Shown here: piece after piece, positions 1 through 35,991 of the stretch | How positions within the stretch are numbered: position 1 is the first letter of the stretch | How the letters are laid out: each line of letters opens with the position of its first letter | NCBI GenBank assembly: GCA_021732995.1 | Contig: JAKFWA010000001.1 | Coordinates: 1-35,991, forward strand | DNA from: Planctomycetaceae bacterium | GTDB lineage: Bacteria; Planctomycetota; Planctomycetia; Planctomycetales; Planctomycetaceae | Reading direction: 5' to 3' | DNA length: 35,991 nucleotides | Notes under the pieces: generated by a model | What the model was told of the DNA's origin: nothing | The model's input: only the letters and a program-made list of their open reading frames with translations | Database searches by the model: none | Made by a program: the position numbers and the translations under genes

Positions 1-520
1 CTGAGGTCATCACGACTCGGCCTTGATAGTCCAGCAGCAGCAGCTCGGGCCATTTTTTGATGCCCAGCGTTTTCGAGATCGTTTGATCGGGGCCTTCGTA
101 GAGCGTGAGCCACGGGACATCGTGTTTCTGAACGGCCTGCCTGGCGATCTCGGGCGAATCGTCGGCGTTCACTCCGATCACGCGCAGGCCCTGCGCCTCG
201 TATTGGCGTGAGAGCTCTACTTCGTGCGGCAGTTCCATCATGCAGAACCCGCACCAGGTAGACCAGAAGACGAGCAGGGTATAGCGCTCGCCCCAAAGCT
301 GTTCATCGAGTGTGACCGCGTTGCCATCAAGGTCGGTTGCAGACAACTTGGGAAACGTGTCGCCGATGCGCAACACCGTCTCGGTGGTCTCGCCGACAGC
401 CGGCATCACGAATCCCGGTCTCGCCGCGAGTGAACCGGAAGAACTCATCGAACAGCCGCTGCCCACGCAGCTCATCATGAGCAGCATCGACACTCCACAT
501 CGTCGCGCTGAGGCAAACAT
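1..520 (-). CDS. TlpA-like thioredoxin-fold protein (3' end cut by window edge)
   Basis: The reverse strand reads open from an ATG at 520 to the window edge (173 codons seen). The start has a good Shine-Dalgarno, AGGAG 8 nt upstream. The N-terminus is hydrophobic with cysteines at 18 and 23, suggesting a secreted or lipid-anchored protein, although the lipobox is not canonical. A thioredoxin/AhpC-TSA fold follows: the segment LLVFWSTWCGFC places the redox pair at C90 and C93, followed by MMELPHE as in TlpA/ResA proteins. Later strands (VIGVNADDSP, WPELLLLD) fit the family, though the usual cis-Pro region reads KKWPEL. The likely role is thiol-disulfide exchange outside the cytoplasm. Fold assignment is firm; the substrate is unknown. 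Confidence 0.85.
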   Translation of the reverse strand, partial: MFASARRCGVSMLLMMSCVGSGCSMSSSGSLAARPGFVMPAVGETTETVLRIGDTFPKLSATDLDGNAVTLDEQLWGERYTLLVFWSTWCGFCMMELPHEVELSRQYEAQGLRVIGVNADDSPEIARQAVQKHDVPWLTLYEGPDQTISKTLGIKKWPELLLLDYQGRVVMTS

Positions 521-712
521 CCTTGTTGCTCCTGAGGAGTGGCACGTTGCTGATTCCATCCGCTGCATCGTGAGTCCGGCGGACGCTTATACCATCACCA
601 TCGCACGAACCTCTACATCCATTCCGACATACGACTTCCAAGGAGTGTGCCTGAGGAGTTCCAAACCTGTGCGGCAAGTTGCCAGCGGCGGTGACAAGCT
701 GGAAAAGTAGTA

Positions 713-729
713 GGCACATTCCATGTGCC
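713..729. repeat. Palindrome GGCACAT-TCC-ATGTGCC
   Basis: Perfect 7-bp inverted repeat with a 3-nt loop. It resembles the dyad at 787-805 (both GGCAC...GTGCC), so the two look like members of one short repeat family, or remnants of one larger element spanning about 711-810. Confidence 0.6.
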
Positions 730-786
730 GTGACCCTTCGGCGTACGGCACACAGAGTGGTTGTGAGTTTCGCCGTCAGAACGTGG

Positions 787-805
787 GGCACGTTTTCAAC
801 GTGCC
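787..805. repeat. Palindrome GGCACGTT-TTC-AACGTGCC
   Basis: Perfect 8-bp inverted repeat with a 3-nt loop, 57 bp downstream of a similar dyad. Both lie in a gap between genes and neither is followed by a T-tract, so a terminator role is not supported. Confidence 0.6.
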
Positions 806-905
806 TGAAAGCCAGCACGATAGAATCGCGCTCCTTAGAATGTGACCGTCCCGTAGCGTAACGCCGTGACAGGACCAAATTGCCGATCAACAAGGAGCGA
901 CTCCC

Positions 906-1145
906 ATGACCAGCTACGGCCACAAAGGCGGCTATCCCACCAAGACCAACGAGTCACCACGGAAGGGCGGATCGCCCGGAAACACGCCACACGCCAGTGA
1001 CGTCAAGAAGGCCATCAACGTCTTCGCCCCCCCGTCGCCCCGCCTCGCCCAAGGAACCCGAAAAGAAAGCCTGACCGCTGACTCCAAATTGAGTCCATGC
1101 CCCGCCTTCGAGAGCAGGGCGGCGAAGCCGCACGACGTTCTCTGA
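906..1145 (+). CDS. Small hypothetical protein, possibly frameshifted
   Basis: ATG at 906 has a strong Shine-Dalgarno (AAGGAG, about 8 nt upstream). The first 42 residues are Gly/Lys/Pro/Ser-rich (MTSYGHKGGYPTKTNESPRK...) and end at a run of seven C (1027-1033). As read, the frame continues to 1145 (79 aa) with a tail of little protein character. Dropping one C would give a 55-aa protein ending in PASPKEPEKKA at a TGA at 1072-1074, which looks more natural for this basic, low-complexity protein. No family recognised and no function is proposed. Confidence 0.5.
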   Translation: MTSYGHKGGYPTKTNESPRKGGSPGNTPHASDVKKAINVFAPPSPRLAQGTRKESLTADSKLSPCPAFESRAAKPHDVL

Positions 1146-1171
1146 TCACGCCGCTGTAATTGCGTCTTATC
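1117..1171 (+). repeat. Copy 1 of an approximately 55-bp direct repeat
   Basis: Shares GGGCGGCGAAGCCGCA, then TCATC/GATCA and CGCCGCT, then GCG(C/T)CTTATC, with 2002-2057. The tail 'GGATCGCGCTTATCAC' occurs a third time at about 1390-1405. The copies bracket the pair of small paralogous genes at 1428-1957. Confidence 0.55.
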
Positions 1172-1427
1172 GCTCCGCAACCCCGATAGACTTGCAAGCA
1201 GTCAACCAAGGCCACCCAGCGTGATGTGGATATTGTAGAGCCTGCCGGCTCGTCCTCGGCACTGACCCCAGCAGAGCGATAGTCCAAAAAAGCTGGAATT
1301 CCGCCATCAAATCGTTAGCATTTGTCACGGGTCGGATGATCTGGTACGGGCCGACGACCGTTGGCAACGGAATTGCCAACACATAAGTCGGGATCGCGCT
1401 TATCACACAAAGCACGGAGGGCTACTG

Positions 1428-1688
1428 TTGACCACAGATTCCACGACGCCACAAACACGAGTTGATCCATTATTGACTTGCTCAATGACGCAGATCCTCA
1501 GCGCCGCATGTGCCTTGGCCGTGTGCATTCTCACCTACCAATCCAACGAAAACGCTCGCCTGCAAACTGAGCTACAGAGACAGCAACTCCGGTTGGCACT
1601 TGACCTGTACGATGAGGCCCACGGACATCCGAGACGCAGTTGGAGCGAGTTCGTATGGGGAGATCAAGAATATTCTCGCAAGGCATAG
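1428..1688 (+). CDS. Small predicted membrane protein, paralogue A
   Basis: TTG start at 1428, chosen because GGAGG lies 7 nt upstream. The 86-aa product has a hydrophilic head, one hydrophobic segment (about residues 21-38, ILSAACALAVCILTY) and a Gln/Leu-rich amphipathic stretch ending in LYDEAH, probably a short coiled coil. It is paralogous to the next gene: both contain QTELQ-x-x-QL-x-LA-x-x-LYDEAH after the membrane segment. No family recognised. The tandem pair between repeated sequences suggests a local duplication. Confidence 0.55.
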   Translation: MTTDSTTPQTRVDPLLTCSMTQILSAACALAVCILTYQSNENARLQTELQRQQLRLALDLYDEAHGHPRRSWSEFVWGDQEYSRKA

Positions 1689-1708
1689 TTCGCACGGAGC
1701 AACATCAG

Positions 1709-1957
1709 ATGCCGAATTACGGTCGAAAGTCGGAACAGCCGCAGCAAGAAACGCCGAGTACCAACAGCCTAAACAATGTGATTTGTACGGCTGCCAGTGT
1801 CGCAGCCTGCATGATTGCATTTGGCGCCCATCAAAATACTTGCGTGCAGACTGAGTTGCAGCAACGCCAACTCGAGCTGGCACAAAGGCTATACGATGAA
1901 GCCCATGAGCCTCCCAGAGTCAGCTTCATCAATACGATGCCTGGCGACGCCAACTGA
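1709..1957 (+). CDS. Small predicted membrane protein, paralogue B
   Basis: ATG at 1709 has GGAG 9 nt upstream; the frame is open further upstream, but this is the start with a ribosome site. The 82-aa product has a hydrophobic segment (VICTAASVAACMIAF) followed by QTELQQRQLELAQRLYDEAH, matching paralogue A just upstream (20 nt between stop and start). A one-TM protein with a cytoplasmic or periplasmic helical tail is likely. No function is proposed. Confidence 0.55.
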   Translation: MPNYGRKSEQPQQETPSTNSLNNVICTAASVAACMIAFGAHQNTCVQTELQQRQLELAQRLYDEAHEPPRVSFINTMPGDAN

Positions 1958-1971
1958 ACTAAACGGGCGGG

Positions 1972-2006
1972 TGGCCCCGGTTGCCATCTTGATGGCTACC
2001 GGGGCG
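1972..2006. repeat. GC-rich imperfect hairpin after paralogue B
   Basis: GGCCCCGG(T)TGCCATC is followed after 2 nt by GATGGC(T)ACCGGGGC. It lies 15 nt after a stop codon but has no T-tract. A related GTGGCCCCG...CTACCGGGGTGGC sequence occurs at 2269-2297, so it is more likely a dispersed palindromic repeat than a dedicated terminator. Confidence 0.5.
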
Positions 2007-2057
2007 GCGAAGCCGCAAGAAGTCTCATCATCGCGCCGCTCGGATCGCGCCTTATCA
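2002..2057 (+). repeat. Copy 2 of the approximately 55-bp direct repeat
   Basis: Same core as 1117-1171 (GGGCGGCGAAGCCGCA... CGCCGCT ... CTTATC), downstream of the two paralogous small genes. Confidence 0.55.
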
Positions 2058-2083
2058 CCATGCGACGCCGCCTGAACTGCCCC

Positions 2084-2300
2084 TCATTCGAGCGTTTGGG
2101 GTTCGCTGCCGGCTGTTGTGCCGAGGGCTCGCCAGAGTGCGAGATCGATGTCGTTGCTGACGGGGCGAACGGCGTCGTCCAGCAGCATGATATGCACGAT
2201 TCCGGTGTGATAGCTGGGAGCTGTCACGGCGGCGTAAGTAGGGCGGTTGATGGTCTCACCCTCGCGGGTGGCCCCGCTTTCGGGCTACCGGGGTGGCACA
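2084..2300 (-). pseudogene. C-terminal fragment of a DUF1559 prepilin-like protein
   Basis: The reverse strand encodes GETINRPTYAAVTAPSYHTG, then IVHIMLLDDAVRPVSNDIDL, then ALWRALGTTAGSEPQTLE and a stop at 2084-2086. This matches the DUF1559 C-terminus (SxHxGGVNVxxxDGSVRFxSxxIDLxxWRALGTxxGGE). The usual DG(S/A) motif reads DDA, and an in-frame TAG lies upstream near 2298 within a GC-rich repeat. No N-terminal prepilin part is found upstream. It is a truncated remnant, possibly cut by the repeat at 2269-2297. Confidence 0.7.
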
Positions 2301-2447
2301 GCCACAAGACGTTGCCATATCAGTTGCTACTGATCAACATTCTATTGGTTGCATTGCAACGGGATGATGCGCCGCAGCGTGCGGCAAGGACCATTTGTCG
2401 AAGGTCACATTTCTGAGGATCAAGAAGGATGCGGGGCACGATCAGTC

Positions 2448-2747
2448 ATGTCTTTGGGCCCACCGGTTTGCTTCTCGCTGTTTCCCCAAGAACTCGGCGG
2501 GCCTAGTTGGCCGCTGGATTCGGGATTCTCTTTCAACTTTGGCTATGCAGGCTTCCTCACAGCCACACGAGCCTGGACCTTGGATAGTCAGCCATTGCTT
2601 CCCGGAGTCACCTATGAAGATTGCCTCGTAGAAGTCGGCTATACGACGCCCGTACTGCCGGCCGAACAGTTTGTGGAAGGCGAGCGTTTCGAGATACAAG
2701 CCGGCAGTCGCGTCTTCGGCGAAGGCTGGATCAAGATGAGAGTTTGA
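2448..2747 (+). CDS. Small protein resembling elongation factor Tu domain 3
   Basis: The 99-aa frame ends in a pattern typical of stand-alone EF-Tu-D3-like proteins: ELGGPSWPLDSGFSFNFGY (compare EGGR..P..SGYR), LLPGVTYEDCLVEV (PG.. beta strand) and FEIQAGSRVFGEGWIKMRV (the closing beta-barrel strands). The start is uncertain because no good Shine-Dalgarno precedes the ATG at 2448, and the frame is open further upstream. Such small beta-barrel proteins occur widely with unknown roles. It stands alone between repeat-rich DNA and the ankyrin gene. Confidence 0.5.
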   Translation: MSLGPPVCFSLFPQELGGPSWPLDSGFSFNFGYAGFLTATRAWTLDSQPLLPGVTYEDCLVEVGYTTPVLPAEQFVEGERFEIQAGSRVFGEGWIKMRV

Positions 2748-2839
2748 TTTGCCCCTGACAGGGCGGCACAACCAACGTGATTGAAGACGCCGGGTGCGAG
2801 CCATCTAGAACCATTTACAGCATTGCTCTCAGGATCGCT

Positions 2840-3394
2840 TCAAGGCGCCTGCTTCTCGCGTAGTTCTGCGACGTGCTTCGCTCCGTGTTGGCGAAGATAG
2901 GCGGCCATTTCGGCATCGCTTTTGGCCCAGTCGAGGGCCGTAAAGCCCTTCTCAATGTCTCCGTAGAGATCGTAAATCTGATTCACATCCACGCCATGCG
3001 CGATGAGCTGCTCCACATAGCGTCGACGTCGCACCGAATCGCGAATGGACAGGGCGGCAATCAGCGATCGGCCCAGGTTTGGATCAGCTCCGGCCGCCAA
3101 GAGCATTTCAACAATGCGGTCTCGCTCCCTGTCAATCGCACTCATGAGAGCACACGATCCATCGCGCGGATCGACAGCATTGACGCCAAAACCAAGCGCA
3201 AGCAGGGTGGCGACCATTTCCACGCGCCCATAACTGGCTGCAACTTTGAGCCCCCAGAGATAGCCATCCCAATCGAAGTCCGTCACCAACCACGGGTGCT
3301 CGGCGCACATGCCCTGCACCAAGTCGGTATCGCCTTGCTCAATGGCGAGGTTGAGTTGCTTGCCGAGTTCGATTTGATCGCTGGTCCATGACAT
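2840..3394 (-). CDS. Ankyrin-repeat protein
   Basis: The start at 3394 (MSWTSDQIELGKQ) is preferred over upstream in-frame starts because AGAGG lies 5 nt upstream and the extra N-terminus has no coding character. The 184-aa protein has about four degenerate ankyrin units from residue 14 onward, for example GYLWGLKVAASYGRVEMVATLL, GSCALMSAIDRERDRIVEMLLAAGAD and KGFTALDWAKSDAEMAAYLRQHGA. No signal peptide, so it is cytoplasmic. The fold mediates protein binding; the partner is unknown. Small lone ankyrin proteins sometimes serve as immunity proteins, but no toxin is adjacent here. Confidence 0.8.
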   Translation of the reverse strand: MSWTSDQIELGKQLNLAIEQGDTDLVQGMCAEHPWLVTDFDWDGYLWGLKVAASYGRVEMVATLLALGFGVNAVDPRDGSCALMSAIDRERDRIVEMLLAAGADPNLGRSLIAALSIRDSVRRRRYVEQLIAHGVDVNQIYDLYGDIEKGFTALDWAKSDAEMAAYLRQHGAKHVAELREKQAP

Positions 3395-3664
3395 ATGAGC
3401 CTCTGTGCTGCGATTCGATTTGCATGCTTCGAACATGCCCAACTGTGGAAAGGTTGGCTGACTGCTACCAACACCCAAAGCTGATTCACAGCGTGACCGC
3501 TGATGACGGCAGAGTCCGGCAGCAAACAACGCCAGAAATGCTGAAGAACAAGCACCAAACCAGCAAGGCCTCACCACCCAAATTACAACATAACAGACAT
3601 TATCGGACGTTACAGATCGATTGAATACGGCTTGTTCTGAGGTCTTGGAGAGGTTTGGGGCCAA

Positions 3665-4651
3665 TTACTCGGCGAAAACGCCGATGCGGCGGAGACGGTC
3701 GTAGCGACGGTTGGCGATCTCGTTTCTGGGGATCGTTCGCAGCGTTCGGACGCCGCGGATCAAGGACGCTTTCAGAGTCGCGGCCATTTGACGATGGTCG
3801 CGGTGAGCGCCACCCAGAGGCTCTGAGATGACTTCATCGACGACGCCGAAGCCGAGCAGATCTTTCGATGTGAACCGCAGCGCGCGGGCGGCTTCGTCGC
3901 GATGACGGACGTGCTTCCAAAGAATGCCGGCGCAACCTTCGGGGCTGATCACCGAGTAGTAAGAGAACTGCAGCATGCAGATGTGATCGCCCATGCCGAT
4001 TCCCAAAGCGCCGCCGGAACCGCCCTCGCCGATCACCACGCAAATGATCGGCGTGTTGAGACGACTCATCTCGCGCAGGCTGTACGCGATCGCGTAAGCC
4101 TGACCGCGTTCCTCAGCACCAACACCAGGATAAGCGCCGGGAGTATCAATGAAGCAAATAATGGGCAGACCAAACCGCGCGGCCATTTCCATTTTCTGCA
4201 TGGCCTTGCGATAGCCCTCGGGGTGAGCCATGCCGTAGTTGTGCGTCGTGCGTTCCTGCAGGTCGCGGCCTTTGTGCTGACCGACGAAGAGAACCTTTTC
4301 GTCGTCGAGCTTTCCGAAGCCGGTCAGGATCGCGGGATCATCCCGGTAAGCGCGGTCGCCGTGCAGTTCCACAAACTCGTCGAACACCAGTTCCAGGTAG
4401 TCCAGCGTCTGCGGCCGATCTGGATGCCGCGCGACCAGAACGGTTTCCCAGGCGTCGAGCATGCCGAAGATCTCCCTGGACTTGCGAGTGATCTCCACAC
4501 GCAGGTTGCGAATGGCTTCCTGAGCGGTCTGAGTCGGATCGAGCTGCGATTCGAGTTGGGCCAATTGAGCCTCGAGATCGAAGATCGGCTTCTCGAACGG
4601 CAATGGCGGCGTTGCGGGCTTCTTCTTACGAGGCTGGTCGGACTTGGCCAT
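3665..4651 (-). CDS. accA: Acetyl-CoA carboxylase carboxyltransferase subunit alpha
   Basis: AccA transfers the carboxyl group from carboxybiotin to acetyl-CoA as part of the AccAD carboxyltransferase, giving malonyl-CoA for fatty acid synthesis in the cytoplasm. The 328-aa length is normal. Visible family blocks are the N-terminal LPFEKPIFDLEAQLAQLE, the RPQTLDYLE and FDEFVELHGDRAYRDD segments, FIDTPGAYPGVGAEERGQA, GEGGSGGALGIGMGD and YYSVISPEGCAGILWK, in the usual order. It stands alone, as is common; accD is not in the window. A 195-nt gap separates it from the upstream kinase gene on the same strand. Confidence 0.97.
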   Translation of the reverse strand: MAKSDQPRKKKPATPPLPFEKPIFDLEAQLAQLESQLDPTQTAQEAIRNLRVEITRKSREIFGMLDAWETVLVARHPDRPQTLDYLELVFDEFVELHGDRAYRDDPAILTGFGKLDDEKVLFVGQHKGRDLQERTTHNYGMAHPEGYRKAMQKMEMAARFGLPIICFIDTPGAYPGVGAEERGQAYAIAYSLREMSRLNTPIICVVIGEGGSGGALGIGMGDHICMLQFSYYSVISPEGCAGILWKHVRHRDEAARALRFTSKDLLGFGVVDEVISEPLGGAHRDHRQMAATLKASLIRGVRTLRTIPRNEIANRRYDRLRRIGVFAE

Positions 4652-4846
4652 ACTGCGTTAACTCTCTCGATTGTGCGGAAGTTGTCGGTCCCGGAGACCT
4701 GACTGCTCATCCTGCATCAGCGGATCGCGCAAGGTCTCAGGATCGTAGCGGCAGTATTCTTGCCGGAAATTCGTCCGCCGCCTACCGAAGTTTGCGCGCA
4801 ACACCCCTTGATCGACGAAGCGGACGCGTGTTTCAAACTCCGTCGC

Positions 4847-6475
4847 CTACGTGACTTCAGGCAAGTCTGTCATGAAGTCGAGCTTCTCTTCGCTCGACTT
4901 GGGCTGCGGTTGCGGCGGCGCTGGCCGGGCTGCGGGACGCGGAGCCTGCTGCGGAGGAACCGGTGGCTGGCCAGGACGAACCGCTCCAGGTGGCAGTTGC
5001 TGAGGATAGCCGGGCGGCATCATCTGCGGCGGCATCATTCCCGGCGGGTAGCCCATCTGACCGGGCGGCATCTGTTGCGGATACCCAGGCATTCCCATCG
5101 GAGGCATACCGGGCATCCCCGGCTGCATGGGCATGCCGGGTTGCATCGGCATTCCCGGCTGCATACCGGGCGGAAACCCATAACCGGGCATCATTTGTGG
5201 CATCTGAGGCATGTGATAGCCGGGCGGCATCATGCCGGGAGGCATCATGCCCGGCATTTGCTGCGGCATGCCCGCAACCATCGGCGCGGGCGCCACCGGA
5301 ACTGGAGCAGGAGCAGACTGCCGCCCAGCCGCTGCATCGGCGGCATCAGAGGCGATCTTAGCAATGCTTCGATCCCCCCTCTTCTTCAGGTCGTCGCGTT
5401 TGGCAAGCTCTTCCAACTGCTTTTGCTTGGCAACCTTAGCTTCCCCACGCCGCTTCTTGTCCGCTTCGTAGCGGGCCATTAATTCCGGGTTGCCCTGAAT
5501 CAAGGACCGCAATCTGGCATCGCTGCGGCTGTCCAGACGCGAGTTGAACAACTCCTGAATCTCGTCCGAATTCGCTTGCACCTGCTGCTCGGCGGTCGCT
5601 GGAGCCGCCTCTGTGACCTCTTCCTTAAACGGCTGCACGTTCCGGAAGTCGGCGGCCAGTTCGCCACAGGTCTGGTAGCGATCCTTTGGCTTCTTGGCCA
5701 TCATCTTCAGAATGACCCGATCCATCTCCGGCGACACATTGTGGTTGTAGAACGAAGGTGGCGCCGGAATTGTCGCAAGATGTTTCTTCAAAAGATCTTG
5801 TGGATTGTCCGACTTGAACGGCAGGGTGCCCGCGAGGCATTCATAGAACGTCACACCGAGGCTGTAGATGTCCGTTGCCGGTGTTGATGCCTCTTTCTTA
5901 ATGGTCTCGGGCGCCAAGTAGCTGCGCGTCCCGCGGATCACGCCCTTGCTGCCAAACATCGCCGACAACCCCGACGCCTTCTTCACCGCGAGCGAGAAGT
6001 CGATGATGCGGACTTCGTTCGAACGGCTCAGGAGAATGTTGTCCGGCTTCAAGTCCTTATGGACCCAGCCTTTGTCGTGCATGTGGCCCAATCCGTTGCA
6101 GACATCTTCCACGAGCTTGCGGAACCGTATGTGGACGCCTTTGAGATCGGCTTTGATGAACTGCTTGACGTTCATCGCCTTAAAGAGATCCAGAAGGATG
6201 TAGCACTCCGTCTTGCGCATCACGGAGCCGTGGCAACGGATCAGGATCGGGTGCTCAAGGCTTTGCGCGACCTTGGCCTCGTGCTTCAGCAGATCTTTTT
6301 CTTCCTGGTTGTCCATGGCCTCGGACAACAGCAGCTTCATCGCGAGTTTCTGATTCGTCTGCTCATGCATGACCTCCAGAATCTTCGTCAGCTTGCCGCT
6401 CGCGACAGTGCTGATGATGAGGTAGTCGTCGATCTTGTTTTTATCTTGCTCGGGCTTCCCAGGTGCATCTGCCAT
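4847..6475 (-). CDS. Hanks-type Ser/Thr protein kinase with DFS motif and Pro/Met/Gly-rich tail
   Basis: The start at 6475 (MADAPGKPEQ) is set by GAGGAG 7 nt upstream. The kinase domain spans about residues 18-283 of 542: no glycine loop consensus (STVASGKLTK), the ATP lysine in LAMKLLL (K47), helix-C glutamate E66, catalytic loop HKDLKPDN (H139-K140-D141, N146), the metal motif as DFS (159-161) instead of DFG, and APE at 188-190. Residues 290-405 are charged and helical; about 410-530 is extremely Pro/Gly/Met/Gln-rich (MPGMMPPGMMPPGY-type repeats), probably disordered. No transmembrane segment, so it is cytoplasmic. It follows the adaptor gene by 25 nt and is probably cotranscribed with it. 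D159 and the lysine are present, so it may be active. Confidence 0.9.
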   Translation of the reverse strand: MADAPGKPEQDKNKIDDYLIISTVASGKLTKILEVMHEQTNQKLAMKLLLSEAMDNQEEKDLLKHEAKVAQSLEHPILIRCHGSVMRKTECYILLDLFKAMNVKQFIKADLKGVHIRFRKLVEDVCNGLGHMHDKGWVHKDLKPDNILLSRSNEVRIIDFSLAVKKASGLSAMFGSKGVIRGTRSYLAPETIKKEASTPATDIYSLGVTFYECLAGTLPFKSDNPQDLLKKHLATIPAPPSFYNHNVSPEMDRVILKMMAKKPKDRYQTCGELAADFRNVQPFKEEVTEAAPATAEQQVQANSDEIQELFNSRLDSRSDARLRSLIQGNPELMARYEADKKRRGEAKVAKQKQLEELAKRDDLKKRGDRSIAKIASDAADAAAGRQSAPAPVPVAPAPMVAGMPQQMPGMMPPGMMPPGYHMPQMPQMMPGYGFPPGMQPGMPMQPGMPMQPGMPGMPPMGMPGYPQQMPPGQMGYPPGMMPPQMMPPGYPQQLPPGAVRPGQPPVPPQQAPRPAARPAPPQPQPKSSEEKLDFMTDLPEVT

Positions 6476-6500
6476 GAGAAAACTCCTCGATGAATTTGAG

Positions 6501-7634
6501 TTAGAACCCTGCGGCGCCAGGTTTTTTGGGAGCGTTGGGAACGTCGGGTTTCTGAGGCGTCGCGGGCGGATTCGCAGCACCAACAGTTGGCCCCGACTTG
6601 GCTGCAGCGACGACTCCAGCACCCGCCGGACGCACCGCCATGCCATCGGCCAGATCCGTGCTGGACGAGATCACGAACTCATCCCGCTCAGTAAATTGCC
6701 CACTGACATGTACTGCAGTCTTGCCGACCTGACCGTGCAAAGTGACCGGAATCAACCGCACCAACCCCTCGCGCAACACAGGCAGCACTCGATCACCCGA
6801 TTGCCCCGTTTTGATGCTTGTCAGTGGCACACTGGCCACCGGACCTGTCGGAGAAAGCGGCCCGTAAACCACCTGGCCCGAGTGCCATTCGCCGAAGTTG
6901 TTCTCGATGACCGCCACGGCCGTTGCCGCCGAAACCGCCAATTCCCGCTGCTTGTCGTGCTCGGCGTCCAGAACCGTCACGGTTTCGACCGTCGCCTTCA
7001 CAGTCTGAGCTTCCACAACGAGGTCGATCGCAGTGCCCACTTTGACAACTTCGCGATCGACCGGAATGCGGCACTTCAGCCTCTTCACATCGGCAAACGT
7101 CAGCAGCGGTTCGCCAGCTCGGACCTGCTGTCCTTCCTGTACTAACACGCGCACAACATTGCCCGCGTAGGGGGCTCGAATACTGGCTGCACTCTGGTCG
7201 AGAATCGCCAGTGCGACCTCTGCGTCCGCAAACGCCAGCTTGGCTTCAGCGTACTTCAGGTTGTCCGCGTTGCTATTAGCACGGGCCATCCGCAGCTCCT
7301 GCTCAGCGACAGTCTTCCCTGCAATTGCCCGCCTCGCCGCAAGGTCAACTCGCTGATTGTCGAGCCTCAGCAGTTCGAATTGCTGGTCGACCGCCCTGCC
7401 CTCCAGTTTTTCGACGACGGACTTCACCGTGGCATCAAAGGGCGCATAGATCGTCACGCTACGAATCGGCTCCAGTCGCAGTGGAACTCGGTAAGTGTCG
7501 GCTGGCGTCAGGCTGATCTGGCGCCGCTGAATGACGACCGGTTTAGCGTTGTCTTGAGCGACGGCGGCAACCATCTCAAACCCCGCGAGCAGGGTGCCGA
7601 GACAACAAAGCGTCGTGCGTTTCCAGGTTGTCAT
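6501..7634 (-). CDS. HlyD/RND-type periplasmic adaptor-like protein
   Basis: The start at 7634 (MTTWKRTTLCCLG) gives a clean signal peptide ending near AVAQDN and has GGAG 9 nt upstream. The 377-aa protein has a lipoyl/barrel-sandwich half at IYAPFDATVKSVVEKLEGRAV, a helical hairpin (about residues 95-145, AARRAIAGKTVAEQELRMAR...), the second lipoyl half IRAPYAGNVVRVLVQEGQQVRAGEPL and a beta-barrel region. This is the membrane-fusion-protein layout. The tail is Pro/Ala/Lys-rich. No pump or ABC/RND partner is adjacent; the downstream kinase gene, 25 nt away, is the only operon partner. An efflux role is therefore inferred from fold only. Confidence 0.8.
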   Translation of the reverse strand: MTTWKRTTLCCLGTLLAGFEMVAAVAQDNAKPVVIQRRQISLTPADTYRVPLRLEPIRSVTIYAPFDATVKSVVEKLEGRAVDQQFELLRLDNQRVDLAARRAIAGKTVAEQELRMARANSNADNLKYAEAKLAFADAEVALAILDQSAASIRAPYAGNVVRVLVQEGQQVRAGEPLLTFADVKRLKCRIPVDREVVKVGTAIDLVVEAQTVKATVETVTVLDAEHDKQRELAVSAATAVAVIENNFGEWHSGQVVYGPLSPTGPVASVPLTSIKTGQSGDRVLPVLREGLVRLIPVTLHGQVGKTAVHVSGQFTERDEFVISSSTDLADGMAVRPAGAGVVAAAKSGPTVGAANPPATPQKPDVPNAPKKPGAAGF

Positions 7635-7867
7635 GCGTCGTAACTCCGATAATCGGAAAACCTTTCCATGCAAGTTACGGCTTGCGAAGTTGGGGTGTCA
7701 ACAAGGCTCGCGCTTGTAGCCACAGCCAACCTGCACAACGATGCCGGACTAGCAGGGCAAATCATCCTCTGCGACATGTCTTGCCAGTTGCCGCGAGGGC
7801 TCATTGCAGTGCGGCTCGGCTGGCGCGTCATCAACCAGCTCCACGAAGCCAAACAAAGGAGAGCGGC
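7635..7867. promoter_or_regulatory. Divergent intergenic region
   Basis: 233 bp between the minus-strand adaptor/kinase pair and the plus-strand thioredoxin-fold gene; it must hold promoters for both. No operator or consensus promoter could be assigned by eye. Confidence 0.4.
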
Positions 7868-9232
7868 GTGAGTCTTCTGTCGACATGCGGAATCTTATGG
7901 GCGTTGGTGGGCGCGGCCCCCGAAGGCTCGCTGGCCGGCCATCCGGCAGTCGAGTTGCAATACACCGGCACGTTGACGCAGGTCTCTCGTCAAGGCGGTT
8001 CGACGGTTGCCAAGCAGTTTGACGCGTATGCTGTCGTGCGACCGGCGGAAGGCGGACGCTCCTGCTTCTACATTCTCAACGAGCAAGGCGGCGGCAACTG
8101 GGCGTGGCCCGAGCGTTACGGCCGCCTGCTGCTGGATGCCAACAACAAACGCACCGATGGTCGTCCGCTGCATGTGCTGCAGAACCACGACGGCAGCAAC
8201 ACGCCTGTCGAACTGCCTCAACCTCTCTTTGAACATGCCGGCAAAGTGAAGGCCGACGCGACCTGGACGTCGGGCAAATTCAACTACGAAGTCCGCAAGA
8301 AGGAAGCAGTCAACAAACGTGACTGCTGGCGAGTGGAAGCCACCGACAACTTCGGACGGCGCGAGTCGCTGTTCGTGGAAGCCGACGGCTCGCTTGTGGT
8401 ATCGGCCCAGAAACGCATCTTCATGGGCCGCGGCGACGAGTATCAGCTGAAGGTTGAACTGACGTCCGTTAAACCACTCAACGACAAGGCCCTGGACGGC
8501 GTGATGGCACCGATTCAGACCCTGGTCGATCTGCAGTCAGAACTGAAGCGCGCCGCCGGTGAAACCAAAGCGGAACTGGCTGATGGCCAGATCGCCGCCA
8601 CCAAGGCCGCCCTGCCAAAGCTGCTGAAAGAATCTGAAGGCACACCGATTAACAGCCTGGCTGTAGCCATCTCCCGCGACATCGCAGCTCAGTCTCAACG
8701 CTCGAACGATATCGCCAGCCTGGCCAAAAAGCTGATCGGCCAGCCCGCGCCTGCGTTCTCCCTGAAGACGCTGAACCAGAAAACGATCGACAACAAGTCT
8801 CAAGCGGGCCGCATCACCGTCTTGCACTTCTGGGACTACAAAGGCGAACCACTCGAAGAGCCCTACGGCCAGGTTGGATATCTGGACTACATCTATCAGC
8901 GTCGGATGAAGTACGATGTCGACGTGGTTGGCATCGCCATCAACGAGGGATTCGCAACGCCGGAGGCTGCCTCCCCTGCTCTTCGCTCGGTCCGCAAGCT
9001 CCGCGACTTCATGAATCTGAGCTACCCGATCGCGACGGATTCGGGAGCCGCCCTCAAGAGTTTTGGCGATCCGCGCAGTCTGAACGCCAAGCTGCCCGTG
9101 TGGGTGGTGATTGGCCCGGACGGAAAAATCACGCACTACAACGTCGGCAACTACGCCGTGAAACCGGACGAGGGCCTGAAAGAACTCGACAACGCCGTGC
9201 TCGCATTGATGCGGAAGCAACGCGACAAATAA
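7868..9232 (+). CDS. Secreted protein with redox-inactive thioredoxin-like domain
   Basis: The GTG at 7868 is chosen because AAAGGAG lies 6 nt upstream and the product then opens with a short hydrophobic signal (VSLLSTCGILWALVGAAP). The 454-aa protein has an N-terminal beta-rich domain (about 30-240) of a type common in planctomycete exported proteins and a C-terminal AhpC/TlpA fold from LIGQPAPAFSLKTLN to the end. The active-site segment reads VLHFWDYKGEPLEE: the WCxxC cysteines are absent, so dithiol exchange is not expected. The family fold is clear, the function unknown. A strong terminator follows the gene. Confidence 0.8.
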   Translation: MSLLSTCGILWALVGAAPEGSLAGHPAVELQYTGTLTQVSRQGGSTVAKQFDAYAVVRPAEGGRSCFYILNEQGGGNWAWPERYGRLLLDANNKRTDGRPLHVLQNHDGSNTPVELPQPLFEHAGKVKADATWTSGKFNYEVRKKEAVNKRDCWRVEATDNFGRRESLFVEADGSLVVSAQKRIFMGRGDEYQLKVELTSVKPLNDKALDGVMAPIQTLVDLQSELKRAAGETKAELADGQIAATKAALPKLLKESEGTPINSLAVAISRDIAAQSQRSNDIASLAKKLIGQPAPAFSLKTLNQKTIDNKSQAGRITVLHFWDYKGEPLEEPYGQVGYLDYIYQRRMKYDVDVVGIAINEGFATPEAASPALRSVRKLRDFMNLSYPIATDSGAALKSFGDPRSLNAKLPVWVVIGPDGKITHYNVGNYAVKPDEGLKELDNAVLALMRKQRDK

Positions 9233-9254
9233 CTCCCGCAACGGCACTTGCTCG

Positions 9255-9330
9255 AACAACGCGGCTCCTGCGATCCGGGAATACGGCCAAACGACTGATC
9301 TCGGACACAGGAGCCGCGTTGTTGTTTTTT
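9255..9330 (+). terminator. Rho-independent terminator
   Basis: A perfect 16-bp stem, AACAACGCGGCTCCTG (9255-9270) with CAGGAGCCGCGTTGTT (9308-9323), encloses a 37-nt loop and is followed by GTTTTTT. It lies 22 nt after the thioredoxin-fold gene and insulates it from the downstream carbon island. Confidence 0.85.
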
Positions 9331-9467
9331 GATCGTGCGGTGGCCAAGTTCGAGGGATTTGCGAATTCAGAGAATTAAAACAACTGTTCCCATTGACCAA
9401 CTGGACGCTTCCTAAGGAACGTACTCACGCTGCCGCTGCCGGCTCTCAAACGGAGTGACGAGGTTAC

Positions 9468-11780
9468 ATGTCAGATACGCAAGTCCTCTCTCGCAAAACG
9501 CTTTCCAGCGACCTTATGGCGGGTGTTGTTGTCTGCCTGGTAGCGACGCCCCTGTGTGTCGGTATCGCAGCGGTGTCGAACGCTCCGCCATTTTCGGGAC
9601 TGATTTCAGGAGTGGTCGGAGGGCTGCTGGTTGGCCTGGTCAGTAAGTCGCACACGAGCGTCAGTGGCCCCGCAGTAGGCCTGACGGCCCTGATTGCCGG
9701 GATGGTCGGTCAACTGCACTCGTTCGAAGCCTTCCTGCTGGCAGTGGTCATCGCCGGGCTGCTGCAGATGCTGCTGGGAGTGGTCCGGATGGGATCCATT
9801 GCCGGCTTCTTTCCCTATAGCGTCATTCGCGGCCTGCTCGCGGCGATTGGCGTGATTCTGGTTCTCAAACAGATCCCGCACGTTCTCGGGCATGATACGG
9901 ACCCGGAAGGCGAGATGTCGTTCTCGCAACCGGACCATGAAAACACCCTGTCGGAAATCGCCGCAATCGTCGGTGACCTTCAGGTGGGCTCCGCAATTAT
10001 TGGTATCACGTCGGTAGCCATTCTGATGGCTTGGAAATACTCGCAAAAGCTGAAAGCCATTAAGATTCCGGCGCCGTTGATCGTGATCGCGTTCGGAATC
10101 GTGCTCAATCTGATTTTCCGAGCCACCGGCAGCAGTCTGGCCATTGGTGAGACTCACCTGGTCAACGTACCGGTCGCCAAGGACTTTCTCGGCTTCTGGA
10201 GTTTCTGGAATCACCCCAACTTTTCCCAGTTATCGAATCCGGCAATTTACACCGCTGCGGTCACAATCGCGGTGGTCGCGTCCATGGAATCGCTGTTGAA
10301 CACAGTGGCGATGGACAAATTGGATCGCCATCAGCGGACTTCCCCCCTGAATGATGAACTCATCGCTCAAGGGGTGGGCAACGTCGTCGTCGGGCTGATT
10401 GGAGGGTTGCCAATCACGTCTGTAGTCGTACCCAGCGCCGTGCATGTGGAATCCGGCGGGCAGACAAAATTAGTGGCGATCACTCATGGCATCCTGCTGC
10501 TCACCGTCGTCGCGCTAGTTCCAGGCTGGTTGAACCTCATCCCGATTTCCTGTCTCGCCGCAATTCTGCTGGTTGTTGGTCTCGAACTGACGAAACCAGT
10601 ACTCATTCGTCAGATGTGGAGCGAGGGCAGGTATCAATTCCTGCCGTTTGTCGCCACGGTGATCGCCATTGTGTTGACCGACTTGTTTGTCGGCGTACTC
10701 GCCGGACTTGGATTCAGCGTCGCGTTCATTCTGCTCGCCAATCTGAAGCGACCGATCAATCATGTCGTCGAGAAGCATCTGGGCGACGAAGTGCAGCACA
10801 TCGAACTGGCCAATCAGGTCAGCTTCCTGAACCGCCCGGCGCTCATGTCCGCTCTGGATACAGTTCCTCGTGGCGGACACGTCCTGCTCGACGCGCAGCA
10901 AACCGTCTACATTGATCCCGACATTCTGAGCGTGATTCGAGAGTACAAAGACCGCACCGCGCCCGTGCGGAATATCAAAGTCAGCCTGCGCGGATTCCGT
11001 GAGCGGTATCATCTACCCGACGAAATTCATTATCACGACTGGTCAACACGCGATGTTCAAGGACAGCTCACATCGCGGCAGGTGCTGGACATCCTCATTG
11101 AAGGCAACCTGCGATTCCAGACGGGACGTCGCCTGAACCGTGATCTCAGCCGTCAGTTGCATGGCACGGCGGATGGCCAACACCCTCTGGCGGTGGTTCT
11201 CAGTTGCATCGACTCCCGCTCACCCGCGGAAATGATTTTCGATCTGGGCCTGGGCGACATCTTCAACGCACGTGTCGCCGGAAATGTGATCAGTCCGAAG
11301 GTATTGGGCAGCATGGAATACGGTTGCGCGGTCGCGGGAGCGAAGTTGCTGGTGGTGATGGGACACACACGCTGCGGAGCGGTTTCAGCCGCAATCAAAC
11401 TATCGGGCTGCACGACGAGTATCGAAGAGGCCACCGGCTGTCAGCACCTCGCTCCGATCGTGCATGACATTCAACTCTCAATCGATCCTGATCAACCCGC
11501 CCCTGAGCACGATGCGCCGACTTCTCAGAAGGATGACTTTGTCAATGCAGTCGCGCGGTGCAACGTCCTGCTGGCGGTGTCAGCCATTCAACAGCAAAGC
11601 CGCACCATTCGCGAGTTGATCGAACAAGGTCGAGTCGCCTTAGTCGGAGCGATGTACGACATCACTACAGGTCAAATTGAATTCTTCACCGACCAGGCCA
11701 TCGGGCTCACAGCACCCGTCGAGGTCAGGTCCGAAGAAACTCGCCGCGGAGTGGAACATTCCAAGGCAGTCGCACACTGA
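9468..11780 (+). CDS. SulP anion transporter fused to beta-carbonic anhydrase
   Basis: A 770-aa fusion. Residues about 10-425 form the SulP membrane domain (LMAGVVVCLVATPLCVGIA, SVSGPAVGLTALIAGM, PITSVVVPSAVHVESGG), about 430-535 a STAS-like domain, and about 555-750 a beta-class carbonic anhydrase. The zinc ligands are visible: C580-I-D582-S-R584 and H633-T-R-C636. SulP proteins include bicarbonate carriers such as cyanobacterial BicA, and SulP-carbonic anhydrase fusions are a known class. Coupling a carrier to CO2/bicarbonate interconversion points to inorganic carbon rather than sulfate as substrate (inference). It is the first gene of a same-strand series of SulP genes ending in dabA and two antiporter-like subunits. 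Start ATG at 9468 has GAGG close upstream. Confidence 0.93.
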   Translation: MSDTQVLSRKTLSSDLMAGVVVCLVATPLCVGIAAVSNAPPFSGLISGVVGGLLVGLVSKSHTSVSGPAVGLTALIAGMVGQLHSFEAFLLAVVIAGLLQMLLGVVRMGSIAGFFPYSVIRGLLAAIGVILVLKQIPHVLGHDTDPEGEMSFSQPDHENTLSEIAAIVGDLQVGSAIIGITSVAILMAWKYSQKLKAIKIPAPLIVIAFGIVLNLIFRATGSSLAIGETHLVNVPVAKDFLGFWSFWNHPNFSQLSNPAIYTAAVTIAVVASMESLLNTVAMDKLDRHQRTSPLNDELIAQGVGNVVVGLIGGLPITSVVVPSAVHVESGGQTKLVAITHGILLLTVVALVPGWLNLIPISCLAAILLVVGLELTKPVLIRQMWSEGRYQFLPFVATVIAIVLTDLFVGVLAGLGFSVAFILLANLKRPINHVVEKHLGDEVQHIELANQVSFLNRPALMSALDTVPRGGHVLLDAQQTVYIDPDILSVIREYKDRTAPVRNIKVSLRGFRERYHLPDEIHYHDWSTRDVQGQLTSRQVLDILIEGNLRFQTGRRLNRDLSRQLHGTADGQHPLAVVLSCIDSRSPAEMIFDLGLGDIFNARVAGNVISPKVLGSMEYGCAVAGAKLLVVMGHTRCGAVSAAIKLSGCTTSIEEATGCQHLAPIVHDIQLSIDPDQPAPEHDAPTSQKDDFVNAVARCNVLLAVSAIQQQSRTIRELIEQGRVALVGAMYDITTGQIEFFTDQAIGLTAPVEVRSEETRRGVEHSKAVAH

Positions 11781-11832
11781 CCTCAACCACAGCCGGTGAC
11801 TTCGTCGGCGAATCGTAAGGAGACGCTGCCAG

Positions 11833-13191
11833 ATGACTGAGATGTGGAATCGCTTCCGAAGTTTTATGACAATTTGGGACAATCGATTTGAAGACCTTAC
11901 TCGTGATAATTGGTTCCGAGTCCTTTATCGAGATCTGAGTGCCGGGCTGATTGTCGCTCTGACCGCAATTCCGATGGCCATGGGTTTTGCCATCGCCATG
12001 GGACTCCGCCCCGAACAAGGTATCATTGCCGGTGCGATCGCATGCGTCGTAGGCAGAACCTGGGGCGGGTCTAAGTATCAGGTTTACGGCCCGACGGCGG
12101 CGTTCATACCGGTCATCGGCGGACTGATTGCCAAGTATGGCGAGAACGCCGGTGGCAGTTTGGCAACAGCGCACGGTTTCCTGATCTTATGCAGTATCAT
12201 TGCCGGCATAATTCTGATGGTGATGGGACTGTTAGGCCTGGGGCGCTTCGCCAAGCTGGTTCCAAATTCAATCGTCGTCGGCTTCACAGTTGGTATCGGC
12301 GTCTCCATCGCGTTGTCCAACGCGGGCGAAGTTCTGGGACTGGACGCCGATATTCGCGGCCCGTTACTCCAAAAGCTCAAGCTGATCTGGCAATACCTGC
12401 ATGAATTCAACATTTATGCGTTCGGATTGGCAGTGCTGACGTTCCTGATGACGCGTTATCTGCTCAAGATTTCAATCTTCATTCCGGCCCCGCTGCTGGC
12501 ACTGGGTCTCTGCACACTGTTGGCATCGACGGTGCTTTCAGAGCACGACATCACCCTGCTGTCTGATAAGTACGGCAGCATTCCAACCGATTTCTTTGTC
12601 TTCACTCCCCCTCACCTGCCGGCGATTACACCGACAGTGATCATGGACTTGCTTTACTTTGTTCTGGCAATTGTATTCGTGTCGGGCGTGGAGAGTCTGC
12701 TGTGTTCATCAATGGCCGATCGCCTGGCTAACAACAAGAAGACCCCCTTTAACCCAGACAAGGAATTCTGGGGGCAAGGATTGGTGCAAATCATCACCCC
12801 GCTCCTGAATGGGTTTCCGTGCACGGGAGCCCTGGCCCGAACGGCCACCAGCATTAAAGCTGGAGCCGTCACACCTTTTGCAGGGTACTTCAAGGGCGTG
12901 TTAAAAATCGGCATGGCCATCTTCCTGGCTCCGTGGCTGGAACTGGTTCCAATGGCCTGCATTGGCGGGATTCTGTTCTGGGTCGCCACGAACATGATCA
13001 AACCCGCAGAAATTCGGGAAGTCTGGCAGCACAACTACTTTCACGCTGGCCTGATGCTCTATACGGCCGTGATGGTTCCGCTGACAGACTTTCTCTTCGG
13101 AGTTCTGACGGCGTTAATTCTTTATGCAGTGCTCTTCAAGTTCCTGGATCGCCCGAAGGTCACCCCGGACATCAATTCCGGCGCGACTTAG
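11833..13191 (+). CDS. SulP family anion transporter without STAS domain
   Basis: ATG at 11833 has AAGGAG 10 nt upstream; the gap to the SulP-carbonic anhydrase fusion is 52 nt, so cotranscription is likely. The 452-aa protein is essentially all membrane domain: YRDLSAGLIVALTAIPMAMG, YQVYGPTAAFIPVIGG, SGVESLLCSSMADRLANNKK and NGFPCTGALARTATSIKAGA follow the SulP pattern. It stops shortly after the last membrane helix (residue about 440), so the regulatory STAS domain usual for SulP proteins is missing. Substrate by context: bicarbonate or another inorganic anion. Confidence 0.9.
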   Translation: MTEMWNRFRSFMTIWDNRFEDLTRDNWFRVLYRDLSAGLIVALTAIPMAMGFAIAMGLRPEQGIIAGAIACVVGRTWGGSKYQVYGPTAAFIPVIGGLIAKYGENAGGSLATAHGFLILCSIIAGIILMVMGLLGLGRFAKLVPNSIVVGFTVGIGVSIALSNAGEVLGLDADIRGPLLQKLKLIWQYLHEFNIYAFGLAVLTFLMTRYLLKISIFIPAPLLALGLCTLLASTVLSEHDITLLSDKYGSIPTDFFVFTPPHLPAITPTVIMDLLYFVLAIVFVSGVESLLCSSMADRLANNKKTPFNPDKEFWGQGLVQIITPLLNGFPCTGALARTATSIKAGAVTPFAGYFKGVLKIGMAIFLAPWLELVPMACIGGILFWVATNMIKPAEIREVWQHNYFHAGLMLYTAVMVPLTDFLFGVLTALILYAVLFKFLDRPKVTPDINSGAT

Positions 13192-13195
13192 TTGT

Positions 13196-13221
13196 CCAGC
13201 CTGATGGGCACATCAGGCTGG
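13196..13221 (+). terminator. Terminator-like hairpin
   Basis: Perfect 11-bp stem CCAGCCTGATG / CATCAGGCTGG with a GGCA loop, 4 nt after the stop of the second SulP gene. No T-tract follows, so it may slow or stabilise the mRNA end rather than terminate. Confidence 0.55.
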
Positions 13222-13440
13222 GTGAAGTCTCTACGTCGGGGCTCTTCCCTCACTGCGGAGAACAGCAGAGACGCATCCAAAAGAATACATACAAACACAT
13301 TAAGTCCAACAAGGAGCGAGTCGCCGCATTCTGTTGCTGTTTTTTTACCGGACTGACGTTTTGTCAGCGAGACGGAACATCCCTTGCGTCAATCGACCAA
13401 CACGGGATGGTCCGTCCTCCGCAGCGTCCGAAAGCAGCAC

Positions 13441-15033
13441 ATGCAAAGCCGTTCCAGTCCATCTTCCGAGTCGACACTAGGCGATTCCAGAGCGACTTCT
13501 CTCTCAAGTAAGGTCGGAAAGGACTTTCTCGCTTCAATTGTGGTCTTTCTCGTCGCTTTGCCGCTTTGCATGGGCATTGCGATCGCGTCCGGGGCTCCCG
13601 AGGACAAGGCCGCCAGCGTTGGCATCATTACGGGAATCGTCGGTGGCATCGTGGTCGGCGCTATCGGGGGAAGCCCGCTCCAGGTCAGCGGACCAGCAGC
13701 AGGCCTTAGCGTGATGGTCGCTCAACTGGTCAGCACTCACGGGTGGCAATCCATGGGACTTGTCGTGGCGCTGGGCGGCTTCATGCAGTTGATTGGAGGC
13801 CTTTGTCGGCTAGGGCAGTGGTTTCGCGCCGTCTCGCCAGCAGTCATTCACGGCATGCTGGCCGGCATTGGCGTTCTGATTCTGGCCAGCCAGTTTCAGA
13901 TCATGCTCGACCACAAGCCGCTCCCGAACGGACTGGCGAATCTGATGGCCCTGCCCCATTCCTTCATGGAAGGCATAATTCCCAGTAGCGCTAGCACAGC
14001 CGATGATGCAGCCAGAATCGGATTCCTCGCAATCCTCATCATCCTGCTTTGGAAGCCCTCCACTCCGAAGTCCTTGCATGTCGTCCCCCCTGCCCTGGTT
14101 GCAGTCATTGTCACCACTGTGGTCACAATCGCGGCGTCAATCCCGATTACGAAAGTAGCCATTCCGGACTCGCTCACAGACGCGATTACGTGGCCAACCT
14201 CGGGTATCCCGGAGAACTTCGCGGGTTGGAAATCGCTGCTGATTTCGGCGTTTTCGCTGGCGTTGATCGCATCAGCCGAGACGTTGTTGTGCGCCACGGC
14301 AGTGGACGCCATGCACTCGGGAGAACGAACCAAGTACGACCGGGAGATGGCTGCACAGGGTGTTGGCAATCTCATCTGCGGGTTGTTGGGCGCCCTCCCC
14401 ATGACTGGCGTCATCGTGCGAAGCAGCGCCAATGTTGAAGCTGGCGCGAAGACCCGGCTGTCGACAATTCTCCACGGAATGTGGCTGCTCGGATGCGTTC
14501 TAGTGATCCCATTCGCCCTGCGCGAAATTCCGCGAGCCAGCCTGGCTGCGATCCTGGTGATTACGGGCTACAAGCTGGTGAATCCCAAAATGATCAAGTC
14601 GCTCTATCAGTTGGGGCGAGGCGAGATCTTCATCTACCTCATCACCGTCATAACCATCGTCACAACGGATCTGCTGACGGGAGTCGTTGCAGGCATTGTC
14701 GCGGCTGGCTTGAAACTCTTTTACGTCTTCTCGCGACTCATCGTTTCGGTCGATTACCAGCCCAACGGAGATCGAACAATACTCCACCTTGTAGGTACGG
14801 CTACCTTTGTCTCCTTGCCGCGCCTGGCAGCAGTGCTGGAAGCCATCCCCCCGACAACAGAGCTGCACGTTGATTTCACCAAGCTCGACTACATTGACCA
14901 CGCCTGCCTTGATCTGCTGGGCGCCTGGGAAAAGCAACACCGCATCACCGGTGGCAGATTGATCATCGACTGGGACGAACTCACTACCCGATTCCATCGC
15001 GGGGTGACTGAAGACGCCGCAGCTTCTGCGTAA
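13441..15033 (+). CDS. SulP family anion transporter with STAS domain (third SulP)
   Basis: The frame is open from a TTG at 13384; ATG at 13441 (MQSRSSPSSES) is used here, but neither start has a strong Shine-Dalgarno, so the N-terminus is uncertain. The 530-aa protein has a SulP membrane domain beginning at KVGKDFLASIVVFLVALPLCMG, with LQVSGPAAGLSVMVAQL, SAETLLCATAVDAMHSG and GALPMTGVIVRSSANVEAGAK, and a C-terminal STAS domain (about 430-520, LHVDFTKLDYIDHACLDLLG). It is closest in style to the first and fourth SulP proteins of this cluster, with which it shares PLC(M/V/L)(G/A)I and RSSANVE/GGQTK-type blocks. Bicarbonate is the likely substrate by context. Confidence 0.92.
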   Translation: MQSRSSPSSESTLGDSRATSLSSKVGKDFLASIVVFLVALPLCMGIAIASGAPEDKAASVGIITGIVGGIVVGAIGGSPLQVSGPAAGLSVMVAQLVSTHGWQSMGLVVALGGFMQLIGGLCRLGQWFRAVSPAVIHGMLAGIGVLILASQFQIMLDHKPLPNGLANLMALPHSFMEGIIPSSASTADDAARIGFLAILIILLWKPSTPKSLHVVPPALVAVIVTTVVTIAASIPITKVAIPDSLTDAITWPTSGIPENFAGWKSLLISAFSLALIASAETLLCATAVDAMHSGERTKYDREMAAQGVGNLICGLLGALPMTGVIVRSSANVEAGAKTRLSTILHGMWLLGCVLVIPFALREIPRASLAAILVITGYKLVNPKMIKSLYQLGRGEIFIYLITVITIVTTDLLTGVVAGIVAAGLKLFYVFSRLIVSVDYQPNGDRTILHLVGTATFVSLPRLAAVLEAIPPTTELHVDFTKLDYIDHACLDLLGAWEKQHRITGGRLIIDWDELTTRFHRGVTEDAAASA

Positions 15034-15068
15034 GACCCAATCGCACATGCGTTCGGCGCATTGGGTCT
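15033..15068 (+). terminator. Terminator-like hairpin
   Basis: AGACCCAAT (15033-15041) pairs with ATTGGGTCT (15060-15068), with extra C/G pairs inside. It overlaps the stop codon of the third SulP gene. No T-tract, so confidence is moderate. Confidence 0.45.
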
Positions 15069-15272
15069 CTTCCGACAAAGCTGAAATCAAACTCACTCTC
15101 AAGGAACCTTGCACCAGTTCATCCACGCCTGAGTGCGCATGTTGCCAGATTTTCACGGATCACGCCGCCCTGCCAAAAAATCGCGAAATCATTCCAGTTT
15201 CGCGGCGATGGGTGGCCAGACGACGTCAGTCCTCAGCAACTTGTGACCCGCTACTCGTGGAGTACCTACCGC

Positions 15273-16994
15273 ATGACAGCCTCTCACCCCGCCCCGGCCC
15301 TCGAATCAGGCGATTCCCCCATGCCTATCGGCAATCTTGAGGGCCTCAAACGCTACTGGCGCCCCGATTTCCTGTCCGGCTTCCTTGTCTTTCTGATTGC
15401 GTTGCCCCTGTGTCTGGCTATCTCCCTCGCGTCTGGCTTCCCGGCGATTGCCGGAGTCATGACTGCCATTGTGGGTGGCATCGTCGGCTCACTCATCAGC
15501 AACTCAGAGCTGACGATTAAAGGTCCCGCAGCAGGCTTGATTGTCATTGTCCTGGGATGTGTAACGGACTTGGGGTTCACGGCCGGAGCCAATCCCGCCG
15601 CCGACTTCGCAGCCTATCGCGGCGTCCTCGCGGTCGGAGTTGCCGCGGCGATGCTGCAAATCGTCTTCTCGTTTCTACGAGCTGGTGTCCTCAGCGAATT
15701 CTTTCCAACGGCGGCCATTCACGGACTTCTGGCGTCGATTGGCATCATCATCATCTCGAAGCAGATTCCTGTCGCAGTCGGGCTCAAAGCCAGCGGCGAA
15801 CCTCTGCAATTGCTCCGACGCATTCCAGAGACTCTGGACAACATGAACCCCTACATCGCTGTCATTGGGGCGGCGAGTTTGCTCATTCTGTTTCTGAAGC
15901 CGCTCATCAAGCATCGCTGGGTCAAACTCATCCCAGGGCAGTTGATCGTCATCCTGTTGGCAGTGCCATTGGGAATCTATTTCGACCTCAGCCACGAGCA
16001 CACATATTCGCTCAACAGTCACACCTTCACGATTGGCGAGCAGCATTTGGTCAATGTGCCCTTCAACCTGCTGGGCGCCGTCACATTTCCAGACTTTGCC
16101 GCGCTGAATAATCCGATCGCGTGGAAGTGGGTGCTGATGTTCGCGCTCATCGGCACATTGGAGTCACTGCTGAGCGCCAAGGCTGTGGAATCGCTGGACC
16201 CCTGGAAACGCCGCATGGACGCGGACCGGGACCTGCTTGCGATCGGCATGGGCAATCTCATCGCAGCGTTCATTGGCGGTTTGCCAATGATTTCCGAGAT
16301 CGTTCGCAGTCGAGCCAACATCGACAATGGAGCAAAGACGCGATTCGCCAACCTGTATCACGGATTGTGCCTGCTGGTCGCGGTCGCGTTGCTCCCGGCC
16401 ATCATTCATAAGATTCCACTCGCCGCGTTGGCAGCCATGTTAATCTATACCGGCTTTCGCCTGGCTCACCCGCGTGAGTTCTTACACATCTGGCGCGTGG
16501 GCCCGGAACAGTTCGTCGTCTTTGTGACCACGATCGTCGCGGTCCTGGCGACCGATTTGCTGGTTGGTATCGGTATTGGAGTCGCCTTGGAAATCGCGAT
16601 TCAGGTACTCAACGGAGTTCCCATGCGGTCGCTGTTTCGGCCGAGGTTTGAGCTGCAGACGGCCGCTGACGGTGCGACCCAGATTCATATTTCCGACGCG
16701 GCAGTGTTCAGCAATTGGCTCGCGCTGCGTAAGCAGATTGTGGAACTCGGCAGCTCGACACAGGTGATTCTGGACTTCTCCGGCGCTCGATTCGTGGATC
16801 ACACGGTGATGGCACAACTGGAACGCCTGCGTGAGGAGCTTTTGCAGGCGAAGTGCGAACTCACCATCTCGGGACTCGATCAACTGGATGCGGTTTCGAG
16901 TCACCCCCTTGCCGCTCGCCGACTGCATTCAGCCGAAAGCATTTCGAAGCGACTTCTCAAAGATGTCTCTCCACGATCGATGATCGACGAATAA
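15273..16994 (+). CDS. SulP family anion transporter with STAS domain (fourth SulP)
   Basis: ATG at 15273 has GGAG 10 nt upstream; a GTG at 15243 and an ATG at 15321 are alternatives in the same frame. The 573-aa product has the SulP membrane domain from PDFLSGFLVFLIALPLCLAI onward (LTIKGPAAGLIVIVLGC, GTLESLLSAKAVESLDP, GLPMISEIVRSRANIDNGA) and a C-terminal STAS domain (TQVILDFSGARFVDHTVMAQL). Like its neighbours it probably moves bicarbonate, although sulfate cannot be excluded from sequence. The gap of 239 nt upstream and a hairpin downstream suggest it could be transcribed separately. Confidence 0.92.
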   Translation: MTASHPAPALESGDSPMPIGNLEGLKRYWRPDFLSGFLVFLIALPLCLAISLASGFPAIAGVMTAIVGGIVGSLISNSELTIKGPAAGLIVIVLGCVTDLGFTAGANPAADFAAYRGVLAVGVAAAMLQIVFSFLRAGVLSEFFPTAAIHGLLASIGIIIISKQIPVAVGLKASGEPLQLLRRIPETLDNMNPYIAVIGAASLLILFLKPLIKHRWVKLIPGQLIVILLAVPLGIYFDLSHEHTYSLNSHTFTIGEQHLVNVPFNLLGAVTFPDFAALNNPIAWKWVLMFALIGTLESLLSAKAVESLDPWKRRMDADRDLLAIGMGNLIAAFIGGLPMISEIVRSRANIDNGAKTRFANLYHGLCLLVAVALLPAIIHKIPLAALAAMLIYTGFRLAHPREFLHIWRVGPEQFVVFVTTIVAVLATDLLVGIGIGVALEIAIQVLNGVPMRSLFRPRFELQTAADGATQIHISDAAVFSNWLALRKQIVELGSSTQVILDFSGARFVDHTVMAQLERLREELLQAKCELTISGLDQLDAVSSHPLAARRLHSAESISKRLLKDVSPRSMIDE

Positions 16995-17019
16995 CGGCTT
17001 TGCAAGGCCGATCATCGCA

Positions 17020-17053
17020 GAGGGGCTCGCCCGATTCATCGAGCGAGCCTCTC
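17020..17053 (+). terminator. Terminator-like hairpin
   Basis: GAGGGGCTCGC (17020-17030) pairs with GCGAGCCTCTC (17043-17053) over a 12-nt loop, between the fourth SulP gene and dabA. No T-tract follows, so read-through into dabA remains possible. Confidence 0.5.
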
Positions 17054-17091
17054 GCATTCCCGACAACGATCATCCTGCAGAGGCATTCGTC

Positions 17092-20000
17092 GTGACTTCA
17101 TCTTCTGCTGAAACGCTGAGCCCGTCCGAATTCGAACGATTGCGGCAGATCATCATCAAGGCCGCAGATCTGCTGCCTTCCCAAGGCCCGATTACAGCGT
17201 ACGTGTTTGATAATACTTTGCGGGCACTCGAGGACCTTCCGTTCCACGAAGCACTCAAACGTGGCGGACCGCTTTTTGGCTGTGAGCCTTATCTCTCGCT
17301 GGCGAGATTTCAGCAGGAGTATGAACGAGGTCGCATCACTGACGCAGACCTGGAAGCAGTGGTCAAAGAGGACCTCGGCGAAAACGCTCAGCAAAACATC
17401 CTCGGACTTTGCACGCGCTCCGAATTGTGGCTCGCCATGCTGAAATTTCCGCTGCGCGCAGCTTCCGCCGCGGAACTTCGCTGGTTCATCGCCGAGTCCG
17501 ACGCGCTTAAGAAATTCCTGCCCAACGCTGCCCCCAGCCTGCGTGAAGCACCTCTCGATCGAACACGTCGCTGGATTCTGCAAGACGTGCTGCCGCACTG
17601 GTCGGAGACAAAATCCCGCGATGGACGCCCCCCTGCCCCGTCCAGGTTCTCACTGTTCGATGACGTCTTCAATGGTTTTGACGTGGGACAGATCGAACGC
17701 TGGCCAGATCACGTTTGGACTGAGTTCTGCCTGCAAACCCTGTGGCGCGTCTCACATCAAATCGCCAGTACCGTTCCGCTGGCACCGGTTGTCGGTCCAC
17801 CTAGACGCCCGCGCGATATCCTGCTGGAACTGACCAACGAAGACAGCGATGTTCTCGTCAGCAGTGTCCTTGTTCGCTTATGTGCGGCGTTCACCGATCA
17901 GGGGCTGGCCGAGTGGGTTCTTCCGCATCGCGAAGAAGGTTTGTTCGCCGCGTTCATCAAGATCTATGGCCTGTCAGGCGGACCTCCCGCTGAGTGGTTG
18001 CGCGGACTCGACAAAGAACTCGACCGCATCGCCGAGCAACGTCTGGGGCCGTTGGACTCGATTCTGGAATCGTTGCAACTGCTGGGAGTCACCGAAGACG
18101 ACTGGACCGATTTCATCTCGACAACACTGCTCGCTCTGCGCGGCTGGGCAGGCTTGCTCTGGCAGAACGAAGTTCGCTCGGACCGAGTACCGATCCCGGT
18201 ACCAGCCGGAACTCTCATTGAGTTCATGGCCGTGCGATTAATTCTGGATCGATTCGCGCTGGAGTCGATCGCTCGTCGGCACGGCGTTGCGAAGGAAATC
18301 TGGCAGCACGGAGCAAGGCCGCAGGTCAAACCGAACCACACAGAAGACCGTATCGAAGCCAGAACTTTCCTGCTGTTTCAGGTCTCGCAGTTCATGGGAT
18401 GGTATCCCTCGGTGCTGTTCGGCTTGTCCGCAGCACAAACCAGCGATCTCGTAAGGGAACTCGAGACCTTCAGCGAACTGGAGCGGCGGCGGCTGTTTCA
18501 AATCGCGTTTGAAAGAAACTATCGCCAGCGAGCGCTCAACGCATTCTCAGTACAGACACGCCAACAGGCCAAGCGCGTTGAGGACGTTCAATTTCAAGCG
18601 GTCTTCTGCATCGACGCTCGCGAAGAGTCATTCCGGCGACATCTCGAGGAAACGAATCCGCGCGTCGAAACATTCGCTGCTCCCGGCTTTTACTGTGTGC
18701 CAATTTACTATCGCGGCGTCGAGGATGCCCACTTCTCCACCCTGTGCCCGATTGTGGTGCGACCTCAGCACTGGATCATCGAGGAACCGCTGTATTCGAT
18801 GACGCAGGTAGAAGGCCGCCGCGCAGCAACCCGCAAGGCTCTGGGGACAGCCCAGCATCAGGTGCACGTCGGGTCGCGCAGCATTCTGAAGGGCGCATTG
18901 CTCTCCGCGAGCATCGGCGTCTTCGCTTCGGTGCCACTGGTCGCCCGCGTCTTGTTCCCGCGCCTCACGGCCCGTATTCGCCGCAAAGCGGAAAGCCTGG
19001 TCAAGCCGCTACCAGTCACTCGGCTGAGGCTGGAACGCCTTGACGAAAAGCCCAGTCAAACCGACAGCGGCTTCGGTTTCAGCTTGCCTGAAATGATCAA
19101 CTTCGGGGAGCGCGTGTTGCGAGATATCGGGCTGACGCAGGGATTCGCACCCATTGTGATGTTCTTTGGACACGGATCCGCGTGTCAGAACAACCCCCAC
19201 AAGTCCGCTTATGACTGCGGAGCCTGCACGGGCATGGCCGGTTCTCCCAACGCCAGAGCATTAGCAGCGATGCTTAATGATCCACGCGTTCGCGAAGCGC
19301 TCGCAACTCGGAATATTATTATCCCGGCAACCACCTATTTCCTGGGTGGCTTGCATAATACTGGCGATGATACCACGACGTTCTACGACCTCGATCTCTT
19401 GCCGCGAGCACACCGACCGATGTTTGAGGCAGCGAAGGACACGCTCGATCAGGCTTGCGAACGAAATGCTCACGAACGCTGCCGCCGATTTTACTCAGCG
19501 CCGCTCAACCTCACTCAGAGCGACGCACTACTGCACGTTGAAGATCGCACTGAAGACCTCGCCCAAGTCCGTCCAGAATTTGGAAACTCAACGAACGCAC
19601 TGTGCTTTGTGGGACGTCGCTCGCGAGTCCGTGGCTTGTTCATGGACCGTCGCTGCTTCATGCACTCGTACGACCCGACTACTGATGACGCGGAGGCAAC
19701 GATTCTCGCGCGTATTCTCGGACCGGTTGTTTTCGTGTGTGCCGGTATCAATCTGCAATACATGTTTTCGTACATCGATTCGCCGGGCTGGGGGAGTGGG
19801 ACGAAACTGCCGCACAACATCACGTCGCTGCTGGGCGTGATGGATGGAGCCGCGAGCGACTTGCGCACCGGCCTGCCGTGGCAAGGCGTCGAGATCCACG
19901 AACCGGTGCGACTGCTGTTTGTGATCGAAAGCACTCCGGAAATTCTGGAGAAGATCATGAACCGCAATCCCGTGGTCGGTCGGCTGATTCGCAACGAGTG

Positions 20001-20172
20001 GGTACAGCTCGCCATCCTTAACCCGGAATCAAACGAAATACTGCATTACAAGAACGGCAAGTACGAGCCTTACCATCCCGACGTCGTAGACCTGCCAGCA
20101 GTAGCAAAGTCTTCAGATTGGTATCATGGATGTCGCGAGCACCTGGGCTTCGCGACCATCAGGAGCAGCTAA
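17092..20172 (+). CDS. dabA: DabA-type inorganic carbon uptake protein (DUF2309/UPF0753)
   Basis: DabA is the soluble, zinc-binding, carbonic-anhydrase-like subunit of the DAB dissolved-inorganic-carbon accumulator, which together with a membrane subunit traps CO2 as bicarbonate using the ion gradient. The GTG at 17092 has GAGG 8 nt upstream; the product is 1026 aa, a usual length for large DabA forms. The proposed zinc ligands are all present with the spacing known from Halothiobacillus DabA: C506-I-D508 (FCIDAREES) and, 15 residues apart, H694 (FFGHGSACQNNP) and C709 (YDCGACTGM). The N-terminal half carries the GGPLFGCEPYL and PHWSETKS blocks of the family. Two NuoL/NuoM-like genes follow, which is the expected partner context. 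Confidence 0.95.
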   Translation: MTSSSAETLSPSEFERLRQIIIKAADLLPSQGPITAYVFDNTLRALEDLPFHEALKRGGPLFGCEPYLSLARFQQEYERGRITDADLEAVVKEDLGENAQQNILGLCTRSELWLAMLKFPLRAASAAELRWFIAESDALKKFLPNAAPSLREAPLDRTRRWILQDVLPHWSETKSRDGRPPAPSRFSLFDDVFNGFDVGQIERWPDHVWTEFCLQTLWRVSHQIASTVPLAPVVGPPRRPRDILLELTNEDSDVLVSSVLVRLCAAFTDQGLAEWVLPHREEGLFAAFIKIYGLSGGPPAEWLRGLDKELDRIAEQRLGPLDSILESLQLLGVTEDDWTDFISTTLLALRGWAGLLWQNEVRSDRVPIPVPAGTLIEFMAVRLILDRFALESIARRHGVAKEIWQHGARPQVKPNHTEDRIEARTFLLFQVSQFMGWYPSVLFGLSAAQTSDLVRELETFSELERRRLFQIAFERNYRQRALNAFSVQTRQQAKRVEDVQFQAVFCIDAREESFRRHLEETNPRVETFAAPGFYCVPIYYRGVEDAHFSTLCPIVVRPQHWIIEEPLYSMTQVEGRRAATRKALGTAQHQVHVGSRSILKGALLSASIGVFASVPLVARVLFPRLTARIRRKAESLVKPLPVTRLRLERLDEKPSQTDSGFGFSLPEMINFGERVLRDIGLTQGFAPIVMFFGHGSACQNNPHKSAYDCGACTGMAGSPNARALAAMLNDPRVREALATRNIIIPATTYFLGGLHNTGDDTTTFYDLDLLPRAHRPMFEAAKDTLDQACERNAHERCRRFYSAPLNLTQSDALLHVEDRTEDLAQVRPEFGNSTNALCFVGRRSRVRGLFMDRRCFMHSYDPTTDDAEATILARILGPVVFVCAGINLQYMFSYIDSPGWGSGTKLPHNITSLLGVMDGAASDLRTGLPWQGVEIHEPVRLLFVIESTPEILEKIMNRNPVVGRLIRNEWVQLAILNPESNEILHYKNGKYEPYHPDVVDLPAVAKSSDWYHGCREHLGFATIRSS

Positions 20173-20255
20173 CGACGAGCATGAACCGCTCGCAGATCCG
20201 GATGTTGTCAGTATCTACTCGGATTCAGCATTCACGCATGATTGGACGTTAGACT

Positions 20256-21599
20256 GTGGATTCCATCGCTCCTTACCTTGGCACATTGGTTGTCGCCGTT
20301 CCGGCCCTGCTGGTGCTGGTCGTCGGTGCTGCCTCGTTATTCGGACGGCCGCTGCCGGAACGGAAGCTCACGCGCTGCATTCAGTTCGCCATTGTCACCG
20401 GGCTGCTCGCGGCTCTGGTCATGCTGGCTCTCATGCTCATCACCGGCACGCGCCATGTGCCCATTGAACTCGGCGACTGGGTTTCCATTCCACACTACCA
20501 CTTTCATATCAAGTTCATTTTTGACCGCCTGTCAGTCCCGTTTGTTATTCTTACATTTCTGCTCTGCGGCACAGTTGGAGCCTTCGCGGCCAATTACATG
20601 CATCGCGAGCCCGGCTTCACCCGCTTTCATATCTCCTATGCAATTTTCGTGCTGGGCATGGTGACAACATCGCTCGCCGGCACGATTGAGACGCTGTTCG
20701 CCGGTTGGGAATTTGTTGGTTTATCCTCCGCTCTGCTGGTTGCGTTCTTTCACGAACGCCCTGCTCCAGTTCGCAACGGGTTGCGAGTCTGGGCCGTTTA
20801 TCGAGTCTCAGACGCCGCACTGCTGCTGGCCGCCGTCGTCATGCACCATTTGCGAGGTCACGGTGACTTCGACCAACTCCTCGGCAACGCATCCTGGCCG
20901 GAAGGCGTCAGCCATATTGAGTCCGGCGCAACGTTCGTGGTTGGTGCACTCTTACTGCTGGCCGCTGCTGGCAAGTCGGCTCTGGTACCTTTCTCAAGCT
21001 GGCTACCCCGTGCGATGGAAGGCCCGACGCCATCCAGTGCAATTTTCTATGGAGCACTTTCGGTTCACCTGGGAGCATTCCTGCTGTTGCGTTTCAGCCC
21101 TCTGCTCGACGCATCGCCCGCACTCCGCGTCGCAGTGATTGTCATTGGGCTGATCACCGCCGTCTTCGCAGCCATCACGGCGCGTGTGCAGTCCGACATT
21201 AAGTCGGCATTGAGTTACGCATCGCTAACGCAAGTCGGATTGATTGTTATGGAAATTGGGCTGGGACTGCGCTACCTCGCCCTAATTCATATTCTCGGAC
21301 ACGGTTGCGTGCGGACCCTGCAATTCCTGCGAGCCCCTGCCCTGCTCCAGGACTATCGCACGCTCGAAAATGCTATTGGCAAAAAGCTCCCCAGTCGGTC
21401 TGCAGGCGTTCGCGAATGGGCGTACCGGTTCGCGTTGGAACGTGGTTACCTCGACATCCTGCTTGACGAATACATCGCCAGACCGGTGATCTGGTTCTTC
21501 AAAAAGAGTGACGATCTCGAACGCCGCTACGTCGCTTGGCTCAGAGGCTCCGTTGCTGCAACCACCGACAAGCGAGATGACGCATCACTGGAAGACTAA
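20256..21599 (+). CDS. dabB: NuoL/DabB-like ion-translocating membrane subunit
   Basis: GTG start at 20256, the first possible start, with a weak ribosome site. The 447-aa polytopic protein belongs to the complex I antiporter (Proton_antipo_M) family: the TM5 glutamate is in [10 protein letters not shown], the TM7 lysine in [26 protein letters not shown], followed by the [16 protein letters not shown] segment. At the position of the TM12 lysine in NuoL (H..FKAxLFL) it reads [10 protein letters not shown], that is arginine. It is shorter than NuoL and lacks the long C-terminal lateral helix. Lying 83 nt after dabA, it is the natural DabB partner, coupling DabA to the proton or sodium gradient. 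Confidence 0.88.
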
Positions 21600-21608
21600 G
21601 ACGATCCA

Positions 21609-21630
21609 TAGCCGTAGCCGTAGCCGTAGC
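21609..21630 (+). repeat. Hexanucleotide microsatellite (TAGCCG)3.7
   Basis: Three full TAGCCG units plus TAGC, in the 66-nt gap between the two antiporter-like genes. Confidence 0.8.
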
Positions 21631-21665
21631 GAGCGAATACTGACTCAATTAGTGACACCAAGGCC

Positions 21666-23177
21666 ATGCCTGAATTGCTTATTCCAGAACTTCATCTGCC
21701 ACTCATCGAGTTGGCCATCTTGTTCCCGCTGCTCGGCGCGATTCTGGTTTCGCGTATGAGACAACCGGAAACGGCCCGCCGCTGGAGTCTCGCGTTCGCC
21801 GCGCTGTCGCTGCTGAGTACAACTATCGCCTGGCAGGATTTCATCGGCCTTGGAGTGCCGCTGGCTCATGATCACTGGGATGTTGTCGGCGAAATGTTTG
21901 GCCGCAATGTGTTTGCCATCGACTCGGTCACTGCCCCTCTGCTCCCACTGATATCGCTGCTGTACGTACTGACTACTCTCGCAACTCTGCGAACCAAAAT
22001 TCGGCGTTTCTCGTTCGCGTGGACGATGGTCTCCATGTCGCTTTCGCTGGCGACATTCTGCTGCCAGCATGAGTGGGGCGTGATCGGGCTCCTGACGCTT
22101 GCCACGTTGCCGCCTTATTTTGAACTCCAGAGCCGCGGCAAATCCACTCGCGTTTACGTCATCCACATGGCCGCGTTCGTCGGTCTGATGATCTTTGGCT
22201 GGGCGTGCGTGTGCATCGAATCTAAAGCGCCGGTGCATTCGCTGTTCGCGATCCTGCCGTTGTTCCTGGCAGTGCTCATTCGAAGCGGAGTCGCACCAAC
22301 TCACGTGTGGCTGACCGACCTCTACGAAAACGCCACCTTCGGCACCGCCCTGCTCTTCACTACTCCACTGTCCGGAGCCTACGCAATCGTCCATTTGGTA
22401 TTACCCATTGCGCCGGGCTGGGTTTTGCAAAGTATCGGATTGGTATCATTGCTCACCTCCGTCTACGCGGGCGGCATGGCCATCGTTCAAACCGACGTTC
22501 GGCGCTTCTTCAGCTATCTGTTTCTCAGTCAGTCGTCTCTGGTGCTTGTGGGCTTGGAAAGCGTGAGCCACATCGGGCTCACCGGCGGCCTATGCGTATG
22601 GGCATCCGTGGTGCTGGCCTTGGGCGGATTGGGCCTGACGCTGCGAGCTGTCGAGTCGCGGTTCGGACACGTGACGTTGACACAATATCGCGGCCTTTAC
22701 GAACACGTGCCCCTGCTGGCGGTTTGTTTCCTGTTAACGGGCTTAGGAAGCGTCGGCTTTCCGGGAACGATCGGCTTCGTCGGAACGGAGATCCTGATCG
22801 ACGGTGTGGTCGAGGTTTACCCCCACGTCGGTGCCGCAGTGGTCATTGCTGCGGCCTTGAACGGCATCGCAATCGTGCGGGCCTACTTCTTGTTGTTCAC
22901 GGGATCAAAGCATGCCTCTTCCATCCCGCTGAATGTTGGCTTAGCCGAAAAAATCGCCGTGCTGACCTTAGCCCTGCTGATCCTGGGTGGTGGATTCCTG
23001 CCGCAGCCGGGGATCTCAATGAGTAGCAAAGCTGCCGCAGAAATTATTCAAGCGCGACCGGCAGTACTGGCTCCCGAAGAACCACACCACGAGCCGGAAG
23101 AAGAGCAGTCGCCTCATGAGCGAGAGGATCACGAGCAAGAAGCCCACGAGGTGGAAACAGCACCAGCCCAACACTGA
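21666..23177 (+). CDS. Second NuoM/NuoL-like membrane subunit with His/Glu-rich tail
   Basis: 503 aa, about 12-14 membrane segments, 66 nt after the dabB-like gene, so part of the same module. The fold is recognised from IELAILFPLLGAIL, APTHVWLTDLYENA, VYAGGMAIVQTDVRRFFSYLFLSQSS and GFPGTIGFVGTEILI, which mirror NuoM. Charged residues used for proton translocation look altered: the TM5 region reads LTLATLPPYFE without the E of 'WEaMLLP', the TM7 lysine position is R (LIRSGVAPTHVWL) and the next lysine position reads TTPLSGAY. The last 40 residues are Glu/His-rich (EEPHHEPEEE..., HEREDHEQEAHE), possibly metal-binding. It may be structural or regulatory beside the DabB-like subunit. Confidence 0.85.
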   Translation: MPELLIPELHLPLIELAILFPLLGAILVSRMRQPETARRWSLAFAALSLLSTTIAWQDFIGLGVPLAHDHWDVVGEMFGRNVFAIDSVTAPLLPLISLLYVLTTLATLRTKIRRFSFAWTMVSMSLSLATFCCQHEWGVIGLLTLATLPPYFELQSRGKSTRVYVIHMAAFVGLMIFGWACVCIESKAPVHSLFAILPLFLAVLIRSGVAPTHVWLTDLYENATFGTALLFTTPLSGAYAIVHLVLPIAPGWVLQSIGLVSLLTSVYAGGMAIVQTDVRRFFSYLFLSQSSLVLVGLESVSHIGLTGGLCVWASVVLALGGLGLTLRAVESRFGHVTLTQYRGLYEHVPLLAVCFLLTGLGSVGFPGTIGFVGTEILIDGVVEVYPHVGAAVVIAAALNGIAIVRAYFLLFTGSKHASSIPLNVGLAEKIAVLTLALLILGGGFLPQPGISMSSKAAAEIIQARPAVLAPEEPHHEPEEEQSPHEREDHEQEAHEVETAPAQH

Positions 23178-23195
23178 TAGTCACCGGATGTAGGC

Positions 23196-23891
23196 TCACT
23201 TGCAGAAGAGACATCCCTTCGTCTGCTGATAGCAATTGGCCGTGCAGTTCCTGGTATCTTCCCAGAGTTGCCCGTACCAAGTCGCAGTCTGGCTTTGCTG
23301 AGACGCGGGCGGTTGGATGAGAACCGTCTGTTTCGCTGAGTAGACTTCGCTCTGAGTGATGCCTTGCACCAGACTGGCGGGTGATACGCGAGCCGGTTGC
23401 TTGGCCTTCAGCAACCCGGACTGGATCAGCCCGCAGGTCACGTACTCCGAGCAATGCATGCCGGTGCTGACATCGCCTGTCAGAAAATGCTGCACCTCGT
23501 AGGGCCGTCCCAACTGACTGTCGAGGTAAACCTCCAGCTTCTGCTTCGACGATTCCGACAGGGTTGTCTTCGGCTGAAAAACGTGCACCTCTTGCTGATT
23601 CTGCGTGCTCAGATACTTATCGAGCGACAGACACCGCACGCCAACACCATTCGTCGATTCATAAACCAGCGGCCGGGTATTGCGGACGACCACGACCGCT
23701 ACGTGAGTAAACGGGCTTTGCGTATAGACTCGCACCGCCAGACAGTCGCCCTTCGTGACCAGCAGCGTTCCCGTCTGCATGGCCGGAGCCATCTCACGGG
23801 CCGCAGTTACCGCGGAATCACATTTGAGACCGTCCAGATTCGCGGACGGATTCACTCCAATCACCAAGGCCATCGCCAGCATCAATGACAT
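23196..23891 (-). CDS. YiiX-like permuted NlpC/P60 cysteine peptidase/amidase
   Basis: The start at 23891 is set by GGAGGAG 6-7 nt upstream and gives a hydrophobic leader (MSLMLAMALVIGVNPSA). The 231-aa protein has the circularly permuted papain-like layout of YiiX/DUF830: histidine in SPFTHVAVVV (H63), glutamate in PLVYES (E79) and nucleophile cysteine in MHCSEYV (C147). Such enzymes cleave amide or peptide bonds, acting on peptidoglycan or lipid substrates; the substrate here is unknown. The C-terminus is Cys-rich (NCTANCYQQTKGCLFCK), which may be disulfide-linked in the periplasm. It faces the carbon island convergently with an 18-nt gap and is not functionally linked by anything visible. 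Confidence 0.8.
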   Translation of the reverse strand: MSLMLAMALVIGVNPSANLDGLKCDSAVTAAREMAPAMQTGTLLVTKGDCLAVRVYTQSPFTHVAVVVVRNTRPLVYESTNGVGVRCLSLDKYLSTQNQQEVHVFQPKTTLSESSKQKLEVYLDSQLGRPYEVQHFLTGDVSTGMHCSEYVTCGLIQSGLLKAKQPARVSPASLVQGITQSEVYSAKQTVLIQPPASQQSQTATWYGQLWEDTRNCTANCYQQTKGCLFCK

Positions 23892-24150
23892 GTCAAGCTC
23901 CTCCAGGTTATCGACGTGATTGTGTCGGCTATCGTTCCGGGAACCGCAACCAAATGTCAAAAACTGTCGGTCAGAGCCTCAGCTCGTCCGAACGCGTCAC
24001 TCGCTCGTCCATTTCCAACCTACATAACGCACAGCTACCAATTCGGATCTTCGCCACGCCGAAACGCAAATCCCTTGAAAGAATTGCCGTTGTCGTTGAG
24101 AACCTTATGGTCCTGATAACTCTGCTTTCGGCGATCGGGAAGACCAATTC

Positions 24151-25779
24151 ATGCTCCGGCTCTGTACGGCACTGCTGGCCTTGATGCTCTGCTGCTATTC
24201 ATCCTGCTCCAACGCGGCCGACGAGGAGCCTCTTCGTCACAGGATCGACGTCGCCATCCGCAGCCTCTGGCAGGCCGAAAAACTCACACCCGCTCCTCGA
24301 ACAACGGATGCAGAGTTCCTGCGACGCATCTATCTCGACCTGGTCGGGGTGATTCCTGAGTACTCGGAAACAGTTGCGTTCTTGAACGATCAAGCGGCCG
24401 ACAAACGAGAGCGCTTGATCGATTCACTGCTGGCCGACCCACGCTTCGCGAAGCATCAGGCGGAGATCTGGGACCTGATTCTCTTTACGCGAAATCCACC
24501 CGGTTACGAGACCGACAAGCGCGCCGGCATTCAGAACTGGCTCACGAAGAACTTCGAACAGAACCGTCCGTACGATGAATGGGTTCGCGAGCTGCTGAAA
24601 GCGGACGGCAACAGTGTCGAACAGGGACCGCCGCTGTATTTCGTGCAGTACCGCAACCAGCCCGAGGACGCGACTGAGGTCATCACGCAAACCTTCTTGG
24701 GCGTGCAACTGCAATGCGCCCGCTGCCACGATCATCCCTTTGAAGCGTGGAAGCAGGTGGAATTCTACGGTATGGCTGCGTTCCTGGCCCGGCTGGATGT
24801 CGTTACGGTCGGCAAAAAAGACAACCTCTCGATGTTCAGCGTCGCCGAGAAAAGCAGCGGTGACATTCTTTTCACAGGACCAGCCAAGGACCAGCAGCCC
24901 GGCAAGAAAGGCGATCCCGTCGGCCCGCGATTTCTACTCGGTGACCCGTTAACGGAACCCCCGCTGCCAGAGGGTTTCAAAGAGGTCAAGTTTGAGGCGA
25001 ACAAGGTGCCGACTAAGCCTTTGTTCTCTCGCAAGGACCAACTGGCTGAATGGATCACGCGGCCAGACAATCCCTTCTTCGCGAAAGCAATCGCGAACCG
25101 CGTCTGGTCCCAGTTCCTGGGCCGAGGCCTCGTACATCCCGTCGACAACATGAGCCCCTCAAACGCCCCGGTGCACCCAGACCTGTTGCAGAAGCTGGCG
25201 CAGGAACTCATCGCTCATCAGTTCGATTTGAAGTGGTTCATGCGGGAACTCGTCAACAGCGAGACCTATCAGCTCTCGTCCCGCGGCGCATCAGGTGAGC
25301 CTTCGCCTCGGCACTTCGAGCATGGCCGCACTCGTCCGCTGTCCGCAGAAGAGCTGGTTGATAGTTGGCGTGTTGCAACCGGGTACGCTGAGGCTGCGAA
25401 ACAGAAAGGTTCCCAAAAGAGCGAGCAGAACCGCTTCCATCCCATCGAAGGCGGCTACATCCTGCGGTTCTTTGGCACCCCGAATTCGGGAGCGGGCGAC
25501 TTCCAAGGCGGCTTGGCAGAGCACCTGTTTCTTAACAATGGGCCGCTGAACCGCCTCACGGACACCAATAAGGGCAATCTGGCGGATTGGCTAAACACCG
25601 TAGATCACCCCTTGCCAAACCGGGTCGAACGATTGTATCTCACTGTTCTCACCCGCTACCCCACCCCTGAAGAGTCCGCACGATTCATCGCTTTCATCGA
25701 AGAATCCAACGGCAAGCCGCGCTGGTCTGACGCCGTTTGGGTGCTTCTCGCCTCAAGTGAATTTCGATTTTGCCAGTAA
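24151..25779 (+). CDS. DUF1549/DUF1553 domain protein (planctomycete CxxCH protein)
   Basis: 542 aa with a cleavable signal (MLRLCTALLALMLCCYSSCSNAADEE). DUF1549 covers about residues 28-230 (RRIYLDLVGVIPEYSE..., RLIDSLLADPRFA) and includes a cytochrome-c-like C189-A-R-C192-H193-D-H-P. DUF1553 covers about 300-535 (RKDQLAEWITRPDNPFFAKAIANRVWSQFLGRGLVHPVD, SAEELVDSWRVATG). These proteins are abundant in planctomycetes, exported, and usually precede a DUF1501 gene; here a DUF1559 gene follows instead. The protein is shorter than many relatives, which carry additional N-terminal cytochrome or LamG domains. Function is not established; haem attachment at CARCH is possible. Confidence 0.9.
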   Translation: MLRLCTALLALMLCCYSSCSNAADEEPLRHRIDVAIRSLWQAEKLTPAPRTTDAEFLRRIYLDLVGVIPEYSETVAFLNDQAADKRERLIDSLLADPRFAKHQAEIWDLILFTRNPPGYETDKRAGIQNWLTKNFEQNRPYDEWVRELLKADGNSVEQGPPLYFVQYRNQPEDATEVITQTFLGVQLQCARCHDHPFEAWKQVEFYGMAAFLARLDVVTVGKKDNLSMFSVAEKSSGDILFTGPAKDQQPGKKGDPVGPRFLLGDPLTEPPLPEGFKEVKFEANKVPTKPLFSRKDQLAEWITRPDNPFFAKAIANRVWSQFLGRGLVHPVDNMSPSNAPVHPDLLQKLAQELIAHQFDLKWFMRELVNSETYQLSSRGASGEPSPRHFEHGRTRPLSAEELVDSWRVATGYAEAAKQKGSQKSEQNRFHPIEGGYILRFFGTPNSGAGDFQGGLAEHLFLNNGPLNRLTDTNKGNLADWLNTVDHPLPNRVERLYLTVLTRYPTPEESARFIAFIEESNGKPRWSDAVWVLLASSEFRFCQ

Positions 25780-25909
25780 GTGACCGACCGTCATCGCATC
25801 GCCTCTCCAGAGGTAGTCCTTGGCCTGATTGATCAAACCGCCCCCGCGATTCTCCAATCGCCGAACCACGCGAGACACCACCTACCAGACAGCAACGAGG
25901 AACCTTCTC

Positions 25910-26893
25910 ATGAGGATGTTACGGCGCGGCTTTACTCTGATTGAACTGTTGGTTGTGATCGCGATTATCGCGGTGCTGGTTGCCCTGCTCCTGCCCGCAG
26001 TCCAACAGGCTCGTGAATCTGCCCGACGCACACAGTGCCGCAACAACATGAAGCAGTTGGGGCTGGCCATCCTCAATTACGAAAGTGCCACCACTCGCTT
26101 CCCGCCTGCAGGCATCGGATATGGCTGGTGCAATGTCTCCGCCTCAAACCCGGGTACGCCCCGCATTCACAATCTCAACGGGCTGACGTTGCTGCTCACT
26201 TACATGGACAAGGAAACTCTGGCGAGCCAATTCGACTTCAACGTCGCCATGCAGGGCCTCAACACCGGTTGCTGCTGCAGTCTGGTTGGCAACACCGCGG
26301 GCACGCTGGCCGGTACACCGGCGAATCACTCGAACGCCCTCAACTTGTTGCAGTCGCAGTTCCTCTGCCCGTCAGATGCAGGCGACCCCAATCAGGGCGT
26401 CGGCACCTGCTATGGGACTACAACTGGAGGTGGCGGAGCCAAGACCAACTACGACTTCATCACGTCCCGCAGCGACTTCAGTTGCAACAACTGGTCAGTG
26501 CAGGCCACTGATCAACGACGCATGTTTGGTGAAAACAGCGGCACCCGCCCGGGCTCAGTGGTCGATGGCCTGTCCAACACACTGATGGTCGGAGAGACGA
26601 CACTTAACGTCTACAACGGCCGCACTTCTTCTTGGGGCTATCGCGGTTGGGTAATGACCGGAGTCGACGTAGAGACAACGGGCATCAACCGCTGGTACTA
26701 CGCTGTCGGCGTTCCAGTAATACCTGAGCGACTGGGGAGCTGGGGACAAGCTGGCAGTTCGCATACTGCGGGTGCCCACTTCACACTCGGTGACGGCTCC
26801 GTGCGCTTCCTGTCAGAGAATATGAATCTCACCCTGCTCACAAATCTCGCCAAGATGGCGGATCTGTCCGGCACCACGATCGGCGACGAATAG
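25910..26893 (+). CDS. DUF1559 prepilin-like protein
   Basis: The ATG at 25910 is chosen for GAGG 9 nt upstream and because it places the type IV prepilin signal at the very N-terminus: [20 protein letters not shown], cleaved by prepilin peptidase before F, with the glutamate at +5. The following hydrophobic helix and [21 protein letters not shown] are the DUF1559 signature, and the C-terminus holds [22 protein letters not shown], the H...DG motif of the family. 327 aa, normal length. Such proteins are present in many copies in planctomycete genomes and are thought to form pilin-like or surface structures. The small lipoprotein downstream is a frequent companion. Confidence 0.95.
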
Positions 26894-26948
26894 GCCCGCA
26901 ACCCAGCAACCCTGGACAGCACCTTTGACAATTCGGGATACGGAAATA

Positions 26949-27395
26949 ATGAAATTGCACCTGATGTTGTGCGTGATTTCTCTGGTAAGTTTGGCTGGCT
27001 GCGGCGAGAAAGTTGATCTAAAAATTACCCCGGTGTCGGGAATCGTCACGTTGAACGGCCAACCCCTCGCGGAAGCTGATGTGTCCGCGATTCCTACGGG
27101 TGCCACGATGGGACTTGGCGGCGGCGCCCGCAGTGACTCCAAGGGAGAATTTAAATTCACTCACGCGCGCGGCGAAGCCGGTTTGCCACCCGGCGAATAC
27201 AAGGTCACCGTCAGTCTACGCAAGAAGAAGGACGGCTCGGTGCCTCCGCCCAACGATCCGACTCCACCGATCGAGTCCGACGCCACTGAAACCATCGGCG
27301 CGCAATACAGCGACCCGAACCAGACCAAGCTGACACTCACCGTGCCGCCGGCTTCTACTCCCGTCGAGTTCAAACTCGAAGGCGCTCAGAAATAG
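26949..27395 (+). CDS. Small lipoprotein with carboxypeptidase-regulatory-like fold
   Basis: Start at 26949 (MKLHLMLCVISLVSLAGCGEK) gives a lipoprotein signal with lipobox SLAGC, acylated cysteine C18. The remaining 130 residues form one beta-sandwich typical of planctomycete 'transthyretin/carboxypeptidase regulatory-like' proteins: VSGIVTLNGQPLAEADVSAIP, SDSKGEFKF and LPPGEYKVTVS. 148 aa in all. It lies 55 nt after the DUF1559 gene and such pairs are common in planctomycetes. Likely anchored at the cell envelope and binding a protein or glycan; the partner is unknown. Confidence 0.88.
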   Translation: MKLHLMLCVISLVSLAGCGEKVDLKITPVSGIVTLNGQPLAEADVSAIPTGATMGLGGGARSDSKGEFKFTHARGEAGLPPGEYKVTVSLRKKKDGSVPPPNDPTPPIESDATETIGAQYSDPNQTKLTLTVPPASTPVEFKLEGAQK

Positions 27396-27429
27396 CCGCT
27401 CCAGACCAACTTGAGAATCAGAGATCCCA

Positions 27430-27493
27430 GACCCGACGAAAAGATTTCGAGACGCGCACATTTACCAGATGTAGTCTCGATTGCATTCGGATC
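27430..27493 (-). ncRNA. Y-RNA-like RNA 1 (short type, no tRNA module)
   Basis: Lower stem 27430-27434/27489-27493 (one G.U), GAATGC on the 5' strand (rc of 27483-27488), perfect 7-bp upper stem TCGAGAC/GTCTCGA (27474-27480 with 27447-27453), then ACTACA and the 3' motif TTCGTC (rc of 27435-27440). The terminal loop reads TACATCTGGTAAATGTGCGC, which can form ACAT/ATGT. It matches RNA 5 closely. It carries the putative Ro60-binding core but no tRNA mimic, and is the last unit of the array in transcription order. Confidence 0.75.
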
Positions 27494-27550
27494 ATGGCTC
27501 TCTGTCATGTTGACCTCGGTGCGATCGGATCGCAAGAAATGTAAATCAAG

Positions 27551-27705
27551 CTGCGATGACCAGAGTTGTGAAACGTCGTGCTCTACCAGACTGAGCTACA
27601 GCCCCGCCTCAAACTCAGCTTCGCTGCGCTTGAGGTAGGGCTGGTGGGATTCGAACCCACGACCCCGAGATTAGAAATCTGTAGTTCCACAGGCATTCAT
27701 CGCAG
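27551..27705 (-). ncRNA. Y-RNA-like RNA 2 with permuted tRNA-like module
   Basis: Perfect 7-bp lower stem CTGCGAT/ATCGCAG (27551-27557 with 27699-27705), GAATGC motif, upper stem GUGGAAC/GUUUCAC where one pair is G.U only in minus-strand sense, supporting that direction. T-arm GTGGG-TTCGAAT-CCCAC at 27644-27660, acceptor CAGCCC/GGGCTG, D-arm GCTC-AGTCTGGTA-GAGC. The acceptor halves are joined by an extended hairpin (CCTCAA...AGC-GAA-GCT...TTGAGG), so no free CCA end exists. The 3' tRNA half precedes the 5' half. An additional AGATT-TCT-AATCT hairpin sits just after ACTACA. Confidence 0.85.
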
Positions 27706-27713
27706 TTGTACGC

Positions 27714-27846
27714 ACGAGGGCAACGAGAATCGGCGAGACAGTTTCCTGAGCTATAGTTTGTTGCCAAACCACCGAGACTTGAACCCGGGACCTCTCGCTT
27801 GCGCGAGCGCTCTGACCATGTAGTCACACCTGCATTTGCCGCTCGT
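27714..27846 (-). ncRNA. Y-RNA-like RNA 3 with permuted tRNA-like module
   Basis: Lower stem 27714-27722/27837-27846 with one bulge, AATGC motif (CAAATGC instead of CGAATGC), upper stem GGTGTGAC/GTCTCGCC with one U-U mismatch, then TACA. T-arm CCGGG-TTCAAGT-CTCGG at 27772-27788. The acceptor-like stem TGGTTTG/CAAACTA is capped by a GCAA tetraloop. A second GCAA hairpin, CTCGC-GCAA-GCGAG, replaces the variable or anticodon arm. GCTCAG is present, but its GAGC partner is on the other side of the T-arm, so the D-arm differs from a standard tRNA. Confidence 0.8.
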
Positions 27847-27868
27847 TTGCCTTGATTTTGATACCTGC

Positions 27869-27971
27869 CACGCAACAACGAGAAGCGAAGAGAATGCCGC
27901 CCGCCTTAAGAGCGGGCGGCAAGATTCGAACCCGCAAGCACAAATGTATTCTCGTCAGCATTTGTAGCGCA
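27869..27971 (-). ncRNA. Y-RNA-like RNA 4 with T-arm and acceptor stem only
   Basis: Lower stem 27869-27877/27963-27971 (one mismatch, two G.U), AATGC motif, GAGAAT/ATTCTC upper stem, TACA. T-arm GCGGG-TTCGAAT-CTTGC at 27919-27935 is followed by a 9-bp GC-only stem GCCGCCCGC/GCGGGCGGC with a 7-nt loop in acceptor position. No D-arm is seen. ACAAATG near the 5' side can also pair with CATTTGT, giving an alternative fold. This is an intermediate between the full tRNA-like and short types. Confidence 0.7.
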
Positions 27972-27982
27972 ACAGATCCAGT

Positions 27983-28055
27983 TACCAAGCCGACGAGTTT
28001 TTGTTTGTGACAAGCACATTTATCAGATGTAGTCACGACAGCATTCGACTTGATA
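27983..28055 (-). ncRNA. Y-RNA-like RNA 5 (short type)
   Basis: Nine-bp lower stem 27983-27991/28047-28055 with two pairs that are G.U only in minus sense. The 5' strand reads GTCGAATGC, an exact fit to the Y RNA Ro60-binding consensus GNCGAAN(0-1)G as I recall it; the 3' strand carries CTCGTC. Upper stem GTGAC/GTCAC, then TACATCTGATAAATGTGC, nearly identical to the loop of RNA 1. No tRNA module. Confidence 0.8.
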
Positions 28056-28071
28056 GTTTCAGTGAGCCACG

Positions 28072-28157
28072 AGTTGCTCAGACCGACGAGATTCCGCGAG
28101 ACACTTATCGACCAGGTAGATTGGCTGTAGTCCCACAGGCATTCGATCTGAGCAACT
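28072..28157 (-). ncRNA. Y-RNA-like RNA 6 (short type, long lower stem)
   Basis: Thirteen-bp lower stem 28072-28084/28145-28157 (one G.U), the longest in the array. CGAATGC and CTCGTC motifs on opposite strands, upper stem GUGGGAC/GUCUCGC (two G.U), ACTACA, and an approximately 24-nt loop unlike RNAs 1 and 5. No tRNA module. Confidence 0.8.
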
Positions 28158-28202
28158 ATTGGCTCCTGCAGGCGCGTTTCGGTACGAGAAAATCAGGATC
28201 CG

Positions 28203-28344
28203 TCGCAACAACGAGATCGGTGAAACACTGCTCTACCAGTTGAGCTACAGCTCGGTGCTGATTCTTCTCAGCGAGAAGAACTCAAAGAATGGAGCTGACG
28301 GGACTCGAACCCATAACTTGTAGTTCCACGCGCATTTGTCGCGA
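28203..28344 (-). ncRNA. Y-RNA-like RNA 7 with permuted tRNA-like module
   Basis: Eight-bp lower stem 28203-28210/28337-28344, AATGC motif, upper stem GUGGAAC/GUUUCAC (as in RNA 2), ACTACA. T-arm ATGGG-TTCGAGT-CCCGT at 28298-28314; acceptor CAGCTC/GAGCTG; D-arm GCTC-AACTGGTA-GAGC. The two acceptor strands are joined by an insert containing a perfect 8-bp hairpin TTCTTCTC-GCT-GAGAAGAA. Confidence 0.85.
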
Positions 28345-28399
28345 TCAGGCTCATGTGTAAACCGTCCTTACCGACACGCCGAGCACCTTCAAAGTTCAG

Positions 28400-28543
28400 A
28401 TTCGTAGCGACGAAATTGATGAAACATGCAACGCGTGCCCCATTACACTTCGCCCCGGAAAACTGATTGATTCGGGGCGGCGGGATTCGAACCCACTCTT
28501 CGTCCGTGGAAAGGATGTAGTTCCACCGGCATTCGTTACAAAT
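28400..28543 (-). ncRNA. Y-RNA-like RNA 8 with a different tRNA-like module
   Basis: Lower stem 28400-28408/28535-28543 (one mismatch), CGAATGC and TTCGTC motifs, upper stem GUGGAAC/GUUUCAU, ACTACA. T-arm GTGGG-TTCGAAT-CCCGC at 28480-28496; perfect 7-bp acceptor CGCCCCG/CGGGGCG with a 15-nt loop. The D-arm is of another tRNA class, GTG-TAATGGGG-CAC. Its 5' end begins 12 nt after the stop codon of the protein gene upstream, so it is probably processed from a shared transcript. Confidence 0.85.
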
Positions 28544-28555
28544 ACGCTCGTGACA

Positions 28556-29245
28556 TCAGGCCGCGGCTGCCTGCTTTACGACTGCCTCGACTATGAATTG
28601 TGCGTCCAGAACTCGAACTGGCATCAGCCGGAAATTGGGAATGGGATTACTATTCGTCCAGGCGATTGTGCGCCACAACGCCAGCACACCCGCTCCCTGA
28701 CTCGCGAATTCTGTACGCCGAACCAGCTCGCGCACATACGCCAGATGAGCCAGTTCAAAAGACAAGGATTCGTTGCGTGCGAACAATTTTCGCTGCTCCG
28801 TAGGGATCTCGACGCTCAGTTCCGCCACGAACTGCTTCAGATAAACCCGTTTCAGATCTTCCGCAGTGTGATAGTCATTTCGTGACGGTGTCCGGGGAAC
28901 CACGTAATCCAATCGCGTTCCCCAGCTACACCAACCGCAGCAGCATTGGCGTCGCGCTCTTGTCAATTTCGGCGCTGCTTTCAGCTCGAACGACGTCGCC
29001 AGATAGGAAATCAACAAGTTCGCGAAAGCACGCATGTCTGTGAGCCCATCCAGAATCGAACTGGGCAACGAATCCCGAAAGCGTTGCAACCACTCCAAGG
29101 CGGCATCCGTCGAATCTGTGGACTGATGGATGGCATCAAAGGTCACAGTTCCCGCGCTCACCGCGTCTTTCAGCCAGCGAAACATCCCGTATGACTTCTC
29201 ATGCAAAGTAAGCACGCGGTCGAGTTCCTGTGATGTAAAGATCAT
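28556..29245 (-). CDS. Unrecognised protein encoded inside the Y RNA array
   Basis: Start at 29245 (MIFTSQELDRVLTLHEKSYGMFRWL) has GAGG 6 nt upstream. 229 aa, no signal peptide or membrane segment, so cytoplasmic. Mostly helical; the middle carries a dense, presumably conserved block, RQCCCGWCSWGTRLDYVVPR (about residues 116-135), which could bind a metal or form an RNA-contacting loop. The next block, DLKRVYLKQFVAELSVEIP, is basic and aliphatic. I do not recognise the family. It lies between Y RNAs 9 (61 nt upstream) and 8 (12 nt downstream) on the same strand, so it is very likely cotranscribed with them and may act with the Ro60 particle (inference from position only). Confidence 0.8.
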   Translation of the reverse strand: MIFTSQELDRVLTLHEKSYGMFRWLKDAVSAGTVTFDAIHQSTDSTDAALEWLQRFRDSLPSSILDGLTDMRAFANLLISYLATSFELKAAPKLTRARRQCCCGWCSWGTRLDYVVPRTPSRNDYHTAEDLKRVYLKQFVAELSVEIPTEQRKLFARNESLSFELAHLAYVRELVRRTEFASQGAGVLALWRTIAWTNSNPIPNFRLMPVRVLDAQFIVEAVVKQAAAA

Positions 29246-29305
29246 GTCACACCTCAGAAGGATATGCCGACACCTTCGGCTGGTTACCAAGAAAGGCGTC
29301 TTCAA

Positions 29306-29454
29306 ACGGACAGCGACGAGAAGAGTGAAACAAACCGTGCTTTCGCACGTCCAGCGTTCTAACCAATTGAACTACTTCAGCCTCGCGGCCGAAGGTGGAA
29401 CTTGAACCCACAACCTCTGGATTGAATGTAGTTTCACTAGCATTCGCTGCTCGT
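29306..29454 (-). ncRNA. Y-RNA-like RNA 9 with complete permuted tRNA-like module
   Basis: Long lower stem 29306-29314/29446-29454 (one mismatch), GCGAATGC and CTCGTCGC motifs, perfect 7-bp upper stem GTGAAAC/GTTTCAC, ACTACA. All tRNA parts are visible: anticodon-type stem CTGGA/TCCAG, T-arm GTGGG-TTCAAGT-TCCAC at 29395-29411, acceptor CTTCGGC/GCTGAAG closed by a C-GCGA-G GNRA loop, and D-arm GTTC-AATTGGTTA-GAAC. A CGTGC-GAAA-GCACG hairpin stands where the anticodon loop would be. Confidence 0.9.
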
Positions 29455-29491
29455 GTTTAGCAAACGAGATCAAGAATTGAACGATTGAAAA

Positions 29492-29639
29492 ACAAGCAGC
29501 GACGAGGTGAGTGAAACACAGTGCTTTCGCACTTCCGGTGCTCTATCCAACTGAGCTACTCCAGCCTTGCGGCTGAAGACGGGATTCGAACCCGCCACAT
29601 CCGGATCCACATGTAGTTTCACAAGCATTCGCTAATCGT
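29492..29639 (-). ncRNA. Y-RNA-like RNA 10 with complete permuted tRNA-like module
   Basis: First unit in transcription order. Lower stem 29492-29500/29631-29639, GCGAATGC and CTCGTCGC motifs, perfect upper stem GTGAAAC/GTTTCAC, ACTACA. Anticodon-type stem CCGGA/TCCGG, T-arm GCGGG-TTCGAAT-CCCGT at 29579-29595, acceptor CTTCAGC/GCTGGAG closed by C-GCAA-G, D-arm GCTC-AGTTGGATA-GAGC, and an AGTGC-GAAA-GCACT hairpin at the anticodon side. Very similar in layout to RNA 9, suggesting duplication, but with a different tRNA body. Confidence 0.9.
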
Positions 29640-29683
29640 GTAATCAATATTCTGTTATCAAAAGGGACGGAGTGCCGACGCAG

Positions 29684-29718
29684 CTCCCCCCCTTCGCAAG
29701 GGGGGATTGAGGGGGGTT
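29684..29718 (+). repeat. C/G-run repeat, left copy
   Basis: CTCCCCCCCTTCGCAAGGGG... followed by GGATTGAGGGGGGTT. It is the inverse of the copy at 30270-30304 and together they flank the DUF559 gene. Internally it can form CCCCCCTT/AAGGGGGG. Confidence 0.8.
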
Positions 29719-29746
29719 CATCTCAACCATGCTCGCCAAAGCAACC

Positions 29747-30217
29747 CTAGCCAACATCCTCAGCACCGTCAGCTTCCTGCCTTCGCAAGTCGCGCACGCT
29801 ATTCCCAGTCCCGCGGATCTTCCGGCGCGACTGGAGTCCAATATCCATGTTCGCCTGTTGCTCGCGAGCAGCTCTGGCAATCGCTTCGCAGACGCCTTCG
29901 AGGTTCTCGTAAACGTCGACATTCAAAAACCTGACAACACAGATGCCATTCCGCTCAAGAAACTGATCTCGAACCGCGTCCTTCGCTCTGGCAGTTGGTT
30001 GGAAATGACTATCCCCATCCAACTCAACGCACAATCTCAACGATGGGCAGTAGAAGTCCAGGATATAAGCCCCGACTCCAAACTGCCGTCGAAACTTTAC
30101 GCCACAGATCTGACGGCCCTTCAACACGCTCCAAAGTAATACCTCAGCCGGCGCCGGCTGATTTCTCAGTTCTCGCCGACGCTCGGTTTGCTCGGAGCGG
30201 TTGAAGAACTCGGTCAT
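29747..30217 (-). CDS. DUF559 (Vsr-like endonuclease fold) protein
   Basis: Start at 30217 (MTEFFNRSEQTERRRELRNQ) is used; it has only a weak GAGAA ribosome site, and upstream in-frame codons run into the repeat. The 156-aa protein matches DUF559: QPAPAEVLLWSVLKGRQICG, VKFRRQFGVGAYILDFYCPS, LRLCVELDGDSH and the closing IRVVRFLN-like ICVVRFLNVDVYENLEGV. This is the very-short-patch-repair endonuclease fold with the PD-(D/E)xK-type D and ExD residues. The gene sits between inverted C/G-run repeats, a setting seen for many DUF559 genes, and separates Ro60 from the Y RNAs. It is probably a passenger cassette rather than part of the RNP system. Confidence 0.88.
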   Translation of the reverse strand: MTEFFNRSEQTERRRELRNQPAPAEVLLWSVLKGRQICGVKFRRQFGVGAYILDFYCPSLRLCVELDGDSHFQPTARAKDAVRDQFLERNGICVVRFLNVDVYENLEGVCEAIARAAREQQANMDIGLQSRRKIRGTGNSVRDLRRQEADGAEDVG

Positions 30218-30269
30218 TGTCGTTCTCAGTGATCGGACGTCGTGAGTTGTCGAGAGTATAGTAACAACG

Positions 30270-30304
30270 ATCCCCCCTTTAATCCCCCCTTGTGAAGGGG
30301 GGAG
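30270..30304 (-). repeat. C/G-run repeat, right inverted copy
   Basis: GATCCCCCCTTTAATCCCCC... then CTTGTGAAGGGGGGAGA; its reverse complement matches 29684-29718. Located 53 bp upstream of the DUF559 start. Confidence 0.8.
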
Positions 30305-30359
30305 ATTTGTGGACCTTCGTATGAGATCGCAGTCGTCATCGACGTCGCCTGTCAGGTTT

Positions 30360-30394
30360 CCCCCCTTCACAAGAGGGGATTAAGGGGGGGGATC
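30360..30394 (+). repeat. C/G-run repeat, third copy
   Basis: CCCCCCTTCACAAGAGGGGA followed by TTAAGGGGGGGGATC, in the same orientation as the left copy, 17 nt after the end of the Ro60 gene. It forms an inverted pair with 30270-30304 and may act as the transcript-end hairpin of the Ro60 gene. Confidence 0.75.
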
Positions 30395-30411
30395 GAAGTC
30401 ATCACAATTCT

Positions 30412-31998
30412 CTACAACGTCACACTCTCAATCACCTTCACCCAGTGATTTTCCGTCGCGTTACCGGCTGCGACATCCGCGATCAGCGAGAAGACCTGGT
30501 CGCTGAAGCCGCCGACATTCGTCACGTCGCGCTGCTCTTTGGCCTGAGTCGTCCCGTAAGGCTGGATGTCGATGCAGACTAGCTTCGCTTTCGGGTTCCG
30601 AGTCTTGAACTTGGCCCATTCGGCCATGGTCTCCGTCGCGCGACTACCAAAGTACTGCACGCGGGAAGAATCCATCCAGGACTCGTTGTCCGATACATAA
30701 ATCACCAGATCACCAGAGGCGTTCTGGCTGTTCAGGAACCGCAGGGGAGCCGAACAGCTCGTACCGCCGCTGGGCAGTGACGCCAGCTTGTGAGCGTTCG
30801 TCATCACTGAGTCACGTGGATTGAGCTGGCACTTCACAACATTGTCCGAGAACGGAATCACTTCCGCCGTCGGGTTCTTGCGCAGCATCGCGGCGGCGAC
30901 CAAAGCCGCCACATCGATACAGCGAACCTTGGAAGTTGAGCCCTGACGCTGACCGGTAACAGCAGACTGCATCGAACCCGAGACGTCCGGGAAGACGTAA
31001 ACCTTCCCAGCCACCTGCGGCACGTTGCGAATCGCCGTCTCCATCGCATCCTGCAACGCCTCGCGAATCACCAGCGGCACGTTCTCACCCGTGTTGAGGT
31101 AGGCCACCATCAACTGGTAAGGAAACGCCTTAGCTTTCTCGATGAGTTGCTCATTGCGCAGCCGTGAGGCGATGTCCGCAGCCAACTGGCCATCGTCAAG
31201 AACTCCGTGTCGAGCAAACGTGTTCAAGTTCATGCGAGTCGTCTGCCACGACGCGTTCCGGGCGATCTGCTTCCATTGACCACTGGTCAGCGGCAACGCA
31301 GTCAGCATCTGGAACGGTACGTCGGGAGGCGTCTCGTTCAAACCGCTCTCTTTGCCGACGACGCCCTTGAAGACCTCGAACTGCTGCACGACCGCTGGAA
31401 GTGCTGCCTGATCGACATCGCGGCCAATCAGGTAGCCCAGCAACGCCCGACGCTGTTCGTCGCGCGGTTTCGGGTGCACCATCTTGATGATGTCCGCCAA
31501 CGACGGTGAGTTACCCACCGAGCCGTGGAAGAGTTGCTCGTCCGTGCGTGCTTCGAGCCATTGTAGAATCATCCGCTTCGGCAATGAGCCCAGGCTTTTT
31601 CGGCCCACGACTCCCGAACGCATGATCTGCACGAAGTTACGAAGCATCTTCGGCGAGTCGATGACGCGATCGAAGATCTCAGCCATCAAGCCCGGTGACT
31701 TCACGGACAAGACCGCACACAGCAACGCAGGCAGGTCTTTCATGTAGCCACGCTCGCGAGCGTACAACGCCGTGCGGGCAATGAACTCCGGCTCAACCGT
31801 CTGGCACAGCTGCAGAATGTTCTGCAGTTGCTGCTCGTCGGACGCGTAGAAAGTCGAGTTCAAGCAACCCGTCGCCGCAAACTGAGCCAACGCGTGCTTA
31901 TAGCTGAATTGATAAGCCGTACCGCCAGCCTCGTTGACGGCATCCGTCTTCGGCTGAAGCATGCCAACGATCGTCTGAAACAAAGTCTTGCTTGCCAT
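30412..31998 (-). CDS. rsr: Ro60 orthologue (TROVE domain + von Willebrand A domain)
   Basis: Start at 31998 with AAGGAG 8 nt upstream. 528 aa, usual length for bacterial Ro (Rsr). The TROVE ring of HEAT-like helices covers about residues 15-330 (YKHALAQFAATGCLNSTFYA, TALYARERGYMKDLPALLCAVL, RNFVQIMRSGVVGRKSLGSLPK, WQTTRMNLNTFARHGVL). The vWA domain follows with an intact MIDAS, D338-V-S340-G-S342. Ro proteins bind Y RNA on the ring surface and act in RNA quality control and, with PNPase in Deinococcus, RNA degradation. The neighbourhood fits: Y RNA array downstream on the same strand and divergent rtcR upstream. No rtcB or rtcA is in the window. Confidence 0.97.
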   Translation of the reverse strand: MASKTLFQTIVGMLQPKTDAVNEAGGTAYQFSYKHALAQFAATGCLNSTFYASDEQQLQNILQLCQTVEPEFIARTALYARERGYMKDLPALLCAVLSVKSPGLMAEIFDRVIDSPKMLRNFVQIMRSGVVGRKSLGSLPKRMILQWLEARTDEQLFHGSVGNSPSLADIIKMVHPKPRDEQRRALLGYLIGRDVDQAALPAVVQQFEVFKGVVGKESGLNETPPDVPFQMLTALPLTSGQWKQIARNASWQTTRMNLNTFARHGVLDDGQLAADIASRLRNEQLIEKAKAFPYQLMVAYLNTGENVPLVIREALQDAMETAIRNVPQVAGKVYVFPDVSGSMQSAVTGQRQGSTSKVRCIDVAALVAAAMLRKNPTAEVIPFSDNVVKCQLNPRDSVMTNAHKLASLPSGGTSCSAPLRFLNSQNASGDLVIYVSDNESWMDSSRVQYFGSRATETMAEWAKFKTRNPKAKLVCIDIQPYGTTQAKEQRDVTNVGGFSDQVFSLIADVAAGNATENHWVKVIESVTL

Positions 31999-32301
31999 GT
32001 CTGCAACTCCTTCAGTGCGGTGGCCGTGTTTTGCTAACGATCAGCCTTAAAGCAGCGGCTGTTCCACACAGGCAAACGAATGACACGGATTCGATGTAAC
32101 CCGTTCTGGGCCAAGGCAAAGAATTTTCGAACTAGTCCGAGCCTCATCATTTCTCCCGTCTCGAATCGCCTCTGTAGATTATCTCATAGGATATGCAATA
32201 ATCCGAAATGATAAGTCGGTCATGACGCGGCGTTATCACAATGAGCAGCATTGCCGCTGAACGCAGTAAGTCGCGCGTTATTGCGACGGAGGATGTTGAA
32301 A
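31999..32301. promoter_or_regulatory. Divergent rsr-rtcR control region
   Basis: About 300 bp between the divergent Ro60 and RtcR genes. It holds the sigma54 promoter candidate at 32051-32068 and, at 32239-32253, CAATG-N5-CATTG just before rtcR within a larger CGG...CCG dyad (32229-32256), a possible operator. The centre (32165-32220) is AT-rich compared with its surroundings. Confidence 0.5.
32051..32068 (-). promoter_or_regulatory. Candidate sigma54 (-24/-12) promoter of the Ro60 gene
   Basis: Minus-strand sense TGTGGAACAGCCGCTGCT fits TGGCAC-N5-TTGCW: TGG-A-AC for the -24 box and CTGCT for the -12 box, with the obligatory GG-N10-GC spacing. Transcription would start near 32040, about 40 nt before the Ro60 ATG. 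A weaker GG-N10-GC site (AAGGCTGATCGTTAGCA) lies just downstream at 32033-32048. Both face rsr, as expected if RtcR activates it. Confidence 0.6.
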
Positions 32302-34008
32302 TTGGCCAAGCGTAAGCATGTTGCGATCGGCTTACTGGGATCGACGATAGACGCGGGGTTTGGGCCGAAGCGCTGGGACCGCTGGCGGCCTTCAGTCGCG
32401 GTGTGTCAGCACGAAGACCTGCTCATCGACCGCTACGAGCTGATCTACCAGACGCCACATGCCGAACTGCTGGGACAGGTTGTCGACGACATCCAGTCCG
32501 TGTCACCCCAGACCGAGGTGCGCACGCATCTGGTCGATCTGAAAGACCCCTGGGATTTTGAAGAAGTGTATGGCTCGCTGCATGACTTCGCGCGCGGTCT
32601 GGACATCAACGCCGAACGGGAGGACTGGCTGATCCACATGTCGACCGGCAGCCACGTGCAGCAAATCTGCCTCTTTCTGCTCACGGAGTCGCGACACATT
32701 CCCGGTCGGCTGCTGCAAACGTCACCGCCCCGGAAGAGTCCTCATCAGGCTCCCTCCAGGCAGAAGAAGCCGAGCGCTGCAGAGCGAAGGCGGCTGGGAG
32801 GCTCGCCACCGCCGGTCGAACAGAACTATGACGTGACGAAGGGCGAGTATCGGATCATCGACCTCGACCTGTCGCAGTACGACCGGCTGGCTCAGCGATT
32901 TGAGCGTGAGCGATCGGAAGGGGTGTCGTTCCTGAAGAGCGGCATTGAGACGCGCAACGCGCAGTTCAATCGCCTGATCGACGAGATCGAACATGTGGCT
33001 CAGCAGAGCCGCGCTCCGATGTTGCTGATGGGGCCGACCGGTGCGGGCAAGTCGAAGCTCGCCCGACGCATCTTCGAAATGAAAAAGTTGCGGCAGAAGA
33101 TTGCCGGGCAATTCGTCGAACTGAACTGCGCCGTTCTGCGCGGCGATCAGGCGATGTCGGCCCTCTTCGGGCACGTGAAGGGAAGTTTCACAGGCGCAAC
33201 GACTGACCGCCAGGGAGTCTTGAAAGCAGCCCATCAGGGCATGCTCTTCCTCGACGAGATCGGCGAACTGGGCATCGACGAGCAAGCGATGCTGCTGCGG
33301 GCGCTCGAAGAGAAACGCTTCATGCCGGTCGGCGCAGACAAGGACGTCACGAGCGATTTTCAGCTCATCGCCGGAACTAACCGCGATCTGCGAGCAGCGG
33401 TCGCTGACGGCTCATTCCGCGAAGACCTGCTGGCGCGCATTAACCTCTGGACCTTCGATCTGCCCGGCCTGAAGCATCGCCCCGAGGACATCGAACCGAA
33501 CCTGCAGTTTGAACTGGATGAACTGACCGCCGCGACCGGCAACCGAGTGACCTTCAATAAGGAAGCCCGCGAGCGGTTTCTGAAGTTTGCGACATCAGAC
33601 TCCGCGGAATGGAAGGCTAACTTCCGCGACCTCAACGCGGCGATCGTGCGGATGGCGACGCTGGCTCCGCAAGGCCGCATCACTCCGGATGTGGTCGATG
33701 GTGAGATCACCCGCCTGCGGACTGCGTGGAACTCAGCCGAGAGAAGGTCACCTCATGCAGGTCATCGCAATGCGAACTCGCTCATCGAAGAGTTGCTCGG
33801 CGAAAAGGCTGCGGCGGAGTTGGACCTCTTCGATCGCGTGCAACTGGAAGCAGTCCTCGAGGTGTGCCAAAAAAGTCGCTCTCTCTCAGATGCAGGACGT
33901 CAACTCTTCGCCGAATCCCGGAAGGCGAAGGCACAACCGAACGACGCAGATCGACTTCGTAAGTACCTCGCGCGGTTCAATCTCAGTTGGAGCGATCTCG
34001 GCCAATAA
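32302..34008 (+). CDS. rtcR: RtcR, sigma54-dependent activator with CARF sensor domain
   Basis: Start choice: ATG at 32293 directly abuts GGAGG (no spacer), whereas the TTG at 32302 is 9 nt from GGAGG and gives MAKRKHVAIGLLGSTIDAG, aligning with the E. coli RtcR N-terminus. 568 aa. CARF-type sensor about 1-180 (RWDRWRPSV, DPWDFEEVYGSLHDFARG, HMSTGSHVQQICLFLL), AAA+ domain with Walker A GPTGAGKS (244-251), sigma54 loop GSFTGA (294-299; usually GAFTGA) and Walker B FLDE (316-319), then a C-terminal helix-turn-helix region (SLSDAGRQLF). A basic linker of roughly 30 residues between CARF and IIDLDLSQYD is longer than in E. coli. It is expected to sense cyclic-phosphate RNA ends and switch on the Ro60/Y RNA genes. 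Confidence 0.96.
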   Translation: MAKRKHVAIGLLGSTIDAGFGPKRWDRWRPSVAVCQHEDLLIDRYELIYQTPHAELLGQVVDDIQSVSPQTEVRTHLVDLKDPWDFEEVYGSLHDFARGLDINAEREDWLIHMSTGSHVQQICLFLLTESRHIPGRLLQTSPPRKSPHQAPSRQKKPSAAERRRLGGSPPPVEQNYDVTKGEYRIIDLDLSQYDRLAQRFERERSEGVSFLKSGIETRNAQFNRLIDEIEHVAQQSRAPMLLMGPTGAGKSKLARRIFEMKKLRQKIAGQFVELNCAVLRGDQAMSALFGHVKGSFTGATTDRQGVLKAAHQGMLFLDEIGELGIDEQAMLLRALEEKRFMPVGADKDVTSDFQLIAGTNRDLRAAVADGSFREDLLARINLWTFDLPGLKHRPEDIEPNLQFELDELTAATGNRVTFNKEARERFLKFATSDSAEWKANFRDLNAAIVRMATLAPQGRITPDVVDGEITRLRTAWNSAERRSPHAGHRNANSLIEELLGEKAAAELDLFDRVQLEAVLEVCQKSRSLSDAGRQLFAESRKAKAQPNDADRLRKYLARFNLSWSDLGQ

Positions 34009-34041
34009 ACACCCCACCAGCAAGACGAGCCATTTGCTGCT

Positions 34042-35235
34042 CTACTCCGCGATCTGCCATACGGCGATGTGCCCTGAGATATCTGCCGCCGCCAGCCATT
34101 TTTCGTCAGGTGACAGCGAGAATGACGAAATCCAGTCCTTGAATTGCCCGCCGCGCGGTATTCCGATCACGGCGACCTCCTTGCCGTCGCTGACCTGCCA
34201 CACGCGAACGCACGTGTCACGACCTGCCGAATACAGCAACTGACCGTCGCGCGAAAAAGCGACATCGGTGATGCCGTACTGATGGCTCGCCACATCACGA
34301 ATCAGTTTGCCGGTCTCAGCATCGATCAAGTGCACTTTGCCCGTGTCGGTTTCACCGCCCTGCCCCGCTGCAATGATTTTTCCGTCGGGAGAAAACGCGA
34401 GCGCGACCAGCCCGTCCTTCGTCCAGCCACGCCAGACCTGCCCGCCACCGTACGAGTGATCTAACGGGTTCAACTTCGGAAACTGCGTTTTCAAGATGTC
34501 GAGCTTTTCCGTGCCGTCGATGCTCCAAAGCTTGAAGCCGGCGCACGGAATGTCGAAGTCGTCGCGTTTGTAACGGAACTCAGAGACAAGCACCGATTGT
34601 CCGTCCGGAGCGAATGCCGTCGCGACAATCCAGTTCCACGGATGCCCTTTCCACTTCGCAGTGGGCTGCCGTGTTTCAGCGTCCCAAATGACGACTCCGG
34701 CTGCGGCGTCACCGCTCACAAGCCGCTTGCCATCGCTCGACATCGCCAGCGAATGAATCCAGTCAGAGTGCTCCTGCAACGTGTGCGCGGGCTCGTACTT
34801 CGCCACCTTCAAACCGGGTTGCGACAGCACGTCGTCTTTGCGTGATCGCTTCGCGTCATCGCGCCGAGTCTGCTCATCCAGCACAACTTCAACTTCGCCG
34901 CTGGCCTCTGCTTCCAGCAACCACAGGCAAATCGAGCGGTCGAAGCTTGCTGAAATCAGTTGTTTCCGCGACTTGTCGTAGATCAGTCGCGAGATCGCGT
35001 TGCTATGCCCCTCCAGGCAGCGAGCTGGATTCACATTCGGTGCGTCGCGCTTCCTGGCAGGCTTCGATGAGCCCGACGATTCAGTTACCGGCGGCGTGTC
35101 AGGCAACTCCCAGACGAAAATCTGCCCCGACTGATTGCCCGCCACCAGAGACCGCGAAGATTCAAGAAACGTCACGGCGGTGGGCCACGATCCTTCAAAC
35201 GTCAGTTGATAACGCATCGTCGGTTTGAACATCAT
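34042..35235 (-). CDS. WD40-repeat protein
   Basis: Two adjacent ATGs (35235 and 35232) follow GGAG at 3 and 6 nt; the first is used. The 397-aa protein shows about seven WD-type blades: SGQIFVWELP, CLEGHSNAISRLIYDKSRKQLISASFDRSICLWLL, LQEHSDWIHSLAMSSDGKRLVSGDAAAGVVIWD, a longer degenerate blade with GFKLWSIDG, ALAFSPDGKIIAAG, GITDVAFSRDGQLLYSAGRDTCVRVW and SFSLSPDEKWLAAADISGHIAVWQ. No signal peptide, so it is a cytoplasmic beta-propeller scaffold. A charged insertion (about residues 110-140) interrupts blade 2-3. Convergent with rtcR (33-nt gap); nothing ties it functionally to that locus. Confidence 0.9.
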   Translation of the reverse strand: MMFKPTMRYQLTFEGSWPTAVTFLESSRSLVAGNQSGQIFVWELPDTPPVTESSGSSKPARKRDAPNVNPARCLEGHSNAISRLIYDKSRKQLISASFDRSICLWLLEAEASGEVEVVLDEQTRRDDAKRSRKDDVLSQPGLKVAKYEPAHTLQEHSDWIHSLAMSSDGKRLVSGDAAAGVVIWDAETRQPTAKWKGHPWNWIVATAFAPDGQSVLVSEFRYKRDDFDIPCAGFKLWSIDGTEKLDILKTQFPKLNPLDHSYGGGQVWRGWTKDGLVALAFSPDGKIIAAGQGGETDTGKVHLIDAETGKLIRDVASHQYGITDVAFSRDGQLLYSAGRDTCVRVWQVSDGKEVAVIGIPRGGQFKDWISSFSLSPDEKWLAAADISGHIAVWQIAE

Positions 35236-35441
35236 CTACTCCGGCTGGCAGTCGATCCCCCGCAACCAACCTAACGGCGATGACGCCTTTGCAACACCGA
35301 CCGACAACCGGGTCGAATGTTCCCGCGACTTACCGTTTTTGACGTGAGAACGAATCCAGCTTCTTCCCGCCAAATAGCAATACGGTCTATCCTTCCACCA
35401 CATGAAGCTTGTTCGCAGACCTCACATGAAGCTCGCACAAG

Positions 35442-35991
35442 ATGTCTCAGTTTGATGGCTATCACAAGTGGCTGGGAATTCCCCCCAACGAACAGCCGCC
35501 GAATCACTATCGGCTGCTCGGAGTGGCATTGTTTGAGGACGATGCCGACGTCATTGACTCGGCGGCCAATCGTCAGTCGGCCTACCTGCAGCAGTGTGCT
35601 TCCGGCAAGCAGATCGCACTTTCGCAGAAGCTTTTGAATGAAGTCGCCGCCGCGCGAGTTTGCCTGCTGAACCCGAAGAAGAAGAAAGCTTACGACGCCC
35701 AACTGCGGGAAAAGATCGAGGCTGCTCAAGCTCAACAAGAGGCGGAAGAAAATCCTCTCGCATTCCTGAATCAGGCTCCGGCCGAGTTCGATCCAAACGC
35801 CATCGAGCTTGCGCCACCGACTCCTCGGACGGCACCGACTTCCGCCATTCCCGGTTGGGTAGTTGCTATCGCGGTCCTGCTCGGCGTCAGCGTCTCGGCG
35901 TTTTTGGGTTATCAACTCTTCCTGGCCAAACCCGAGGAGCCCGTAGTCGCGGATTCCGATGAAGCGCGCGAAGCTGCCAATCGGTCGATAA
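35442..35991 (+). CDS. Planctomycete J-like domain / membrane protein (truncated by window edge)
   Basis: ATG at 35442, then 183 codons to the window end. Residues 1-90 form the planctomycete-typical DnaJ-like N-domain, MSQFDGYHKWLGIPPNEQPPNHYRLLGVALFEDD...SQKLLNEVAAARVCLLNPKKKKAYDAQL, which lacks the HPD of true J proteins. A Pro/Glu-rich linker and one transmembrane helix (about 134-155, IPGWVVAIAVLLGVSVSAFLGYQLFL) follow. In planctomycetes this N-domain occurs on long membrane proteins, often of several hundred to over a thousand residues; the remainder is outside the window. Confidence 0.85.
   Translation, partial: MSQFDGYHKWLGIPPNEQPPNHYRLLGVALFEDDADVIDSAANRQSAYLQQCASGKQIALSQKLLNEVAAARVCLLNPKKKKAYDAQLREKIEAAQAQQEAEENPLAFLNQAPAEFDPNAIELAPPTPRTAPTSAIPGWVVAIAVLLGVSVSAFLGYQLFLAKPEEPVVADSDEAREAANRSI

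Follow-up and report, generated by a model that had tools for sequence, protein, structure and literature searches.

Ten distinct Y RNA genes, seven with tRNA-like modules, beside an rtcR-linked rsr (Ro60) gene of a Planctomycetaceae bacterium

The window analyzed here (35,991 nucleotides; contig JAKFWA010000001.1 of assembly GCA_021732995.1) carried an rsr locus composed of (i) rsr itself (30412 to 31998, minus strand), encoding a Ro60 ortholog of 528 aa; (ii) a sigma-54 type -24/-12 site, TGGAAC-N5-CTGCT (32051 to 32066, minus strand), which begins 68 bases upstream of the rsr start; (iii) rtcR (32251 to 34008, plus strand), divergent to rsr and encoding a CARF-type sensor plus sigma-54 activator; and (iv) ten minus-strand units with AATGC cores, U1 to U10, running from 29,638 to 27,427. 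The rsr product matched vWA_Ro60 (E 2.8e-18) and TROVE (E 2.7e-6), both above the Pfam cut-off, as well as the profile of the solved Rsr 2nvo (E 1.2e-21), confirming the Ro60/TROVE gene that the initial annotation had placed upstream on the same strand; it missed the NCBIfam Rsr equivalog cut-off (73.8 vs 900 bits). The rtcR product reached 790 bits with NCBIfam RNA_repair_RtcR (cut-off 650) and E 6e-76 with Pfam RtcR.

The sigma-54 site, a motif match only, scored 12.5 of 14.5 by our own weighting; of 80 rsr upstream regions, counting that of the window, 63 had a site as good, versus 44 of 1,600 shuffles, and rpoN was found in the host genome. Neither intrinsic terminators nor sigma-70 promoters exceeded shuffles in the region. 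Among 86 rsr stretches, rtcR was present in 73 and rtcB in 67, with three of the rtcB examples (including that at L030) confirmed by Pfam. As to the features of an RtcR-controlled repair operon, the window displayed the divergent rtcR and the sigma-54 site, while rtcB and rtcA were absent beside the array: two rtcB genes lay on other contigs of the host genome, and the sole rtcA match lay on contig C15, about 72 kb from one rtcB there. Because rtcB was not beside the array, the locus was not classed as a full RNA repair operon.

Further protein genes interrupted the region, both on the minus strand: (i) a DUF559 gene between rsr and U1 (29747 to 30370; Pfam DUF559 E 2.9e-29), which had a tblastn match in only one of the 86 rsr stretches, the window itself, and is probably an insertion; and (ii) an ORF in the U2-U3 gap (28556 to 29245), which neither Pfam nor NCBIfam matched at E <= 1 but which had a 55% identical homolog inside the same-genus array. 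The AlphaFold model of the latter was confident (pLDDT 85.3) and had no PDB match at E <= 0.001; its homologs occurred in 6 of 99 genomes, counting its own, and in four of these rsr was absent or lay on another contig; it was treated as an insertion. An eleventh AATGC at 28,947 fell inside this ORF and was rejected as a Y RNA unit.

The core design initially annotated for the ten units held up, with the AATGC core present in 10/10. Its near-invariant ACTACA was present in nine, U7 having AATACA with the pairing partner changed to match; the CTCGTC/CTCGTT of the 3' strand was exact in seven, and was replaced by TTCGTC in U3 and U10 and by CTGGTC in U9. The motif had also been fitted to GNCGAAN(0-1)G, the Ro60-binding consensus of Y RNAs, which was strictly followed by U6 and by none of the other nine; CGAATG was counted in 6/10 units, and this consensus was not treated as defining because the Rfam YrlA consensus CgaAUGC fits better. 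A covariance-model search was carried out with R2, built from 31 Y RNA units of other loci with the window and the same-genus genome (L050/L030) excluded; it gave exactly ten units (E 1.9e-28 to 2.7e-9) and no eleventh in the 36-kb window at E <= 10. A motif-plus-pairing detector recovered nine of the ten, missing U7, and gave 4 matches scoring >= 15 in 1.17 Mb of reversed control. Chance or low-complexity repeats were ruled out by the reversed control, the re-dealt-strand pairing test (see below), and the R2 search, and the ten window units are real.

They are bacterial Y (Yrl) RNAs and not a new kind of RNA. Rfam RF02553 (YrlA) matched nine of the ten units at E 1.3e-13 to 0.32, four of these at E 0.003 or weaker, and U10 had no YrlA match up to E 10. 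The gathering score of 69 bits was reached by none (best 64.3), and the units were filed as Y RNAs but not as RF02553 by cut-off because all of them scored below it. Further Y RNAs elsewhere in the host genome were rejected: a YrlA-model search outside this contig (150 of 574 candidates scored) yielded seven matches at E 0.007 to 7.9, all overlapping tRNA genes.

The stem sequences of the units had been described as differing while their pairing was kept, and this proved correct. With U9 dropped, nine window units had a 3' anchor; their own strands paired at 11.89 of 13 positions, compared to a mean of 9.73 and a maximum of 11.44 over 1,000 deals of the 3' strands; among 239 units, the corresponding values were 11.89 and 8.77 (sd 0.07; 100 deals). 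Covariation across relatives, whose absence had been named beforehand as potentially refuting, was strong: the lower stem was paired in 573 of 696 cells (shuffled maximum 406), and double-sided changes were found in 25 of 31 pairs across 31 non-window sequences, covering the lower, upper, T, acceptor, and D stems. The basal stem and internal loop of bacterial Y (Yrl) RNAs were matched by R2 in 10/10 units, with covariation. These data contradicted the idea of an array left over from tRNA or mobile-element insertions, in decay and ordered only in appearance: the inserted extra genes (DUF559 and the ORF of no known family) and the lack of a D arm in U7 would suit such decay, but all ten units matched R2 with both stems, own-strand pairing was the better in the nine tested, and same-genus counterparts were kept for most tRNA-like units, which leaves this explanation very improbable.

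Seven units harbored tRNA-like modules, and three did not. U1 (29493 to 29638; R2 75.5 bits, E 7.9e-20), U2 (29307 to 29453; 76.7 bits, E 3.7e-20), U3 (28401 to 28542; 82.3 bits, E 9.2e-22), U4 (28202 to 28345; 78.4 bits, E 1.2e-20), and U9 (27550 to 27706; 105.7 bits, E 1.9e-28) contained YrlA-type modules, i.e., a tRNA permuted at the anticodon stem, and only these five displayed, by sequence, the order T arm, closed acceptor stem, and D arm above the Y stem. The acceptor stem was closed by GCAA in U1 (whose Rfam alignment was out of register) and by a long hairpin in U4 (Rfam YrlA 63 bits), and U9 likewise had a long hairpin (64.3 bits). U7 (27869 to 27971; R2 49.1 bits, E 2.9e-12) contained a minimal module with T arm (T loop GGTTCGAATC) and acceptor stem but no D arm. 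U8 (27712 to 27847) contained a class-2 module, a tRNA permuted at the D loop, in which a tetraloop-closed anticodon arm without anticodon was kept. U5 (28077 to 28152; 45.6 bits, E 5.5e-13), U6 (27984 to 28054; 50.7 bits, E 1.1e-14), and U10 (27427 to 27496; 54.2 bits, E 7.2e-16) were short units without a module, scored with R1, a model of short Y RNA units from other loci. Single-sequence minimum-energy folds formed the whole module only in U1, U2, and U9; the missing arms were the D arm in U3, the T and D arms in U4, the T arm in U7, and the D stem in U8.

After rotation, the modules of U1 to U4 and U9 showed 68-79% identity to their best host tRNAs (U1 79% and U9 76% to tRNA-Gly, U2 76% and U4 72% to tRNA-Asp, U3 68% to tRNA-Lys), compared to 55-59% as written (59% for U1); the rotated modules were thereby about as similar to host tRNAs as host tRNAs of different isotypes are among themselves (median identity 71%). 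One-to-one mimicry of isotypes was not supported, these best matches having close runners-up. That the modules are permuted tRNA genes, whose precursors would become working tRNAs through ligation at the anticodon and opening of the acceptor end, is hardly credible: they share the order 3' half, loop, 5' half, and RtcB ligase belongs to such operons, but no anticodon lies at the junction, where the Rsr-binding Y stem sits in U1 to U4 and U9, the anticodon arm of U8 is closed by its tetraloop, and conventional tRNA genes are plentiful in the host (63 distinct ARAGORN entries among the stretches examined). ARAGORN found no tRNA in the window, and a genome search with RF00005 (150 of 232 candidates scored) found none on this contig at E <= 0.01; together they ruled out ordinary tRNA genes. 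The window Rfam list likewise lacked RF00005, but three lower-scoring same-clan matches had been omitted there, and the exclusion therefore rests on the genome search.

The architecture of U8 was recognized by R3, a class-2 model whose training set included the same-genus ortholog of U8: U8 scored 98.5 bits (R2 only 46.4) and every other unit at most 32.2, while Rfam 15 gave U8 no more than a weak YrlA match (21.5 bits). R3 also recognized units from another planctomycete and from Variovorax, Xenophilus, and Methylomonas; by model score, class 2 occurs in named Variovorax strains, Methylomonas koyamae, Undibacterium seohonense, and Uliginosibacterium gangwonense. Of 12 class-2 units, 6 were inspected. 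Searching the whole phylum with a class-2 pattern gave matches in 22 of 392 genomes; those of the window and G309 were followed up, and most of the others look like coding sequence. No report of arrays this large or of the D-loop architecture was found in the open-access literature, seen in excerpt, which is weak evidence as the key Y RNA papers lie outside it.

Y RNA units were present at 75 of 80 named rsr loci, and at the remaining five the contig ended <=202 bases from the rsr match. Of these 75 loci, 67 had two to five units, Nannocystis had six to nine, and one viral contig had twelve cores; small Y RNA arrays are the rule at rsr loci. Ten units in one locus had been called exceptional; of the 76 cellular loci compared (median 4), the window did have the most, but as the end of a continuum and not as a class apart. 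A whole-phylum R2 search matched 128 of 392 genomes with eight candidates scored per genome and partial tRNA-like matches included, and no counts were drawn from it. Taken as a whole, the initial annotation was right about Y-RNA-like RNAs beside Ro60 and missed the seven tRNA-like modules, the rtcR/sigma-54 control, and the generality of small arrays.

Ten interchangeable Y RNAs might have been multiplied only to saturate Rsr during stress. Such gene dosage would agree with the commonness of 2-10-unit arrays, with unit numbers that vary even within a genus (Variovorax and Nannocystis), and with the near-identical tandem copies of four short units in viral contig L220; U5, U6, U7, and U10 had no same-genus counterpart (best <= 54%), as expected from gain and loss of dispensable copies. 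Against it, the window units were only 34-66% identical to each other (except U1/U2, 78%), five were closer to a same-genus unit than to any in their own array (U8 82%, U1 82%, U4 73%, U3 72%, and U9 69%), and three effector architectures were kept, making pure dosage rather unlikely.

The preferred reading, given a probability of about 0.75, is that of an rtcR-controlled Rsr locus whose ten distinct Y RNA genes provide, during tRNA-damage stress, a mixture of Rsr particles whose adaptors can be exchanged. RtcR is activated by tRNA fragments (PMC7790460, in excerpt). Upon build-up of 2',3'-cyclic-phosphate tRNA fragments, RtcR together with sigma-54 RNA polymerase would turn on rsr and the array behind it; processing of the transcript would yield RNAs of about 70-157 nt, and every unit would bind Rsr through the homologous lower stem and internal loop (GAAUGC ... 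CUCGUC). The cyclic-phosphate signal was reported for Salmonella; what the window shows is the gene, the site, and the layout. The resulting particles would present three effector ends: (i) a bare hairpin (U5, U6, and U10); (ii) an anticodon-stem-permuted tRNA (U1 to U4 and U9, with U7 minimal); and (iii) a D-loop-permuted tRNA (U8). With their tRNA elbow sequences retained, their acceptor stem closed, and no anticodon, the modules could be bound by elbow-recognizing proteins yet escape charging, decoding, and anticodon-loop cutting, and the adaptors could, e.g., tether PNPase or tRNA-handling enzymes to Rsr. Different units would, we infer, do different jobs. Structure and synteny were observed, and the likely function would be to form Rsr RNPs that are induced by stress and offer a range of effector ends. 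Counting against this reading are the Rfam scores below the gathering cut-off, the placement of rtcB and rtcA on other contigs, the incomplete single-sequence folds of U3, U4, U7, and U8, the four units lacking a same-genus counterpart, the lack of terminators or sigma-70 promoters above shuffles, and the two additional protein genes.

The variety of modules could instead serve as decoys, competing with real tRNAs for the toxins with which phages and rivals target tRNA (anticodon nucleases among them), more variants covering more attackers. RtcR control links the array to tRNA cleavage, arrays with Rsr also occur in viral contigs, the module sequences differ, and competitive nuclease inhibition by YrlA has been proposed (PMC7790460, in excerpt), where the tRNA-like part of YrlA is described as no substrate of anticodon nuclease. 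Yet the modules lack an anticodon loop, three units lack a module, and tRNA isotypes are not clearly tracked, so decoys appear quite unlikely.

Within the adaptor reading, it is tentatively proposed, at somewhat less than even odds, that bacterial Y RNAs have at least two tRNA grafts on the Ro60-binding stem (the YrlA graft at the anticodon stem and the class-2 graft at the D loop), and that large arrays keep the grafted types as a subfunctionalized adaptor set, each showing a different tRNA-elbow face to a different partner.

Ro60 is an ancient protein, and the locus suggests that some bacteria equip it with a set of exchangeable RNA adaptors; medicine knows it as a lupus and Sjogren autoantigen (PMC4726728, in excerpt). 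Bare hairpins and two tRNA-mimic topologies under one tRNA-damage sensor amount to a natural experiment on the purpose of the effector end, and this question is testable in ordinary cultured strains because class 2, by model score, occurs in the named taxa listed above.

More than 250 species reportedly have likely Y RNAs near Ro60, with at least one per species tRNA-like (Chen 2014). Viral contig L222 (165,072 bases) resembled the window in having Rsr followed by short and tRNA-like units, with eleven of its twelve cores matching R1/R2 at E <= 1e-4, but it was viral, lower in G+C, and richer in cores. The Nannocystis loci (L108 with nine units, L110 with eight, and L107 with six) shared a long run of short and YrlA-type units right after rsr but had no rtcR/rtcB match within their 8-kb flanks. 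Salmonella YrlA, whose structure is 6CU1, contains D, T, and acceptor arms plus a basal stem tethering Rsr and reportedly carries tRNA modifications (TruB and DusA) (PMC8394870, in excerpt), and both Rsr and YrlA bind PNPase (PMC9879122, in excerpt). The window units and YrlA (RF02553) were alike in lying beside rsr, in the lower stem with GAAUGC and CUUGUC-type strands, in the CUA internal loop, and, for U1 to U4 and U9, in the order T arm, closed acceptor stem, and D arm, but U5, U6, and U10 had no tRNA-like part and U8 ordered its tRNA parts otherwise. Compared to Salmonella rsr-yrlBA-rtcBA (PMC9879122 and PMC7790460, both in excerpt), the window shared the divergent rtcR, the sigma-54 type site ahead of rsr, and the downstream Y RNA genes, but its rtcB and rtcA counterparts were located on other contigs, extra genes had entered the array region, and ten Y RNA units were present instead of two.

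Ten Y RNA units (U1 to U10, numbered from the rsr side) were located on the minus strand of the window (contig C85 of a 9.4-Mb genome), running from 29,638 to 27,427, with unit limits taken from matches of the covariance model R2 (see below) and, for U8, of R3. They displayed a common design: a lower stem, with GA or AA at its end, leads via the strand AUGC into an upper stem and an NUA loop (CUA in nine units and AUA in U7). A variable part comes next; after it the upper stem is completed, and a loop and the sequence CUCGUY, or one close to it, precede the closure of the lower stem. The gene rsr (30412–31998, minus strand) lay upstream on the same strand, as stated in the initial annotation, and its product matched vWA_Ro60 (E 2.8e-18), TROVE (E 2.7e-6), and, by profile, the solved Rsr 2nvo (E 1.2e-21). 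A GC-rich palindrome CCCCCCTTGCGAAGGGGGGG (29686–29705) adjoined a DUF559 gene (29747–30370, minus strand) between rsr and the array; the two together looked like an insertion, and the DUF559 gene was not found in the other rsr stretches searched. An ORF inside the array (28556–29245, minus strand) encoded a protein with a cysteine patch and no Pfam or NCBIfam match at E ≤ 1, which gave a confident AlphaFold model with no PDB match at E ≤ 0.001; six of the 99 genomes searched, the host's own among them, had a homolog, and in four of the six rsr was missing or lay on another contig.

Five aligned Rsr proteins served as the query for a search that gave 105 loci, the best 80 of which form the set of named rsr loci (L050–L129). 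Two models were built from these loci, R1 from 34 short units and R2 from 31 tRNA-like units, all chosen by a pairing-requiring detector, and neither contained any sequence from the window or the same-genus genome. The ten units were exactly what R2 matched in the window, at E-values between 1.9e-28 and 2.7e-9, with nothing further at E ≤ 10, while R1 matched U10, U6, U5, and U8 only (E 7.2e-16 to 6.6e-8); these E-values were rough because the Infernal calibration was short. The proposal of ten minus-strand units of one design was thus borne out by models from other loci.

The 5′ and 3′ parts of 254 cores from 75 loci (10 in the window and 244 elsewhere) were selected by sequence alone, and 15 cores without a 3′ anchor, U9 among them, were dropped, leaving 239. 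Own strands paired at 11.89 of 13 positions, against 9.73 (sd 0.47; maximum 11.44 in 1,000 deals) when 3′ strands were dealt anew among the nine window units, so that the reported divergence of stems with pairing kept held; dealing across all 239 units gave 8.77 of 13 (sd 0.07), and for units with several anchors the best one was used, equally for own and dealt partners. A subset of 146 units with a single anchor came from 68 loci and gave 116 distinct rows; here the six outer pairs of the lower stem were formed in 573 of 696 cells, versus a mean of 370 and a maximum of 406 in 1,000 shuffles that did not preserve relatedness, and each of the five outermost pairs was seen as GC, CG, AT, and TA. 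RNAalifold on 31 non-window sequences recovered five stems (lower, upper, T, acceptor, and D), and 25 of the 31 pairs showed changes on both sides; covariation was therefore present across other rsr loci.

tRNA parts, overlooked in the initial annotation, were present in seven of the ten units. The modules of U1, U2, and U9 open with the 3′ strand of the anticodon stem and run through the variable loop, T arm, and acceptor 3′ strand to a closing loop, which is GCAA, GCGA, or a long hairpin. From there the acceptor 5′ strand, D arm, and 5′ strand of the anticodon stem follow. Judged by sequence, each module is a tRNA that has been opened at its anticodon, where the Y stem now sits. This order recurred in U3 and U4, where the anticodon stem was less clear; U7 retained just a T arm and an acceptor stem. 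When rotated back, the five modules (U1–U4 and U9) had 68–79% identity to the best host tRNA, compared to 55–59% in written order and at most 63% for shuffles; host tRNAs (n = 48, up to 78 bases), each compared with its best match from a different isotype, had a median identity of 71%. Single-sequence minimum-energy folds formed the whole module in U1, U2, and U9 only.

U8 began with the 3′ part of the D loop and D stem (GGTCAGAGC), followed by a tetraloop-closed anticodon arm, AGGTC, a T arm, a closed acceptor stem, and TAGCTCAG, an order that identifies it as a tRNA opened in the D loop, a second architecture (class 2) beside the YrlA type. The Rfam YrlA model gave U8 21.5 bits. R3, built from seven class-2 RNAs (from L050, L061, L069, L076, L115, L117, and L213, the same-genus ortholog of U8 included), gave U8 98.5 bits and every other window unit at most 32.2. 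In 69 other loci (six training loci and five unit-less loci of the 80 left out), 12 units scored at least 20 bits higher with R3 than with R2 (L058, L094–L098, L100, L101, L105, L106, L109, and L125). Six of the 12 were inspected: L106, L105, L098, L109, and L125 showed the class-2 order, and L058 showed it less clearly. The class-2 assignment draws on sequence, on inspection of these six, and on a model trained on few RNAs. Not counted were L103 (14.5 bits better with R3) and L071 (no R2 match for comparison); L119 and L079 scored nearly the same under R2 and R3, and R2 gave the higher score for many YrlA-type units. Training members included, class 2 was spread over planctomycetes, an acidobacterial MAG, PVC and verrucomicrobial MAGs, and proteobacteria (taxa as in the records). 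The lower, upper, and T stems of class 2 varied; its D stem gave almost no covariation (one G-U change) because its pairs were nearly invariant, and in minimum-energy folds it was clear only in L061 among four class-2 RNAs and was not formed in U8. A pattern search of 392 genomes added one convincing case, L193/L213, from genome G309 of another family in the same phylum; it lay in an array of at least six Y RNAs and was later used in R3 training.

Units, counted by combining R2 matches (E ≤ 1e-4) with detector hits, were present in 76 loci (the window and 75 of the 80 named). These counts were lower bounds, since many contigs ended early, and hits by the detector alone carried a small false rate. 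The median was 4: there was one unit in four loci, two in 15, three in 16, four in 22, and five in 14, and each number from six to ten occurred in a single locus. In the five loci without units (L062, L063, L081, L092, and L124), the contig broke off no more than 202 bases from the rsr match. The claim that ten would be exceptional stood insofar as the window was the largest cellular array in the set, but Nannocystis L108 had nine units and the Rsr-encoding viral contig L222 (165,072 bases) had twelve cores at 7760–9810 (11 of 12 matched by R1 or R2, E ≤ 1e-4), and ten units are therefore the top of a continuum. The L222 array was followed by what reads by eye as an ordinary tRNA gene, and L222, L223, and L220 were all viral contigs with Rsr and their own Y RNA arrays. 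Of the 15 loci L035–L049 (distant Rsr, about 44% identity), 10 had detector hits with a score of at least 15; every such hit lay upstream of rsr and on its strand, with none downstream.

Divergent to rsr lay rtcR (32251–34008; 790 bits versus a cut-off of 650). A putative −24/−12 site, TGGAAC-N5-CTGCT, started 68 bases before rsr, and rpoN was present in the genome; under our own weighting, equally good sites were found in 63 of 80 rsr upstream regions (the window plus 79 named loci, L084 being dropped for its cut rsr) versus 44 of 1,600 mononucleotide shuffles. By tblastn, 73 of 86 stretches (the window, L030–L034, and L050–L129, with L030/L031/L032, judged by length, duplicating the contigs of L050/L056/L053) had rtcR and 67 had rtcB, the latter with 65–77% identity to the query in many loci and only 25–30% in others; Pfam bore out the rtcB assignment in three cases. 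The same-genus genome had the order rsr, Y, ORF, four Y, DUF4956 gene, and rtcB; no rtcB lay beside the window array, and two rtcB and one rtcA were found on other contigs of the genome. Nannocystis L107, L108, and L110 had six to nine Y RNAs after rsr with no rtcR/rtcB match in the 8-kb flanks, and thus another control may be at work there. Overall, rsr was present in 22 of 99 genomes searched (own included). Elsewhere in the window, 9468–23177 (plus strand) carried four consecutive SulP-family transporter genes (one fused to carbonic anhydrase), then DabA and two NuoL-like genes, a cluster that probably takes up inorganic carbon; outside the window, C35:91402–93090 of the same genome was a tRNA array (fifteen RF00005 matches in 1.7 kb, many low-scoring and divergent).

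Identities among window units were 34–66%, except for U1/U2 (78%), U2 being closest to U1. The best same-genus units had 82% identity to U8, 82% to U1, 73% to U4, 72% to U3, and 69% to U9 (U9 and U4 sharing one closest unit), while U5, U6, U7, and U10 had no counterpart there (at most 54%); short types were absent from that genome yet present in many other loci. Since U8, U1, U4, U3, and U9 were closer to same-genus units than to others of their own array, these identities indicate that several types are older than the two species and were kept distinct, which argues against the rather unlikely alternative, in its pure form, of interchangeable units multiplied merely for amount. The modules kept the elbow sequences and had no free acceptor end and no anticodon, a combination that points to a role in binding and not to work as a tRNA; that they compete with tRNAs for tRNA-targeting attackers appears slightly less probable still than multiplication for amount.

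Besides Rsr and RtcR, the locus had a sigma-54-type site and ten conserved structured RNAs, with tRNA-like modules of two topologies. The array would most likely supply Rsr with several effector ends during tRNA-damage stress. PNPase is bound by Rsr and YrlA, according to PMC9879122, and the module order of U1–U4 and U9 equals the known YrlA design as described in PMC8394870.
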